Program-made: the position numbers and the translations under genes | Assembly (NCBI RefSeq): GCF_007748175.1 | Contig: NZ_CP037422.1 | Coordinates: forward strand, 3,788,020 to 3,852,019 | Length of the DNA stretch: 64,000 nucleotides | DNA from: Gimesia aquarii | Lineage (GTDB): Bacteria > Planctomycetota > Planctomycetia > Planctomycetales > Planctomycetaceae | Reading direction: 5' to 3' | Shown: piece after piece, positions 1-64,000 of the stretch | Numbering within the stretch: the stretch's first letter is position 1 | Layout of the letters: every line of letters begins with the position of its first letter | The notes under the pieces: generated by a model | Told to the model about the DNA's origin: nothing | Database searches by the model: none | The model's input: the letters and a program-made list of their open reading frames with translations, nothing else

Positions 1-4
1 AGAA

Positions 5-805
5 ATGAATGAACTTCTTTTGAGACTGAATGAAAAAGAAAGAGCTGGAAGCAAACCTCGTTGTCATTGGCTAACGCACGGTCAGGCAGGGATTGCGGAG
101 CGGTTGAATGGATTGCTTGAAGGGCACGGGAGCGTGTCCAGTGATGATATCTGGATGCCCTGCGGATTTGAGCAAATCACCGAGGCTCAGCTTCACAAAA
201 CTCCGCATTTGTTGAGCGATGAGCACTGTCAGACTCTGACTCGCTGGTGGCTGGCTGTGGGGGATCAACGGACGCGCACACCTTGTATTGATATTGCTTC
301 TACATGCACGATTGACGATCAGAAAGGGATTCTGATTGTTGAGGCGAAAGCTCACACCTATGAACTAGACAAAGAAGAAGCGGGCAAGTCACAGAAGCCT
401 GATGACAAGCTCAACACTCGACGAAACTTTCTAAGAATCGGTTGTTGCATCGACGAAGCCAATCTTGCACTGTCAGATCAAACAGGACTGTGTTGGAAGC
501 TGTCGCGCGATCACCACTATCAGATGTCCAATCGCTTTGCCTGGGCGTGGAAGTTAACCGAGTTGGGGTATCCCGTAGTCGTCGTCTATCTCGGATTCTT
601 GAACGCTGAAGAAATGCGCAGCGGGCCATCAAAACGACCATTTCTGAGTAACAAGGAATGGGAGACTTGCGTCAAGTCGCACAGCAAGTCTTTGTTTCCT
701 GAAAGTGTCTGGGGTAGCCGACACATTGTCCACGGTCAGCCGTTTATTTCACTCATCAAATCACTTGATATTTCGTACGACTCTCTGATCTCGGAGGCCA
801 CATGA
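5..805 (+). CDS. PD-(D/E)XK nuclease-like protein upstream of HsdR
   Basis: A 266-residue protein of no family I can name with certainty. Residues 93-115 carry a possible PD-(D/E)XK core: Asp96 in a hydrophobic context (PCIDIAS), then a beta strand ending in Glu113-Ala-Lys115 (ILIVEAK). This is the spacing expected of restriction-type or repair nucleases, so a DNA-cleaving or DNA-binding role is inferred. The stop overlaps the hsdR start by 4 nt (ATGA at 802-805), so the two are translationally coupled and probably work in one restriction system. The ATG lies four bases inside the window, so its ribosome binding site and any earlier genes (HsdM and HsdS would be expected) are not visible. No signal peptide or membrane segment is seen. 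Confidence 0.6.
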   Translation: MNELLLRLNEKERAGSKPRCHWLTHGQAGIAERLNGLLEGHGSVSSDDIWMPCGFEQITEAQLHKTPHLLSDEHCQTLTRWWLAVGDQRTRTPCIDIASTCTIDDQKGILIVEAKAHTYELDKEEAGKSQKPDDKLNTRRNFLRIGCCIDEANLALSDQTGLCWKLSRDHHYQMSNRFAWAWKLTELGYPVVVVYLGFLNAEEMRSGPSKRPFLSNKEWETCVKSHSKSLFPESVWGSRHIVHGQPFISLIKSLDISYDSLISEAT

Positions 806-3741
806 AAACGGACACATCCGAACATGGCCTCGAAAGCCTGATCGTCAAATCGCTCACGTCTGCAGGCTGGGCGGCTGGGCTGCCGAGTGATTTCGACCGG
901 GCGTATGCGGTCGATTTGAAGCAACTTCAGCAGTTCATCGAAGCGACTCAGCCGCTGCTAATCGAAGCGTTCGATCTGGAGACCGATGGACCAACCCGCC
1001 GTAAGTTTCAGGCTCGGTTACAGGGCGAGATCACCAAACGGGGAACGATCGACGTGTTGCGGAACGGTCTCAAGCACGGACCGCATCATGTGGACCTGTT
1101 CTATGGTACTCCGACGCCAGGAAACTCAAAAGCGGAAGAACGATTTGCCGCCAACCGTTTCAGCGTCACCCGGCAACTGCGTTACAGCCAGGACGAAACA
1201 CAACTGGCCCTCGACCTGGGCCTATTCATCAACGGCTTACCAATCTCTACATTCGAGTTGAAAAACAGCCTCACCAAGCAGACGGTCGAAGATGCAGTCT
1301 GGCAGTATAAACGGGACCGCGATCCGCGAGAGCTGTTATTCGAGTTCGGTCGTTGCATAGCTCATTTCGCCGTCGACGATCACGAGGTCCGCTTCTGCAC
1401 GCATCTGAAAGGGAAATCGTCCTGGTTCCTGCCTTTCAATCAGGGCTACAACGACGGTGCCGGGAATCCACCGAACCCCGAGGGAATCAAAACGGATTAC
1501 CTGTGGAAGAGGATTCTGACTCCAACCGGGCTGACAAACATCCTGGAGAACTTCGCCCAGGTGGTGAAATCGAAGGATGAAAAGACCGGCCAGAAAAAAC
1601 GCACGCAAATCTGGCCCCGATTCCACCAGTTGGATGTTGTGCGCAAGTTGCTGACAGACGCCGAAGCACGCGGCATCGGCCAACGGTATTTGATCCAGCA
1701 CTCAGCCGGGAGCGGTAAGTCCAACTCCATTGCATGGCTGTCTCATCAGTTGATCGGCCTGAAGCATGACGATAAAGAAATCTACGACTCTATTATCGTC
1801 ATCACCGATCGCCGCATTCTGGACCAGCAGATTCGGGACACGATCAAGCAGTTTGCTCAGGTTGGTGCTACGGTCGGGCATGCGGAACACTCCGGTGATC
1901 TGCGATCGTTTATTTCGCACGGCAAGAAAATCATCATTTCGACCGTCCAGAAGTTCCCCTTCATTCTGGATGAAATCGGTAGCGAACACAGAACCCGGAG
2001 CTTCGCGATCATCATTGATGAAGCCCACTCCAGCCAGGGAGGTAAAGTCGCAGCAGCGTTGAACGTGGCTCTCTCGGAAGCCGGTGAGGAACAGGAGGAC
2101 GAAACGACCGAGGACAAAATCAACCGGGTGATGGAAGCCCGCAAACTGCTGCCGAACGCCAGCTATTTCGCCTTTACAGCCACCCCCAAGAACAAAACTC
2201 TGGAAATCTTCGGAGAACCATATCCGGAGGATGGCGAGACCAAACACCGCCCCTACCACAGTTATTCGATGAAGCAAGCGACTCAAGAAGGCTTTATCCT
2301 GGATGTGTTAAAGTCATACACTCCGGTTTCCAGCTATTATAAACTGGTCAAGGCGATTGATGAAGATCCTCAGTTTGATAAGAAAAAGGCTAAGAAGAAG
2401 CTCCGCAAGTATGTCGAAAGCAACGAACATGCAATTCGTCTCAAAGCGGAGATTATAGCCGACCATTTTCACGAACAGGTGATCGGCCTAAAGAAGATCG
2501 GTGGCCAAGCACGTGCGATGATTGTAACCAGCGGAATTGAGCGAGCAATCCAATACTTCCACGCCCTCAGTGACTATTTACAGGAACGCAAAAGCCCCTA
2601 CAAAGCAATTGTCGCGTTCTCTGGCGAACATGAGTACGGCGGCCAGAAAGTGACAGAGGCGTCACTCAACGGGTTCCCCAGCAACAAGATTGCCGACATG
2701 ATTCAAGAAGATCCATACCGCTTTCTGATCTGCGCCGACAAATTCCAGAACGGTTACGACGAACCACTACTTCACACAATGTACGTCGACAAACCACTAT
2801 CGAGTATCAAAGCCGTACAGACACTCTCCCGTCTCAACCGGGCACACCCTCAAAAACATGACGTGTTCGTACTTGACTTCATGAACGACACCGACACAAT
2901 CCAGGAAGCGTTTGCCCGATACTACCGTACCACAATACTGAGTAAAGAGACCGATCCCAATAAACTACACGATTTGAAGAGTGATCTGGACGGGTACCAG
3001 ATTTACGCCCCAGAAAACGTTGACGAGTTGGTAAGGCTGTATCTGGATGGAGCTGATCGGGACAAGCTAGACCCGATCCTCGATGCCTGCGTGGCCACCT
3101 ATAGTGAGGATCTGGATGAAGACGGGCAAGTCGAATTTAAAGGGAAGGCAAAGATATTCTGTCGTACCTACGATTTCCTCGCATCAATCCTCCCCTACTC
3201 TAACGCGAGTTGGGAACGGCTATCGATCTTCTTGAACTTTCTGGTTCCGAAACTCCCCGCTCCGAAAGAGGAAGACCTCTCAAAGGGAATTCTCGAATCC
3301 ATCGACATGGACAGTTACCGCATCGAAAAACACGCTGCCATGCAGATTCAGCTTCCAGACGGAAACGCAGAAATTGAACCAGTTCCTACCAGTGGTGTTG
3401 GACGCAAGCCGGAACCAGAACTGGACAATCTCTCTAATATCGTTAAAGCCTTCAACGACCAGTTCGGCAACATCACCTGGACCGACGAGGACCGCATCCG
3501 CAAACTGATCACAGAGGAGATTCCTGCCAAAGTCGACGCTGATCCGGCCTACCAGAATGCCAAAAAGCAAGGTGACAAAAGCAAGGCCCGTATCGAACAC
3601 GACGCCGCCCTAAGCCGCGTCATCGTCGGGCTACTCAACGACGACACCGAACTATTCAAACAATACAGCGACAACGAAGGCTTCAAACGCTGGCTGGCTG
3701 ATACAGTGTTTGGATTAACTTATAACAAAGGGACAGCATGA
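802..3741 (+). CDS. hsdR: Type I restriction enzyme, R (HsdR) subunit
   Basis: A 979-residue HsdR, close to the usual length of about 1,000. HsdR translocates DNA with an SF2 motor and cuts it with an N-terminal nuclease. The N-terminal domain holds the PD-(D/E)XK site (Asp138, then Glu152-Leu-Lys154). Walker A is at 301-307 (SAGSGKS), the DEAH box at 406-409, and motif III (TATPK) follows. A helicase C-terminal lobe with a motif resembling VQTLSRLNR comes next, and the C-terminal third is helical as in subunits that dock on the methyltransferase core. The start is fixed by GGAGG five bases upstream and by the ATGA overlap with the preceding gene. The end overlaps the next gene by 4 nt. No HsdM or HsdS is present downstream, so they must be upstream of the window, elsewhere, or lost. 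Confidence 0.93.
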   Translation: MKTDTSEHGLESLIVKSLTSAGWAAGLPSDFDRAYAVDLKQLQQFIEATQPLLIEAFDLETDGPTRRKFQARLQGEITKRGTIDVLRNGLKHGPHHVDLFYGTPTPGNSKAEERFAANRFSVTRQLRYSQDETQLALDLGLFINGLPISTFELKNSLTKQTVEDAVWQYKRDRDPRELLFEFGRCIAHFAVDDHEVRFCTHLKGKSSWFLPFNQGYNDGAGNPPNPEGIKTDYLWKRILTPTGLTNILENFAQVVKSKDEKTGQKKRTQIWPRFHQLDVVRKLLTDAEARGIGQRYLIQHSAGSGKSNSIAWLSHQLIGLKHDDKEIYDSIIVITDRRILDQQIRDTIKQFAQVGATVGHAEHSGDLRSFISHGKKIIISTVQKFPFILDEIGSEHRTRSFAIIIDEAHSSQGGKVAAALNVALSEAGEEQEDETTEDKINRVMEARKLLPNASYFAFTATPKNKTLEIFGEPYPEDGETKHRPYHSYSMKQATQEGFILDVLKSYTPVSSYYKLVKAIDEDPQFDKKKAKKKLRKYVESNEHAIRLKAEIIADHFHEQVIGLKKIGGQARAMIVTSGIERAIQYFHALSDYLQERKSPYKAIVAFSGEHEYGGQKVTEASLNGFPSNKIADMIQEDPYRFLICADKFQNGYDEPLLHTMYVDKPLSSIKAVQTLSRLNRAHPQKHDVFVLDFMNDTDTIQEAFARYYRTTILSKETDPNKLHDLKSDLDGYQIYAPENVDELVRLYLDGADRDKLDPILDACVATYSEDLDEDGQVEFKGKAKIFCRTYDFLASILPYSNASWERLSIFLNFLVPKLPAPKEEDLSKGILESIDMDSYRIEKHAAMQIQLPDGNAEIEPVPTSGVGRKPEPELDNLSNIVKAFNDQFGNITWTDEDRIRKLITEEIPAKVDADPAYQNAKKQGDKSKARIEHDAALSRVIVGLLNDDTELFKQYSDNEGFKRWLADTVFGLTYNKGTA

Positions 3742-4649
3742 TGACACGATTCGATCCCATTCCGCCAAGCATATGGTCGGAAGGTATTCTCCAAATCCCC
3801 CCACGAGTTGTTTGTGATTATCGTTGTGAGTTAGATGCATTGGGTCGCTACGAGAACGCTAGCGGTCAGTCACCTAAGAATCTAATTGGAGGTATCGATG
3901 AGCAAGCTACCCATGATCATTTCACATGGAGGTTCGGTGCATCGTGTGTTCGCACTGAATACCTCATGCTCGACCCACGAGGGTTACTCGCACCTGTTTC
4001 AACAGATATCTTAAAATGCTTTTCTGAAGGTCGAATAGCGGTACTTGACATCCCTTGTGGTACGGGGCCTGGTATTCTTGGTTTTCTAGGACTTGTTGCT
4101 GAACTTCGTGTTCGTGGCTGTTTACCAAAGCAACCCCTGGAGGTTGTTATAACGGCGGGTGATATCTCTGAATCCGCACGTCAACTCTACGATAGCATGC
4201 TGAATAAAGCAAAACCATGGCTCAAACACGAGGGAGTTCGAGTCAAATGGAAAACATATTCCTGGGATGCAGGGGATGAACCATCCACTGCAGAACTTGT
4301 CGACAACTGGTTTAGTGAGTCTCCTAACTTTGAGGAGCATGTCGTGCTTACCGCTGCTTTTTCAGGAGAGGCAGCCAACAACTTCGAAACTTTTGAAAGA
4401 TCTTTTAATCACGTCGCCTCTCGTTTGTATAACAAATGTGGCACTATCATCTGGGTAGAGCCCAAGATGAATGATGCAAATAAACTACTCTCTAAACTAA
4501 CAAACATGTTTAAATCGATATTTCCAAAATGGTTCGGAATTGAGCCAGAACTCGAAGATAAATACAAATGGCAACACCCATTTCGAGAAGACCAACTTAA
4601 TGGTAGTCTTGTTGTTCTTAGACATAAGCGTCTGGAGGATCATAGTTGA
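3738..4649 (+). CDS. Putative SAM-dependent methyltransferase-like protein coupled to a reverse transcriptase
   Basis: A 303-residue cytosolic protein. Residues 102-112 read as class I SAM-methyltransferase motif I (VLDIPCGTGPG). A plausible motif II acidic strand follows (ITAGDIS, about 139-145), and a later strand (TIIWVEPK) may be motif IV or V. No DNA-methyltransferase catalytic motif such as DPPY or PCQ is seen, so the substrate is unknown. It is not HsdM-like in length or motifs. The gene starts within the hsdR stop (ATGATG with AAAGGGA upstream) and its stop lies inside the TTG start of the reverse transcriptase gene, so all three are coupled. Base composition is visibly more AT-rich than hsdR, which suggests that this gene and the RT were added to the restriction locus as a pair. 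An accessory role to the RT is inferred from position only. Confidence 0.55.
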   Translation: MMTRFDPIPPSIWSEGILQIPPRVVCDYRCELDALGRYENASGQSPKNLIGGIDEQATHDHFTWRFGASCVRTEYLMLDPRGLLAPVSTDILKCFSEGRIAVLDIPCGTGPGILGFLGLVAELRVRGCLPKQPLEVVITAGDISESARQLYDSMLNKAKPWLKHEGVRVKWKTYSWDAGDEPSTAELVDNWFSESPNFEEHVVLTAAFSGEAANNFETFERSFNHVASRLYNKCGTIIWVEPKMNDANKLLSKLTNMFKSIFPKWFGIEPELEDKYKWQHPFREDQLNGSLVVLRHKRLEDHS

Positions 4650-6382
4650 CTCCTGAAGTTCAAGTAATCAGAGCATTGAATTCGTGTAGATCGCTACACA
4701 AGCCAACATATGTTGGACTACGAGCACTTCTTGACTCCGATTCTGATCGAGATCGACTTACCTGGCTTTGCCAAGTTGCGATGAGAAGAGTTCAAACACG
4801 CTCAGAGTGGCGGTATTTCAAATATCGCACATTGAAAGAGATTGAGAAGGACGGAACGCCAACTTACCGCGAATGCATAGCTGGAAGCCCTACGACTCTG
4901 ATCGCAGAAGCATACGTTCTTTCGATGATGGCACAAGAACAAGCGTTTGCCCCCCCAGCCAACGTATATAGCTATCAATGGCCCCGAAGCGATCGAGGTG
5001 GACGGAACTTTCAGTATTATCAGCACGGATTCGCACGAAGAAACTATCGAATCACTGAACTTCTTCGTAAATATCCAAGTCATGTTGCTATAGTTGGTGA
5101 CATTAGAAGATTCTATCCAAGCGTGAGATGGACATTTCTCGAACCCATAATCCAGAAACGTCTAGCTAAAGTCGAATCAGTATCAGACAGAAGAATTATT
5201 GGTAACTTTTTAATGGGAATGAAACCAAACTCAGGATCGGGCATTCCGATCGGAACAGACGTTTCCCATGTATTAGGAAACATAGCTCTTGAAACACTTG
5301 ATGAGGGTTTAGCGACCGAGTTCGGTGACAGCTATTTCCGATATGTAGATGACATCGTAATTGTTTGTCCCGCAGAGGATAGAGATCGAGTTACTCAAAA
5401 AATTCGAAGCTACGTCAGAAACATCGATCTAAAAATGCATGAAGGCAAAGACGATGTCGTCGACTCATCAACATGGGTTTCAAATTGTCCAGTAATTCCT
5501 CAAAAACCAGTTTCAGGGTCATTCGAGGCATTACTCCATGATATCTGTATTTATCTTTTTCTCTGGCCCCATTATCTAGAACCTTTGCAGAAAGCGTTCG
5601 TATCGGAGGGATTCACAATTCCTTTTGGGAGACTTGTGACTCAATCAAAATATCGTCCTTACAGGCACTTTGCGCGAAGCCTATTACGAAAAAATGGGTG
5701 GTATGACGTCCCACGTCTTTTTTTAACCAAAGTGCAAGGATTGATTGCTGCCGCAAAAAAAGTCCGCGAGACACTCATCTCAACTCTTCGCGAGTTAGGA
5801 AGCAGAAAAATACCAGCTGAAGGTATGCAACGTCGTTGGTTTGTTCAACAATGCAGATATAACATCAATCGGCTTCTCTATCTATTTAGCCCAGCTGAGT
5901 ATTCTAAGCTCCTGGAGAAGATCCCTGATGGTCAAGAGTTCGCAGAATACCGCATTCTCTTAGGCGTATTAATCTCAAGTGATGTTACAGATATACTCCA
6001 ACTCCCGGGGCACGTACTCGCAACATTCTGCGAACTTGCTTCGGAACAGAATCCTCCAGAGATTCCAGTGACAATAGCTGACTTAAGGGATCGTAGCATT
6101 GCTGAAAGCGTCACAATGCTTGCACTTTACTTTGGATGGAAGGTGCCCGATTCACAGAGTACCAATATGTTTCGTGGAAGTAAGATGCTACTAGAAATCT
6201 GTAGTGGTGGTATCTCAAGAGATAATCTTCCTGATGAAATGTCATACCTTGACGAATTGGAACTCCTATATCGTGATGTACCTCAGGCGCACCTTGCAAA
6301 ACTGGCCCGTACTCGCTTTGCAGAAGGAGAAGAAATCGGATTAGAAGGGCTTTTGCTAGGAGGCGGTTATGGAGTTAGTTAA
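4646..6382 (+). CDS. Long reverse transcriptase, UG/Abi (defence-associated) type likely
   Basis: A 578-residue RNA-directed DNA polymerase. Motif A is at about 150-160 (GDIRRFYPSV, catalytic Asp152). Motif B is at about 198-212 (SGIPIGTDVSHVLGN). Motif C is YVDD at 233-236, with a Val instead of the common Ala. The RT fold ends near residue 290. The remaining 290 residues are predicted largely helical, without a maturase or HNH signature, which argues against a group II intron and resembles the long UG/Abi RTs used in phage defence. Retron RTs are usually much shorter. The start is TTG at 4646, chosen because GGAGGA lies six bases upstream at 4634-4639 and because it overlaps the previous stop (TTGA). 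No obvious retron msr-msd was recognised. Phage defence is inferred from gene context. Confidence 0.85.
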   Translation: MTPEVQVIRALNSCRSLHKPTYVGLRALLDSDSDRDRLTWLCQVAMRRVQTRSEWRYFKYRTLKEIEKDGTPTYRECIAGSPTTLIAEAYVLSMMAQEQAFAPPANVYSYQWPRSDRGGRNFQYYQHGFARRNYRITELLRKYPSHVAIVGDIRRFYPSVRWTFLEPIIQKRLAKVESVSDRRIIGNFLMGMKPNSGSGIPIGTDVSHVLGNIALETLDEGLATEFGDSYFRYVDDIVIVCPAEDRDRVTQKIRSYVRNIDLKMHEGKDDVVDSSTWVSNCPVIPQKPVSGSFEALLHDICIYLFLWPHYLEPLQKAFVSEGFTIPFGRLVTQSKYRPYRHFARSLLRKNGWYDVPRLFLTKVQGLIAAAKKVRETLISTLRELGSRKIPAEGMQRRWFVQQCRYNINRLLYLFSPAEYSKLLEKIPDGQEFAEYRILLGVLISSDVTDILQLPGHVLATFCELASEQNPPEIPVTIADLRDRSIAESVTMLALYFGWKVPDSQSTNMFRGSKMLLEICSGGISRDNLPDEMSYLDELELLYRDVPQAHLAKLARTRFAEGEEIGLEGLLLGGGYGVS

Positions 6383-6847
6383 AGTATCTGCAATGTCGAT
6401 AGCAAATTATGAACTGTTCAGAATTCTCAAATCCCTGATGCAGGCTGCTTTCATATAATCATCTCCCATTCCCTCTATGATTCTTGTCTACCTTGCTCAA
6501 TCGTTAATTCCCCAAAGTTTACTCTTCAAGCGATCTAAGTACTTATTGGATTGGATAAGAACATCTTGCTGTATCGAAGAAATATTTTTGGGCCTTTAAT
6601 ATTGACGTTTTCTTACAACTTGTAATGACGCCGCCCAGAAGCATCTTACTTTAATTTCGTACTTTTTCCTCTCAATGTCGGCTTCTTGCGTGAATGGTGA
6701 AGGCAGGAAGGATATAATGGCCTCATCACGCTTACTAGTGAACCTAAAACCAGTAACCCGATAACTAAGGAAAAGTATAATAATGGAAGATGTAAGAGGG
6801 GCTCTCTGGACTCAGAGATAGCAATTCTAATCCTAAGGGTGTATGAA
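6383..6847 (+). other. Intergenic region between the RT operon and ietA
   Basis: About 465 bp without a convincing gene. Two TATAAT boxes (6713-6718 and 6776-6781) on the + strand could serve an ietA promoter, but neither has a good -35 at 16-18 bp. No strong terminator was seen after the RT gene. A small RNA partner of the RT could lie here or inside the operon, but nothing structured enough to call was found by eye. Confidence 0.4.
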
Positions 6848-7846
6848 ATGAAAGCTGAAATGCTCAAGAGACTTGTCCGAGCAATTGCAAAAGGATCACA
6901 GGACGACCTGGATCGTCTGGCTGATCTAATCGTTGAATCTGAGCGTAAAAGCGGGCATGTCCGTTTAGCAGGACAACTTGAATCGATTCTCGATGACAGA
7001 TCAAAGAAGGAACATCCTAGCCGAAACAGCATCGATTCGGATCGTACTATTCGGGAACTGCCGATTAGTCGTCGCCATCGCGAGATGCTGGTCAGTTTTA
7101 TTCCGCACAATGCTCTCGAACATCACATCGTCCTGCGACCAGATATTGATGAACGTTTTGAGAGGATTGAGAAAGAATTCGCAGCTCGTGAAAGACTGTC
7201 TGCCTATGGACTTAATCCACGCAAAAAAGTCCTACTCTATGGTCCTCCTGGTTGCGGAAAGACTCTGGGAGCCAAACGTATCGCCTGGAACACCGGTTTG
7301 CCGTTGATGAAGATAAGGTTCGATGCCTTGGTCTCGTCATACTTTGGTGAGTCTGCATCGAACCTTCGGGCTGTATTTGACGCTGCTCGGGAACAACCTT
7401 GTGTGCTACTTCTCGATGAGTGCGACTTCATAGCTCGTTCACGTATAACGTCGAAGGATATTGGTGAGGTAGCCAGAATCGTCAATACGCTTTTGCAGTT
7501 GATGGAGGAATATGATGCTCCAGGGCTGTTAATCGCTACTACGAATATAGAATCATCATTGGATGAAGCTCTGTTTCGTCGATTCGACGATGTGTTCCAA
7601 GTCCCCATTCCAGGTAAGGAAGAGATTCGAAAGCTGCTATCATTAACACTATCCAGTATAGAACAATCAAAGTCCATTAATTGGAACAAAGTAGTCGAAC
7701 AGCTTGAGGGAGTGTCAGCAGCACATGTCGTTCGAGTTGCCCAAGCAGCTGCTAAAGCTGTGGTGCTATGCGGCGAGCGTATCGTCAAACAAAAACACTT
7801 TGAAGTAGCTATCTCTGAACTTAAGAGCCCCAACGAGACTGCCTGA
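6848..7846 (+). CDS. ietA: AAA+ ATPase, IetA-like component of the IetAS defence pair
   Basis: A 332-residue cytosolic AAA+ ATPase. Numbering from the chosen ATG, Walker A is at 132-139 (GPPGCGKT), Walker B at 186-191 (VLLLDE), and a sensor 1 strand (IATTN) and an arginine-finger-like region (LFRRFDD) follow. The first 100 residues are a separate helical domain. It is followed 14 nt downstream by a subtilisin-like protease, the two-gene order of the known anti-phage system IetAS. The start chosen is ATG 6848, with AAGGG eight bases upstream, in preference to an in-frame GTG at 6839 that sits on top of the ribosome binding site. By analogy the ATPase is thought to gate or remodel targets for the protease; the mechanism is not known to me. 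Confidence 0.85.
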   Translation: MKAEMLKRLVRAIAKGSQDDLDRLADLIVESERKSGHVRLAGQLESILDDRSKKEHPSRNSIDSDRTIRELPISRRHREMLVSFIPHNALEHHIVLRPDIDERFERIEKEFAARERLSAYGLNPRKKVLLYGPPGCGKTLGAKRIAWNTGLPLMKIRFDALVSSYFGESASNLRAVFDAAREQPCVLLLDECDFIARSRITSKDIGEVARIVNTLLQLMEEYDAPGLLIATTNIESSLDEALFRRFDDVFQVPIPGKEEIRKLLSLTLSSIEQSKSINWNKVVEQLEGVSAAHVVRVAQAAAKAVVLCGERIVKQKHFEVAISELKSPNETA

Positions 7847-7860
7847 TGAAGTAGGAATCG

Positions 7861-10458
7861 ATGCCAAACGGACATAATTTTCAACATCTTCCGTTGCTTC
7901 GTCGGGAAAGTGGCCCAGCACAATTGGGACGCCCACCTCGCGAATCACAGAAAACACGAGACAATAAGTCAGACCGGACTAGTCACAGTGGTAACCTGTT
8001 TGGCAGTGCATTCTCAGTCTCAAATACACGAAAATCAGTTGAAACCGACAGAGTAGCCAAATCATTCCCTGATCTCCAAGCCGGACTTGCGCTTCTCCTC
8101 CAAATCGACACAAGTCTCGATGTTGATAAACTTCGACGACTCTTTGACTTTGAGATCGTGGCTGAGGAAGAAGACGGCTATGTCATCGTAGCAAGTGAAG
8201 ATATTGATCTTGTAAAGTTCAATAAAGCGGTAGCTGGATTTGCTGGTTCCGTGCATGGCACCGGCATTGTTGCAAGTATTCATCGCCTCGACGAAGATCC
8301 AGATCAGAATCTTCGACTTCAACTGATTCTTTCCGAGACCCTGTATGAGTTATGGCCTAACATAGATGAAACAGCAGTTTATCAAGTTGACATCGGAGTC
8401 ACATGCCTGGGAATCAAACAAATCCCGGATGAACCCCAGAAAAGGAAACGTGAATCGGATGTTGAATTTGCTCGACGCCAAAGTGAATGGTCGAATAATC
8501 GCATAGAAGTTTACGACTCGTGGTACGATCTACAGGATGAACGTACTCAAGAAGTGAGCCGCATAATCGTTAATGGTTATGGTGGCTCAATCGATAGCAT
8601 TCAACATGATGAACCAGCAATTTCGCTGCCTGACAGTTTTACAATGCGAATACAGGTCAATGGAAAAGGGCTGAAAGACTTCGTGTTCAACTACCCTTAC
8701 CTGTTTGAAGTTGTCGAACCGGATAACATCTCGTTGACAAGGAGCAAGGCGGAACCAGGAGAAGAAGTCGAACCTAATCAGATAACTGCACCACCAACAG
8801 GCGCTCCTGCCGTATGCATAATTGATAGTGGCATACAAGAAGAGCATGTGTTGCTTGAACCATCCATAGATAAAGAATCGTCCCACTGCTTTCTACCACC
8901 GCCTGAATCTCCAACTGACGTCGCTGATCATGTCTGGCCTGCTGGTCACGGGACTCGTGTTGCTGGAGCCGTCCAATATGGAGAACAAGTTAAGCGAGAT
9001 GGGCCCTATCAACTTCCGTTCTGGATTCAAAATGCCAGAATACTAGATGCCGAAGCATCTCTTCCATATTCGCTTATGCCCGCAGCTGTAATCCGTGCAG
9101 TGATAGAACGATATCACTACGGCCCACGTCAAACAAGAATCTTCAATCATTCAATAAATGCTGACTGCCACTGTCGACTGAGGCATATGTCAGCTTGGGC
9201 CGCTGAAATCGACATGCTCTGTCATCAGTTTGATATTATGATTGTACAAACGGCTGGAAATCTTCGGGAAAGAGCGCATGTTCCAAGCGCTGGAATTCTC
9301 GACCATCTTGATGCAGGACGATTATATCCATATTACTTAGTTGAAAGATCATCGCGAGTCGCGAATCCAGGACAAAGCTTTCAGGCTCTGACTGTTGGCT
9401 CAGTCGCATATCAAATGTATGAGTCCTCAGGATGGAAGAGCTTTGCAACTCAACCAGGGCATCCGTCGAGCTTTAGTCGATCTGGATTCGGTATTTGGAA
9501 TGTCATTAAGCCTGAGGTTGTTGAGTTTGGTGGCGATGATCTACAATCTCCGGGATCACAAACACTACTTGGTAATCCTTCGGAAGGACGAGCATGTTAT
9601 CCAGAACTAGTAAGATCGACCATGCATCCACCAGGACCTGCGTATGACAGAGACGAGGTTGGAACATCATTCGCTGCCCCCAAAGTCACCCACATCGCTG
9701 CCCACTTACAACGTGTTTTGCCAAACGAGCCATGTTTACTTTATAAAACTTTGATTGTGCAATCTGCTCGCTGGCCAGAATGGACGAATACAGACGAAGT
9801 GGATACGAATCAGGTCATCCGCACGCTTGGGTACGGTATTCCAGATCTCGAACGAGCAACAACGAATACAGATTACCGTACTACTTTGATTACATCTGGT
9901 GAAACAAGCATCAACGCTGGCAACTGTGATCTATATCAAGTTCCTATTCCTGAATCGATGCGACAACCAGGATATGAATATGACATCCTTGTCGAAGTCA
10001 CATTGTCATATGTTGCCGAGCCACGGAGAACGAGAAGAAACCTACGACGCTATCTTTCAACCTGGGTTGACTGGAAAAGTAGCAAGCTTGGTGAGTCACT
10101 TTCTTCATTCCGCTCGCGTGCCCTGAAAGAAGAGGAAGCAGAGGAAAATACAGCAGCAGGAGATACACTGCGATGGAAACTGGCAACACGTACTGATCAT
10201 GGAGATATTGATGGAGCGAAGAGAAATTCTGGCACTGTGCAGAAGGATTGGGCGATTATAAAATCGTTCCAACTCCCCGAAAATTTTTGTATTGCAATTA
10301 TGGGACACCAAGGGTGGAGTAAAGATCCTGATTCTGAAGCGAAATACTCGCTTGCCGTGAGCTTTGAAGTCATCGGTCGAGAAATTTCAATTTACGATGA
10401 TCTTCGGATCGCAGTTGAAGATCTGCAGGTTGAGTTGGAAGCCGAAGTCGAAACTTAA
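7861..10458 (+). CDS. ietS: Subtilisin-like (S8) serine protease, IetS-like defence component
   Basis: An 865-residue S8 family protease without a signal peptide, so probably cytosolic. The catalytic triad is complete: Asp322 (CIIDSG), His363 (GHGTRVAG) and Ser603 (GTSFAAP), with the oxyanion-hole Asn467 (TAGN). About 310 residues precede the peptidase and 150 or more follow, as in the IetS family rather than in secreted subtilases. Start at ATG 7861 with AGGA six bases upstream. It forms an operon with the AAA+ ATPase gene. In the known IetAS system both genes are needed for phage resistance; that function is transferred here from family and gene order. Confidence 0.85.
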   Translation: MPNGHNFQHLPLLRRESGPAQLGRPPRESQKTRDNKSDRTSHSGNLFGSAFSVSNTRKSVETDRVAKSFPDLQAGLALLLQIDTSLDVDKLRRLFDFEIVAEEEDGYVIVASEDIDLVKFNKAVAGFAGSVHGTGIVASIHRLDEDPDQNLRLQLILSETLYELWPNIDETAVYQVDIGVTCLGIKQIPDEPQKRKRESDVEFARRQSEWSNNRIEVYDSWYDLQDERTQEVSRIIVNGYGGSIDSIQHDEPAISLPDSFTMRIQVNGKGLKDFVFNYPYLFEVVEPDNISLTRSKAEPGEEVEPNQITAPPTGAPAVCIIDSGIQEEHVLLEPSIDKESSHCFLPPPESPTDVADHVWPAGHGTRVAGAVQYGEQVKRDGPYQLPFWIQNARILDAEASLPYSLMPAAVIRAVIERYHYGPRQTRIFNHSINADCHCRLRHMSAWAAEIDMLCHQFDIMIVQTAGNLRERAHVPSAGILDHLDAGRLYPYYLVERSSRVANPGQSFQALTVGSVAYQMYESSGWKSFATQPGHPSSFSRSGFGIWNVIKPEVVEFGGDDLQSPGSQTLLGNPSEGRACYPELVRSTMHPPGPAYDRDEVGTSFAAPKVTHIAAHLQRVLPNEPCLLYKTLIVQSARWPEWTNTDEVDTNQVIRTLGYGIPDLERATTNTDYRTTLITSGETSINAGNCDLYQVPIPESMRQPGYEYDILVEVTLSYVAEPRRTRRNLRRYLSTWVDWKSSKLGESLSSFRSRALKEEEAEENTAAGDTLRWKLATRTDHGDIDGAKRNSGTVQKDWAIIKSFQLPENFCIAIMGHQGWSKDPDSEAKYSLAVSFEVIGREISIYDDLRIAVEDLQVELEAEVET

Positions 10459-10736
10459 GAGAACCATGACACACTCTTGATTCTACTGCCCTTCAACTTC
10501 ATTCTCCTCACAAGTACCAAAAGCCGCAAGCATCTCAGAGAATTAGCCCAAGTTTTGTATCCGATCCGTGACCAGAAATCCGTTCTCAGGAACCTGATGG
10601 ACCTTGCCGATATTATTCAACCATATACCAGGAAGTCACACATTTCCCATCCAGAATAAGTTGCCCCTGATCAGTTTGATCAAATATCTGCAGATCGAAG
10701 AGCTGGCGCGACGTTTTCTATGGCGGAAACCAGTGA
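10459..10736. other. Gene-poor stretch after ietS
   Basis: About 280 bp with no credible ORF on either strand. It lies downstream (on the - strand) of the decayed helicase and may contain further eroded helicase sequence, but I could not recognise conserved motifs in it. Confidence 0.4.
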
Positions 10737-11354
10737 TCACCTTTCCGATATTGGGAGGCATAAAGTGAACACCAGCCTTATAATAAAATCTACGACATCG
10801 TCTCCATGGAACGTATTTATATGTGAATTACTTCGCGTTCTTTGATCGAGTTCTTCATCCATCCGATCGTTTAGCCAACGACTCAGTTGTCGATTGAAAC
10901 ACAGAAACAGAGTGCTGAGGTCGGAGAGTGCATATTTGACAGCCCGCCAAAGGCCGAGCACTGTCTATCCGGTGCCAGCATATCCTCGGACTGCAAGCCG
11001 CTGATTTTCGCTTAATCCGTCGAGTACTAATTGCAGCTGAATGGTTAATGTGACCAGTTGTCCTTAATCTTTTTCCAAATCTTGCCATTTTGCAGTCATC
11101 AAACCAAAAACGGGTCGCAAATGCTGTCGACAGATCCGCGTTGCACCTGGACTGATCGACGGATTCTTACAACAATTCCTTCGTTTAAATGCACCTTTAA
11201 CTACTCACCCCATGTAGTCAAGATAGTCAGCAAGAAATACGATACTGGGGTCCCCTTGGTTCGGAAGCACACCTTTGTTGGTTTGATCAAGAAAACAAAC
11301 CGCATTTTCGAAGCACCCTCCATACCAGGAAGGTAGATCATCAATCTTTGTCAT
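10737..11354 (-). pseudogene. Decayed superfamily 1 (UvrD-like) helicase
   Basis: A single - strand frame from an ATG at 11352-11354 reads as protein for about 200 codons but is interrupted by at least three stops. The first part (starting MTKIDDLPSWYGG) ends at a TGA. Further on, the frame gives the motif I region of an SF1 helicase (LSENQRLAVRGYAGTG), where the expected Lys codon is TAG, then LFLCFNRQLSRWL and, about 25 residues later, INTFHG. This order (GxAGTGKT, LCFNR, TFHG) is typical of UvrD-like helicases with the AAA_22-type Walker A. The remaining helicase motifs are missing. The ATG overlaps the stop of a fragment upstream (ATGA), so this was once the second gene of an operon. Confidence 0.65.
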
Positions 11355-11515
11355 CCTACTTTCAGCTCGATTCTGGGAACTTCATTGTGTTTGACCAGTT
11401 TCATTTTTAGAAGCAGGTCAAACATGTCGATGTCGATTAGATAGACGGGATACGCACTTCAATGTGCACCGCCTGACACATCGACATTTTCAGGTACTGT
11501 ATACAGCACACCACT
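11351..11515 (-). pseudogene. C-terminal remnant of an unknown gene, truncated at the edge of the ExbBD locus
   Basis: The - strand frame ending with TGA at 11351-11353 reads continuously back to about 11515, with one internal TGA at 11459-11461. The readable part has a natural protein composition (ISGVLYTVPENVDVSGG, then SAYPVYLIDIDMFDLLLKM) and ends in PRIELKVG. Its 5' part is absent because the stop codon of the neighbouring secreted-protein gene lies within a few bases. It overlapped the helicase start by 4 nt. I cannot name the family. The abrupt loss marks a recombination junction near 11,515-11,525. Confidence 0.45.
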
Positions 11516-11522
11516 GATGAAA

Positions 11523-12152
11523 TCATTTTGTTATCGTGCATTCTCCGAATATCTCAATTGCCTGCTTCACTATCAAAGGCGGTAGACGCTGTTTGTCCAC
11601 TACGTACCATCCCCAAAGGTCTGCCGAGTCTTCCTTACATCCAGCAGCCTTGTAAGCTGCGTCGTGAATCGCCTTGTGCTCCTCAGCTGTGAACACCTTT
11701 CCATCAGCAGGCTTCCTGGAAAGATATTCTTCTTGCAGTTTGATACGAATTTTGTTCTGCGGTGTTTTTGTACCAGTGACTATGCAAGCTGAAATCGCGT
11801 TTTTCTGGAATGCTTCTGTCACGAATTTCGAAACTATCAGATGAGAATAAAACTTCTCGCAGCCATCAATCGCGGCAGATGGAAAAGGGATTAAGACGTA
11901 TTCTTTTTGGCCGAGTAAGTACTTCAGAAGCTTAATGTTTTGTTCGGCGGTACCGCTATAGAAATCCTGAGGCCACTGTTTGAGATAGAGAGCCTTACGA
12001 TTATTGAAACTCGAATCAAGACCGATAGAATTCATGTAATCTACGACTGATACCGGTTCCGGAGGCTTCGCAGTGCAGCGCTCCGATGAACCGATCAACC
12101 AGAATGTCGACACCGCTACTAACAGAACATTTCGTATACTTTTATTCGCCAT
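11523..12152 (-). CDS. Small secreted protein, last gene of the ExbBD/giant-protein operon
   Basis: A 209-residue protein with an N-terminal signal peptide (basic MANKSIR, then a hydrophobic stretch, with cleavage plausible near residue 29). The mature part has several Cys residues (DGCEKF, ISACIV, AAGCKE, GECTI) that could form disulfides in the periplasm, and no domain I recognise. ATG 12152 has GGGGAAAG seven bases upstream and lies 13 bp after the stop of the preceding gene, so it is probably cotranscribed with it. A Cys plus a following HDAA-type segment is not enough to assign an enzyme. Its place behind an NlpC/P60-like secreted protein suggests a partner or effector role; this is inference. 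Confidence 0.6.
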   Translation of the reverse strand: MANKSIRNVLLVAVSTFWLIGSSERCTAKPPEPVSVVDYMNSIGLDSSFNNRKALYLKQWPQDFYSGTAEQNIKLLKYLLGQKEYVLIPFPSAAIDGCEKFYSHLIVSKFVTEAFQKNAISACIVTGTKTPQNKIRIKLQEEYLSRKPADGKVFTAEEHKAIHDAAYKAAGCKEDSADLWGWYVVDKQRLPPLIVKQAIEIFGECTITK

Positions 12153-12165
12153 ACTCTTTCCCCAT

Positions 12166-12786
12166 TCACTTCAACCTGGAAAGGTATATTCGACTTGGGT
12201 CCACATAGCCGGACTTACCAGGAATACCTTTAAAATACTCGATGTGATCACCGATACCGGCAGTTTTGCTTTGTGAGCTACGGTATTTGAGACCAATCCG
12301 TTTACCGCCTTGAACGACCCATTTAAGAAACACTGTACTGTGTCCCGATTTGGTTCGCCAAAACTGGACGAAATCACCAGCCTTTGCATCGTCAAGAGTA
12401 ACGGCTCCACCAACTCCCAGTTTTTCCATAGCATACTGACATTGCTTTTCTTTGCTTGCGTCATTTGCTCCGTACCAGTTCTGCTGGAAACTGCGGATCT
12501 CCGAAACTCTTAAATCTTTGAACAACTCCTTCTCTGACCCTACCTTCATGACAACAGCAAATGTAAATCCGTTGCAGTATGTTTTGTCACCTTTAGACAG
12601 AATCCGTTTACCTTTGAATAGTATCTCTTCAGGTGTTCCAGACCCCTTGAATTCCTTATTGTAACCACCACCGTCTTTGTAACTGCGAGCCGCCTTCAGA
12701 ACATCAGTACTAGTGTTTGAGAGAGCCGAAGCAGGACTGGAAAGCACACAACACGAAAGTACGAGCAGAAATTGTATTTGCCCCAT
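12166..12786 (-). CDS. Secreted NlpC/P60-like (papain-fold) cysteine peptidase or amidase candidate
   Basis: About 206 residues with a signal peptide (MGQIQFLLVLSCCVLSSPASA). The start chosen is the ATG at 12784-12786, with GGAG nine bases upstream; an in-frame ATG at 12799-12801 lacks a ribosome binding site. The mature protein has a Cys at the start of a helix (TYCNGFTF), then GDFVQFWR, then SGHSTVFLKWV. This Cys / GDxVxF / His order is that of NlpC/P60 and CHAP-like peptidoglycan amidases. The similarity is at motif level only and the third polar residue is not assigned. It belongs to the ExbB/ExbD-like operon and could trim peptidoglycan so that the large envelope assembly can span it, or be an exported effector. 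Confidence 0.55.
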   Translation of the reverse strand: MGQIQFLLVLSCCVLSSPASALSNTSTDVLKAARSYKDGGGYNKEFKGSGTPEEILFKGKRILSKGDKTYCNGFTFAVVMKVGSEKELFKDLRVSEIRSFQQNWYGANDASKEKQCQYAMEKLGVGGAVTLDDAKAGDFVQFWRTKSGHSTVFLKWVVQGGKRIGLKYRSSQSKTAGIGDHIEYFKGIPGKSGYVDPSRIYLSRLK

Positions 12787-12810
12787 GATTTTGTTCTCCA
12801 TTTAGTCTGT

Positions 12811-13419
12811 TTAGGTGTTGTCTTCCAATTCTTCCAGTTCAAAACATCCTTTTGTGACTGACGATTCATCGGAATCTTTCTCAAGTTCCAAAGCAGACTT
12901 CATTTTGTACCAATAGACATGACCTGGGTCATCCTTTTGGAAGTCACTAGACGAGAAATCAGTATATTGCCCCAACGTTACACAGCCATTCGTCGATTTC
13001 AAGAAAGTCAACACGACAGTCCACTCTATGTTAATCTTTCTACTGTCGGTGTCATCCGTTGTCACTCTTGGGTTCGCCCATGACGCATAGCATGTTCGGT
13101 AGCGCTCATCACGGCCATAATCAGAAGTGATCAATTCGGTGATTCCGGTACCATCAGAAAGTGTCAACGAATTCTGCAGGTACTTATTGGGCTGCTTCTG
13201 GATCATTTTGTGCAACTCATCCCTGTTCAGGGTATCTTTGACTGTAATAAACTGTCTCACGGTCACTGCAGCAAACGGAATCTTTTCTGTGGAATGTCCA
13301 GGACGTATGGCTCGCGAAAACATGATGTCAAGCAGAAGCACTGCCCCAAGTGCACACGAAAGCAAATCGAGAAACGACATGCTGACGATGGTAATCGTTT
13401 TGTTTTTTTTTCGTTTCAT
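12811..13419 (-). CDS. ExbD/TolR-like membrane protein 2
   Basis: A 202-residue protein with one N-terminal transmembrane helix that starts SMSFLDLLSCALGAVLL. The Asp (residue 18) in this helix lines up with the proton-carrying Asp of ExbD, TolR and MotB. The soluble part (about 160 residues) would be periplasmic; it has no OmpA peptidoglycan-binding motif that I can see. It starts inside the end of the preceding gene (4-nt ATGA overlap at 13416-13419), with GGAGAC upstream. It is a shorter paralogue of the 560-residue protein before it: both share the FLDLLSCALG signature. Two ExbD-like subunits beside one ExbB-like subunit would fit an asymmetric stator. Confidence 0.7.
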   Translation of the reverse strand: MKRKKNKTITIVSMSFLDLLSCALGAVLLLDIMFSRAIRPGHSTEKIPFAAVTVRQFITVKDTLNRDELHKMIQKQPNKYLQNSLTLSDGTGITELITSDYGRDERYRTCYASWANPRVTTDDTDSRKINIEWTVVLTFLKSTNGCVTLGQYTDFSSSDFQKDDPGHVYWYKMKSALELEKDSDESSVTKGCFELEELEDNT

Positions 13420-15098
13420 GGCTTGTCTCCATCTGTGAAGGCAAGCTGATGCACGCTCAAATCATCGTGGGAAACAGCGAAGCTCAGGATCGGAATATCG
13501 GACTCACTACTCGAAATTGGAAGTGAGATATCCGGCAGAGATTCCCAGTTCCCCCCCCAGTGCAAATTGAGTGAAGAGACTACCGTCGGCTCTGTAGTGG
13601 CATCAACCACTACACGCAAAGCGTCAGCGGCAGCCTGTTTCAAAAGCAAAGATTGCTCATTTTCTAGGAATGTCAGGCTCACACTAGTAGTAGAGGGTTT
13701 GAAGAGTAACGAAAGCGTACTGGCAACCTGGACGCGTTCCTTATTATCAAGTCGGTGTCCGTCTTGACCGTCCAAGCTGGCGAGAGTAACCAGGGCGAGT
13801 GTTGCCGAACTGATTGAACCAGCCTTTTTCAGGTCCAATACAGCGGAACGGTCTTCTACTAAGTCAACTAGTACGGTCAGATCTTTGTATGGCGTAGCAC
13901 CAACAACACTGCTTGCGATTTCATTCAAATAAACAGCCATATCCCATTCGTCGTAACCATAATGCTTCAAAACCACTTGGAGTTGACGATCTTTTTCCAC
14001 ATTCTGATTGAGATACTTTTCTACATCGCTCTTAAATGAAGAAAATTGTTGTATGCAGTCTAACAAGAACGAGGTTGATGCAGCTTTGAGTTCAATATTT
14101 TTCGCGAGACATGTCCTTAGAAACTGACGCGTTGTGAATGACCGTCGACGAACCTTGTTGATAAATAGAGACAACTGGTACGCAATCGCTGCCTCATGTG
14201 TTACTCCAGAATCTGTATGTTCTCCATTTGGCAACTTTTGCTTGAGCAAATCACACTCTCTGCACATGTAGAGATACTCGTCGATGATGGACTTGATCGC
14301 TATTGCTACTGAATTTCTAGCAGCTTCGTGTTCTTCACTAAGTTGTGAATGAAGAGCACAAAACACGGCCAGGAGATTCAGTGATCGATTGACGAAGGCA
14401 AGCCGGTCGCCATGATCTGGGCGTCCATCTACAGTGACCGTTGAAGTTGAAAAAGCCACTGAGAACAATCCCTTTACCAGCTTTTCAACGTCATCTTCTC
14501 TGGTACCGGCAAGGGTTTTCAGAACAGTGTCACACGTCTTGCTGACTTCCGAGTTTTCTTTGACATCCTGCTCAGCACCAAGACTGCTGTTGCAGATGCT
14601 GAAGACTCCGCTTTGTAGCAGCCGTAAATCACCAATATCCAATTTGGGACTATTGCGCGATGCCGCGACACTTTTCGATGCCTGGCCTGCAACTTTCGTA
14701 GCCTCGTCAAATGGAAGCCAGTTGTTGACGGGGGAATTTCCCTCAGTTGTTGCTTCAAGATATGAAATCAACTTCTTTAGTTCTTCAGATGGGGAGGTTG
14801 TAGACTTGTTCTTCCGTTTAGCAACGATCCGCCACTCACCAAAGGCTGGTCTTTCTTTGACCATGAACACTGTACCTTTAGATTCCAATTTGATCCGCTC
14901 ACCAAAGGGAGATATCGCGACGAATGTAACATCGTGAGATAGGCCAGCGTCCGCATATACCACCAGTGTCTTGCGATGAGAGTATTTGCCATACATGACA
15001 GCTGTGAATATCAGCATTAGCAGTATCACGCCCCCCAAAGCACAGGAAAGCAAATCGAGGAACGATAGACTTACGGTTTCAACATCTCGACGCGCCAC
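13416..15098 (-). CDS. ExbD/TolR-like membrane protein 1, with large helical periplasmic domain
   Basis: A 560-residue protein. One transmembrane helix at about residues 9-34 contains FLDLLSCALGG with Asp15, matching the conserved proton-path Asp of ExbD/TolR/MotB. A short beta-like segment follows (about 45-90), then some 400 residues of predicted helix and a beta-rich end. ExbD itself has only about 140 residues, so this is a greatly enlarged version. The start is GTG at 15096-15098, chosen because GGAGGTGA precedes it and because it overlaps the stop of the ExbB-like gene (TAGTG). It ends by overlapping the second ExbD-like gene. Tight coupling to the ExbB-like gene supports a shared complex. 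Confidence 0.72.
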   Translation of the reverse strand: MARRDVETVSLSFLDLLSCALGGVILLMLIFTAVMYGKYSHRKTLVVYADAGLSHDVTFVAISPFGERIKLESKGTVFMVKERPAFGEWRIVAKRKNKSTTSPSEELKKLISYLEATTEGNSPVNNWLPFDEATKVAGQASKSVAASRNSPKLDIGDLRLLQSGVFSICNSSLGAEQDVKENSEVSKTCDTVLKTLAGTREDDVEKLVKGLFSVAFSTSTVTVDGRPDHGDRLAFVNRSLNLLAVFCALHSQLSEEHEAARNSVAIAIKSIIDEYLYMCRECDLLKQKLPNGEHTDSGVTHEAAIAYQLSLFINKVRRRSFTTRQFLRTCLAKNIELKAASTSFLLDCIQQFSSFKSDVEKYLNQNVEKDRQLQVVLKHYGYDEWDMAVYLNEIASSVVGATPYKDLTVLVDLVEDRSAVLDLKKAGSISSATLALVTLASLDGQDGHRLDNKERVQVASTLSLLFKPSTTSVSLTFLENEQSLLLKQAAADALRVVVDATTEPTVVSSLNLHWGGNWESLPDISLPISSSESDIPILSFAVSHDDLSVHQLAFTDGDKP

Positions 15099-18000
15099 TA
15101 TTCATCACCTCCATTCTCGAAGTTCACAGCAGGACCTTCGAACAGTTCAATCAGATTATCGTTTGCGAATCTGCGGAATGTGATAATCAGACTTGATGTC
15201 AGGTACGTGGCAATGTGGATCAGAAAAACAAGTCCCATACTCAGGATCAGTGCGACCATTGTCGTATCGAATGCACTACCGAGCGTTTGCGAGACTGCGC
15301 TAATTTCAGAGCCCTGACTGGCTTCATCAGCTGTGACCATTTTTTCGCTACCAAGTAGCGCAGAGCCTATCCCATAAATCGTTCCAATGAATCCAAACGA
15401 GGGAGCGAGCCATGCCCCATATCTGACAAGTTCCATTCTTAAGTCAGTACGCTCGTCAAGTTCATTGCAACCTTGCTCAAGCACATCATACATCGCCTCA
15501 CGGGTGCCCATAATGCATGCGCCGTTCAAGACTCTTGTAACTAATGAGCACGCATGCAACTCCTCTGTGTCCTGGGAGTCTGAATATTTGCTCAGCGCCA
15601 CGTAAACGTCTTGAAGATTTTTGTAAAGCTGCTGATCATAAACGACTGCTTCAGACAACACTTTCATCCTGAAGCTAGCGATGACTGAGCCACTTTCCGT
15701 GTCATCCGATTCTAAGATATCAAACCTGAGCACATTATTTTTATTGTCGCCCTTTTTGTCATGTTCACCTCCTTCTTGTTCTTCTTGTTCTTCTTGCTCT
15801 TCTTGCTCTTCTTGTTCTTCTTGTTTCCCCTTCTCTTCTTTCTCTTTTTTCTCTTCTTTCTCGATAACGACTTTGAGATCGACTTTCGAAATACTGTATT
15901 CGCTACAAAGGTATTTGATAAAGTCAGCTTTCCCTTCAATGACTGATAAATCGTCGAAACGCACCTCTTCTTTTGCAGAACGAGGGGCTGTAATCCCGCA
16001 AACAGTTAATACATGTTCGCCAGTCTCTGGGTGAGAAAACTTAATAGAAGGCCGCTCTGAATTTGGAACATTCTGTTCAACAACTGCTTTGAGACCAAAG
16101 GGCGCGGAGTCAGACTGTTTGAGAGATCCGTAGAAATTTGCGAATGTTTTTGCGGCACTTGAGTGATCTTCAAGAGTTACGAGTAACTTAGCGATGCCAC
16201 TTTCTGATGTGCTTTTGATGCGTAGCAATGCTACTGGCAAATCTACTTCGTCTGAGAAATCCTTGGTTCTCGGAAGCATCAGGCGAACGTCGGCTAAACA
16301 ATTCTCCGAATTCCGGTCAGTAGTGATCTCAAGATGGTCTGGAAGCATGAGGATTTCGTCAAGTTTCAGGCATCTAATACAGATCGTCTTGAGGTCGTCA
16401 TTGTCAATGCTGGCTCTGGACAAGTCAATTCTTGGAACTAACTTTAAGTCAAGAGTGATGTTGGAGATTTTCAGCACCTCTGTGCCATTCGGGAAATCCC
16501 ACTGCAGGGATAAGCTATTTTCCGCCACACCTGCATCTGTTGTTGCCAGTGTAGCTCTACCATTGATTTCTTTTCCCGCCTGGCTGAATGTGCATTTGGT
16601 TATTGCGAGAGCCTTTACTCGTAGCTGCTCAACGAGACTTTCTCGCTCCTGCTCGTGCCACTTAATTGATCCATGTACCGAATGCTTCTTAGTGGAGGGA
16701 TCTTGAAGGACTTCTACCAACAGGCTGAAAATCGTCAGCTCGGGTTCCTGCCTAACGACAAAAGTAAATTCCCCCTTGGCATCCTTTGCTGCAGAGTTTA
16801 GCTGATATTCAAGCCAGTCTGAAGCCCAATCAAGTCCACTTGCATTCAGCGCTTCCAGGTTGGAGTCTTCGTGTTTCTTTGCTCCTGTTATCTCAGCCTG
16901 ATCTACGGTTACCTCCCCGAGGTCAAAACTTTTACCGTCCAAGGCCAGTTGTATGTTGTATTTGCCATCGCCTGTGTGAATACACTGCACGTCGCTGGGA
17001 AGTTTGTCAGTGGCGATTTCTTGGGATGGTAACTCAAGTGATGGTGAGGAATCATCTTTGAGGCAGCGTACGAAATTAGGCGTCCAAATCTTTGGGTCTT
17101 CAATGCGAAGTCCAAATGTAGGGAAGTCAAGACTAGTAGAAGCCTCTTGGGAATTATTAGAGTAAACGGCGTGTTTGATTCGCTTAACGCGATGAAAAAT
17201 CACCAATTCCTGCTTGAGCCATGTGATGTTGCGAGAATCGCGGATAAGTAAGAGGATGAAGGAGACAGCAGGCAGAAATGAGGCCCAAAAGACAATAATC
17301 GTTACGTACTGGATTGGCCCGCGCACAGTTGTATGCAAATACCGAGTCCAATATCCATTTGGAGCACTCTCCATCGTCAAGAAAGCACCAATCTCAGCTA
17401 GTGCACTTTGGCCATACTTCGGGCTAGTAAGGAATTTCTGAATCTTCAGATCTGGTGTCGCTGAGTCTGCGTCAGATGCCTTTGTGTCGGATGCTTCTGG
17501 GGTAGTCGTCTCCGAATCCTCTTCTATCCTAAGCCCTGGTTTGCCTGAAAGCACGAACTTGCAGGATTCTTCCAGGATCTCTGTAGCGTTTTTCTGAACT
17601 GAGTCTCCAGGTAACGCCAGACTTGGAAGGTTGTCAAAAATATCCCAGATCGCTTTTCCGTGTGAATTCATCAGCCAAAGATTGGCGAGTGTTAGCTGAA
17701 TCCTGGCACCATCATCTTTCTTTGCAACATCTTCTTCAGGACTAGGAAAAGATAATGACGCTACCGGTAAAAGCGCCCCCGCGATTTTCCCTCTTAACGT
17801 CTCTTCTAAATTCTCATCAACAATGAAATCTGGACTTTGATCTAGCGCGCGAACTACACTTTGCAGAAGTCGCGAATATTCTAATTGCTTTTGGAGTTCA
17901 TCGACTTCCTTGCCGCTGATTCCTTTGTGCTTCTTTTCGCGAATTGCAGTTTCTAGTTTTTCAATATCACCATGACTCTTCATGAGTTCTATTTTGCAAG

Positions 18001-18682
18001 CCGCCAAATCTGCATTAACGAACGAGAAGAATGCTGAAAGGGAGAAGAAAGTTGAGACGGTCGCAAATACACCCACAGAAAGGACGCTCAGAAGTGTATC
18101 AGAACTCGAGACATTATGGACATATGGCCATCGAATAGAATAAGCGGCAATTGCAGCCATGACTGCTAAAGAGATGAAAAGCTCCCAGATCCTCAACACG
18201 CTTGTCGTGATCTCGTCGAAAGTGACTTCAATATTTGAAAGTGTCAAAAGGCACAACACAAAAGCGGAGAAAACAATCGCCCAAGTAGTAATCTCTGACC
18301 TTGTACAGCCTTTTTCTCTCTTTGTTCTCGGCAGCATCCAAACAACTGTGAGCGCACCGACAATGGCAAAGAAGGCAGTGATACTGGGAAAAATGGTGGT
18401 TGTTCCGACTCGTGATACACAGATGATGCTGGCGAGCCAGGTAAATCCGAGGATCAAAACAGACACGATCAGGCTCTTTTGAAGTCTCAGGTTCTGAGAA
18501 TGGACAAAAATGACGCCTATTACAATCGGAGACACACACACAATCAGCGCTAGCCAAAAGGGAATCATCACAAGAACGGTCGTTGCTACCGAGGAAAAAA
18601 AAATGAGGGGTATGGGTAGGAGTAGTGCTTTAAATAACACGCGGGCAGCAGAGGATGCTTCTGTACTATCATGATTGGTCAT
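15098..18682 (-). CDS. MotA/TolQ/ExbB-domain protein of 1,194 residues
   Basis: The N-terminal 270 residues contain several hydrophobic helices, and a further membrane segment lies near 430-460. The middle (about 480-960) is soluble and beta-rich. Part of it, near nt 16,110 (starting APFGLKAVVE) and near nt 16,820 (DWASDWLEYQL), resembles the repeat unit of the giant neighbour. A Lys/Glu/Gln linker with six EEQ-type units follows. The last 140 residues form a MotA/TolQ/ExbB proton-channel domain: GAWLAPSFGFIGTIYGIGSAL, then a loop, then a segment starting SAVSQTLGSAFDTTMVAL and a final helix. The usual TolQ/ExbB has about 230 residues. The start overlaps the giant gene's stop (ATGA at 18679-18682) and the stop overlaps the ExbD-like gene. 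I infer the energising subunit of an envelope machine. Confidence 0.8.
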   Translation of the reverse strand: MTNHDSTEASSAARVLFKALLLPIPLIFFSSVATTVLVMIPFWLALIVCVSPIVIGVIFVHSQNLRLQKSLIVSVLILGFTWLASIICVSRVGTTTIFPSITAFFAIVGALTVVWMLPRTKREKGCTRSEITTWAIVFSAFVLCLLTLSNIEVTFDEITTSVLRIWELFISLAVMAAIAAYSIRWPYVHNVSSSDTLLSVLSVGVFATVSTFFSLSAFFSFVNADLAACKIELMKSHGDIEKLETAIREKKHKGISGKEVDELQKQLEYSRLLQSVVRALDQSPDFIVDENLEETLRGKIAGALLPVASLSFPSPEEDVAKKDDGARIQLTLANLWLMNSHGKAIWDIFDNLPSLALPGDSVQKNATEILEESCKFVLSGKPGLRIEEDSETTTPEASDTKASDADSATPDLKIQKFLTSPKYGQSALAEIGAFLTMESAPNGYWTRYLHTTVRGPIQYVTIIVFWASFLPAVSFILLLIRDSRNITWLKQELVIFHRVKRIKHAVYSNNSQEASTSLDFPTFGLRIEDPKIWTPNFVRCLKDDSSPSLELPSQEIATDKLPSDVQCIHTGDGKYNIQLALDGKSFDLGEVTVDQAEITGAKKHEDSNLEALNASGLDWASDWLEYQLNSAAKDAKGEFTFVVRQEPELTIFSLLVEVLQDPSTKKHSVHGSIKWHEQERESLVEQLRVKALAITKCTFSQAGKEINGRATLATTDAGVAENSLSLQWDFPNGTEVLKISNITLDLKLVPRIDLSRASIDNDDLKTICIRCLKLDEILMLPDHLEITTDRNSENCLADVRLMLPRTKDFSDEVDLPVALLRIKSTSESGIAKLLVTLEDHSSAAKTFANFYGSLKQSDSAPFGLKAVVEQNVPNSERPSIKFSHPETGEHVLTVCGITAPRSAKEEVRFDDLSVIEGKADFIKYLCSEYSISKVDLKVVIEKEEKKEKEEKGKQEEQEEQEEQEEQEEQEGGEHDKKGDNKNNVLRFDILESDDTESGSVIASFRMKVLSEAVVYDQQLYKNLQDVYVALSKYSDSQDTEELHACSLVTRVLNGACIMGTREAMYDVLEQGCNELDERTDLRMELVRYGAWLAPSFGFIGTIYGIGSALLGSEKMVTADEASQGSEISAVSQTLGSAFDTTMVALILSMGLVFLIHIATYLTSSLIITFRRFANDNLIELFEGPAVNFENGGDE
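15772..15825 (-). repeat. Six tandem 9-bp units encoding an EEQ-rich linker
   Basis: On the + strand the unit is CTTCTTGTT, with CTTCTTGCT in units 3 and 4, repeated six times without gaps. Read on the - strand in frame it gives Glu-Glu-Gln repeats between the soluble part and the channel domain of the ExbB-like protein. Because the period is a multiple of three, slippage would change linker length without breaking the frame. Confidence 0.85.
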
Positions 18683-21600
18683 TTGTGCTTAATCCGGCGT
18701 TGAGTAGTCAAAAGTGTTTTGAGATCATCCCTAAGTGTACATGCAACAATCCGTGACATCGTCTTCATCGACTGATGGTCTTTGTCGATCCAACTGTGGA
18801 ACTGTTTGTTTCCAGGTCGCTTTGGAGCAAAAGGATGGTCACTATCGGCTGCCAAAATAAGATATTTAGACAGTAATTCGTCAGTCCATTTTTCGACTTT
18901 TTGGCGATCTTCCGATGGAATTCTATCTTGCATCACCTGCAGATACATTATGAGCGATCGGGCTGTGTATAGGGTCTGATAATGAAACGGGAAATCGACG
19001 TCAGTCTGTCCTTTAAACTTCCATCCTTCTATACCAATCATTCGTTGGTGGTCAGACAACGTTCTTCGAGCGGCATGGCGTACTTTTTCTCGATTCTCCT
19101 CTTCATTGCCATCCTTGTTAGGAAAAAGTAGCGTCCCATTAATACTCTTGAACGGTAAGCAAGACAGGAGGTGTCCTGCCGAAAAATGGACATTCCCTAT
19201 ACCATTAGGCGTGTAGTTGCTATTGGAAGCGTATAAGAAGTACTCTCCTTTTTCACATTCTAGAGTGAAACTGTATGCTTTAGATAAAATGTCAAGATAC
19301 TTTTTTTCAGCTGCACCGTCATCACTCAATCCAAAAATAATATTCAAACGTCGATAATCAAGAGCGCCTTCTTGCTCAAGAGATGTGCGAATTCCATATA
19401 GTGCGGATTGAGTCAAACTCATATCTCGATTGCCGGAGAAAGGTGGGCTCAACTCATATGTCCACCCACCCTTATCGTGTTGGACAGCAATCAATGTCCT
19501 GATCATCGCGAGTTCCACCATTTCAAGCGTAATAACTTCATCCAGGTCACTAGAATCATTTCTAAATCGCTTTTGGATGTCCTCAGTCGGTATATATTCC
19601 TTTTCAGAACCAGTGGCAGCCAATCGTTTACGAATGCGTGACAACGTTTTCAGGAAAAACACGTGGTCGTATACCCGCGTACCTTTAATATAAGCAGTAT
19701 GCAGTTTCTTCCCCGCAACATTACGTTGTAGCACGATGAGTTTCTCCTGCAGTAGTTTTTTAAGAAGTGAGCCCAATTGCTTGTAATCGCTTGCTTCAGC
19801 GGGTATTTCATTCTCTGACGCGAACCCTTTAAGTACCTTTGTCAGTTCAATGTCAGACGCTGAAAGAACTTGTGCAGCGACTGTCAAGGAGTTCTTTCCA
19901 ACCTCGCCTTCTTTGGCAGAGTCTAAGCCTACGCGTCCCTTTCGTTCACGAAGCGCGGCATCCAGGGCGTCAATTTTTTCTGCGCTGACTACCGGTGGTG
20001 TTTCCTTACGTTTGATATTTGGTTTCTGAGAATCTCTTGGTTCGTCAGTTGGTTCTTTAAGCTTAGTCTCTTCCCAATCTTTTTGTTGCCCTTCTGCAGC
20101 GGCTTCGAGTTGTTTTGCTACCTTCTCGACAGCCTCAGAGATAGAATCTTTAAGTTCGTCTGCGATCCTCTTCGTCTCTTCATTCAACTGGGACAGCTCT
20201 GGCGACGGTTTCTGTTGTTGAGCAACCTTCGTTGCGGCTAACAATCGCTTGACTTTTTCGGCGGTTAATTGGGCCCGCTCAATTTTCTCAGCATTCTTCA
20301 ACGCTTCATTGACACGTTTTTGTCTGTCTTCTGGTCGGTCATCTTCAGGGTCAGGTGAAGCATCATCGTCTCCCATTTGTTCGAGGTTTTTCTGAGCGGC
20401 TGAAGACTCTTTTGCAAGTCTCTCCAATTCCATCTGAAGCATTGTGGGGTTAATACTAACCCTTGAAAGGAAATCCGTGTAGGTATCAATTTTTGCCGAA
20501 CTGTCTGGTAACTCTCTTTGATTCTCGACTGTCTGCTGGTATTTCTTTTGCTCAACCACAGCCTTCTCCGACGCGTCTTTGGCGGCCAGCGTCGCATCAG
20601 CTGCATCAGTTTCAGCTTGTGCATCAGTTGGTTGCTCTGCTGATTTCTGTGCGGCTTCAGCTGCCTCTTTCACCGATCCTGCTGCTTGTGCCTGTGTGTT
20701 GGCCGCTTCCTTAGCAGCCTGTGCTAATTCTTGCGCTTGCGCTGCCCGGACTGCTGCTTCTACTGATGAAGGGTTCTCGGCGGCGTTATCAGCTGCTTTC
20801 TTAGCCGCTCGTGTGGCTTCTTCCGCTGATGCTTTCGCGGTTACTGCAGCCTGAGCCTGTGTTTCTGCAGCTTTGGCCATGGCTGTTGCAACTTCACCGG
20901 CTTTGCTCGGGTCAGTTTGAGCTTGTGCTTGTGCCGACTGGGCTTGGGCCATGGCTTGGGCTGCAGCTTGTGATTGAGTCGTCGCCGACGCAGCCGCCTG
21001 CTGCTGATTTGCCGGGCCGCTTTTTTCTTTTTCTTCATTGCCTCTGGAGCTGTTCCTTGATTTGCGTTTCTTTTTCCCTCTCTTTCCACCAGCTTTCGGC
21101 CGGCTTTTCAGATTGCTTGGATCAGGCACGCCCCAGCTGGGCTTTTGAGTTAGTGCGTTAAAGAGCTCCTTCGGATCGAGGTCAAACTTTAGCTTCAAGC
21201 TATTCAATGCCACCTTCAGAATTGCTGCGTATGGCGCGGCCAGAAACACAGGTGCAGGGACTGTGTCATCGAAAGATGCCGTGCCCATGAAACACTCAGC
21301 TTCTCCATAGATTCGGGCGGTCTTCGCATTGCACTCCACATTAGCATCGATTCCAACTGCCATTGCATCGAGGTATGCACCGATTGAAAAGCTCGTTCGG
21401 TCCAACTCAAATCCTGGTGGCATCGTTCGCAATTTAGTCATAAATGATGTGTCTACCTCGCTCCCCAACCCAAATAACTCGACTCTTGCAGCCCCTTTTA
21501 CAGCGTCTTTGTCTGCCCTCACTTCGAGTTTTGACAGATCCTGCCCGAAAACAATGACCTGTTGTTTACCGTAAGCATGCCAATGCGGCTTGCCAGGCAA

Positions 21601-24600
21601 TGGCAATTCTAATCCTGCCTCACCCTTGATGAGAACAATGGATTGTTCACCGATACGCATCCATGCATCGATCTTCGCCCTCGTGAGATCCACTGTGGCT
21701 TCAGACTCACCGACTGGCAGAAATAAAATTGTCAACTGGCCATTCGCTCGAATGAACGTCAGCCGCTTCAAGTTTGTGTAGACAGTACCGTCCACTTTGA
21801 AGAGGCTTTCTGAAAATCCCTCTGCCCCTGCGAATGCGACTGTGGCCCCGAAGCTAACATCGAGTGTCTTGGTATCAAAGCTTCCTCGGGGCTTTTTCAG
21901 GACCAGAGGTGTCGAAGGAATCGGCACCTGAATAGGTGCTCCGAAACCGATCAAAGTGCCCATCTTAAGATTGCCCGACTTGAGATCCACCGTAACCTCA
22001 ACCGGGCCGACGACCATGCCCCACCATTCACCGGTTACGCGGCAACGAACCTTCTGCTCAAATTCACTTCCGCTTACTTCCAGAACCTCTACTTGAGGAG
22101 CGGGAGGAGATGGTATGAACTCAAGAAACGCAGTTGCGATTAGCTGCTCTAATGAGCCCAAATCTGGCTCAAGTGTAACCTTGATATAATTATTATTCTT
22201 GTATTTGTCAGAGATCCTGATTTCTGCTGCAAGTGGAACGGGAAACCCATCACTGGATATCGGAAACGCTTTTGCGATCAGGACCAGTTCATCACTGACG
22301 AAGTCCACTTCACTGATTGCAATGTAATGCGTGCTGTTTATCTCAATTCGTGTGTTCTCTCGCAACTTTGGCTCAAGCACTTTCTTGAGGCGTTGCCTAA
22401 AACCACCGTTTGTCTTGAAGCTGAGTTTCCAAGAACTTGTATCCAGGATGGCAGTACCAGCCGACAAGTATTTTGAATCTACATTCGTCCAATCCCCGAG
22501 ACGGAATTGTGGTTCTGGCGGTTCATCTATCGCCAGTTCAGACAGGTCGTATTGTCCAAAACGATTCTGGAGCGTCTGCTGTGGAACGTGTAATCCAATA
22601 CCAATGACAACATCGCCCCGGTTGAACTCAAATAGATCCAGTGTCTGCTGTATATCATCTCCAAAAATGGAGAAGAATGCTGGCAGTGCGTCATGATTGC
22701 GAGCCAAATGCGCAACCATTTTTCTCTGGTCATCACTTGTCATTGTGGCGGCCCGCAAGTCTCTTTCGCTTCCATTAAACGCGATGTTTTGGATTGCAAC
22801 AGTTCCACTGCTGACACCATTCTTCTCTATAAGGTCACCGCGAGCTACGAGGTGCCCCATCTCATGTTCTACTTTCCATTCAATGCCGAGAAGTGTGAAT
22901 TTCAGGTCGGTATCATTGAGAGCGTTTCCAAATGCAAATCTGGCAAACTCCTCCGCGTCAGCTACTTTAACGTCAGCAGACACTCTCGAATGCTTTATTT
23001 GAAGCGGAACCTTGATGGTCAATGCCAGGAGCTCAAAATTCTCTGACGGATTAGAATCCGGAACAATTTCCATAATCCCTTCTCGCATCACTGACAGTGA
23101 CGCCGAGATCATGATCTCATCTTGATCAACATCAACTTTGGGCTCCGACAGTTTGAGATACCGCGAGAGTTGGTTCTTTTTCGGCAAATCGAAATCAGAG
23201 AATTTCGATCTCAGAAAGGCTTTGATTGCCTTTCTATTTTGCCACTCTTTTCCGTTAGTCTGCAGCTTGCCGTTAGAGACTGTGATGCCGGCCAGCGAGG
23301 TGGTGCGGTTCGCAACTGAAACCGACTGGCCATGCTTCTGTTGAGGTTCCGGAAAGATGACATTCACACGCCAGTCATCAGTGACATCTGCAGAAACGGT
23401 GTCTGGGACGACCTCCGCTTTAATGCCCAGAGGTAAGTCGAACTTACGCGAAACAAGCGTCTCGACTGCTTTTTTATAGAGATTATTGAGTCCTGCTCCT
23501 CGGCGAAGATTACCACTAATACGTGGCTGCTTCTGCTCAGCATCAAAGTCTAATTTCAAGTCAAGCAGAGCAACTTCCAGATCACCTTGAATCTGGTCTT
23601 CCAGATTCAGTGCTTGCCAGGCGCCATCCAACACCTGAAGTTTGAAGGTATTGTCTTTTCCGACTCCAGCGAAAGTGGACGGCGGATCAATTGCGAAATA
23701 CTTACTGTTAATTCCATCCCAACCCGGAACCTTGTATTTGTGCTGTACCAGCCATTGTAGAAACGCACTGGCCGCCTCGGCTTTCTGCCACTGTTTCCCC
23801 TTAGCCTGTAGCTTGCCGTTAGAGATTGTGATGCCGGTCAGCGAAGTGGTTCGGTTCGCAACTGAAACCGACTGGCCATCCTTCTCTTGAGGTTCCGGAA
23901 AGATGACATTCACACGCCAGTCGTCAGTTACATCTGGAGTTGTCGTATCTGGAACGACTTCCGCTCGAATGCCCAGAGGCAAGTCAAATTCACGGGAAAC
24001 AAGCGCCTCTACCGCTTTCTGGAAGAGATCGCTGAGTCCCTCTCCTCGGCGAAGATTACCACTAATACGTGGCTGCTTCTGCTCAGCATCAAAGTCTAAT
24101 TTCAAGTCAAGCAGAGCAACTTCCAGATCACCTTGAATCTGGTCTTCCAGATTCAGTGCTTGCCAGGCGCCATCCAACACCTGAAGTTTGAAGGTATTGT
24201 CTTTTCCGACTCCAGCGAAAGTGGACGGCGGATCAATTGCGAAATACTTACTGTTAATTCCATCCCAACCCGGAACCTTGTATTTGTGCTGTACCAGCCA
24301 TTGTAGAAACGCACTGGCCGCCTCGGCTTTCTGCCACTGTTTCCCCTTAGCCTGTAGCTTGCCGTTAGAGATTGTGATGCCGGTCAGCGAAGTGGTTCGG
24401 TTCGCAACTGAAACCGACTGGCCATCCTTCTCTTGAGGTTCCGGAAAGATGACATTCACACGCCAGTCGTCAGTTACATCTGGAGTTGTCGTATCTGGAA
24501 CGACTTCCGCTCGAATGCCCAGAGGCAAGTCAAATTCACGGGAAACAAGGGTCTCTATCCCTTTCTGGAAGAGATCTTGCAGATCACTTCCCGGCTCTAC

Positions 24601-27600
24601 TTCGACGCCCAGCTTGATGTCGTCAGCTTCGAGCGATAGATCAATAACAATTTTTGCGACTTCGCATTCACCAGTGTTGGGGATACTCAGCCCATCCCAT
24701 GCTTTTTTGTGAATCAAGAGACGAAATTCATATTTCCCAACCCCAGTAAACTTATCTGGTGAGACGAGTTGAACGTAGTCGCTACTGATCCCGTTCCAAC
24801 CAGGTACCCCATACTCGTGCTGTACCACCCATTGTAGAAATGCACTGGCTGCCTCGGCGTTCTGCCACTGTTTCCCCTCAGCCTGTAGCTTGCCGTTAGA
24901 GATTGTGATGCCGGTCAGCGAAGTGGTACGGTCGGCAACTGAAACTGACTGGCCATCCCTCTCTTGAGGTTCCGGAAAGATGACGTTCACACGCCAGTCG
25001 TCAGTTTTCATTTCAGGAACGACTTCCGCTCGCATGCCCAGAGGCAAGTCAAACTCACGGGAAACAAGCGCCTCTACCGCTTTCTTATAGAGATTATTAA
25101 GACCTGCTCCTCGGCGAAGATTGCCGCTGATACGCGGCTGTTTCTGCTCGGCGTCAAAGTCTATTTTCAGTTCAAGTAGAGCGACTTCTTGCTCACCTTG
25201 AATCTGGTCTTCCAGATTCAGTGCTTTCCAGGCGCCATCCAACACCTGAAGCTTGAAGGTGTTGTCCTTCCCCAATCCAGCAAACCTGGGGGGAGATTTA
25301 ATGGCGAGATAGCCATTGGAAATTCTATCCCACCCCGGAACCTTGTATTTGTGCTGTACCACCCATTGTAGAAATGCACTGGCTGCCTCGGCGTTCTGCC
25401 ACTGTTTCCCCTCAGCCTGTAGCTTGCCGTTAGAGATTGTGATGCCGGTCAGCGAAGTGGTACGGTCGGCAACTGAAACTGACTGGCCATCCCTCTCTTG
25501 AGGTTCCGGAAAGATGACGTTCACACACCAGTCGTCAGTTTTCATTTCAGGAACGACTTCCGCTCGCATGCCCAGAGGCAAGTCAAACTCACGGGAAACA
25601 AGCGCCTCTACCGCTTTCTTATAGAGATTATTAAGACCTGCTCCTCGGCGAAGATTGCCACTGATACGCGGCTGCTTCTTTTCGACGTCGAAGTCAATTT
25701 TCAAGTCAAGTAGAGCGACTTCTTGCTTACCTTGAATCTGGTCTTCCAGATTCAGTGCTTTCCAGGCGCCATCCAACACCTGAAGTTTGAAGGTATTGTC
25801 TTTCCCGCCCCCAGCGAATTGCTCGGGGGGAACCAGTTGAATGTAGTCACTGTCGACTCCGTCCAAGCCAGGTACTTTGTACTCATGCTCTAGCAACCAT
25901 TGTAGAAACGTACTGGACGCCCTGGGGTTTTGCCATGTTTTACCAGTGGCAATCAGCTTGCCGTTGGAGATCCTGATGTCGGTGAGAGACATCATTCTGT
26001 CAGCAACCGGAACGGGCTGGCCATTTATTTGCTGTGGTTCGGGAAAGATGACATTCAGGCTCCAACTGTTGGAAAGATTGGGAATCACTTCAGCTCGAAT
26101 ACCAAGTGGCAGATCGTACTCTCGGGAAACCAGTGTCGCTACCGCATTTTCAAAGAAATCGCTGAGACCTTCTCCTCGGCGAAGATTGCCGCTGATGCGC
26201 GGCTGCTTCTTTTCGGCATCAAAGTCTATTTTCAGATCGAGTAGAGCAACTTCCAGATCACCTTGAATCTGGTCATCCAGATTGAGAGCTTTCCAGGCGC
26301 CATCCAACACCTGAAGTTTGAAGGTGTTATCCTTCCCCAATCCAGCAAACCCGGGGGGCGATTTAATGGCGAGACAGCCATTGGAAATTCTATCCCACCC
26401 CGGAACCTTGTATTTGTGCTGTACCACCCATTGTAGAAACGCACTGGCCGCCTCGGAGTTCTGCCACTGTTTCCCCTCAGCCTGCAGCTTGTCGTCAGAG
26501 ATCGTGATACGCCCAAGAGAAATCGTGCGCTCAGCAGCTGGGACCGTTTGGCCATCCTTCTGCTGAGGTTCTGGGAAGATGACGTCCACACGCCAGTCAT
26601 CCCTTTCCTCAGTACTCGTATCTGGCACCGCTTTTGCTCGAATACCAAAGGGAAGATTTGCGGGCGAAGAGTCCATGATAGCGAATCGTTCCACAACCTC
26701 TTCGAAGTACTGTTCCACATCCTCCGCAATGGTTTCAGGATTTGAATGAAGCAAGCTTACGTCGAACTGCTTTTTTGACACTGAGACCCCATTGACAAAA
26801 ACAGTACAAAAAATTGGTGCGGAGCGCGATGTTACTTTCCCATCTTCATATTTAACCTTGATCCGACCAGACGAATTGTCTCTTAAAGCGGTACGGCACT
26901 TGTCACGGAGCCTCGTGAGCACCTTGATTGCTATTTCTTTATTCCTCGGAACTACGTGAAACTGTGCAAAATCATCTACCACTACGTCAAAAGTTTCCTG
27001 CCCGATTTTTATCGAGGTTGCGAACTCACCTGATGACTCCCATTCAAACGTAGTTTCAGAGGCGGCATATTTCAAATCGCCAAGAGTCTTAAACTGAGGA
27101 TTCACGGCTTCAGCGAAAAGATCCGGATTCTGTACTTCCCACTTACTTTTTGAGAATGAGACAAGGCCCGGATGGCTTGTGAGAATGAGAGATTCGGCTG
27201 AATTTTTGGGGTTTGGGGGTAGTGGGAAAGAAAGCTCCCAAACTGGAAGGTCCTTAAAGTCACTGAAAGTCTTTAGCCGTAAACTTGGCACAACACCCCA
27301 TTTCGCCTTAACTGCCTTGGCGAGCGCGTTTCCGATACTTGCCCGCTGAGATGACAGAAAATCTTGCCGAAGTCGTTGCTCTGCTTTCTCAAGTCCTTCA
27401 AACGGCATCAACTGCATGGAAAGTGGCTTCTCTAATCCTAGAGACGAGGTGTCCGACAGTTCGAGTATCACGCGGTTAAAACGCCAAAAGTCAAGCTCAT
27501 GCTGACTGAGCCCCGTACTCTCAGCGAGCAATTTATTCGCACTAGCACTACTCACTACGGATGTCTTAGCTGCCGGAATGCCGTTTTCACTTCGAATTGT

Positions 27601-30600
27601 GAAATTCAGCGTGGCGAGAGAAGTGTCATTTGTGCCATCAATTCCAAGTGTTGATAAGACCTGCGGATTTGCCGTTAGCACATACTGCAGTGAGACTTGC
27701 CCCTTCTCCACCTGATGGCTCTCTTTGATCGAAAGACCACCAGATATGTCCTTGACATTGACACCAGGAAACGCCAGCCATCCAGTAAGGTAATCCTGAA
27801 GTGCCTGTCGAAGATCAGAGTTTTGGGCTGATGTCGGAATCTCTGCAGACAGTGTCCCATCAACTTTTACTGCAAAGTTTGAAAGCACAGAGTGCCTCTT
27901 TACCGCCCCATCACGATTCGCGACAAGTAGACTTAATCCCCATTGGCCATCTACAGAAGGCTCTAAAACGGATGCAGGTCCTTGAGTCACAACAGTTTTA
28001 ACGTTTAGCTCAGCGTCCGATTCTTGCAGCGGGAGTCCCAAAACTCGGCTCATCCAATTAGCCGAGACTGGCAACGCACCAGAGGGACGCACATTCATAC
28101 GTGAATTCTGAGAAAACTCTTCTGCCTCCCCAATTTCCGTCAGTACGTCGCGAAATCGACTCATGTCCTGATTTGCAAAGGATTCTTCCAGTTTTTGAAT
28201 CTTTGTTCGATCATGTTTGCCTCCCATTTGTAACCGCGACAGCAAACTTTCAGCATGAGATAAGACATCCAGATAATAGAGATCGATTGGTAAAGGGGAC
28301 AAATCCGAAATTAGAGAGCCGTCACTGGGTTTTAATAAGGGGAAAACGTTCCTCAGTTTGCGCACTTGGTCATCTACCGATCGTACTAATGAGTCGAATT
28401 CGTCCTTTACACCTTTGTCATCATCAAATGTTACGCCGTTACCAAATGGGAAGTACCTTCCTTCTGCTCTGGTAGTTTTTATGTGGAATACAGGCAACGT
28501 AGACGTCATTAGCCGATCATGATTTCCTGGCTGGAGCTTGAGCGATAGCATCATTTGATCTCTAATCAGCTTGCCATAAACGGGAGTCTCTCCAGGATAC
28601 CACTCACGTTGACTCAACCACTGCGCAAACGCTGAACTGGCTCCATGGTTTAGTGGCTTTCCGACTTCGTTCACGAGAGCCGTGCCGTCCTGTGAAACAG
28701 TCATGGACACGCCGCGTCCTTTGTGTGTCCATGTTGCCTTATATGAGCGAGAGACCATGAGTGCCGAATTGAGCAACCAGAGACTTGAGATAGCACGATC
28801 TGCGCCAGAGGCACCGGTAACAGTATGTTTTGTGATAAGGTTAACCGCTCTACTGAAATTGTTTGCTGTCTTAAAAAGTAAATTAATTTCTTCTAAGATT
28901 TTCGAACTTTTTGCCAAATGATCCACCAAGTCTTGAGCACTTGCTGATTTGTTCGAGTCTAAAAAACTGAGAATCTCCGGCAAATGGGATTTAAGAAGTT
29001 CTGCTCGCTTTACATCGACAGAATTCGGTTGCACAACAGCATATCGCAATGAACCGGGTGTTGGTGAAAGCTCTGCCACCTTTAGTGTAAGGACACCACC
29101 TTCAGCATCTCTTAGAGAAAACACTTTCCCGGGAAACACAAATGCAAAAGGTTCATTTACTGGTCCCCAAACACATTCTGCAAAGCGCACCTCAGATTCA
29201 TTTGGGTGCATACGCCAAACGATAATGAATGCTCGGGGGACTCCCAGGAGGGTGTTGGCTCTGGCGCGATCAAATTCCAGGTAGAACAACTCATTTGAGA
29301 CTACGACATTGTCACGAATTAACTCTAAGGATTCATCTGACGACTGACGAAACAGGTCACACAGTTTTTGTGTCAATTCTCTTGTCGCTTCATCCATCTC
29401 GTCATTCAATGACACCAACATAGATTTTGCGAGTTCATCAGGCAGTGATTTGTCCGAAAGAGTCTCGGCGACCAACGCATCTTTAATCAGCCGTTCATTT
29501 CGAGTACCTTGCGCCTGCAGTGATTCAGTCAAATACCGATTGATGTCTTTCCAATGAGTGGTCTCTGGAAAATTGATCTGACCTCCTGTGTCAAGCACCA
29601 ATCCAACCGAACTGCCGCGACGCAAATCATCGATGATAGAGCAGATCGCTAACGCCTCGGCAATGCTTTGAAAGTTCGAAGTTGAGACACCATAATCACC
29701 AGACGGATAAACATCGCCGGCAGTAAATTCACGACGTAATCTGGCAAATGACGATGGGGTGACTTGCGATGCATTTCTCAGTCGACTCATTTCATCTTCA
29801 AGCCATTCCAATGTTTTGGTTGTTCGATTTAGATACCAGTGAATCTGCCCATCGCGAACAATCCCAACAGGCTTATCCGTTAATGAGGCAACAGGAATTA
29901 AGATGTGACCAGTGTCATAAACCAATATTGACTGAGAGTTGACTGGATAATCCAAATTTGAATCGAGAATGGCGGTCAAATGCGGACCTGAGGATAAATT
30001 GAGCGATGCGGCGATAGCACCTCGCAACTTGTTGACTAAGTCTTCGTAAACTTCTTTGCCATTCTTCGACAAAAGTGAGAATTGCGTTTCTGAGGCAAAT
30101 TTTTCAATGTCAGCGTTTGTGGCTGCAAGCTTCTCTTGATTTGCTGGTCCCCCTGAATTCGCTGGGCCGAATGATTCATTTTCACTCGGTACGAAATTCT
30201 GCTTGACATCGAGTACGTATTGCTCTTTCCCATTTGTGAGTGTCAATCTCTTGCCGCTGAACTTGACCAGCATCATTAAGTTAGAATTCGTATCCCCAGC
30301 AACAGGCAGCGTGGCCCCATCATTCTGATACCTGTACGAGAAACAATGCCAAGGTAATGTTCTTTTCCCATCCAGGTCAATGACATTTGATGACAATTCC
30401 TGAGGCAATAAAGTTACGTCCACATCGAATGGAATAGAACCACATAACCCACTTAAGCTAATGCTAGAATCGGTCACGGACACTGTAGGCCAGACTTTTG
30501 ATTGGGTGATTGCTCTTGGAAAGACTCCAGAAAGTGGAATCGCTTCGTGTCTTATCGTGATCCCTGTGCCCAAGATCTCTACTTCAGAAAACCATAGTGT

Positions 30601-31767
30601 GCCAAGCCCAGCACTTTCCGATGTTAGGGGCGGGCTGGAAAGTATTACTGAGAGTGAGTCTTTGTCGAGCCATGAATCGGCCGCACTAGACCGGATGCTT
30701 AATTCCCGTAAAGTGTCATGAGTATCCTGTGATTGCAAAGAGCCCGAAGCTTCTTCGATCTTTATTCGTCCTAACAGCTGTGTACCCCCCCAGTCCACTA
30801 AGATGAGTCGATTGTTGAGTTTCCATTCATAAAAATATTCGACCTTTTGACCAATCGATTTTGACTGCCTGATCGCTTCCACTGCCATCTTTGCGACATT
30901 ACGGCGGGACACATCAATATTGTCAAAAGTGAGAAGAAGGCTCGTGATGATTTCGAAATCAGAGGGAATTTCTAACTCGTCACCTCTACTAGCTCCTTCA
31001 CCAGGATTTATCCCAGCATCGTTATCAGTCATGAGTTCCCTGGATAACTTCACAAACAAGAGAGCGTCTAGAAAGGAAGCCACATTAGAATCCTTCTCGA
31101 GAATTCTCAGGACATCAATTGCTGGAATGATATAATCACGTACATAATCGTCTGAGAACTTGTAACACAAAACAGTTTCGCGAACTCCTGTCGTGCGCAT
31201 CGATCCGATGATGTCTATGAACTCTTCTTCCCTGAGATACTCGGAATACTCTGGGCGTCCTTTAGCCCAGTCAGCTAATCGATCAATAGGCTCGGACGTA
31301 GCCTCCTTTTTTAGTTCATATGTATCAAGAAGTTTGAGGAGCGAGACAGATCGATAGGATGCAGCCGACATCAACCTGCTTCGAAGAATAGCTCGCGCAT
31401 CGACAGATGATTGAGGTGATGAATATTCTTCGAAATCTTCGAAGGAATTAAGAAAATGGTATGTATCGATGGCAAACGAAAGAAACGCCGGGTCAAACTC
31501 CCATGAAGATGCTGTACCAGACGGTACCTGAGGCCCTTTAGTTAGAAGGCGATTACCGGAATTAATGTATTCTGCAAGAGATCGCTCTCCATTTGGTGAG
31601 AGGCTCGCCAGCTGAAACCACATGCTCATATTGTTCGTGTTGTTCCTGGTAGCCGGTCTGTCAGGTATTATGACTAGTTGCTGTACTAAAATACAAACAA
31701 TCACTGACACGACAATAACTAAAACAAACACGGTCAGCTTTGGTAGTCTCTTGATTGCATGATTCAT
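18679..31767 (-). CDS. Giant membrane-anchored repeat protein (about 4,362 residues)
   Basis: One uninterrupted frame of 13 kb. A short basic N-terminus and one hydrophobic helix (about residues 8-33) predict a signal anchor with the rest outside the inner membrane. Residues about 40-1,700 are mixed alpha/beta with diverged repeats. Residues about 1,700-2,870 hold six full and one partial copies of a 173-182-residue repeat. A beta-rich part follows to about 3,540, then a basic Lys/Arg cluster, an Ala/Gln/Glu-rich coiled coil (about 3,580-3,930), and a C-terminal domain with helix-pair motifs (GGWTYE, SLTQSALYGIRTS) like alpha/alpha-toroid terpenoid-cyclase folds. ATG 31765-31767 is preferred to an in-frame TTG at 31777-31779; neither has a clear ribosome binding site. 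It is the first gene of the ExbB/ExbD-like operon. Function unknown; a periplasm-spanning structural or transport element is inferred. Confidence 0.8.
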   Translation of the reverse strand: MNHAIKRLPKLTVFVLVIVVSVIVCILVQQLVIIPDRPATRNNTNNMSMWFQLASLSPNGERSLAEYINSGNRLLTKGPQVPSGTASSWEFDPAFLSFAIDTYHFLNSFEDFEEYSSPQSSVDARAILRSRLMSAASYRSVSLLKLLDTYELKKEATSEPIDRLADWAKGRPEYSEYLREEEFIDIIGSMRTTGVRETVLCYKFSDDYVRDYIIPAIDVLRILEKDSNVASFLDALLFVKLSRELMTDNDAGINPGEGASRGDELEIPSDFEIITSLLLTFDNIDVSRRNVAKMAVEAIRQSKSIGQKVEYFYEWKLNNRLILVDWGGTQLLGRIKIEEASGSLQSQDTHDTLRELSIRSSAADSWLDKDSLSVILSSPPLTSESAGLGTLWFSEVEILGTGITIRHEAIPLSGVFPRAITQSKVWPTVSVTDSSISLSGLCGSIPFDVDVTLLPQELSSNVIDLDGKRTLPWHCFSYRYQNDGATLPVAGDTNSNLMMLVKFSGKRLTLTNGKEQYVLDVKQNFVPSENESFGPANSGGPANQEKLAATNADIEKFASETQFSLLSKNGKEVYEDLVNKLRGAIAASLNLSSGPHLTAILDSNLDYPVNSQSILVYDTGHILIPVASLTDKPVGIVRDGQIHWYLNRTTKTLEWLEDEMSRLRNASQVTPSSFARLRREFTAGDVYPSGDYGVSTSNFQSIAEALAICSIIDDLRRGSSVGLVLDTGGQINFPETTHWKDINRYLTESLQAQGTRNERLIKDALVAETLSDKSLPDELAKSMLVSLNDEMDEATRELTQKLCDLFRQSSDESLELIRDNVVVSNELFYLEFDRARANTLLGVPRAFIIVWRMHPNESEVRFAECVWGPVNEPFAFVFPGKVFSLRDAEGGVLTLKVAELSPTPGSLRYAVVQPNSVDVKRAELLKSHLPEILSFLDSNKSASAQDLVDHLAKSSKILEEINLLFKTANNFSRAVNLITKHTVTGASGADRAISSLWLLNSALMVSRSYKATWTHKGRGVSMTVSQDGTALVNEVGKPLNHGASSAFAQWLSQREWYPGETPVYGKLIRDQMMLSLKLQPGNHDRLMTSTLPVFHIKTTRAEGRYFPFGNGVTFDDDKGVKDEFDSLVRSVDDQVRKLRNVFPLLKPSDGSLISDLSPLPIDLYYLDVLSHAESLLSRLQMGGKHDRTKIQKLEESFANQDMSRFRDVLTEIGEAEEFSQNSRMNVRPSGALPVSANWMSRVLGLPLQESDAELNVKTVVTQGPASVLEPSVDGQWGLSLLVANRDGAVKRHSVLSNFAVKVDGTLSAEIPTSAQNSDLRQALQDYLTGWLAFPGVNVKDISGGLSIKESHQVEKGQVSLQYVLTANPQVLSTLGIDGTNDTSLATLNFTIRSENGIPAAKTSVVSSASANKLLAESTGLSQHELDFWRFNRVILELSDTSSLGLEKPLSMQLMPFEGLEKAEQRLRQDFLSSQRASIGNALAKAVKAKWGVVPSLRLKTFSDFKDLPVWELSFPLPPNPKNSAESLILTSHPGLVSFSKSKWEVQNPDLFAEAVNPQFKTLGDLKYAASETTFEWESSGEFATSIKIGQETFDVVVDDFAQFHVVPRNKEIAIKVLTRLRDKCRTALRDNSSGRIKVKYEDGKVTSRSAPIFCTVFVNGVSVSKKQFDVSLLHSNPETIAEDVEQYFEEVVERFAIMDSSPANLPFGIRAKAVPDTSTEERDDWRVDVIFPEPQQKDGQTVPAAERTISLGRITISDDKLQAEGKQWQNSEAASAFLQWVVQHKYKVPGWDRISNGCLAIKSPPGFAGLGKDNTFKLQVLDGAWKALNLDDQIQGDLEVALLDLKIDFDAEKKQPRISGNLRRGEGLSDFFENAVATLVSREYDLPLGIRAEVIPNLSNSWSLNVIFPEPQQINGQPVPVADRMMSLTDIRISNGKLIATGKTWQNPRASSTFLQWLLEHEYKVPGLDGVDSDYIQLVPPEQFAGGGKDNTFKLQVLDGAWKALNLEDQIQGKQEVALLDLKIDFDVEKKQPRISGNLRRGAGLNNLYKKAVEALVSREFDLPLGMRAEVVPEMKTDDWCVNVIFPEPQERDGQSVSVADRTTSLTGITISNGKLQAEGKQWQNAEAASAFLQWVVQHKYKVPGWDRISNGYLAIKSPPRFAGLGKDNTFKLQVLDGAWKALNLEDQIQGEQEVALLELKIDFDAEQKQPRISGNLRRGAGLNNLYKKAVEALVSREFDLPLGMRAEVVPEMKTDDWRVNVIFPEPQERDGQSVSVADRTTSLTGITISNGKLQAEGKQWQNAEAASAFLQWVVQHEYGVPGWNGISSDYVQLVSPDKFTGVGKYEFRLLIHKKAWDGLSIPNTGECEVAKIVIDLSLEADDIKLGVEVEPGSDLQDLFQKGIETLVSREFDLPLGIRAEVVPDTTTPDVTDDWRVNVIFPEPQEKDGQSVSVANRTTSLTGITISNGKLQAKGKQWQKAEAASAFLQWLVQHKYKVPGWDGINSKYFAIDPPSTFAGVGKDNTFKLQVLDGAWQALNLEDQIQGDLEVALLDLKLDFDAEQKQPRISGNLRRGEGLSDLFQKAVEALVSREFDLPLGIRAEVVPDTTTPDVTDDWRVNVIFPEPQEKDGQSVSVANRTTSLTGITISNGKLQAKGKQWQKAEAASAFLQWLVQHKYKVPGWDGINSKYFAIDPPSTFAGVGKDNTFKLQVLDGAWQALNLEDQIQGDLEVALLDLKLDFDAEQKQPRISGNLRRGAGLNNLYKKAVETLVSRKFDLPLGIKAEVVPDTVSADVTDDWRVNVIFPEPQQKHGQSVSVANRTTSLAGITVSNGKLQTNGKEWQNRKAIKAFLRSKFSDFDLPKKNQLSRYLKLSEPKVDVDQDEIMISASLSVMREGIMEIVPDSNPSENFELLALTIKVPLQIKHSRVSADVKVADAEEFARFAFGNALNDTDLKFTLLGIEWKVEHEMGHLVARGDLIEKNGVSSGTVAIQNIAFNGSERDLRAATMTSDDQRKMVAHLARNHDALPAFFSIFGDDIQQTLDLFEFNRGDVVIGIGLHVPQQTLQNRFGQYDLSELAIDEPPEPQFRLGDWTNVDSKYLSAGTAILDTSSWKLSFKTNGGFRQRLKKVLEPKLRENTRIEINSTHYIAISEVDFVSDELVLIAKAFPISSDGFPVPLAAEIRISDKYKNNNYIKVTLEPDLGSLEQLIATAFLEFIPSPPAPQVEVLEVSGSEFEQKVRCRVTGEWWGMVVGPVEVTVDLKSGNLKMGTLIGFGAPIQVPIPSTPLVLKKPRGSFDTKTLDVSFGATVAFAGAEGFSESLFKVDGTVYTNLKRLTFIRANGQLTILFLPVGESEATVDLTRAKIDAWMRIGEQSIVLIKGEAGLELPLPGKPHWHAYGKQQVIVFGQDLSKLEVRADKDAVKGAARVELFGLGSEVDTSFMTKLRTMPPGFELDRTSFSIGAYLDAMAVGIDANVECNAKTARIYGEAECFMGTASFDDTVPAPVFLAAPYAAILKVALNSLKLKFDLDPKELFNALTQKPSWGVPDPSNLKSRPKAGGKRGKKKRKSRNSSRGNEEKEKSGPANQQQAAASATTQSQAAAQAMAQAQSAQAQAQTDPSKAGEVATAMAKAAETQAQAAVTAKASAEEATRAAKKAADNAAENPSSVEAAVRAAQAQELAQAAKEAANTQAQAAGSVKEAAEAAQKSAEQPTDAQAETDAADATLAAKDASEKAVVEQKKYQQTVENQRELPDSSAKIDTYTDFLSRVSINPTMLQMELERLAKESSAAQKNLEQMGDDDASPDPEDDRPEDRQKRVNEALKNAEKIERAQLTAEKVKRLLAATKVAQQQKPSPELSQLNEETKRIADELKDSISEAVEKVAKQLEAAAEGQQKDWEETKLKEPTDEPRDSQKPNIKRKETPPVVSAEKIDALDAALRERKGRVGLDSAKEGEVGKNSLTVAAQVLSASDIELTKVLKGFASENEIPAEASDYKQLGSLLKKLLQEKLIVLQRNVAGKKLHTAYIKGTRVYDHVFFLKTLSRIRKRLAATGSEKEYIPTEDIQKRFRNDSSDLDEVITLEMVELAMIRTLIAVQHDKGGWTYELSPPFSGNRDMSLTQSALYGIRTSLEQEGALDYRRLNIIFGLSDDGAAEKKYLDILSKAYSFTLECEKGEYFLYASNSNYTPNGIGNVHFSAGHLLSCLPFKSINGTLLFPNKDGNEEENREKVRHAARRTLSDHQRMIGIEGWKFKGQTDVDFPFHYQTLYTARSLIMYLQVMQDRIPSEDRQKVEKWTDELLSKYLILAADSDHPFAPKRPGNKQFHSWIDKDHQSMKTMSRIVACTLRDDLKTLLTTQRRIKHK
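23150..26658 (-). repeat. Tandem repeat array inside the giant gene (six full units plus one partial)
   Basis: Each unit starts with a (D/N)LP(L/F)G(I/M) motif. Unit starts on the - strand are at 26658, 26115, 25584, 25050, 24531, 23985 and 23439, giving lengths of 543, 531, 534, 519, 546 and 546 bp; the last is partial and fades near 23150. A unit contains a strand motif (VNVIFPEPQ), a helix ending in FLQWLVQH, a GKDNTFKLQVLDGAW segment and RISGNLRRG. Units 3 and 4 share their first half, while unit 4 has a diverged second half (ECEVAKIVIDLSLEADD), which shows that half-unit exchange has happened. Confidence 0.92.
23440..24531 (-). repeat. Near-identical adjacent 546-bp repeat pair
   Basis: The stretches around 23,500-24,000 and 24,046-24,546 appear identical in DNA at an offset of 546 bp, including silent positions, while the other units differ at many third positions. 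The two units diverge only near their 3' (C-terminal) ends, where one reads GEGLSDLFQKAVEAL and the other GAGLNNLYKKAVETL. This indicates recent duplication or gene conversion. Confidence 0.85.
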
Positions 31768-32114
31768 ATTTGGGGCCAAGAAAAAGTGACACTACGAACA
31801 CTAAGAACTTACAGACACTAGATCATAACGACACTCAATATTATTAGCAAATACTTTCCAGAGTTGACCTTGCTACTTAATCGAATTCAGAACCTGATAT
31901 ACTAATTAGGATTCTGATCTCCACCACATTTCTCGATCCAAGCAGGATCTGAGAATTTTTGTTATTGTATATATTTCCTAGGAGGAGCAGACTATGTGAG
32001 TCGGCACGATATTCGGAAGAATGGATCACATTTTTTTCAGGCAATTTAAACCTATCACTGCGGTGGCGGAGATCGTCAGCAAGATCAGGATCATCGAACA
32101 GAGGAACAGAGCTT
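31768..32114. other. Upstream region of the giant operon
   Basis: About 350 bp without a credible gene, between the start of the giant gene and the end of a small - strand gene. It should hold the operon's promoter. It is AT-rich, but I see no convincing -35/-10 pair on the - strand and no clear operator. Confidence 0.4.
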
Positions 32115-32624
32115 TTACCGCTGGATGAAGAAGTATGTCGGCCTGGGCATGGGGAGGCGCGCGTCCTTCTCATTTTCATGGATGACCCAACCCGCTTCGG
32201 TAGACTCAATCACCGCGTTGAATGAGTCAATCATGGGAAAGTATCCGATCTGCTTTTTTTCGACATCGACAAAAAAGAAGGGGTACGAAACATATCTCTT
32301 ACCGTCATACATGTAGCCATTAGTAACAACATACCGGTCGCCGTCCAGCCACTGCAGCGTGTCGAGGTAACCCGAGCACTGCAGCAGATCAGGGCACCAG
32401 AGAATTCGAGGCGCATCAGGCGGTCCCTCAAACAGGGCAAAGAACCCACCGTACGATCCCATCCGGTACTCAATGACGGAGTAAACAACAGCCGCCAACT
32501 CTTTCGTCACCGCCGGCCGAACGACATCGTGGGAATACAGCAGCTCCGACCGATCAGGACCAGGCAGCGCATCGAAATCAATCTTCCATTCATTTTTGGA
32601 TTCGTCGTCAGGGTCGGTAGTCAC
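32115..32624 (-). CDS. Hypothetical protein (169 residues)
   Basis: A cytosolic protein without signal peptide or recognised domain. It is rich in aromatic and acidic residues with alternating strand-like segments (YRMGSYGGFFALFEG, RYVVTNGYMYDG, SYPFFFVDVEKKQIGYFP), which suggests a small beta-rich fold as in beta-propeller blades or SMI1-type proteins, but I cannot assign it. The start is GTG at 32622-32624 with no good ribosome binding site. It is transcribed divergently from the BRCT-protein gene and in the same direction as the giant operon, about 350 bp upstream of it. Confidence 0.55.
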   Translation of the reverse strand: MTTDPDDESKNEWKIDFDALPGPDRSELLYSHDVVRPAVTKELAAVVYSVIEYRMGSYGGFFALFEGPPDAPRILWCPDLLQCSGYLDTLQWLDGDRYVVTNGYMYDGKRYVSYPFFFVDVEKKQIGYFPMIDSFNAVIESTEAGWVIHENEKDARLPMPRPTYFFIQR

Positions 32625-32762
32625 GGTTGTTCTTGTATTCAGGTCAGGTGGAAAAGCGCTGTTTACTATAAATCTCTGTATCTGCGCTTGAATCTACGAT
32701 TTCGGATGCCCACAATTGAACAAATCATCCCCATACTATACAGCCGAAACCAGAGGTGCACA

Positions 32763-33392
32763 ATGAATCTGAATGCGGACGGGCAACCATTCAATCGATG
32801 CTTCAACGCAGCCCGATTGAATGACAGGAAAATAGATGAACTGATCGGCCTGTGTAAAGGTGTACTGGCGGATGGCGAGGTCACTCAGTTTGAAGTCGAA
32901 TTTCTTCAACAGTGGCTCAGAAATAATCAGGATATCTCAGAGCACTGGCCGGCGAATGTTCTTTACCAAAGAATCGAAGAGATGCTGGCTGACAACGTGC
33001 TCGATTTTGAGGAACAGAAAGAGCTTTTGCAGACGCTGATGGATCTCACCGGCGAGCCAACAATTCACAGCAGTGTGAATTCAATGTCAACCTCCCTCCC
33101 ACTGACCACACCCGATCCTGAAATTGATTTCGAAGGACGCATTTTCTGTCTGACCGGGAAGTTTGTGACAGGAACTCGCAAGCAGTGCGAGTCGCTGGTC
33201 CTGGAAAGAAATGGCAGCCTGAAAAAGTCCCCCACCAAAGACACCGATTTCCTGGTCATCGGCGTCATTGGCAGTACCGACTGGATTCATTCCACACATG
33301 GAAGAAAAATTGAACGGGCCGTCGAACTTAAAGAAAGCGGCACTGATATTGCCATCGTGTCTGAAGAACGTTGGGTGCGGTTTCTTGCGTGA
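32763..33392 (+). CDS. BRCT-domain protein with N-terminal helical TerB-like domain
   Basis: A 209-residue protein. The C-terminal 90 residues form a BRCT domain of the NAD-dependent DNA ligase/RFC type: FEGRIFCLTGKF, GTRKQCESLVLERNGSL, TDFLVIG, then RKIERAVEL and SEERWVRFL. These domains bind DNA ends or phosphopeptides. The N-terminal half is helical, with two similar acidic segments (CKGVLADGEVTQFEVEFLQQWL and MLADNVLDFEEQKELLQ, shortened here to their pattern: D-G/N-x-acidic) reminiscent of TerB/EF-hand-like helix pairs. No ligase catalytic domain is present. The start at 32763 is chosen for AGAGGTG seven bases upstream; earlier in-frame starts read through sequence that does not look like protein. 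Probably a DNA-repair or DNA-sensing accessory. Confidence 0.75.
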   Translation: MNLNADGQPFNRCFNAARLNDRKIDELIGLCKGVLADGEVTQFEVEFLQQWLRNNQDISEHWPANVLYQRIEEMLADNVLDFEEQKELLQTLMDLTGEPTIHSSVNSMSTSLPLTTPDPEIDFEGRIFCLTGKFVTGTRKQCESLVLERNGSLKKSPTKDTDFLVIGVIGSTDWIHSTHGRKIERAVELKESGTDIAIVSEERWVRFLA

Positions 33393-33432
33393 GATTATTT
33401 ATGGGATATTGGGACTGAAACCTATTTTTTCT

Positions 33433-33891
33433 ATGAAAGCAGAGCAAATGAATCGGAAAGAAAGAGATGAAGTTATAGCCAAAATTCTGTCTGAAAATAG
33501 TCAAATTCAATTTCTCGAAGATGTGATGATTGAATATGAGAAATTAACAGGTGAAGCATTGAGGAGTTTTTGGCCTGTATATTTTGTAGGGAAGCGAATG
33601 GGGCAGTCACTAGATAGAAAGCCTCTTGAAGATGTGGATGATCCAGTAAGTTTAAGAGAACTCGTTGTAGGAATGATTATGAATCTCGGAAATCATACTG
33701 AGGTGAAGAAAATCGTGGAAAAAGTATCGCAAGAAAATGCTGAAGGTAAGGAGTATCCATTAACTATACCAAGAGGAAAGAGTTTTTCTTCTAAAGATTT
33801 GGCTCATATGGACGCTCAAGAACTCTTAAATCGAGTTGGCAGTTTCGAAGATGCAAACCGAATCATCAATCAAGTTGCGAATATGAATTGA
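33433..33891 (+). CDS. Hypothetical AT-rich small protein
   Basis: About 152 residues, helical and charged (MKAEQMNRKERDEVIAKIL, then later SSKDLAHMDAQELLNRVGS), with no membrane segment and no domain I recognise. The start is uncertain: ATG 33433 and ATG 33448 (MNRKERDEV) are both possible and neither has a strong ribosome binding site. The long in-frame extension back into the BRCT gene is not used. Base composition is clearly more AT-rich than the flanking planctomycete genes, as in the next two genes, so the group was probably acquired together. Confidence 0.5.
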   Translation: MKAEQMNRKERDEVIAKILSENSQIQFLEDVMIEYEKLTGEALRSFWPVYFVGKRMGQSLDRKPLEDVDDPVSLRELVVGMIMNLGNHTEVKKIVEKVSQENAEGKEYPLTIPRGKSFSSKDLAHMDAQELLNRVGSFEDANRIINQVANMN

Positions 33892-33939
33892 AAATAATTA
33901 AGTTCTTATTAAAAAATGCCATCCCATTGGAGATTGTGT

Positions 33940-34686
33940 ATGAACGCTAGAGAAAAAGTGGTTAAGGTTCGATGTTCCAAATGTGGTCGTGGTTACAGAA
34001 ACCATTTAGTACTATTTGAAACGAAGAAAGAGTACGGTGATCCGGATATTGGATGGACCCATGATGAGTTCCATCAATTAATACAATGTAGGGGTTGTGA
34101 TACTTTTAGATATCGCCGATTTAATATCGAACTAGAGTACAATCCGCCAGAACACCGCAGTGATCCATATGATATACAAATCTACCCAAACGATGAATCT
34201 GAGTCTGAATTACGTAAACCCATTCAGTTTAAGAACAATCTTGAAGAAGAAGGAAGTTTAGTTCCAGAAAACGTATGGAAGATGTACAGAGAAACTATTC
34301 ATTGTTTCAATGCTAACGCAAGGACAATGGCTGGAGGAGGCCTTCGGGCGACTGTAGAGGCAATCTGTCTTAGCCAAAAGATTAACAATGGGAATTTGCA
34401 GAAAAAAATCGATGAGTTGGCTAAACGCAATTTACTAACAACTGCACAAGCAGAACTACTTCATGAAGAAAGATATATAGGAAATTCTGCTTTGCATGAG
34501 ATGACCACTCCTTCGAGTCAGGATATAGAAGATGGTTTAGAAATCGTTGAAGGGCTGATCAATACAATTTATATCTTACCCTCAAAGGCTGAAGCACTCA
34601 GAAAACGGAGAACTACAAGGGGAAAATCGAAAATAAATGCAAAGCAGTCATCCTCACAGAAATCAAACAGTCACAAACAATTATAG
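33940..34686 (+). CDS. DUF4145-domain protein with zinc ribbon
   Basis: About 248 residues. The N-terminus carries two CxxC pairs (CSKC and CRGC) about 37 residues apart, a zinc ribbon. The C-terminal half matches the DUF4145 pattern: VPENVWKMYRETIHCFNAN, then GGGLRATVEAIC, a helical hairpin, and EERYIGNSALHEM. DUF4145 is a HEPN-related helical domain often found beside or within restriction and abortive-infection genes. The start is ATG 33940 because TTGGAG precedes it by about eight bases; an ATG at 33916 has no ribosome binding site. A basic Ser/Lys-rich tail ends the protein. An RNase or defence function is possible but not shown; the Arg-to-His spacing differs from the classical HEPN Rx4-6H. 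Confidence 0.7.
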   Translation: MNAREKVVKVRCSKCGRGYRNHLVLFETKKEYGDPDIGWTHDEFHQLIQCRGCDTFRYRRFNIELEYNPPEHRSDPYDIQIYPNDESESELRKPIQFKNNLEEEGSLVPENVWKMYRETIHCFNANARTMAGGGLRATVEAICLSQKINNGNLQKKIDELAKRNLLTTAQAELLHEERYIGNSALHEMTTPSSQDIEDGLEIVEGLINTIYILPSKAEALRKRRTTRGKSKINAKQSSSQKSNSHKQL

Positions 34687-34762
34687 TAGGGACAAAGGAA
34701 AAGAAGATGTCTTAGGGGCAGCGTTATGGGACTAAGATCACAAGAGGCTTTTTTTCAGGTAG

Positions 34763-35434
34763 TTACCCAAAATGTTTTTGCATAAATGTATTGATACTAG
34801 ATACCATTTCTTTGACATCATCCTTGTCAAATTCACTCCACTCACCATGAGCAGCTTTATTTCGCAAATCAGCATTAGCAGTGATTCTTTTATGAGTTAA
34901 CAAGTTGTAAACACTATGTTCTCTCAGTCTATCGTTCATCCAGCTAAGTTTTGGCTTGTCTGGTAACTCAATTTCAGATTGCTGTTCACACAATTTTCTT
35001 AAAGCATCTTCTAACACACATCCTGCTACCACTGCTGCTGCTGGGTGATATCCCTTAGTAAATAACTCTTCGGCTTGTTCCATGAAATCACTGAATATCT
35101 CTGCTTCCAACAACTCTTTCATGCCTGCCAGATATCCACCTCTCATGTCATCCAGTGCAGCAAAGAGAATGTTATTTCCAATCTCTACGGAAAAGGTGCT
35201 ATTATCAACTTCTTTTACGAACTCTTTATAATGAATGCTATTCTCTCCAAATCCTCGGAGTAAGATATTAAGGGAACTCATTTTCCATTGAGCCACATTT
35301 CCTTCATTTATTGATTCATAATTCCCATGATGATCTGCTCTTCTTTCTTCTGCTGACAGTTCCTCGCCCATGTCAATCATTTCGCCCAGTCGTTTGATGA
35401 TTCGTTCTTCTGCGTCCATTTGACCGATATCCAT
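34763..35434 (-). CDS. HEPN/DUF4145-like helical protein
   Basis: A 223-residue all-helical protein. The C-terminal half reads HPAAAVVAGCVLEDALRKLC, then PDKPKLSWMNDRL and ADLRNKAAHGEW, with Arg191 and His196 in an Rx4H arrangement typical of HEPN ribonucleases. The N-terminal half is acidic and helical. It is convergent with the DUF4145 gene and shares its low GC. The ATG at 35434 has no strong ribosome binding site. HEPN proteins often act as RNase toxins, frequently with a nucleotidyltransferase antitoxin; no such partner is adjacent. It may equally be a non-toxic structural member of the family. Confidence 0.65.
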   Translation of the reverse strand: MDIGQMDAEERIIKRLGEMIDMGEELSAEERRADHHGNYESINEGNVAQWKMSSLNILLRGFGENSIHYKEFVKEVDNSTFSVEIGNNILFAALDDMRGGYLAGMKELLEAEIFSDFMEQAEELFTKGYHPAAAVVAGCVLEDALRKLCEQQSEIELPDKPKLSWMNDRLREHSVYNLLTHKRITANADLRNKAAHGEWSEFDKDDVKEMVSSINTFMQKHFG

Positions 35435-35679
35435 TATGTTTGTTTATTCATGAAAACGAGTCCGTGAGGCAAGAATATTTGTAGCAAACTTGATCCCCTG
35501 GCACCAGCCCCTTGAGAAGTCATACCAACCATAAAACACTTACTTGAAAATGGAAAATAAGCTGTCAGCAACAAATCCGCTTACCGACAAAAGCTCCCTC
35601 CTCCCCACCCTCATTTACACAAACATATGCACCAACTATAATATGTTCGTGTTACAACAGCAGTTTGAGGAGTGTTTGC

Positions 35680-37605
35680 ATGTCAGTTTTAGAGGCGCGT
35701 TTGGTGCGCGGTGTTGTTGCCGTTTTGATTTGGGGGGGCTTTGGGGTCTGTCCGCGCGTCGGTTTGGCTGAGTCCAAAATGGATCAAACGCTGGCGACAC
35801 AGAAGGCGGATGCGGAGCAGTTTTTCAGCAAACAGATCAAGCCCTTCATCAAAAAATATTGCATCGACTGTCATCAGAACAGGCGGCCCACCGAGGCAGG
35901 GCTCAGTTTTGATCCGGCGCTGCGGACTCCCGGTCATGCCGCCTTCAGTGAGAAGTGGAAGAAGTCGGCGGCTCGGGTGAAAACACATGATATGCCACCC
36001 GAGGGTTTGGATCAGCCGACTGATGAAGAACGTCAGCGGTTTTCAGAATGGATGGAGAAGGTCAAATATCTTAGCCCCAAAGATCCAGGGGCATTCGTCA
36101 TTCGGCGGCTCACCAAAACGGAATATGGCAACACGCTGCATGATTTATTGGGTGTCGATCCTGATGTTGTCGCCAGTTTGCCGGATGAAGTCAGCGGCGA
36201 AGGCTATCTCAATTCACTCTCGCCGCTGCAGCTCGAGCAGTATCTGGCGATTTCTGAAAACGTGTTGAATCAGATCCTGGCACCGGAGGGGAAACCGCCT
36301 ACGAAAATTCAAAAGCAACTCTTTGGCGAACCACTGACTTCCGAGACCGATGATAACGCAACCGCTGGCAAGGTGGCACGGTCACTGGCGCGGAAGGCCT
36401 ACCGCCGTCCCCCGTCTGCTGCGGAAGTGGAGGTCCTGCTCAAGGTTTTTGACCTGGGACAACAGAACAATCTCAGCTATTACGCCTCATGTCGGCTGAT
36501 GCTCAAAGCGATCCTGGTATCGCCGCAGTTCCTATTTATCACGCCGGCCAAGGAGGTCGAGACGGAAAAGGGAATTCTGCCCCTCGATGATTTTCAGCTC
36601 GCCTCGCGTCTCTCTTATCTGTTGTGGGCTACCATGCCCGATGCGGAGCTGATGGCGCTGGCGGATCAGGGAAAACTGCATGAGCTGCCGATCCTGAAAG
36701 ATCAGGTCAGGCGGATGCTGAAAGATCCGCGCTCGCGGGCTCTGTTTGACGGCTTTGGTGCGCAGTGGCTCAAGTTGGGAGATTTGCAGACGCGCACCTT
36801 TGACCCTGAAAAATTCCCGCAGATGACTACCGCCATGCGAACGGCGATGTACGATGAAGCCCGCCTCTTTTTCGAAAGTATCGTCCGCGAGAACCACAGC
36901 GTTGCGAATTTTATCGACGGCGATTTTACCTTTCTCAATGAAAAGCTGGCGTCGATCTACGGCCTGGAAAAAACGGTCACCGGCCCCGAGATGCGCAAGG
37001 TCAAACTGACCAACGGCAATCGCGGCGGAATTCTGGGAATGCCCGGCGTACTCGCGGCGACTTCGTTCCCCAACCGCACCAGTCCCGTTAATCGGGGTGT
37101 CTGGGTGCTGGAACAGGTCCTTGGGGATCATGTGCCCGCCGCGCCACCCAATGTGCCGTCGCTGGAGAAACAGGATCAAAAACAGATCGCTAATCTGACG
37201 CTCCGCGAACGGACCGAACTGCATCGCTCCGAAGCCGTCTGTGCCAATTGCCATCGTCTGCTCGACCCGATCGGATTCGGCCTGGAGAACTTCGACGCCA
37301 TCGGACGCTGGCGCGATCAGGACGAGAACGGTCAGGCCATCGATGCTTCGGGCGAACTCCCCGGCGGCAAGAACTTTTCCAACCCCAAAGAACTAAAAGC
37401 CATTATCGCCGGGCACAACGCTAAGTTTGCTCGCAATCTGGTCGAGCGACTGTTAGCCTATGCATTATGTCGACGCCTGGAAGGATATGACGAAATTGTG
37501 ATGGATGAACTGATGCAGAAGATCGCGAAGGACGACTACCGTATGCAGACGCTGATTATTGAGGTCGTCACCAGTTATCCATTCACGCATCGGCGCATTG
37601 AGTGA
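35680..37605 (+). CDS. Planctomycete cytochrome-type protein (DUF1587/1595/1592/1588/1585)
   Basis: A 641-residue exported protein. A signal sequence is followed by an N-terminal c-type heme motif (CIDCH). The usual order of this planctomycete family follows: DUF1587 ([17 protein letters not shown]), DUF1595, DUF1592 ([18 protein letters not shown]), DUF1588 with a second heme motif (CANCH) in the segment leading to [12 protein letters not shown], and C-terminal DUF1585 ([20 protein letters not shown]). The start is ATG 35680, seven bases after GAGGAG; a TTG 15 bases earlier lies within the ribosome binding site. It is paired with the DUF1552 gene 95 bp downstream, a standing arrangement in Planctomycetes. 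A periplasmic or paryphoplasmic redox role is likely; the substrate is unknown. Confidence 0.9.
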
Positions 37606-37700
37606 GAGGCGAACCGAATTCCCGATGATTTGTACGGCGGAATGACAGTCCTTCGTTCAACAAACCCGTTTTCCTCGACAACCCACCAGAGGGCCTTCCC

Positions 37701-39089
37701 ATGAGCAATTTTAAAACCATTGATCGTCGCACCTGTCTGAAAGGGATGGGGGCAGCCCTGGCGCTGCCTCTGTTGGATGTGATGGGCTGGGCCGAAGCGA
37801 GCGAGAAAAAAACATTCAAGCCGCCAGTTCGACTCGGGTTCATGTACATGCCGCATGGTGTGATTATGGATCAGTTCTGGCCCAACGATGCCAAGAGCTT
37901 TCTGACCTCGCCGCCCCCTGCCCTGGAATCGCTGCGCCCGGTGATCGACCAATGCCTCTTGATGAAGGGGATCGCCGGCGTGTCTAACGGTCCGTTTCGC
38001 GGTGCACCGCACGCGCTCGAACTTTCAACGTGGCTCACCGCGGCCCTGCCCGATCCGGATAAGCGGGACGAGATCAGCATCTCCATCTCCGCCGACCAGA
38101 TTGCCGCGAATTCCATGGGTGCCTTCACTGCCCTGCCCTCACTGGAACTGGCCACGATGCCGCAGACGTGGAAGGAAAATCAGGCGGGGCTGAATGAAGC
38201 CTACTATTCGCACTGCAGCTTCCGCTCGCCGACCCAGGCGGTTCCTGCCGAGACCAATCCTCGTAACGTGTTGAATCGGCTGTTCAACAAAAAGGAACAA
38301 GGGGGCGGACCTGCCTCAGCGGGAGTCAACAGCCTGGATCGCAGCATGCTGGATCTGGTGATCGGTGGCGCCCGCGATCTACGTCGTACGCTGTCACAAA
38401 CCGACCAGAAGAAGCTGGACCAATATCTGGACAGCGTGCGTTCGGTGGAACGACGAATCGCCGCGATTGAGATGCGACAGAAAGAAGCGGCCCTCGAGAA
38501 AGCAGGCATCCGCCCGAGTCGCAGTCACAAGACTGACTCTCCTCCGATCGAGATTAAAATCCCTGAGGGAGACAAACGGAGCAAGTACATGCAGGTGATG
38601 TGTGACCTCAATGTGCTGGCTTTCCAGACCGATACGACTCGCGTCTGCACCTACATCGGTTCGACGCCGAACGGCGTTTCGTATCCGGAACTTGGTTTCC
38701 GAGACCAGCACCATTCGCAGACGCACCACAACGGCGAGAAGAAGAAGGTCGACAAAGTCGCCGCGATCACGAAATTCAATATCGACCAGTTCGCGTATAT
38801 GGTCAACAAAATGCACAGTTTGAAAGAAGGGGACGGCACCCTGCTCGACAACTGCATCATGATGTGGGGCTCGGGACTGGAAGATGGTGACCGACACACC
38901 CGCGCCAACCTGCCCTTCATCCTCGCCGGAAGCGGCGGCGGTGCCATCAACACAGGACGCTTCCTGCCTGATGTCAAAGGCAACCAGGGTGATCTGTTGA
39001 CGACATTACTGACGTGTACCGGAATTCCACTCGACCGCCCCGTTGGAATCGCCACGAAACAGATCACAGCTATCTCCGCCAACTCCTGA
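37701..39089 (+). CDS. DUF1552 family protein (exported, partner of the DUF1592 cytochrome)
   Basis: A 462-residue protein. The N-terminus has a Tat-like signal ([18 protein letters not shown]) and mature sequence beginning near residue 33. The family signature is clear in the segment [18 protein letters not shown] and the C-terminal [12 protein letters not shown] with [11 protein letters not shown], which resembles the alkaline-phosphatase-superfamily layout also seen in DUF1501. It follows the multi-DUF cytochrome gene in the same direction and is presumably cotranscribed. No experimental function is known to me; the pair is expanded in Planctomycetes and thought to act in the envelope. Confidence 0.9.
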
Positions 39090-39288
39090 AATAGTTATGG
39101 CAATAGAGTGGAACCTTCACATGGTGTGGACTGGCATCATGCAACTACCTCTATAATTGCCCCATGTCTGATGTGTCTGATTTCGTGTCTGATCTTTACG
39201 ATTTTCGAACAAAATTCAAAAAAATGCAGTTCGAGTAAACCTCTCATATAAATTGTTTTACGACGATAATTTATTTTGAAAACTGCCT

Positions 39289-39302
39289 TCCCGCCGCCTC
39301 CA
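39289..39302 (+). other. tmRNA-3'-end-like sequence, possible left attachment site
   Basis: TCCCGCCGCCTCCA is the sequence that commonly ends the T-stem and acceptor of bacterial tmRNA. No upstream tmRNA body or T-loop (TTCGA) is visible, so this is only a 3' fragment. It lies next to a tyrosine-recombinase pseudogene and has a 13/14 match at 41614-41627. Confidence 0.4.
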
Positions 39303-39305
39303 CTC

Positions 39306-39343
39306 AAACAGCCCCTTGCGGCAATTCGCAAGTGGCTGTTTTT
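39306..39343 (+). terminator. Rho-independent terminator
   Basis: AAACAGCC pairs with GGCTGTTT and, inside it, CTTGCG pairs with CGCAAG around a 6-nt loop; one mismatch separates the two helices. A T-rich run follows on the + strand. It directly follows the tmRNA-like 3' end, as terminators of stable RNA genes do, and may also end the DUF1552 transcript. Confidence 0.75.
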
Positions 39344-39429
39344 GTTTGGTTTGCGAGTTCCATGGCGGGACATGATTTTGTGCCACCCTCTTCAATGGTC
39401 GGATAAAGATGAGGCTTCGGATCGGATAA

Positions 39430-40104
39430 GGGTTGCATTCTGGCCAGCTTGGGAACGCACAGCTTTCGAGTGACCTTCCGTTGGATGTTCAGGAGGTAGC
39501 CGCCGCTTAACTGGTCCGGGTAGTCGAGTGACAGTAACTCTGACTCCCTCAAGGCCGTGTGGAGCAGCAGAAGGAACATAGCCTGATCTCGATACGGTCG
39601 CTGAGAAGCACGAGTCTTCAGGTGAACCAACTGCTCAACAGCAGACCGCAGGAGATTCACTTGGATGTCTTCAAGGTCGCGCCATTCTGGATCATCGTCG
39701 TCAATCGGCCTGACCGATTCACATGGGTTCCCGACCAGAAAGGGGCGTTGCCGGTGAATCCACTGTGCGGAGTGCTTCAACGTTGCCAGAACTCGATTGA
39801 AGGTGGACGCTGCCAGTCCTCGCTTCTTTCTCAGGTGTCACACAAATGCCTCTGTAAGCGATTTGGTCCACTGGTCAGGGTGATCGGTCCCCGCAGCGTC
39901 CAAGAGGTATTCGACGAACTTCTGGAGATCGCCCTTATTAGCGTGGAATGTGTCCGTTTCTGGCGTACCAACTTCGAGGCCCATGTAAATCTCGAACCAA
40001 GCAACCAAGCTGTCGCGGCTCTTTGACGGCAGGAGAGCATCGGCACTGCTTTCGACAGGGTTCAAGATCACCAGCGACGATCCGTTCTTCATCGATTTTG
40101 CCAT
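39430..40104 (-). pseudogene. Tyrosine recombinase/integrase, interrupted and C-terminally truncated
   Basis: The - strand frame reads as an N-terminal core-binding domain (SKSRDSLVAWFEIYM, then GDLQKFVEYLL), then TGA at 39838-39840. In the same frame it continues with HLRKKRGLAASTFNRVLATLKHSA and the start of the catalytic domain (RDQAMFLLLLHTALRESELLSL, which includes the first catalytic Arg). A Lys-containing beta hairpin follows, and recognisable homology ends near 39,450 without the HxxR and Tyr motifs. The gene is therefore inactive through both a nonsense codon and loss of the catalytic C-terminus. ATG 40104 with GGAG upstream is the likely original start. Confidence 0.75.
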
Positions 40105-40279
40105 CTCTTCTAGCTCCAGAAATCTTATTCCATGTAAAATGTGGCGACTCATAGCAGGGCAAATGCCCTGAATAGGCTTGCTTTCCCCTCCTTTACATGA
40201 GATAAGATATGTTATTTCATTGAAACATTGAAACATTCAACCAAGATCGACGTGAAACTTGGACTGACTGAAGATTCAT

Positions 40280-41482
40280 ATGAGTGACACCAACAGTAGG
40301 GTTCAATCTCTCGATATCCTTCGCGCGATCGCCGTGATCCTTGTGCTGGGTCGACACATGCCGGGATGTCCCGAAGACACCCCGCTTCTACTCAGAAATG
40401 GAATGGGGTTGTGGGCACGTTCCGGTTGGATCGGAGTAGACTTGTTCTTTGTTCTGAGTGGCTTTCTTGTGTCAGGATTGTTGTTTCGTGAATTCAATAG
40501 ACATGGAAACGTGCGAATCGGAAGGTTTTTGGCACGTCGCGGACTGAAAATCTACCCTGCGTTTTACGTCATGTTGAGTACCACACTGGCTATAGTACTG
40601 TGGCGAAATGGTGGTATCTCCCTCAGCAGATATGTAAGTGAGTGCCTTTTCCTTCAAAGTTACTTTCCTGGGGTTTGGAACCATACTTGGACCCTTGCCA
40701 TCGAAGAGCATTTCTACTTATTGCTGGCCTTGGTCGTGGCCTTTTTGGTGACGAGAGGTAAGCGTTCAGGTTCCCCGTTTGCGTCACTTCCATGGTTGTT
40801 CTATTGCGTTGCGGCCGCGGTGCTCCTGCTAAGGTGCATGACATCTTTTAGCTCGACGTATTCACACACGACACATCTATTTCCGACACACCTTCGGATT
40901 GATTCACTGTTCTTCGGTGTCTTTCTGTCCTATCTGTACTGCTTTCACTTGGATCGTATCGAACCATTCACACGGCAATTCAGGTTTCACATTATCGCAA
41001 TCTCTTTGCTACTACTATCACCTGTCCTGTTCTTACCTCTTGGAAGTACACCTTGGCTTCCAGCATTCGGTCTCACATTACTCTATTTGGGTTTCGGTGG
41101 GATTGTCATTTCAACCGTTGACTGGAGGCCAAACTGCCCGCGCCCTTTCAGAATTGTTGGTGGTCTCCTTGCCGCAATAGGCTTCTACTCTTACTCGATC
41201 TATCTATGGCACATGCCCGTAAACGTATGGGGGAGCGGCGCAATCCGAATCGCAACAGGCGTCCAAATTGGATACTGGTCTAATCTCTTCGTCTACATGA
41301 TCGGAAGTCTTATTGTTGGCGTGTTAATGGCAAAGTTGATTGAAATGCCGGTTCTAAGGATTCGAGATCGTTATTTTCCTTCCAGATCGCAAAAGCAAGT
41401 TGCATCGACGAAAATGCAAGTCGAGCAGAAAGAACTTTCAGGAGTAACGGCCAGCCCTGCGATTGAAGCGGAGACACAATAG
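40280..41482 (+). CDS. Acyltransferase family 3 (OafA/YrhL-like) membrane protein
   Basis: A 400-residue integral membrane O-acyltransferase with about ten hydrophobic helices. Family signatures are present: SLDILRAIAVILVLGRHMPG near the N-terminus with the catalytic-type His in the first helix, GVDLFFVLSGFLVSGLLF, and WTLAIEEHFYLLLAL. Such enzymes move acetyl or other acyl groups onto surface polysaccharides or lipids. The C-terminal 35 residues are a charged cytosolic tail. It lies between two tmRNA-like 3' ends next to an integrase pseudogene and may have been carried by that element. Surface modification genes are frequent cargo because they alter phage receptors. Confidence 0.9.
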   Translation: MSDTNSRVQSLDILRAIAVILVLGRHMPGCPEDTPLLLRNGMGLWARSGWIGVDLFFVLSGFLVSGLLFREFNRHGNVRIGRFLARRGLKIYPAFYVMLSTTLAIVLWRNGGISLSRYVSECLFLQSYFPGVWNHTWTLAIEEHFYLLLALVVAFLVTRGKRSGSPFASLPWLFYCVAAAVLLLRCMTSFSSTYSHTTHLFPTHLRIDSLFFGVFLSYLYCFHLDRIEPFTRQFRFHIIAISLLLLSPVLFLPLGSTPWLPAFGLTLLYLGFGGIVISTVDWRPNCPRPFRIVGGLLAAIGFYSYSIYLWHMPVNVWGSGAIRIATGVQIGYWSNLFVYMIGSLIVGVLMAKLIEMPVLRIRDRYFPSRSQKQVASTKMQVEQKELSGVTASPAIEAETQ

Positions 41483-41613
41483 TGCCTTAGTCGTGGGTCG
41501 GATAGTGGCGGCGACTTTTGGCTCACTTGCAATCGGTCGTGTTGGCCTAAAAACTTCTGTGGCATGTAGATGAGGCTGGCTCAACAGTCTCACGAGACGA
41601 TGAAAGTCAACAG

Positions 41614-41627
41614 TCCCGCTGCCTCCA
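41614..41627 (+). other. tmRNA-3'-end-like sequence, possible right attachment site
   Basis: TCCCGCTGCCTCCA differs at one base from the site at 39289-39302 and is likewise followed within two bases by a terminator hairpin. The two sites lie about 2.3 kb apart in the same orientation and flank the integrase pseudogene and the acyltransferase gene. Confidence 0.4.
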
Positions 41628-41628
41628 T

Positions 41629-41661
41629 AAAGGCACCGTCATTGACTGGCAGTGCCTTTTT
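41629..41661 (+). terminator. Rho-independent terminator
   Basis: AAAGGCAC pairs with GTGCCTTT around a 15-nt loop, followed by a T run. It could end the acyltransferase transcript or be the original terminator of the RNA gene whose 3' end precedes it. Confidence 0.7.
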
Positions 41662-42192
41662 CTATCAAGCATTGCCAGAAGGTGAATCCTCATTGTCACT
41701 TGTGTGATCGTCGTTTTCGCATTTTGAATGATATTCACTGCCCTCGGGCATCTTCACGAGATCGAAGACCAAGAGTACGAGTAAGTTCTACGACTGGTTG
41801 CTAATATTCAAAACACTCATTGAAGGATGGTTGAAGCTTGTCTTAAAGACTTGAAATGATAAAGATGAATTCTCTCAACTTTCTTGATTTTCATTCCAGC
41901 CAAAGATGATTTGACTCGGTAAACACGACATTGTTAAAGTTTGAAACCTTGCTTCACTTTAGAAATGACTGAATCCAGCAGGAAATAACATACTTTGACA
42001 TTTGAAAGATTGGAATTCCTCCCTGATTTAGAGTACTGAAAACGCTCCTCAGAAACTGCCGTGCTGTTTGTCATTTCGTAGTCTAAGAGTCTTATCGCCT
42101 GGATACGATCTCATCACATTCTTCTTGACATGTCTATATCTGAGGCCTATCTTAAAGAGAATAAACATATTCACACATTCAGGAAACCGCTC
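41662..42192. other. Intergenic region before the DUF1559 gene
   Basis: About 530 bp without a credible gene or structured RNA that I could recognise. It should contain the promoter of the DUF1559 gene. Confidence 0.4.
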
Positions 42193-43161
42193 ATGCCTCG
42201 CCGAGGATTTACGCTAATCGAACTGCTCGTCTCAATGGCAATTATCGGCATTTTGGTGGCGTTACTTCTTCCGGCAGTACAACAATCTCGTGAAGCTGCC
42301 CGACGCACCCATTGCCAAAACAACCTCAAACAAATCGCACTCGCCACGGTTCAGTTTCACGATAACATTGGGTGCTTCCCTCCGGGACGAATCATGCCCA
42401 GACCAGGTGATCCGCAGGAATTATCTTGTGGTCGCGATACCCCCAGTTGGCTCATACGAATTCTCCCCTATCTTGAGCAGGGAAACTTTGCAGACGATTG
42501 GGATACGCGAGAAAATTTTGAAGATCATGCCGAAGAAGTTCGCACCATGGCGATTCCCACGTATCTCTGTCCCTCCCGCAGGTCTGCTCCCACCGCAAAG
42601 GTTCCCACTGTCACGGTCGAATTCACAGCTTCTTGCGGCTGTTCAGGGCCGCAAACATTTTTCAGTGGTGCAACCGGAGACTACGGCGGCAACCATGGTG
42701 ACCTTTCTCCGGGTGCCATTGGGTTCACTTCGGATTTCTATTGGGGTGGAAATGGAAACGGCATTATCATCAGCAGCCGTCCCCTCTGTGTAGCAGGTCA
42801 ACCACGGGACTGGATTGATAAAATTCGCTATCGGGACATCACGGATGGGACAAGTAATACGATTCTCGCAGGCGAAATGCACGTCAACGCTCAAAAAATT
42901 AACCAACCGCCTGATGATGGCGCAATTTATAGCGGATGGCATTTCAGTTTCAGCACACGCATTGGAGGTGTCCACGTTCCACTAGCTCCAAATATGGATT
43001 ATGTCGATACCAGACTTTACAGCTTCGGAAGCTGGCACCCAGGTATCTGTCAATTTGCGTTCGCAGATGGCAGCGTCCACGCCCTGTCCACATCCATAGA
43101 TGTAGAAGTTCTCGGCCACCTTTGCGTTCGAAATGATGGTGAAGTCACAAGCGGCTTTTGA
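42193..43161 (+). CDS. DUF1559 prepilin-like protein with H-X9-DG tail
   Basis: About 322 residues. The N-terminus is a type IV prepilin/pseudopilin signal (RRGFTLIELLVSMAIIGIL) cleaved after Gly. AVQQSREAARRTHCQNNLKQI, the start of the DUF1559 family, follows. Near the C-terminus a His is followed after nine residues by Asp-Gly (WHPGICQFAFADG), the H-X9-DG signature of this planctomycete family. The start is ATG 42193, where GGAAA lies upstream and the processing site is at the usual place; an in-frame ATG at 42130 would add 21 unlikely residues. Dozens to hundreds of paralogues are typical of planctomycete genomes. A surface or type II secretion-related role is presumed. Confidence 0.92.
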   Translation: MPRRGFTLIELLVSMAIIGILVALLLPAVQQSREAARRTHCQNNLKQIALATVQFHDNIGCFPPGRIMPRPGDPQELSCGRDTPSWLIRILPYLEQGNFADDWDTRENFEDHAEEVRTMAIPTYLCPSRRSAPTAKVPTVTVEFTASCGCSGPQTFFSGATGDYGGNHGDLSPGAIGFTSDFYWGGNGNGIIISSRPLCVAGQPRDWIDKIRYRDITDGTSNTILAGEMHVNAQKINQPPDDGAIYSGWHFSFSTRIGGVHVPLAPNMDYVDTRLYSFGSWHPGICQFAFADGSVHALSTSIDVEVLGHLCVRNDGEVTSGF

Positions 43162-43345
43162 GCGGGACTCATGCGAAGTCGCTAATACCTAAAAAAATAC
43201 AACGGCTACCGACCTTTCAGGCCAGCCTCCGTTGAGATCACAAATTCAGACTCAAAGACTCAAGCGTTCTAACTAATGCGGCAACGCGAGGCATTCTCTG
43301 GAACTTCTGTTAGCGGAATAACGAGATCGCTCGATAATTGAAAAC

Positions 43346-43680
43346 CTACACCTGTGCTAGTATTTGATATTGCAGATTGAGCATATCAAACCGCCGTTTC
43401 CTGGATTCCTGCGGGTGCAGATTCGGTTCCCAACTCATATAGCAGAGCAAGAGTCTGACACGGATTTCGACATCCTTCCCGCGAAATCCCATGCGACGAA
43501 AGATGCTGCCAATGAACTCGATTCTCGACTGGTAGGCTGCGGTGACGACCTTTTTCACCATCGCGTCTTGTTCAGACCAGACCCGCATTGCCAACTCAGA
43601 TCCATCCCTTATGTCGCTCGATACTCAGTCATCGAAAATAGTACATCCAAGTCACCATCGAACTGTCCGATCTCGGATAG
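43346..43680 (-). pseudogene. Remnant of a TetR-type regulator (tentative)
   Basis: The - strand frame ending at 43346 gives AMRVWSEQDAMVKKVV, then SRIEFIGSIFRRMGFRGKD and LLLCYMSWEPNLH, which resembles the C-terminal helical domain of TetR-family regulators. Immediately upstream the protein-like reading moves to another frame (LSEIGQFDGDLDVLFSM), so there is a frameshift, and no helix-turn-helix domain was found. The identification is by pattern only. Confidence 0.35.
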
Positions 43681-43798
43681 CGTTTTTCATTCATTTTCGA
43701 TTCAAAACTATACGAAATACGCCGAGATTGTTAATCGGATAATTCACCCTGAAGTGTAAGCATTTTCGGGAATGCCATACAATCTTGAAAGAGTCATC

Positions 43799-43841
43799 AA
43801 AAAAACAGGTCATCTTACGAATCGAACTCATAAGATGACCT
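43799..43841 (-). terminator. Rho-independent terminator of hcp
   Basis: A perfect 11-bp stem (AGGTCATCTTA with TAAGATGACCT) around a 13-nt loop, followed on the - strand by a run of seven Ts. It lies 20 bp after the hcp stop and faces that gene. Confidence 0.9.
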
Positions 43842-43860
43842 AAAGTACTTCTATCATTTC

Positions 43861-45147
43861 TTAAGTTGTTAATTGAAACAATTCTTGTGGAGGTTCTGCT
43901 TCGATTAGCTTAAGATCGAATTTCTCCTGCAGAATTTTAAAAACATTGGGAGTGATAAATGCTGGTGGCTCGGGACCAATCCGAATCCCCTTCACTCCGA
44001 GATGCAGAAGGGTCAGTAGAACTGCAACCGCCTTTTGCTCAAACCAGGAAATCACAAGAGTTAACGGAAGATCATTCACACTGCAGTCAAATGAATCGGC
44101 CAATGCGGACGCCACTTTAATGGCTCCATAGGCATCGTTACATTGTCCCATATCAAGTAGTCGTGGCAAACCTGCCACAGTTCCGTAGTCGTAATCACGG
44201 ATACGGAACTTCCCACAGCCTAAAGTCAAAATAACCGATTCTTGTGGTGCCTGTTGCGCGACTTGGGTGAAGTAGTTTCGTCCGGTTTCCGCACCATCGC
44301 AACCACCAATGAGATAGAAGTGTTTGATATCACCCGATTTGACCGCATCGACGATCTGATCGGCGACCCCCAGAATGACTCCATGATAAAATCCAATCGT
44401 CGACTCGCCGGTCTGTTGTTCAACCAGTGGCTGACACTCACGGGCTTTCTCGATGACGGGAGTGAAGTCATTGTCCTTCAATCGAGTCCCTCCCGGAACT
44501 GCCGTAATTCGAGTTGTAAATAAACGATCGGCGTAAGATTCCCAGGGAATCAATACACAGTTCGTCGTAGCCACTACCGGACCGGAAAACTGGGTGAACT
44601 CCAATTGTTGATTCTGCCACGCGGTCCCGAAATGTCCCGCCAAATGAGGATGCTTTTTGAGCTCGGGGTAACTATGCGCGGGAAGCATCTCTCCATGAGT
44701 ATAGACGTTAATGCCCATGCCGGCGGTTTGTTCCAGGAGATCAGAAAGATCCAGAAGATCATGACCAGTGACAAGAATTCCGGGGCCTGCTTTAGTGCCT
44801 TCACTCACAGTGGTCGGCTCTGGTGTTCCAAATTTCTCCGCATGCCCTTCGTCCAGCATCTGCATTACGCGTAAATTCATGCGACCACATTCCATCACCA
44901 GTTCCAGCAACGATTCCAGATCAAAGTTCACATTCGTCATGGTAGCGAAGAGCGCTTCTTCAATAAACGCGCTGACTTCATCATCCGTTTTTCCCAGACG
45001 ACGAGCATGGTTCGCATAAGCAGCCATCCCCTTGACCCCGTATAACAGTGTTTCCTGTAATGATTGCATATCGGGGTCTTTGCCACAGACACCAACATCT
45101 GTACAACCGGTTCCTTGGGATGTTTGTTCGCATTGATTACAAAACAT
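43861..45147 (-). CDS. hcp: Hybrid cluster protein (Hcp), short form
   Basis: A 428-residue iron-sulfur protein that reduces NO or hydroxylamine and limits nitrosative stress in the cytosol. The N-terminal cluster cysteines are Cys3, Cys6, Cys15 and Cys21 (MFCNQCEQ, GVCGK). The hybrid-cluster ligand motifs are all present: THGEMLPAH, TTNCVL, GGCDGAE, LGCGKFR, MGQCNDAY and SWFEQKAVA. Enterobacterial Hcp has about 550 residues. Here about 120 residues are missing between TNVNFD and the MECGRMN segment, the duplicated three-helix part, as in the shorter Hcp class. The start ATG has GGAG upstream. It is divergent from a protoglobin gene and ended by a clear terminator. No hcr reductase gene is adjacent. 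Confidence 0.93.
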   Translation of the reverse strand: MFCNQCEQTSQGTGCTDVGVCGKDPDMQSLQETLLYGVKGMAAYANHARRLGKTDDEVSAFIEEALFATMTNVNFDLESLLELVMECGRMNLRVMQMLDEGHAEKFGTPEPTTVSEGTKAGPGILVTGHDLLDLSDLLEQTAGMGINVYTHGEMLPAHSYPELKKHPHLAGHFGTAWQNQQLEFTQFSGPVVATTNCVLIPWESYADRLFTTRITAVPGGTRLKDNDFTPVIEKARECQPLVEQQTGESTIGFYHGVILGVADQIVDAVKSGDIKHFYLIGGCDGAETGRNYFTQVAQQAPQESVILTLGCGKFRIRDYDYGTVAGLPRLLDMGQCNDAYGAIKVASALADSFDCSVNDLPLTLVISWFEQKAVAVLLTLLHLGVKGIRIGPEPPAFITPNVFKILQEKFDLKLIEAEPPQELFQLTT

Positions 45148-45186
45148 AGAGACTCCGATCTTCTAAATACGGGAAAAGTGAATGAC

Positions 45187-45206
45187 TGTTGCTACATTGA
45201 TCAACA
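45187..45206. promoter_or_regulatory. Inverted repeat between hcp and the protoglobin gene, possible operator
   Basis: TGTTG and CAACA form a perfect inverted repeat with a 10-bp spacer containing TTGAT. It lies 40 bp upstream of hcp and 112 bp upstream of the protoglobin start. Dyads of this kind are recognised by CRP/FNR-family NO or redox sensors, but the half-site is not an exact FNR/DNR match. Confidence 0.35.
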
Positions 45207-45318
45207 ATTTAAATCCTGTGTTTTCAACGTGTTTTCTCTTGCGTAAGATAATAATCAGACCCATAATTGGATGTCAAGATCCAAATATCCTTTTATGAAA
45301 GGTAAGACAGAAATAGAC

Positions 45319-45903
45319 ATGAAACATATTGATGAGCAACTGCTGGAAACCGATCTGGCCTATCGTTTTGAATACCTCAAAGAGTTCATCGGTTTTGATG
45401 AAGCCGATGTGACAGCAATCCGTAATACGATCCCTCACTTTGCACCACGCATCAACGGTCTGGTTGATGCGACTTACGAGCGATTACTCAATTACGATGC
45501 AACCGCGCGCCACTTCGTACCACGTCAACATGGCTATGAGGGAGCAGTTCCCGAATCACTAGAGGAACTCACAGCTGAGGAGAACCAGATCAAGTTTCGA
45601 AAAGACCATCTCCAAAGATATTTTATGAAGTTACTGGGACATTCATATGACGCGAAAATGGTCCTCTATCTGGATATGGTAGGTAAGATTCATACTCCCA
45701 AAGCAGGGAATGAACAGCTCGATATTTCCCTCGTTCAGATGAACGCGTTGCTGGGTTTAATATCAGATCAATTAATCGAAATTTTTCTGGAGTTAGACAT
45801 TCCAGATGACCAGAAATTCGCTGCCATCCGAGCATTTCAGAAACTGCTTTGGATACAGAATGATTTTATTTCCCGTCATTATGTCGCAATCTCACACGAC
45901 TGA
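45319..45903 (+). CDS. Protoglobin-domain protein
   Basis: About 194 residues forming a stand-alone protoglobin. The family pattern is visible: YRFEYLKEFIGFDEADV, then LVDATYERLLNYDATARHF, FRKDHLQRYFMKLLG, VLYLDMVGKIHTP with the likely proximal heme His, and a C-terminal helix pair. Protoglobins bind O2, CO or NO. The position divergent from hcp with a shared 110-170-bp control region suggests joint use in NO detoxification or sensing. The start is uncertain: ATG 45319 gives the best family fit, while ATG 45295 and ATG 45271 are in frame; none has a strong ribosome binding site. Confidence 0.85.
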   Translation: MKHIDEQLLETDLAYRFEYLKEFIGFDEADVTAIRNTIPHFAPRINGLVDATYERLLNYDATARHFVPRQHGYEGAVPESLEELTAEENQIKFRKDHLQRYFMKLLGHSYDAKMVLYLDMVGKIHTPKAGNEQLDISLVQMNALLGLISDQLIEIFLELDIPDDQKFAAIRAFQKLLWIQNDFISRHYVAISHD

Positions 45904-46028
45904 CGTGTCTGAGATTTTTTGAGCTTCTTATCTCTACTAATGCCAAAATCCAACAGAAGCATTAATTCGTTGCTTTTGTGTGGAACAGAGAATGAATCGG
46001 TTGGCTTAATTCGATGTTCTCAACAGAT

Positions 46029-48206
46029 TCACTGCTGCTTTTTAGATCGTACGTGAAGTTGTATGATGGGAGTACAGGGACCGGGTGCACCAACCCGAAT
46101 GTCGCTCCGCCAAGTTTGCGCCACAGTGATTGCAAAAGTGCCGACAGGTATTTTTGATGTGTTAACCAACGGCACATTCACAATGCCATCCTTGCTGAGC
46201 GGAATATTGACAGGAGTTCCAAGATTGCATTTGATACCTTCTGCCAGATTTACGACCAACGGCACTTCTTTCGCATTCGATATGCCGTGAACGCGAACAG
46301 GTATCTTTGCTGTCTCGCCTTGCTTAATGGTCAGCTCTTTGATCATTGATTCCAGCCAAAGATCACGAGGTTTGGCAACGGTGGTATAGGCCTGGGGCGC
46401 AACGCGGAAAAAACCCGTATCGCTCGTGCGGAACCACGTTAATGGATACGCAACCCTTTCGATCACCTCTCCCTTATGTTTCACGCGGCCCACGACACGA
46501 AATGGAACCGTTGTTCCAATCGGCACGTCCTTTGGCGCAGTGATTGTCAGAAACACGCGATCTTGATATGGGTTGTTAGGACGTTCTTTAGTGGTACCGA
46601 GTGCGTTGGCCTGGCTTCCCTTCCAACCATCGGGCAGTCCTTCAATTGAGAGATCAATGTCGAAGTTCCGAGAACTCATCCAATCAACGCGAACTGTCAA
46701 TCCTGCTGTACTGCCTGGCCCCCAAATGGGAACCGCGTCGGGAAAATGACGTAAAGCAAAACGGGGTTTCGTTCCGTAACGCTTCATTGACAAACGATAG
46801 ACGGCTCGAGAGCCACTTGTTCCGTTACTGTTAGTCACGCGGACATAATAGTCCCCTGATGTCTTTGGTTGAAATACGAGCCCACTGTCGGTGGTATTAA
46901 AATCGTGGTAAGCAGCAAAACCAGGTCCGATTGAACCATCATCATCATTTTCACTTAATAGCTTCCCATCAGCACTAAAAACCTCCAAGTAGGTATCAAC
47001 GGGTGATCTGATAAACCGATGGGCGAATACCTGCAAAAAGATAGATTCTTTTTCCTGCAACCGAATACGATACCAATCAGCGTCGTCTTTTGACTCAAAC
47101 TGACCGTAGACCATCGCCTCCATTTCTAAATCGTTGGCCTTTGCTAGTTCATTGTTTGGCTCACTCTCAATAGATTCTGTATCATCCCCCAGGAGTACAG
47201 GAACATCCTGCCCACTGGTCGCTCCAGGTAGAGCGAGATACTGTAGAGGAAAAAAAGTACCTTCATTTGCCGAAATCAACTGTCGCGTGCCGGCGGGGAC
47301 ATTGGGCCCACGGAGTTCTACCTCCACTGTTTTACCCCGCTGGATACCAGGTGGAAATACGCTGGTAACGTAGGGAACTTCGCCGATGGTCAATCGGTAG
47401 ACGGCTTCCGGGTACCCATTGTACGCAACGAGCTTCAGTCGCGCAGTGTAAACACCAGAGGTAGGGACCTCAAAATGGATCATCGGGTCGTAGCCCAGTT
47501 CATCAAGCGATTCCGCGATGATCACACCTTGTTCGTCAAGCAACTCCAGTGTGAAATCAGTAATTCCCCAATTGCTCCCACTCCCGTGGACGTCTATCGA
47601 ATGAGCGGCCACTGCAATGACAAGTTTTTGACCTTGTTTGGCAGAGAAGCGAAAGCAGTCCATGTCAGCCTTGGGATTGATTTGCCCGTTGACGACAACT
47701 GGCAATTTTAATGATTCGGCTTTATCTAATTCGTTATTTGGTTCTTTTTCAATGTGCTCAGACAGTCTACTCACGACAAAGTGCCCAAAGTTTGTGATCC
47801 CCGATTGCTCGTTGATCACACGTACCCACCTGCGCCCGGGTGGAGCATCATTTGCTATAGTAAATTTCGCCTGGACTGTATCATTTTTGGAAATGGCTTT
47901 TAAATCACTGACTGTGATCCCTGGTGGCCCCTCGATGAGAATCTTTTGCGGTGCTGCTAATCCACCTTTTCCTTTTCGACCATGGAGTTCCACGGTGACC
48001 GTCGTTCCCTGCTGACCACCGGCGGGAAAAATCGAATCCAATCGACATTCATAATAGTCGGGCGGCTTCAGTTCAGAAATCGCATGGGACATATAGCTCA
48101 ACGACATCACTACAATCAGAGTTAACCGTAAACAAAGAGCAACGCGTCTGCGTGAGGAGATTATACCGATACGTTCATGTTGAACTGTGGATTTGCTTTG
48201 GCCCAT
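46029..48206 (-). CDS. Secreted protein with PPC (pre-peptidase C-terminal) domains
   Basis: A 725-residue exported protein with a basic N-terminus and a hydrophobic signal (LCLRLTLIVVMSLSYMSHA). Ig-like segments begin with SIFPAGGQQGTTVTVELHG and recur as SVFPPGIQRGKTVEVELRG. Each is followed by a PPC-type domain introduced by EKEPNNELDKAESL or ESEPNNELAKANDL, with GQINPKADMDCFRF and GQFESKDDADWYRI. The C-terminal part carries NPCBM-like/COG1470-type beta domains. ATG 48206 overlaps the DUF1501 stop (TGATG), so it is the third gene of a coupled operon. No catalytic domain is seen; a binding or scaffold role at the cell surface is likely. Confidence 0.85.
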   Translation of the reverse strand: MGQSKSTVQHERIGIISSRRRVALCLRLTLIVVMSLSYMSHAISELKPPDYYECRLDSIFPAGGQQGTTVTVELHGRKGKGGLAAPQKILIEGPPGITVSDLKAISKNDTVQAKFTIANDAPPGRRWVRVINEQSGITNFGHFVVSRLSEHIEKEPNNELDKAESLKLPVVVNGQINPKADMDCFRFSAKQGQKLVIAVAAHSIDVHGSGSNWGITDFTLELLDEQGVIIAESLDELGYDPMIHFEVPTSGVYTARLKLVAYNGYPEAVYRLTIGEVPYVTSVFPPGIQRGKTVEVELRGPNVPAGTRQLISANEGTFFPLQYLALPGATSGQDVPVLLGDDTESIESEPNNELAKANDLEMEAMVYGQFESKDDADWYRIRLQEKESIFLQVFAHRFIRSPVDTYLEVFSADGKLLSENDDDGSIGPGFAAYHDFNTTDSGLVFQPKTSGDYYVRVTNSNGTSGSRAVYRLSMKRYGTKPRFALRHFPDAVPIWGPGSTAGLTVRVDWMSSRNFDIDLSIEGLPDGWKGSQANALGTTKERPNNPYQDRVFLTITAPKDVPIGTTVPFRVVGRVKHKGEVIERVAYPLTWFRTSDTGFFRVAPQAYTTVAKPRDLWLESMIKELTIKQGETAKIPVRVHGISNAKEVPLVVNLAEGIKCNLGTPVNIPLSKDGIVNVPLVNTSKIPVGTFAITVAQTWRSDIRVGAPGPCTPIIQLHVRSKKQQ

Positions 48207-49531
48207 CAAGCTATGACCCCCTTAATCGGTTTGCCGCCATTATTCAGAAAGACAGGACGACCATCTTCAGTGTGATATTCTTTGCTGCCGTCGATTCCAA
48301 GAATACGGAAAATCGTCGCGGCGTAGTCAAGTGTGTCATTGGTTTGTCCCACAACATGTTCACAGCGAGAGTTTGTACGGCCTATAACCGAACCCATGGC
48401 AGTACCTGCCCCACTCAAACCGACGACGTTGCAGGGAGCATAATGATCGCGGCCTGCGGCCCCGTTGACTTTCGGAGTCCGTCCAAATTCACCCGCGCAG
48501 ATCACCAATGTGGAATCAAGTAAACCGCGTGTTTCCAGATCTTCCAGTAAAGCCGACCACGCCTGGTCGAGGGTCGGCAACAGAGGCGACTTAAGCTCAA
48601 TAAAGTTCTTGTCATGCGTATCCCAGCCATCCAAGTTAACGGTAACAAAGCGGACGCCCGATTCGATAAGCCGTCGAGCTAGTAGCGCCCCTTGCCCACC
48701 GCGCGTTCTGCCATAACGATCGCGCAATTTTGCAGGTTCCTCATCTAATTTAAATGCTTTTTTGGCTGCAGACGAAGTGATGAGGTCAAATGCCTGGCGA
48801 TAGAATTCTCCCTTTTCAGCAACTGCTCCTGAAAGTTCTTTCTGTCGCTGCCAGGTATCAAGCCGTTTTAACATTTGCTGACGACGCTGCATGCGTTTTT
48901 GCAAGGATTCAGCCACACTAACATCCCGAATCTGAAAGTTTTTAGCATTGGGATCAGCACGAATCCATAGTGGATCAAATGCAGAACCAAGATAGCCTGC
49001 CCCTGAATAAAGTAACTTACCTCCTAAAACAATGTTGGGAGGAATTGCCTGTTTCCAGCCTTTTTCATGTCCCACCACGGAGCCAAACGACGGAAAAACG
49101 ACTACACCCGATGGTTCACCAGTGGGGTCCGGTCTTTGGGGATACCCCGTGAGCATATAATGGGTAGCCGCGGCATGATCACCGCTCATCGTGTGAGCAA
49201 TTGATTTCACTAAGCAAACCTTGTCCATCACACGTGCCATGCGTGGGAGATGCTCACAAACGGGCATCTCTGGAATATTACTACTAATCTGTTGGAACTC
49301 ACCCCGAAACTCAACCGGCGCTTCGGGTTTCATATCGAACGTGTCAATATTGCTCATCCCGCCATTCGTCCATAGCAGGATACAATTGATGTCCTTCTTG
49401 GCACTCCCTGTGGCGCGGGCTTCGAGTAATCGAGGAAGTGACAGGCCCAATAGTGGTAAGCTACCAACCTGCAAAAACGCGCGGCGTGAAAGCCCTTGGC
49501 AATTTCGCATCATTCGATCGATTGAAAACAT
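48206..49531 (-). CDS. DUF1501 family protein (Tat-exported)
   Basis: About 441 residues. The N-terminus has a twin-arginine signal (LSRRAFLQVGSLPLLGLSL). DUF1501 motifs follow: CILLWTNGGMSNIDTFDMKP, EHLPRMARVMDKVCLVKS, the GDHAAATHYMLTG segment, and near the C-terminus GEFGRTPKVN and GRDHYAPCNVVGLSG. These metal-ligand-like Asp/His residues place it in the alkaline phosphatase/sulfatase-like superfamily. The start is ATG 49531 behind GGAAGGA; an upstream in-frame start at 49588 would overlap the previous gene by 43 bp. It sits between DUF1549/1553 and PPC genes, a set repeated many times in planctomycetes. Confidence 0.9.
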   Translation of the reverse strand: MFSIDRMMRNCQGLSRRAFLQVGSLPLLGLSLPRLLEARATGSAKKDINCILLWTNGGMSNIDTFDMKPEAPVEFRGEFQQISSNIPEMPVCEHLPRMARVMDKVCLVKSIAHTMSGDHAAATHYMLTGYPQRPDPTGEPSGVVVFPSFGSVVGHEKGWKQAIPPNIVLGGKLLYSGAGYLGSAFDPLWIRADPNAKNFQIRDVSVAESLQKRMQRRQQMLKRLDTWQRQKELSGAVAEKGEFYRQAFDLITSSAAKKAFKLDEEPAKLRDRYGRTRGGQGALLARRLIESGVRFVTVNLDGWDTHDKNFIELKSPLLPTLDQAWSALLEDLETRGLLDSTLVICAGEFGRTPKVNGAAGRDHYAPCNVVGLSGAGTAMGSVIGRTNSRCEHVVGQTNDTLDYAATIFRILGIDGSKEYHTEDGRPVFLNNGGKPIKGVIA

Positions 49532-49545
49532 AGCTGGTCCTTCCC

Positions 49546-51825
49546 TCAATGATTGAAAACGAATTCCGACAAATTGATTATTGTCCACACCAAATCCTGC
49601 CAGCCCTCTTTACGAGACGGCGCTTCGGCCAATAGTTCGCGAACTGCCTTGAACTCATCAGCGGTGGGCTTTCGAGAGAGCGACGCTAAATACAGTTCAT
49701 CAAGAATCTCTGCATCACTCTTATTCTCTTTGAGTAACTGTCCGAGCCGACCATCGTTACTGAGAGCCTTTGAGTTCATCGCATAACCGTTGACCAGATG
49801 CAGTGCCTGGGCCAAATCAGGCTTTGAGCCGCGGGCACATTCACAGGCACTGTTTCTTAAAGGGCGACCGAAGGCCATCAGGAAGTAAGAGGAAATCTGA
49901 GGATCCGGAAGCGCGATGGCCCGTGTGCCCGGTGGCTGACCGTTGAATCTTTCGGTTGTCCCGGCAAACTGGTTAACCGCATCAAGCAATACCTCCGCCT
50001 GCATTCTCCGTGGTACACGATGAGTGAATAATCGGCCCGATTTGTCCCGTTCTGGCTTCAAATCCGAAGCTAATTGATACACGCGCGAGTTACAGATGGT
50101 GCGCAGCAAATGTTTCACATCGAACTGGTGGGCGATGAAATCTTCAGTCAGCGCGTTCATCAGTGCCGGATTCGAAGGTGGGTTCGTGGCCCGCATGTCA
50201 TCGACCGGCTCAACAATTCCCCGTCCCGTCAGCCAGGCCCAATAACGATTCACAAAACTACGTGCAAAGTACGGATTTTTTGGTGAGACGATCCAGTCAG
50301 CCAGTGGTTGACGAATATCAGGCAAGTCCTGATCAGAAACCACTGGTCCTCCCAGCACGCGAGCCTCAGACGGTTTTTCTAATTTTCGTTTTGTATTCGC
50401 CTTGATCGTTGGGCGCAGACTTTTCGGGCCTCCAAACCTTACACCGATTTTCCCTGCGTCCTTGAATTGCATATGCGTGAAAAACGCCGCCAATCCGTAG
50501 TAATCTTCCTGGCCCCAGACTTCTAACGGATGATGATGGCATCGCGCACATTGCATACGAATTCCTAGAAAGACCTGTGCTGTGGTTTCTGCAAGTTCTT
50601 CCGGCTTCTGATCGATGAAGTAAAACCCGACCGGACCGTTGGAAAATAGATCGCCCTGGGCAACAATGAGCTCTCGTGCCATCTCGTCGAGAGGACGATT
50701 CTCACGTATTGAACGACGAATCCAACCACGAAATGTTTCCAGCCCTTTATCGCCCACATAACGACGATGTACACGAAGCAGATCACTCCACTTCAACGAC
50801 CAATAATCGACGTACTCCGGTCGTTCGAGTAAAGCGTCGATTATTTTTTTCCGTTTATTCTTATCTGTAGACTCAATGAACGTTCGAACTTCGTCAGGCT
50901 GTGGTAGTGAACCGATCAGATCGAGATAAACCCGGCGTAAAAATTCGCTATCGGTCGCAGTAGGTGCGGGGGAAACTCCCATTCTTTGCCATTCGGCCAA
51001 TACCAACTGATCAACATAATTCGAGGGAGTGAAACCAGTAATCGCTTTTGCCGGATTGTACGGAACTGTTACGTCCACTGAGGCCACTTGACCTAGAAAA
51101 CGGACCGTAACCGGAGATTTTCCGCTTCGAACAGCTGCAATCTGGCCCGATGAAGACACCTCAACAATTTGTGAATCTTGACTGTCAAATAAAGCCCAAC
51201 GGGTGATATCGCGATGGACACCGTCCTCCCAATCTGCCACTACTTTGAGGGAACGACTTTGCCCAGGCGCCAGAACCAGGGAGGCAGGTTCCACCGTCAA
51301 TTTGATAACTCGTGGATCATCGGATTTCGCTGGTGACATCCCTTGCTTGATGTATTCACCCAGGACTTGAAAACTCTCGGAATCTTTTTTGATGAGTGCT
51401 CCACCACCATGCGGGACACTGCCTGTAGCTTTACGAAGAAGAAGACTTCGATCAGCGGCTGTGGGTGTGACTCGCCGTCCGCGCCCCGCTTGAAACAAGG
51501 CTTCAAAATCGGCCACTGTATCGTAGCCAAGCAGAGACAACGACATTCCGCCGCGCCCCTGAAACGAACCATGACAGGCACCGGCATTGCAACCAGCCTT
51601 TGTTAAAACCGGTACAACGTCGCGGCTAAAACTTAAAGTTTGCTGGCCTTCCTTCTTTACTGTTTCTATTTTTTCTGCACCAACTGCAATCGAGCCCCAT
51701 GATGCAAAAGAAAGTAATAGCAACCAGCTGAAAATGGAGTGCCATTGAATTGAGCCCAAGTTCCGATAATTAGATCGATAATTCAAAGCTGTAGAAAAGC
51801 AAAAAAGTGAATTAATCCTATCCAC
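49546..51825 (-). CDS. DUF1549/DUF1553 cytochrome-like protein with Ig-like domain
   Basis: A 759-residue exported protein. A long N-terminus with a hydrophobic signal (FSWLLLLSFASWGSIAVGA) is followed by a heme-type motif (CNAGACHG). A bacterial Ig-like (BIG2) domain is at about 155-245. DUF1549 follows (FLRRVYLDLIGSLPQPDEV, then RMQCARCHHHP), and the C-terminal DUF1553 carries NRYWAWLTGRGIVEPVDD and RVPRRMQAEVLLDAV. It is the first gene of the three-gene operon; the DUF1501 gene starts 14 bp later. The start is GTG at 51823-51825 without a clear ribosome binding site, so the exact N-terminus is uncertain. Role: envelope redox or polymer-degradation accessory, not known in detail. Confidence 0.9.
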   Translation of the reverse strand: MDRINSLFCFSTALNYRSNYRNLGSIQWHSIFSWLLLLSFASWGSIAVGAEKIETVKKEGQQTLSFSRDVVPVLTKAGCNAGACHGSFQGRGGMSLSLLGYDTVADFEALFQAGRGRRVTPTAADRSLLLRKATGSVPHGGGALIKKDSESFQVLGEYIKQGMSPAKSDDPRVIKLTVEPASLVLAPGQSRSLKVVADWEDGVHRDITRWALFDSQDSQIVEVSSSGQIAAVRSGKSPVTVRFLGQVASVDVTVPYNPAKAITGFTPSNYVDQLVLAEWQRMGVSPAPTATDSEFLRRVYLDLIGSLPQPDEVRTFIESTDKNKRKKIIDALLERPEYVDYWSLKWSDLLRVHRRYVGDKGLETFRGWIRRSIRENRPLDEMARELIVAQGDLFSNGPVGFYFIDQKPEELAETTAQVFLGIRMQCARCHHHPLEVWGQEDYYGLAAFFTHMQFKDAGKIGVRFGGPKSLRPTIKANTKRKLEKPSEARVLGGPVVSDQDLPDIRQPLADWIVSPKNPYFARSFVNRYWAWLTGRGIVEPVDDMRATNPPSNPALMNALTEDFIAHQFDVKHLLRTICNSRVYQLASDLKPERDKSGRLFTHRVPRRMQAEVLLDAVNQFAGTTERFNGQPPGTRAIALPDPQISSYFLMAFGRPLRNSACECARGSKPDLAQALHLVNGYAMNSKALSNDGRLGQLLKENKSDAEILDELYLASLSRKPTADEFKAVRELLAEAPSRKEGWQDLVWTIINLSEFVFNH

Positions 51826-52242
51826 GCAACTGGCCCTCTCGAATGGAAATTGAAGGAGTTCGTTAAACTACGAAACACGATTCAACGGCTATGGAGATCT
51901 CGTTATATCATTTAAAGATGATTACTAAACAGTTGGATTGATTATTGATTGTCTTCCTTAAAGAGTGTTTGAACTGCAACCCTATGTATAAAAAAATACT
52001 TATTAGTTATTTTTCACATATGGTAGACATTAATATTAGCACTTTCTTGTAGAAAACGCGCATAAATTTGTATTATTTACGCATAACAGATCCTCAATTC
52101 TCATTTCTTCTTGTTTGAGGGCTCGATATTACCCAACACAATATGGTTATTTCGAATGTGGTTCGATAGTAGTTCACCGGCAGCTTACCAGTCTTCTTTC
52201 AGCATGGTATTGAAATTATCACGATGCTGTCGAACGGTCCTG
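51826..52242. other. AT-rich intergenic region
   Basis: About 415 bp without a credible gene. It is markedly AT-rich between 51,900 and 52,100 and should include the promoter of the DUF1549 operon on the - strand. No clear regulatory dyad was found. Confidence 0.4.
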
Positions 52243-52660
52243 TTACTGTTTCTTGATCGAGAATTTCCCATTCAAACAAAGTCCGAATAAATTGCCCCTG
52301 CCGCCTGCAGATACTTGATAGCATTCCCAGACGCGCGGCGAAGGACTTTTGAATTCACAAACCCGCATCAACCCCCACTCCGGCACAATGCATTGTTTTT
52401 TTGTTTTCTCTGATGATGATTCAAACAGCGTTTCATGGTACATACACAATGCTGGAATAACTGTGATGGCTTCATCTTCAAGGGAAAAGTATTCGTCATC
52501 AAGCGCTGTAAGGGATTTCTACCAATTTTTTGAAATACCAGCGAAGTATTCATCGGTGAGCCGCCGTTTGAGTTTTGAACGCCCTTTGAGCACTACTGCT
52601 GATTTTTCATCTTCGAGTCGCTGGGTGATATCGGATAGAATCTTTTCGGGCGGGGTTTGT
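52243..52660 (-). pseudogene. Disrupted hypothetical gene
   Basis: On the - strand one frame reads TPPEKILSDITQRLEDE, then KLKRRLTDEYFAGISKNW, a TAG, and then KSLTALDDEYFSLEDEAI, VIPALCMYHETLFESSSEK and VSAGGRGNLFGLC, ending at a stop at 52243-52245. The protein-like composition on both sides of one in-frame stop suggests a recently broken gene. Upstream the frame runs into a GT microsatellite, and no start was identified. I do not recognise the family. Confidence 0.4.
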
Positions 52661-52663
52661 ATC

Positions 52664-52682
52664 GTGTGTGTGTGTGTGTGTG
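52664..52682 (+). repeat. GT dinucleotide microsatellite
   Basis: Nineteen bases of alternating G and T, at the 5' edge of the disrupted - strand gene. Such tracts are slippage-prone. Confidence 0.85.
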
Positions 52683-53320
52683 AGAGTTCGTTCTCTCTGC
52701 GTGATGATTTTTATTTGATTGTCAGTAACGGAGTTCTGTGATGTGGTGTTTGGTTTTCATTCTGTTACGTTTGTTTTTTGGTTGGTGGAGGGTTTGTTGG
52801 TTGAGTTTCGGCAACCACTGCAAATGGGGTGGAGTAGGCAACTTTATTATTTGCGCATTATTGTCTCAGGGTTGGTCAATTCGTGACCAACTGAGGTCTG
52901 ATTTTGTCGCTAGTAAGGTTAATTTGGGTACAAAAAGTAGTGAAGATTGGGAATCGGTTTTTGTATCGCCTTTAGGAATCTTGCTGAAACCAGTGGGTTT
53001 TATAGGACTCAGGTCCGCAGGCGCAGAAACATTCAGTATTGAGAAAACAGTTTTCGCGCCAAAATGGGGTCGCTCGGCGGCGGCGGTATGATTGATCAAG
53101 TGTTTCTTCTTGCTATGGCTTACTGACAGGTCGGTAGATGTGGCGTACTCGACTGGGGTCGGGGGCAGCCTTTCCAATTTTGGAGGCACTCAGCCTGTCC
53201 GGCTCGTAAAAAAGTGCTTAGACTGAGATGTTGGGGGCATCCCCATGCGTCAAATGATTCTGCCCTCCAGATGACGGTTGGATTTCCAAAACTTTAACTA
53301 TGAATAATGGAACCTGAACC
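52683..53320. other. Long gene-poor region upstream of the ceramidase-like gene
   Basis: About 640 bp. The + strand frame at 52738-53091 is open but reads as Trp/Cys/Phe-rich low-likelihood protein and has no ribosome binding site, so I do not call it. The region should hold the promoter of the gene at 53321. A short dyad (GGGGG-CAT-CCCC near 53,230) is visible. Confidence 0.35.
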
Positions 53321-54682
53321 ATGCACCAATTGCACCGAAGTTTTTTTATTGGTTTGCTCTTTACCATCTGCACCACATGTGTCACCAATGCCGCGGATGG
53401 TCAGTTTGCTGTTGAGTCGAATCTACGCGCTGGTGTTGCCAAAGTTGACATTACACCTGCCGAAGTAAACCAACTGGAAGTCGTCGGGCATCGTCGTAAA
53501 GTGACCGGTGTGCGCGACCCTCTACGAGCGGGTGTGTTAGTACTGGATGACGGCGAGACAAAAGCTGCGATCGTGACACTTGACCTGATATCTGCCTATG
53601 ATGAACTGGTAAAGTTGACTCGACTGCAGATCGAGAAAGAAACTGGGATACCGGCGGCCAACATCATGGTTGCAGCATCACATAATCACTCCGGGCCGGG
53701 TTTTGATGCCAAATCGAAGTGGGGACAAGAACTGATTGAAAAGCTCGGCGCAGCAGCAAAACAGGCGGCGTCCAAAATGCGTCCCGTAACAGTCGGTTAC
53801 GGTGAGGATAAGATTGGATTCGGCATTAATCGACGAAAGGTAATCAATGGTCGGGCCGTCGTGCGGCTCAATGAAGATGGGCCCAATGACCCTCGCGTGA
53901 AAGTCCTGCGTTTCGATGACGGGAAATCTCTGACCCCACTTGCAGTAGTGATGCATGCGGTATGCCATCCCTGTTTTTTTACGTGGGGTGATAAAGGGTC
54001 GATGCCTTACCCTAACGGCTATCCAAAAATGAGTGCTGACTTTCCTGGGGAAGCACAGTCGTTTGTGGAAATGTGTTACGGTCAGCAGACCAGTTCGCTG
54101 TTTTTACAAGGCTGTGCCGGCGACATTCGCCCCAATCTTCCGGGTTACCCGTATCGCTGTGCAGATGAAGCCGATATACAATGGGCGGGGCGGGATCTGG
54201 GCAGTGCAGTCGTTCGAACGCTGGCCCGCAGTGTAACCCGAGAACAACTTGCCAATCGTGCAACGCACTACCGAATCCGAGTCGCAAACTCTGTCATCTC
54301 GTTGCCCGGTAAAGAGGGCCGCATCGACTCAGAGTTACAGGCGATGAAAATCGGCCCGTACCTGTTGTTGACCATGCCTGGCGAACCGATGGTCGAATAC
54401 GGATTGAAAATGGAAAAAGACATCGCAGACCGCGCTATTCCCATCATCGTGGGATACGCCAATGGACACGTCGGCTACATTGCTACCGCCGATTCCTATG
54501 ACGTCGGCGGCTATGAACCAAATACATCCAAACTTGTGCCAGAGGCGGAAGCGATTATTCTCACCGAACTGAGTGTCCTCGCGGATCGCGTGATTGGTGA
54601 TGTCTTTGAATCGTTTTCCAAGCACCCGAAAGACATCAAGAAACGCGAACAGGCTGATAAAGCCCGTACCCAAAAACCATAA
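53321..54682 (+). CDS. Neutral/alkaline ceramidase-like hydrolase
   Basis: A 453-residue exported protein with a signal peptide (FFIGLLFTICTTCVTNAA). It matches the neutral/alkaline non-lysosomal ceramidase N-terminal domain: GVAKVDITP, VRDPLRAGVLVL, a Zn-site-like SHNHSGPGF, a second His in MHAVCHP, FLQGCAGDIRPN, and NGHVGYIATADSY near the end. Ceramidases hydrolyse the N-acyl bond of sphingolipids. Many planctomycete members lack the C-terminal lipid-binding domain, as here, and their substrate may differ. It is followed 63 bp later by a gabT-like gene in the same direction, but cotranscription is not certain. Confidence 0.85.
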   Translation: MHQLHRSFFIGLLFTICTTCVTNAADGQFAVESNLRAGVAKVDITPAEVNQLEVVGHRRKVTGVRDPLRAGVLVLDDGETKAAIVTLDLISAYDELVKLTRLQIEKETGIPAANIMVAASHNHSGPGFDAKSKWGQELIEKLGAAAKQAASKMRPVTVGYGEDKIGFGINRRKVINGRAVVRLNEDGPNDPRVKVLRFDDGKSLTPLAVVMHAVCHPCFFTWGDKGSMPYPNGYPKMSADFPGEAQSFVEMCYGQQTSSLFLQGCAGDIRPNLPGYPYRCADEADIQWAGRDLGSAVVRTLARSVTREQLANRATHYRIRVANSVISLPGKEGRIDSELQAMKIGPYLLLTMPGEPMVEYGLKMEKDIADRAIPIIVGYANGHVGYIATADSYDVGGYEPNTSKLVPEAEAIILTELSVLADRVIGDVFESFSKHPKDIKKREQADKARTQKP

Positions 54683-54745
54683 GTAAGTGCGGCCTTCCTC
54701 TGAACGCTAGCTAATTCTAATGCCATTGAAATTAAGTAGAATGAT

Positions 54746-56035
54746 ATGAACCAAAACGAGCAACTCCAACAACGCAAGCTGGCTACCTTCGCTCAGGGTC
54801 AAGGCAACGCTCATAGCATCTTTATCCAGCGTGCTGAAAACGCTGAGCTCTGGGATGTTGAGGGCCGTCGCTATATTGATTTTGGTGCTGGCATTGCCGT
54901 GGTCAATACTGGTCACTGTCACCCCAAAGTAAAAACTGCAGTAGCCGAACAGTTGGAACACTTCAGCCATACCTGCGTGATGGTCACTCCCTATGAATCT
55001 GCTGTAGCACTGGCGGAAAAACTGAATGAGGCCGCTCCAATTTCCACCGAGTGCCGAACGATTTTTGTCACCAGTGGTGCGGAAGCTGTAGAGAATAGCA
55101 TCAAGATTGCCCGTGCGCATACAGGTAGACGTGGAGTGATCGCTTTTCAAAGCGGTTTCCATGGTCGTACCAACATGACCATGGGTCTGACTGGCAAGAT
55201 CACTCCTTACAAAAAATCATTCGGTCCCTTCCCGGCTGAAATCTATCATGTCCCCTTCCCGATGGAATATCATGGAGTCTCCGTTGAAGATGCCAACCGT
55301 GCTATCGAAACTCTATTCAAGGTGGATATCGCCCCCGAAGACGTTGCTGCTCTGATTATTGAACCGGTCCTGGGTGAGGGAGGTTTCTACCCGGCCCCCG
55401 ACCACTTCCTCAGCACATTACGTAAAACCTGCGATCAACATGGCATTGTCTTCATCGCAGATGAAATCCAGACCGGTTTTGGCCGCACAGGTAAAATGTT
55501 TTGTATGCAGCATTCCGGTGTCGAACCGGACTTGATCACTCAGGCCAAAGGGATTGCCGGTGGTATTCCCATCGCCGCGGTAACTGGAAAAGCATCCATC
55601 ATGAATTCCCCACATCAGGGCGGACTGGGTGGCACATATGGCGGCTCGCCTTTGGGTTGTGCAGCCGGTCTGGCGGTCCTGGAAGTGATTGCCGAAGAGC
55701 AACTGATTGAACGAGCCAACGAAATCGGTCAGCGTTTTATGTCTCACTTGAGCAAGATTCAGCAACAGTTTCCTGACCACGTGGGACACATCCGCAACCG
55801 CGGTGCCATGATTGCCATGGAGTTGGTCAAATCAGGTGATCCGAATCAACCAGACGCCCCATTGACCAAGTCCCTGGTTACTGCTGCTGCAGACCAGGGA
55901 CTAATCCTGCTCTCCTGTGGTATGCATGGGAATGTCATCCGCTTTTTGCCACCGTTAACCATTCCGATGGAATTGATCGACGAAGGGATGGCAATTGTCG
56001 CCGATTGCATTGCCTCGTTATCAGCCCAGGATTGA
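54746..56035 (+). CDS. gabT: 4-aminobutyrate aminotransferase-like class III aminotransferase
   Basis: A 429-residue PLP enzyme with the full class III aminotransferase layout: [48 protein letters not shown], the active-site Asp in [14 protein letters not shown], the Schiff-base Lys in TQAKGIAGG, and [18 protein letters not shown]. Length and motifs match GabT, which moves the amino group from GABA to 2-oxoglutarate to give succinate semialdehyde. No gabD gene is adjacent, so the true donor (GABA, 5-aminovalerate or another omega-amino acid) is open. It is cytosolic. It precedes, after 244 bp, a set of small-molecule catabolism genes. Confidence 0.9.
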
Positions 56036-56279
56036 TCATCTATTTTTACCGGTCTCACAAATCGTGTTTTTCACAAAAACTCTAACTCCAAAAGCTGACC
56101 ATTACTTGTCAAAAGTAACCGTTTTTTTGAGCTCCCTGCCTGCCTTTTCACCAGCATAAGCAAGGTTTTCGGATTATTTCATGTCTTGTATTTCTGGTTC
56201 TCTCTGAATGACCAAACTAGAATCAATTTATCAGTCATTGACTTAAGTTTGACTACTGACTAAGCCCAAAGGCACGACC

Positions 56280-57497
56280 ATGCGAAAAACAATCTATGCG
56301 ATGGCTACGATGGATACCAAAGGTGAAGAACTCTGTTTTGTGGCCGACTGTATTCGCCGGGCAGGTTTCGACGTAGTACTGGTTGATTTGAGTACCCGAA
56401 ATAACTCGAGCCACGCAGATATCGCGGCGCGCACAATCGCTCAGGAACACCCAAATGGATCTGAGAAAGTGCTAGGGCAAACCGACCGTGGCCAAGCAGT
56501 AACTGCGATGTCGGAAGCGTTGCGAAATTGGTTACCTAACGAAGCCAGAGAAAAAAAAGTTCTGGGAGTCATCGCACTCGGCGGGAGCGGTGGGACGGCA
56601 ATCGTGGCTCCTGCTTTGCAGGCACTGCCTATCGGACTACCCAAGCTGATTGTTTCGACCGTCGCCAGTGGAAACACACAGCCTTATGTAGGATATAGTG
56701 ATATTACGATGATGTATTCGGTGGTTGACGTGGCGGGACTGAACTCAGTATCGAGGTGCGTGTTGAGTAACGCTGCCCACGCAATCGCGGGTATGGCTGG
56801 CCACTCCTCTGACTTCCCTGAAAAGAAACCTGCTATTGGCATGACGATGTTTGGCGTTACGACGCCATGTGTGGACATGGTTCGCGATTTACTGGAAACT
56901 AAAGGGTTTGATCCTCTCGTCTTTCATGCGACTGGCACCGGGGGTCAAGCCATGGAAAAACTCGTTTCAGATGGATTGATTGGAGGAGTCCTGGATGTCA
57001 CTACGACTGAAGTGGCGGACGAAGTCGTGGGAGGAATCATGCCCGGTGGTCCACATCGTTTCGATGCAATCATCAAAAGCAGAATCCCATATGTGATGAG
57101 CCTGGGTGCACTCGACATGGTCAATTTCGGTGCTCGTGATACCGTTCCGGAACGATTTGCCGGTCGCCACTTTCTTATCCATAATCCGCAGGTAACACTG
57201 ATGCGCACAACCACTGACGAAAACCGTGAATTTGCAAAATGGATTGCCGAGAAAGTCAACCAATCGACGGCTCCATTAGAAATCCTGATTCCCGAGCAGG
57301 GCCTCTCGATGCTCGACGCCAAAGGGGAAGCATTTTATGATCCCACAGCCGACCAGAGTCTGTTTGAGACATTAGAACAGGAAGTTGAGCAGACAGACAT
57401 TCGACGCATCACCCGTCACCCCTGCCACATTAATGACTCAGCGTTTGCAGACGCGCTCGTGGCGGCATTTGAACGTGTAAGTGGAAGCCAATGTTAA
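56280..57497 (+). CDS. UPF0261/Tm-1-like ATP-binding domain protein
   Basis: A 405-residue cytosolic protein of the UPF0261 family, related to the N-terminal domain of the plant Tm-1 resistance protein. Signatures: the start segment AMATMDTKGEELCFVADCI, a glycine-rich GGSGGTAIVAPAL, STVASGNTQPYVGYSDI, and MMYSVVDVAGLNSVSR. The following gene encodes the PEP-hydrolase-like TIM barrel that corresponds to the C-terminal domain of Tm-1-type proteins, so the two bacterial genes together equal one plant protein. Its reaction is not established; an ATP-dependent step on a small acid is possible. Spacing to the next gene is 29 bp, an operon. Confidence 0.88.
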   Translation: MRKTIYAMATMDTKGEELCFVADCIRRAGFDVVLVDLSTRNNSSHADIAARTIAQEHPNGSEKVLGQTDRGQAVTAMSEALRNWLPNEAREKKVLGVIALGGSGGTAIVAPALQALPIGLPKLIVSTVASGNTQPYVGYSDITMMYSVVDVAGLNSVSRCVLSNAAHAIAGMAGHSSDFPEKKPAIGMTMFGVTTPCVDMVRDLLETKGFDPLVFHATGTGGQAMEKLVSDGLIGGVLDVTTTEVADEVVGGIMPGGPHRFDAIIKSRIPYVMSLGALDMVNFGARDTVPERFAGRHFLIHNPQVTLMRTTTDENREFAKWIAEKVNQSTAPLEILIPEQGLSMLDAKGEAFYDPTADQSLFETLEQEVEQTDIRRITRHPCHINDSAFADALVAAFERVSGSQC

Positions 57498-57526
57498 TAG
57501 AGACAATAAATTTGAGGAACTGATTT

Positions 57527-58363
57527 ATGACAGAATCCAGAGAGACGATCCTGAAACGACTGCGAGAAAAAGTTTCTCAAGGCAAACCCATCATCGGGGG
57601 CGGCGCAGGGACTGGCTTGAGCGCCAAATGTGAAGAGGCCGGCGGTATTGACCTGATCGTGATTTACAATTCGGGGCGCTACCGTATGGCCGGACGGGGC
57701 TCTCTCTCGGGACTGATGCCCTACGGTAATGCGAATGAGATTGTTAAAGAGTTGGGACGTGAGGTACTTCCCATTGTCAATCAAACTCCTGTGCTGGCAG
57801 GAGTCTGCGGAACGGATCCATTTATGCTTCGCGAACTGTTTCTCAAGGAACTTCAGGCAATGGGCTTTGCAGGTATTCAGAATTTTCCGACCGTTGGCCT
57901 GATCGACGGACAATTTCGAGCCAATCTGGAAGAGACCGGAATGAGTTTTGATCTGGAAATCGATTGCATCCGCGCAGCCCACGATCTCAACATGCTCACT
58001 ACCCCCTATGCCTTCGATGCCGAACAGGCACGGCAACTTGCTGCTGCTGGAGCTGACATTGTGGTGACTCACATGGGGTTGACCAGTGGCGGAACGATCG
58101 GTGCGGAAACGGGTAAGACGCTGGACGATTCGGTTACGGCTATCCGCAATATGGTTGACGCAGCCAAGAGCCAAAGGGAAGACGTGCTGCTGCTCTGTCA
58201 TGGCGGACCCATTGCGATGCCTGAGGACGCTCAATACATTTTCGATCGCGTCGCTGGTATCGATGGTTTCTACGGGGCCAGTTCGATGGAACGTCTGCCT
58301 ACGGAAGTAGCGATGACAGACCAGGTACGCCAGTTTGGAGATCTACGATTGTCAAAGGCTTAG
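57527..58363 (+). CDS. Phosphoenolpyruvate hydrolase-family TIM-barrel protein
   Basis: A 278-residue TIM-barrel protein of the PEP_hydrolase (PF09370-type) family. It opens with [20 protein letters not shown] and [20 protein letters not shown], and later has [23 protein letters not shown] and [10 protein letters not shown]. It follows the UPF0261 gene by 29 bp and precedes the EthD gene by 45 bp, so the three form an operon. The family is related to isocitrate lyase/PEP mutase-like barrels; the substrate here is unknown, and the name should be read as a family label. Confidence 0.88.
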
Positions 58364-58408
58364 CCGCCGTCACCGCTTTTCTCAATAACTTTATCACGGA
58401 AATTGAAC

Positions 58409-58747
58409 ATGTATCGTTTAACTGTACTCTATGGGCATCCGGAAAATCCTGCCGAATTTGATCGCTATTACCACGAGGTCCATATTCCGCTCGCGAAAAA
58501 GATGAAAGGACTCAAAGGGTGGACGATTGGAAAATGTATCTCCGCCGAAGCAGACAGCGCTCCCCCCTATTATCTCATTGTTAGTCTATATGCCGAATCC
58601 GCAGCCGCGATGCAGGCCATTCTCGATAGCCCGGAAGGAAAGGAAACTGTCGCGGATGTTCCCAATTTCGCGACAGGTGGTGTTACGTTTTTATACGACG
58701 AAGAAGAAGTACTCATCCCTTTCAGCTTAGAAGCATCAGACGTTTGA
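58409..58747 (+). CDS. EthD-family small protein
   Basis: A 112-residue ferredoxin-like alpha/beta protein of the EthD family: LTVLYGHPENPAEFDRYYHEVHIPLA (pattern Y-x-H-P-E-x-P-x-x-F-D-x-Y-Y-x-x-H), then GLKGWTIGK and a final MQAILDSPEGKE segment. EthD-like proteins form dimeric barrels and are found with oxidative degradation genes. The start is ATG 58409 rather than the in-frame TTG at 58403, with ACGGAA upstream. It closes the UPF0261/PEP-hydrolase operon. Confidence 0.85.
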   Translation: MYRLTVLYGHPENPAEFDRYYHEVHIPLAKKMKGLKGWTIGKCISAEADSAPPYYLIVSLYAESAAAMQAILDSPEGKETVADVPNFATGGVTFLYDEEEVLIPFSLEASDV

Positions 58748-58884
58748 GTTCCGATATAACAGGAAACTTCTGAGATTCCTGCTAACTCACGTTCGAACCT
58801 TTTGGGACATGTTGATTTCTCTCTGCTCCTCCCTGTATAGTGAATTCCTATCAGCAGCAATACTTAACTGGAGAGTCTCATTCT

Positions 58885-60453
58885 ATGATGACATTGAGTA
58901 AACAATTCCGTTCTGAATTAATTCTGTACATGGTCCTCATTTTATTCTTTCTGGTATCCAAGGCGGTAGCAGGCGAACGCCCCAATATCGTTTATATTCT
59001 CGCCGATGATCTCGGTTATGGGGACGTGAGTTGCTACAACCCTGCATCAAAAATTCAAACCCCACATATTGATCGACTGGCTGCCGAGGGTATGAAATTT
59101 ACCGATGCACATACCCCTTCCGCTGTCTGCACTCCTACTCGTTACGGAATATTAACGGGACGTTACTGCTGGCGAACCCGTTTGAAGTATCGTGTGTTAG
59201 ATGGATTTGATCCGCCTTTGATTGAAGAAGACCAGACTACCGTACCCTCTTTACTCAAGCAGGCCGGTTACGATACGGCTTGTGTGGGTAAATGGCACTT
59301 GGGCATGCAGTGGACTGACCAAAACGGTCAGCCCGTACCCGCTGTTCCCATCGATCGTCGGCAACGTCCCCGTGTAGGTGATGATGTGGATTTCACTCAG
59401 CCTGTAATCGGTGGACCTTTGGCAAACGGGTTTGATTTTTATTTTGGCATCTCGGCTTCGCTGAATATGTCTCCCTTTTGCTATCTTGAAAATGATCGAC
59501 CCGTGATCATACCCACGATTCCATCGGAACGAATTCAAACTGAATTTCTCTCTGTCGATCAAGGCATGCGTTCCCCTGATTTTACCATTTCCGGTGTCAT
59601 GCCCACATTAACCGGTCAGGCAGTGCGTTATATCGAACAACATTCTAAAGCATCTCCCAAGCGACCATTCTTTCTCTATTTTCCTTTGACAGCGCCCCAT
59701 CTACCTCTGGTTCCCAACGACGAATTCCGAGGTAAAAGTGAGGCCGGCGAGTATGGTGATTTTGTTCTCGAAGTGGATGCCACCGTTGGTGCGATTATGG
59801 AGGCGTTAAAACGAGCCGGTGTGGCTGAGAACACACTAATTATTTTTACTTCTGATAATGGCGGTCTGTATCACTGGTGGACTCCGCAAGAAGCTGATGA
59901 TCTCAAGAATTATCGACTCTCGCATCGCGCAAAGTATGTGAAAGAACGCGGCCATCAAGGCAATGCGCACCTGCGAGGTACCAAAGCAGATATCTGGGAA
60001 GGTGGCCACCGGGTACCATTCATCGTTCGCTGGCCCAAGCATACTCCCGCAGGTTCGACGAACGATGAACTTGTTGAGTTAACCGATCTTCTGGCAACTT
60101 GCGCGGCGATTACAGACACGAAGCTGCCAGCCGAAGCCGGCGCAGACAGTATCAATATCCTGCCAGCGCTACTCGGGAAAAAAAGCAACAAACCATTGCG
60201 AGAGTATGCAGTGCACCATTCGTTATGGGGACACTTTGCGATTCGACAGGGCCCCTGGAAGATGATCCCGAAGCGTGGCTCAGGTGGCTTCACCCGCCCC
60301 CGTGAAATTACACCAGCAAACGAAGAACCTGCGGGACAACTCTATCACCTGACAGACGACCCATCAGAAACCAAAAACGTCTGGAATGAGCATCCCGAAA
60401 TCGTCCAGCGCCTTTCACTGTTACTGGAGAAAATTCAGAAGCAAGATCAGTGA
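58885..60453 (+). CDS. Exported type I sulfatase (arylsulfatase family)
   Basis: A 522-residue sulfatase with a signal peptide (LILYMVLILFFLVSKAVAG). Catalytic features are complete: metal-binding ADDLGYGD, the formylglycine site in SAVCTPTRYGILTG (Cys-x-Pro-x-Arg, modified by a formylglycine-generating enzyme), GKWHLG, and the later FTSDNGG. Planctomycetes carry many such enzymes for sulfated algal polysaccharides. The start is ATG 58885 after a GGAG 11 bases away; the upstream in-frame codon at 58840 is unlikely. It stands alone between an EthD gene and a DUF1501 gene in the same direction. Sulfatase subfamily and substrate cannot be read from sequence by eye. Confidence 0.93.
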   Translation: MMTLSKQFRSELILYMVLILFFLVSKAVAGERPNIVYILADDLGYGDVSCYNPASKIQTPHIDRLAAEGMKFTDAHTPSAVCTPTRYGILTGRYCWRTRLKYRVLDGFDPPLIEEDQTTVPSLLKQAGYDTACVGKWHLGMQWTDQNGQPVPAVPIDRRQRPRVGDDVDFTQPVIGGPLANGFDFYFGISASLNMSPFCYLENDRPVIIPTIPSERIQTEFLSVDQGMRSPDFTISGVMPTLTGQAVRYIEQHSKASPKRPFFLYFPLTAPHLPLVPNDEFRGKSEAGEYGDFVLEVDATVGAIMEALKRAGVAENTLIIFTSDNGGLYHWWTPQEADDLKNYRLSHRAKYVKERGHQGNAHLRGTKADIWEGGHRVPFIVRWPKHTPAGSTNDELVELTDLLATCAAITDTKLPAEAGADSINILPALLGKKSNKPLREYAVHHSLWGHFAIRQGPWKMIPKRGSGGFTRPREITPANEEPAGQLYHLTDDPSETKNVWNEHPEIVQRLSLLLEKIQKQDQ

Positions 60454-60674
60454 ACTCTCCTCTGTTTGCAGCAGATTCAAGACAATATTGGTATGTCGAA
60501 ACCATTGCGGTTGATTAAATAGGCGCTAGACATGCTTGCGTTAACATGTTAGCATTCGTTTATATGTTGGACGTGGTTTCAATGTAGCCAGTCAGACAAG
60601 AAACGAATCATTTTTCGCTGCAGAAACAAACGGGCCTCAATCAGGGCTCCCAATTGATATCGGGGGAACAGGTT

Positions 60675-62072
60675 ATGCAACGGCGGCAATTTCTGGTGGC
60701 ATCGGGACTCGGCTTTGCTGGTATGCGCTTCGGAACGCCGACTTCCGCAGCTCCCCGGAAGAAAATTTCTCCTTCGCGCAAGCCTGCAAAATCAACCATT
60801 CTATTCTTTTTGTGTGGTGGTGCGTCTCATCTCGATCTGTGGGATCTGAAACCAAACGCGCCCTCGGACTATCGCGGTCCCTTTCAACCGATTGAAACGT
60901 CTGCCCCGGGAGTCCGGCTCTCTGAGCATCTGCCAATGCTGGCTAAACAAGCGCATCATCTGGCACTCGTCAATTCGGTTGGTGCTACGGTTAACACCAA
61001 TGATCATCACGCCGGGTATTATCACAATCTGACCGGGCATATTCCGGATCAGTCATTCGTCACCAAAGGAAACAATCGCACTCCGCAACCGGATGACTGG
61101 CCTTATATGGGTTCGGTTGTTGCCTCACGTCGTCCAAGCCATCCGAATCTGCCCAATGCAATCTCTCTACCACACATGCCAAGCCGCGCACCTTATACGC
61201 GACCAGGACAGTTTGCAGCGCGATTGGGGGTTGAACACGATCCAATGTACATTCACGGAAGTAACGAGGAGCCTCTCAAACTTCGTGGACCGGCCATGTC
61301 TCTTGAAGGGGAAATCACCGTTGATCGACTGACCGAACGGATGTCACTTCTGAAACAACTTGATTCTGCCCGACGACAGTTTGATGAGTTTGCCAATATC
61401 GCGGCAATGAATCAAAATCAGAAGCGTGCTTTGTCGTTACTCCTTTCTTCGCAATCAACGTCCGCATTCGATCTGGAACAAGAAACGCCAGCCATGTTGG
61501 AGCGTTACGGTAAAACCATCAACGGTATGAGCCTGCTGGCTGCGCGCCGTCTAGTCGAAGCCGAGGTCCCCTTCATCACAGTCTTTTGGAAAGGTGACCT
61601 GAATCGACTTGGCAAGAAATGCAAAAGTGCCGGAAGTTGGGATACGCATGGTAACAATTTTAAATGCCTCAAAGAAGATCTGCTTCCCGAATTCGACCGA
61701 GCTTATTCCGCCTTAATTGAAGATCTGGCAGACCGTGGCCTGCTAGATGAAACTTTAGTTCTGGTAACCAGTGAAATGGGTCGCAAGCCAAAAATTGGTG
61801 ATCCTCGCTCCGGTGGAACTTCAGGAGCCGGCCGCGATCACTGGACACACTGCCTGACTGACGTACTCGCCGGCGGCGGAATCCAGGGAGGCCAGACATT
61901 TGGTGCCAGCGACCGCTATGGCGAATTTCCTCTCAAGAGTCCAGTCACACCGGGGGACATTACTCATACAGTCTATCACGCTATGGGCATTCATGATTTG
62001 ATGGCCTATGACAAGTTAGACCGCCCGTATCATCTACTCGAGAATTCAAAACCTCTAACTGCATTGTTCTAA
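60675..62072 (+). CDS. DUF1501 family protein (second copy, Tat-type signal)
   Basis: About 465 residues. The start is ATG 60675 behind GGGGGAACA; an in-frame TTG at 60654 lies upstream of it. The N-terminus is a Tat-like signal (MQRRQFLVASGLGFAGM). DUF1501 motifs: FFLCGGASHLDLWDLKPNAP, SEHLPMLAKQAHHLALVNSV, DHHAGYYHNLTG, SAGSWDTHGNNF, and SEMGRKPKIGDP with GRDHWTHCLTDVLAGGG. It differs clearly from the DUF1501 copy at 48-49.5 kb and is not next to a DUF1549/1553 gene here; the sulfatase upstream may be its functional neighbour. Confidence 0.9.
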   Translation: MQRRQFLVASGLGFAGMRFGTPTSAAPRKKISPSRKPAKSTILFFLCGGASHLDLWDLKPNAPSDYRGPFQPIETSAPGVRLSEHLPMLAKQAHHLALVNSVGATVNTNDHHAGYYHNLTGHIPDQSFVTKGNNRTPQPDDWPYMGSVVASRRPSHPNLPNAISLPHMPSRAPYTRPGQFAARLGVEHDPMYIHGSNEEPLKLRGPAMSLEGEITVDRLTERMSLLKQLDSARRQFDEFANIAAMNQNQKRALSLLLSSQSTSAFDLEQETPAMLERYGKTINGMSLLAARRLVEAEVPFITVFWKGDLNRLGKKCKSAGSWDTHGNNFKCLKEDLLPEFDRAYSALIEDLADRGLLDETLVLVTSEMGRKPKIGDPRSGGTSGAGRDHWTHCLTDVLAGGGIQGGQTFGASDRYGEFPLKSPVTPGDITHTVYHAMGIHDLMAYDKLDRPYHLLENSKPLTALF

Positions 62073-62366
62073 CATTCAGCAAATTGTAACTCATTGATCG
62101 AATTTTTGCATTGAGATTTCTGTAGTTAGTACCCAACTAAGCCATGAATTTGGCTTCAGTAATTCGATTTCCTGGACTGTGCCACTTCATCTGATTGCGA
62201 TCGAAAATTAAATCAATTTACGTTCTCTCAGGCCTGAATTATCTGATTGATCTGATGCAATAAGAAATTTCAGAAATAATTGTCCCCTACTCTGTCAGTC
62301 GTTCGCCATCTTTGTGTACGATCAACTCGCATCAGCGAATTTCATGTTTTAGCAAAGGACCTTAAG

Positions 62367-62714
62367 ATGGCCAAATTTATGTTCTTACAGCGTGGTAATT
62401 GTGATAATCCACCAAAGATGACTCCCGAACAAATGGAAGCACAAATGAAATCCTGTATGGAATGGATGCAGAGTGGAAAGGATGAAGGGTGGTTGCTGGA
62501 CCCGGGTGCTCCACTTAGTGGTAGTAGTGCAGTCGTCAAGTCTGATATGACAGTCCTTGATGGTCCCTTTGCTGAATCGAAGGAACTTGTTGGCGGATAC
62601 ACTATCGTTGAAGCGCCCGATTTGGCAGCTGCATGTGAACTGGCTAAACGGACGATTAAAATGGCAGGTGCTGGAAAGATCGAAGTTCGTGAAATTGCGA
62701 ATGTCGGCCAGTAA
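62367..62714 (+). CDS. YCII/DGPF-domain protein
   Basis: A 115-residue ferredoxin-like YCII-related protein that contains the diagnostic DGPF motif (TVLDGPFAESKELVGGY). Such proteins are coded beside ECF sigma factors of the ECF42 type, as seen here two genes downstream. The start is ATG 62367 with AAGGA upstream; 29 upstream in-frame codons are not used. Enzymatic activity is not established for the DGPF group. Confidence 0.88.
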   Translation: MAKFMFLQRGNCDNPPKMTPEQMEAQMKSCMEWMQSGKDEGWLLDPGAPLSGSSAVVKSDMTVLDGPFAESKELVGGYTIVEAPDLAAACELAKRTIKMAGAGKIEVREIANVGQ

Positions 62715-62843
62715 GTTAGTAAACTGTAAATGACTTTTTCTCCCTGGTGCGAGTTGGCGTTCGCCATGAAATCGAACGCCAGCCGCATTCGGGGCAGTCA
62801 TTGAGCCATCCCTTTTATTAGGACTTTCAGTGGGAGTCTTGAA

Positions 62844-63203
62844 ATGCCGAAGTATATGTTCATTTATCGTGGTGGGCAGGAAAAGTTGAAATTCGCCTCA
62901 CCCGAACAGATACAACAGGTGCTGCAAATGTGGATGGATTGGATCGATCAAGGCATCGAAGCCGGCTGGGTACTGGATGCTGGTGATGGTTTGAAGCCGG
63001 GTGGTGCAATCGTCAACATGGACTTGACGGTGACTAAAGATGAATTATCTACTGAATCGGGATCGCTCATCAGTGGCTATTCGATGATTGAGGTACCCGA
63101 TCTAAGCATGGCAATCGAATTAGCCAAAGATTCCCCAATGCCGAATTCGGGTGGCACAGTTGAAATTCGGGAACTCACTCATAATGGAAAGCAGTACAAA
63201 TGA
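62844..63203 (+). CDS. YCII-related protein lacking the DGPF motif
   Basis: A 119-residue paralogue of the preceding protein with the same layout (MPKYMFIYRGG, WMDWIDQGIEAGWVLDAG, ISGYSMIEVPDLSMAIELAK), but the DGPF tetrad is replaced by KDELSTESG. It overlaps the ECF sigma gene by 4 nt (ATGA at 63200-63203), so the two are coupled. The loss of DGPF in one of two tandem copies suggests that they have diverged in function. Confidence 0.85.
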   Translation: MPKYMFIYRGGQEKLKFASPEQIQQVLQMWMDWIDQGIEAGWVLDAGDGLKPGGAIVNMDLTVTKDELSTESGSLISGYSMIEVPDLSMAIELAKDSPMPNSGGTVEIRELTHNGKQYK

Positions 63204-64000
63204 AGCAGTCGACCAACCAACTGGTCGAACACTTTTTTCGGCACGAGTCTGCGAATCTGATTGCAGTGCTGACGCGCGCCTTTGGTATGCGCCGGATTGA
63301 CCTGATTGAAGACATGGTTCAGGTCGCAATCTTAGAGGCCATGCACGCCTGGAAACAACGCGGCGTCCCGGAAAATCCCGCTGCCTGGGTTCATCATGTG
63401 GCAAAGAATCGCATTCTCGATTCCATACGTCGTGAAAAAACATATGAAAAAGCGATCACATTATCTGGTCTCTCAATTGCCAGTCAATCAATTAATGCTC
63501 AGGAATCAATGGTTGATCAATGGCTTGAGAAAGAAGAGCTACCCGACAGTTTATTGCGTATGATATTTGTCTGCTGTCATCCATCGCTGGAACGAAAGTC
63601 GCAGATTGCACTGACGTTAAAAACACTTTGTGGATTTGGAATTTCTGAAATCTCTCGGGGACTACTATTACCCAGCGAAACGGTTAAGAAACGTATTCAA
63701 CGTGCAAAACATTCTCTGGCAACAGCAAATGTGCGACTTGAACTACCCAGCGATGATCAGCTAACACAGCGACTAGATGTCGTACATGATGTACTTTATT
63801 TGATGTTTAATGAAGGCTATAGCACTTCCCACGGAACAGAGCCAATTCGCGACGAAATCTGCGAGGAGGCAGTCCGACTCTGTCATCTGCTTTGTGAAAG
63901 TCCTTACTCATCTCCGTCAACAAAAGCACTGCTCGCTTTGCAATTGTTCCATGCCGCGCGACTCGATGCGAGAACTGATGAAAACGGAGCAGTGATACTT
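63200..64000 (+). CDS. ECF RNA polymerase sigma factor (ECF42-like), 3' end beyond the window
   Basis: The open frame starts at ATG 63200, overlapping the YCII gene, and runs to the window end (267 codons, no stop). Region 2: DLIEDMVQVAILEAMHAW, then PENPAAWVHHVAKNRILDSIRR. Region 4: IFVCCHPSLERKSQIALTLK and GFGISEISRGLLLPSETVKKRIQRAK. A C-terminal extension then begins (VLYLMFNEGYSTSHGTEPIRDEI, ending in LFHAARLDARTDENG), the long helical tail typical of sigma factors linked to YCII/DGPF proteins. No anti-sigma factor is visible. Full length would be about 410 residues. Confidence 0.9.
   Translation, partial: MKQSTNQLVEHFFRHESANLIAVLTRAFGMRRIDLIEDMVQVAILEAMHAWKQRGVPENPAAWVHHVAKNRILDSIRREKTYEKAITLSGLSIASQSINAQESMVDQWLEKEELPDSLLRMIFVCCHPSLERKSQIALTLKTLCGFGISEISRGLLLPSETVKKRIQRAKHSLATANVRLELPSDDQLTQRLDVVHDVLYLMFNEGYSTSHGTEPIRDEICEEAVRLCHLLCESPYSSPSTKALLALQLFHAARLDARTDENGAVIL

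Follow-up and report, generated by a model that had tools for sequence, protein, structure and literature searches.

The window analysed here, a 64,000-nucleotide stretch of the Gimesia aquarii genome, begins within an eight-gene operon with the order hsdM–x–gmrSD–hsdS–nuclease-like–hsdR–MT–RT, where MT stands for a SAM-methyltransferase-like protein and RT for a reverse transcriptase (Table 1). The gene run starts 6.9 kb upstream of the window. Adjacent genes overlap by 4 nt at six of the seven junctions, the remaining one being a 2-nt gap. The four junctions up to the nuclease-like gene are the overlaps GTGA, ATGA and ATGA, among them the one at 5-8, together with this gap. At the other three, within the window, where all four ORFs are present, open and on the plus strand, the overlap letters are ATGA (802-805), ATGA (3738-3741) and TTGA (4646-4649). 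The initial annotation had coupled the four ORFs through three successive 4-nt overlaps, which we confirmed; it had also proposed stoichiometric coexpression, which does not follow from overlaps. Genes in bacterial operons often overlap by 4 nt, so the overlaps are by themselves weak evidence, and the case for a linkage rests on comparative data.

Table 1 Genes of the hsd operon and its MT–RT tail
Feature	Position	Strand	Basis
hsdM, 159-aa gene (x), gmrSD, hsdS	L004 8168-15028 (stretch reaching upstream of the window)		
Nuclease-like protein, 266 aa	5..805	+	Between hsdS and hsdR; D...EAK motif, by eye
HsdR, type I restriction subunit, 979 aa	802..3741	+	HSDR_N, SWI2_SNF2, T1R_D3-like (Pfam)
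MT, SAM-methyltransferase-like partner, 303 aa	3738..4649	+	Matches RT_UG35 N-terminal part (81-169)
RT, group UG36 reverse transcriptase, 578 aa, TTG start	4646..6382	+	RT_UG36, RVT_1

With HsdR, HsdM and HsdS encoded together, the operon is that of a type I restriction-modification (RM) system. HsdM was identified by N6_Mtase and HsdM_N, and HsdS was also identified upstream of the window. The HsdR label, first given from the letters alone, holds: besides its Pfam domains, the protein matches REase_I in PADLOC (E 5.9e-44), and its match to TIGR00348 (E 9.3e-58, 196 bits) lies below the cutoff of 284.55. The product of the ORF between hsdS and hsdR is plausibly a PD-(D/E)XK nuclease, judging from its motif and a weak PADLOC match to NERD-Hel (E 0.019); Pfam gives a sub-cutoff match to DUF1314 and nothing else. 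Directly downstream of the MT–RT pair, PADLOC places IetAS, and the window's own IetA adjoins the hsd operon.

The reverse transcriptase and its methyltransferase-like partner

The RT label was likewise upheld, by RVT_1 in Pfam and by RT_UG36 in PADLOC (E 2.5e-161; residues 4-575 on profile positions 3-555 of 557). The next-best PADLOC model is UG17 (DRT10; E 1.4e-21), and the RT core also matches RT_UG35 (4e-13). The catalytic residues D152 and Y233-V234-D235-D236 (YVDD) are intact and invariant in all 11 UG36 RTs. We also considered a retron (retron_St85, 34.1 bits against a cutoff of 235; no Rfam match; the MT gene overlaps the RT start) and a group II intron RT (TIGR04416, 46.5 bits against a cutoff of 300; no Rfam match) and rejected both. 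By its profile match, the RT is a member of UG36 with its usual partner and not a new RT class. UG36, which reportedly goes back to Mestre et al. in 2022, is a known and catalogued, though uncharacterised, RT group with a predicted role in defence.

UG36 was found in 1 of 392 genomes of the phylum draw, namely the window's own, and a UG36 match covering 80% of the query occurs in one plasmid record; at E 1e-100 the window HsdR has homologues in 750 plasmid records, most of them less than 60% identical to it. Because the pattern scan of genome contigs caught two relatives, further ones were sampled by genome searches, during which the same 104 genomes were covered twice. Of 12 loci we counted 11, leaving out one whose RT is cut by the contig start (G1051); G711 is the same A. 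faecis plasmid as one already in the set and was counted once. The 11 loci are few, include three near-copies, and in seven cases belong to a phylum other than the host's. In viral contigs, 130 and 45 pattern matches resolved into 23 and 24 loci, all of them distant RT cores only, with no full-length UG36 and no MT relative; the five phage records that matched did so at the RT core only.

An MT gene lies directly upstream of the RT gene in all 11 UG36 loci with readable context, overlapping it by 4-11 nt in nine and separated from it by gaps of 1 and 4 nt in two. The MT tree and the RT tree recover the same five groups. All 11 MTs match the RT_UG35 model (best E 2.3e-13), and in both cases for which a position was given the match falls in the N-terminal part of the model. 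Since they are adjacent throughout and every MT matches this fused model, MT and RT look like one two-gene unit. The 11 MTs share 29 invariant residues, including G108, G110, D142, F208-S209-G210 and E241-P242. The GxG motif, the invariant D142, E241-P242 and a low-confidence predicted fold suggest a SAM-binding-like protein. The AlphaFold models are weak for both proteins (pLDDT 55.9 for MT, 46.7 for RT). Foldseek lists for MT a mixture of SAM methyltransferases and dehydrogenases, all with low TM, which give no indication of its substrate; no PDB sequence relative of MT was found at E up to 10.

A SAM-binding-like protein next to RM genes might be the genuine DNA methyltransferase of the RM system, with the RT alone as passenger; weak matches to mad2 in two of the 11 MTs (best E 0.00024) and to a type II methyltransferase model in one (0.0032) point the same way. 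We disfavour this reading and consider it very improbable, since all 11 MTs match RT_UG35, none carries the (D/N/S)PP(Y/F/W) DNA-methyltransferase motif, the operon already has its own HsdM, and MT accompanies the RT also in the five pairs for which no RM genes were seen.

The pair might instead be a class 2 DRT templated by a flanking noncoding RNA, like DRT2, DRT9 and DRT10. UG17 is the second-best model for the RT, whose best solved relatives include Drt3a, Drt2 and 9ioa (which we take to be DRT9), and about 110 nt directly upstream of MT are 80% identical between two loci (G622 and G1006). Against this, Rfam gave no match at E up to 1 in positions 1-12000 of the window, and MT overlaps hsdR there, which leaves only a 456-nt downstream gap. 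In the near-copy trio, whose RTs are 86-94% identical, the sole flank match is 182 nt after the RT in two of three, and it looks like the tail of a protein gene on the minus strand. We regard a class 2 DRT as unlikely.

The pair at the end of restriction operons

The MT–RT unit is separable from the hsd operon. In the stretches read, orthologues of the window HsdR stand without MT–RT in three genomes (G121, 87%; G878, 73%; G968, 70%). The G121 operon keeps hsdM, gmrSD and hsdS and carries after hsdR genes for HD-CE, an ORC-CDC6-like protein, CARF6 and a C5-MTase. The members of the Arcobacteraceae trio have conserved hsdR-hsdM and MT–RT blocks but differ in the cassette that lies between them. 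In the window operon GC3 falls from 61.9% in hsdR to 36.5% in MT and 35.4% in RT; in A. faecis the GC3 of MT and RT is no different from that of the RM genes. The initial annotation had suggested, as one option, the insertion of an RT module at the 3' end of an hsd operon, and this is supported by the orthologous operons without the pair, the drop in GC3 and the pairs, described below, near which no type I or III genes were seen. More broadly, type I operons emerge as vehicles for interchangeable cassettes, among them LmuAB and OloAB (Lamassu and Olokun), HD-CE/ORC-CDC6-like, and UG36.

In six of the 11 pairs MT–RT lies at the end of an RM operon, and these represent four distinct operons, three of type I (the window; the A. 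faecis plasmid, G392 and G393; G1171) and one of type III (G1027). A pair always found without hsdR would have made the window overlap a local accident, and this is not what we observed: type I genes precede five of the 11 pairs and type III genes one more. For the other five, no type I or III genes, the types that our RM counts cover, were seen in the stretches read. Therefore, the pair does not depend on RM for its persistence.

We compared this linkage with two sets of control loci. Type I genes lay near 5 of 11 UG36 loci, read over 20-30 kb and in seven cases from another phylum, and near 2 of 77 controls, read over up to 16 kb and drawn from the host class only (1 of 39 IetA loci and 1 of 38 loci of other RTs); both control cases are on the opposite strand, which leaves 0 of 77 on the same strand. 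The IetA control used 39 of 45 matches, leaving out the window's own and five more, most of which were partial, carried an inner stop or lay close to a contig end. The other-RT control used 38 of 72 non-UG36 matches, one per genome with contig room as judged, and five of its stretches are shorter than 9 kb. Apart from those of the window, which were sought in its separate stretch (L004), all counted type I genes are no farther than 12 kb from MT. For each UG36 locus its own proteins were removed from the models, and for the trio those of the whole trio, with the window's orthologues from G121 and G968 kept; the trio was still caught, by HsdM only. As the type III model is a single sequence, from G1027 itself, that locus stands outside the 5 of 11. 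With the near-copy trio taken as a single locus the count is 3 of 9 (p 0.007-0.037 across the controls). If the window's own IetA is added, the IetA control becomes 2 of 40, and the p values against it are 0.0033 for 5 of 11 and 0.037 for 3 of 9.

On the tree, RM linkage takes three label changes, two of them forced, and shuffled labels did as well in 109 of 500 cases. Within the host class, the RM-linked pairs are those of the window and G1171. They are sister lineages, so a single attachment, followed by transfer of the pair from one operon to another, may account for both.

Part of this clustering may reflect defence islands. In the strict form of this explanation, RM and UG36 genes share islands and sometimes one transcript, the overlap arose secondarily, through selection for cotranscription, and no functional tie exists. 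It fits the five pairs for which no type I or III genes were seen in the stretches read, the other cargo of the same hsd operon elsewhere, the IetAS genes just downstream in the window, and the 750 plasmid records with HsdR homologues as compared with a single one with UG36. The rarity of type I genes at host-class controls and the involvement of four distinct RM operons speak against it, and we hold it to be a real but less probable account, at about one chance in three.

A proposed second layer behind restriction

We favour, with moderate confidence, the explanation that MT–RT is a UG36 predicted-defence unit, an exchangeable cargo that recurs 3' of RM operons and would act as an autonomous anti-phage effector in a second layer. 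From the 3' end of an RM operon the unit could be made from the same message. Our model suggests that, on infection, the RT would make DNA, as other UG RTs do, and that MT would bind SAM and control or modify the RT or its product. Placed behind RM, the pair may serve against phages that escape cleavage, a role comparable to that of PrrC within EcoprrI. A functional tie of the pair to restriction, for instance acting when restriction fails, as had been proposed for the window, is plausible and fits the repeated linkage.

A tighter arrangement would have the RM enzyme keep the RT pair silent until a phage blocks restriction, with MT sensing SAM or the Hsd complex. RM enzymes of both types, I and III, use SAM and ATP, and the linkage recurs with both. 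PrrC, which EcoprrI holds silent, offers a precedent for such a guard (PMC3874165, PMC2610378). Yet RM was not seen with five of the 11 pairs, and the four RM operons offer no obvious common surface; we find such guarding improbable. The boldest reading, likewise improbable, is that the UG36 pair serves type I and III RM operons as an inbuilt fail-safe, in which MT would sense SAM or the condition of the RM complex, loss of restriction through an anti-restriction protein or phage destruction of SAM would free the RT, and the freed RT would make toxic or signalling DNA. If true, a reverse transcriptase would here be directly coupled to restriction.

The constant UG36 partner in the loci seen now has a name, MT, which matches the fused UG35 model, and the pair is linked to several distinct restriction operons; this repeated RM linkage of UG36 may be new. 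Consequently, the function of UG36 becomes a concrete question: does the RT pair back up restriction, or is it guarded by it?

Comparison with known systems

An organisational parallel is EcoprrI/PrrC, in which, according to PMC3874165, an anticodon nuclease sits inside a type IC RM operon. Both place a second defence effector, here a predicted one, inside a type I operon; PrrC is a tRNase whereas the MT–RT effector is an RT, and Hsd control of MT–RT is hypothetical. AbiA and AbiK are RT-type abortive-infection genes in or near RM operons according to PMC8934634, in whose searched text no methyltransferase is mentioned, and they belong to RT groups other than UG36. DRT10 (UG17), the second-best model for the window RT, is accompanied by a SLATT protein and a cis ncRNA according to PMC12632851, whereas the partner here is MT-like and the trio showed no conserved RNA in the flanks. 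UG35 resembles the pair in both components, with all 11 MTs and the RT core matching its model. In UG35 the two parts form one 938-position model, whereas in our pair each has its own gene and the genes overlap, and the RT, matched along its full length by RT_UG36, is clearly nearer to UG36.

The eight-gene operon and its surroundings

The window is part of a 7.2-Mb chromosome (positions 3788020-3852019). The initial annotation described four coupled open reading frames joined by three 4-nt overlaps, and we confirmed both their coordinates and the overlaps, which read ATGA, ATGA and TTGA in order. With the genes carried by the upstream stretch L004, the operon comprises eight genes; of its seven junctions, one is a 2-nt gap and the other six are 4-nt overlaps. 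The 159-aa gene had no family match. At its C-terminus (~450-634) HsdS has an additional domain, shared with PDLC03039, a model for a type I methyltransferase (E 2.3e-41).

The end of the reverse transcriptase gene (RT) lies 456 nt from the start of ietA. A simple scan of window positions 6300-6900 revealed one promoter-like site, equal to shuffled sequence, and no terminator-like site. IetA (AAA ATPase) and IetS (subtilase) constitute a defence pair, with NCBIfam scores below cutoff; because they lie 3' of RT, this part of the window resembles a defence island. A six-gene block further downstream includes, besides a very long ORF, a 1194-aa protein with a C-terminal MotA/ExbB domain and four smaller genes with almost no Pfam matches.

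Features of the operon, its surroundings and related loci (coordinates are those of the window unless a stretch, L, is named; MT, methyltransferase-like partner)
Feature	Location	Strand	Evidence or context
HsdM, 735 aa	L004		upstream of the window
159-aa gene	L004 10372-10851		between hsdM and hsdS in the hsd operon; PD...EAK motif by eye
GmrSD_N protein, 743 aa	L004 10854-13085		hsd operon, after the 159-aa gene and before hsdS
HsdS, 648 aa	L004 13082-15028		upstream of the window
Nuclease-like ORF, 266 aa	5-805	+	ORF call
HsdR	802-3741	+	SWI2_SNF2 and HSDR_N domains
MT	3738-4649	+	RT_UG35 N-terminal match
RT	4646-6382	+	RT_UG36 match
IetA	6839-7846
IetS	7861-10458
Six-gene block	11523-31779	-
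4366-aa ORF	18679-31779	-	in the six-gene block
Type III operon with MT-RT	L080 3150-17607		G1027
Genes 3' of hsdR	L070 476-5970		G121
Cassette, OloAB and 292-aa gene	L030 4814-9069		between hsdS and MT
Cassette, two unknown genes	L031 7193-9057		between hsdS and MT
~110-nt element	L038 14593-14700; L072 just above 5175		G622 and G1006

Identity of the RT and its methyltransferase-like partner

The RT belongs to an already catalogued group, UG36, reportedly defined by Mestre et al. in 2022. It matched the PADLOC RT_UG36 model over its whole length (E 2.5e-161; runner-up RT_UG17, E 1.4e-21). NCBIfam scores for retron, group II, Drt2, Drt3a and Drt4 were far under the model cutoffs, and the retron and group II intron identities were rejected.

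Relatives were sought with the PADLOC UG36 model at E 1e-40, with the source genomes kept in the counts. UG36 was found in 1/392 genomes drawn from the host phylum, 5/397 from the host class, 4/397 from the phylum and 5/104 from the family of Arcobacter vandammei, and 2/44 from the family of G622. Counting one plasmid match and a scan of genome contigs, this gave 12 distinct loci, the plasmid match and G711 being the same locus and counted once; 11 were used, G1051 being left out because its locus ends at a contig end. MT lies directly 5' of RT in all 11, overlapping it by 4-11 nt in nine and separated by gaps of 1 and 4 nt in two (the RT start of G769 was taken at an internal ATG). The MT and RT trees contain the same five groups (the window with G1171, G1027 with G1125, G769 with G804, G622 with G1006, and an Arcobacteraceae trio), which supports their probable joint inheritance, although so few groups allow no formal test.

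D152 and YVDD are kept in all 11 RTs. The 303-aa MT had no Pfam or NCBIfam match at E up to 0.1; it matches the N-terminal part of RT_UG35 (positions 81-169 of 938; 74-164 for the A. faecis MT), and the window RT matches the same model at 423-594. All 11 MT homologues matched RT_UG35 (best E 2.3e-13; the match place is shown for the first only), with weaker matches to mad2 in two and to a type II methyltransferase model in one. As this model joins an MT-like part and an RT in one protein, it provides fusion-type evidence that MT and RT probably act together. G108, G110, D142, F208-S209-G210 and E241-P242 are invariant across the 11 MTs, and the (D/N/S)PP(Y/F/W) motif is absent from all of them. 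The predicted fold is poor (pLDDT 55.9), its best structural matches being SAM methyltransferases at low TM. Where a SAM-binding-like protein and a long RT had been proposed, the RT now has a group, and the MT label depends on the G108/G110 motif, D142, E241-P242 and a low-confidence fold. MT may methylate some substrate.

Restriction operons with and without the pair

The reading of the initial annotation would have been contradicted by a pair that always occurs without hsdR; instead, the pair ends a type I or III restriction-modification (RM) operon in six of the 11 loci. Besides the window, these are G1171, where HsdR, HsdS and HsdM, in that order, precede MT-RT by 35 nt; the trio (the Aliarcobacter faecis plasmid, Arcobacteraceae STC_79 and Arcobacter vandammei), with HsdR, HsdM, HsdS, a variable cassette and then MT-RT; and G1027, where type III Res and Mod, a UvrD-type helicase and a RecD-like PDC-S68 protein form one run with MT-RT, which follows after 58 nt. 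The A. faecis HsdR is annotated as EcoAI/FtnUII family, and shares an EcoEI_R_C domain with that of G1171 at 27% identity. Counted by gene order and low identity, these are four distinct operons, each of which may have gained the pair independently. For the other five pairs (G769, G804, G622, G1006 and G1125), references and models revealed no type I or III gene in the stretches covered, 12.5-14.9 kb on the upstream side and 2-5 kb on the downstream side.

Linkage was compared using HsdR and HsdM profile models rebuilt without each locus's own proteins (for the window, the orthologues from G121 and G968 were kept). Type I genes occurred at 5/11 UG36 loci, 1/39 IetA loci and 1/38 other-RT loci from the host class, both control cases being on the opposite strand (Fisher p 0.0012 and 0.0013; 0.017 and 0.019 if the trio is taken as one locus). 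The test covered few loci; its controls came from a single class, some of them truncated at contig ends, and the stretches differed in length. Adding the window's own IetA locus to the controls gave, against IetA alone, p 0.0033, or 0.037 with the trio as one locus, and the host class alone gave 2/4 versus 2/77 (p 0.011). Mapped onto the RT tree, the RM label requires three changes, and shuffled labels scored as low in 109/500, indicating no extra clustering. Such a pattern is compatible with gain or loss on several occasions rather than a single ancient association, but a label without history could produce it as well.

The alternative that an RT module was inserted at the 3' end of an hsd operon gained support from orthologous operons. 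The nearest HsdR orthologues are in G121 (87%), G878 (73%) and G968 (70%), and tblastn found neither MT nor RT in the stretches read there (the G878 contig being 7.4 kb). G121 keeps hsdM, gmrSD, hsdS (43% identical) and hsdR in order, followed by HD-CE, ORC-CDC6-like, CARF6 and C5-methyltransferase genes; the PADLOC model did not find UG36 in its genome. In G968, a 538-aa gene occupies the MT place with a 4-nt overlap with hsdR. GC3 is 36.5 for MT and 35.4 for RT, whereas hsdR, gmrSD and hsdM have 61.9, 63.2 and 57.6, respectively; a low value (38.8) also occurs in the 159-aa gene. The dip has the same direction in G1171, is less clear in G1027 and is absent from A. faecis. On plasmids, window HsdR has homologues in 750 records at E 1e-100, mostly below 60% identity, versus one UG36 record at 80% query coverage. 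Orthologues lacking the pair, low GC3 and a plasmid-common HsdR beside a rare UG36 are thus best read as a pair added to a common kind of operon.

Within the trio, DNA identity is 81-85% in the hsdR-hsdM block and 87-96% in the MT-RT block, and the cassette between them varies (LmuAB; OloAB with a 292-aa gene; or two unknown genes). Consequently, hsd and the pair appear to have stayed while the middle was exchanged. The cassette genes in L030 and L031 are candidate defence genes by position.

Proposed action and comparison with known systems

Judging from sequence comparison, we lean towards MT-RT being an exchangeable predicted-defence unit behind RM operons, which would act as a second layer against phages escaping cleavage. 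Our confidence in this explanation is slightly reduced by the sister relationship of the window and G1171 pairs and by the occurrence of one kind of HsdR in two of the type I operons. The RT would make DNA on infection, and MT would control or modify RT, its RNA or its product; as the terminal unit of RM operons, the pair may come into play once restriction has failed.

Class 1 UG RTs are described as synthesizing DNA without a template, and those class 2 systems that have been studied as using cis RNAs (PMC12632851; PMC13174585). Rfam had no match in window 1-12000. The trio RTs are 86-94% identical, and their only flank match, 182 nt 3' of RT in two of three, looks like the terminal part of a protein gene on the minus strand, which argues against a flanking RNA. 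In G622 and G1006, however, the ~110 nt directly 5' of MT show 80% identity and may be a leader, promoter or small RNA.

Literature searches on UG36 or UG35 with reverse transcriptase or methyltransferase returned nothing on the subject by title; the MT partner or RM linkage of UG36 may already be in print. A search on RT with type I operon or hsdR gave, among other papers, one on AbiA, passages of which do not describe the MT-RT arrangement. RTs near RM genes have been noted for AbiA and AbiK (PMC8934634). A precedent for an effector inside a type I operon is PrrC, which lies within the EcoprrI type IC operon and is set free on phage T4 infection (PMC3874165).
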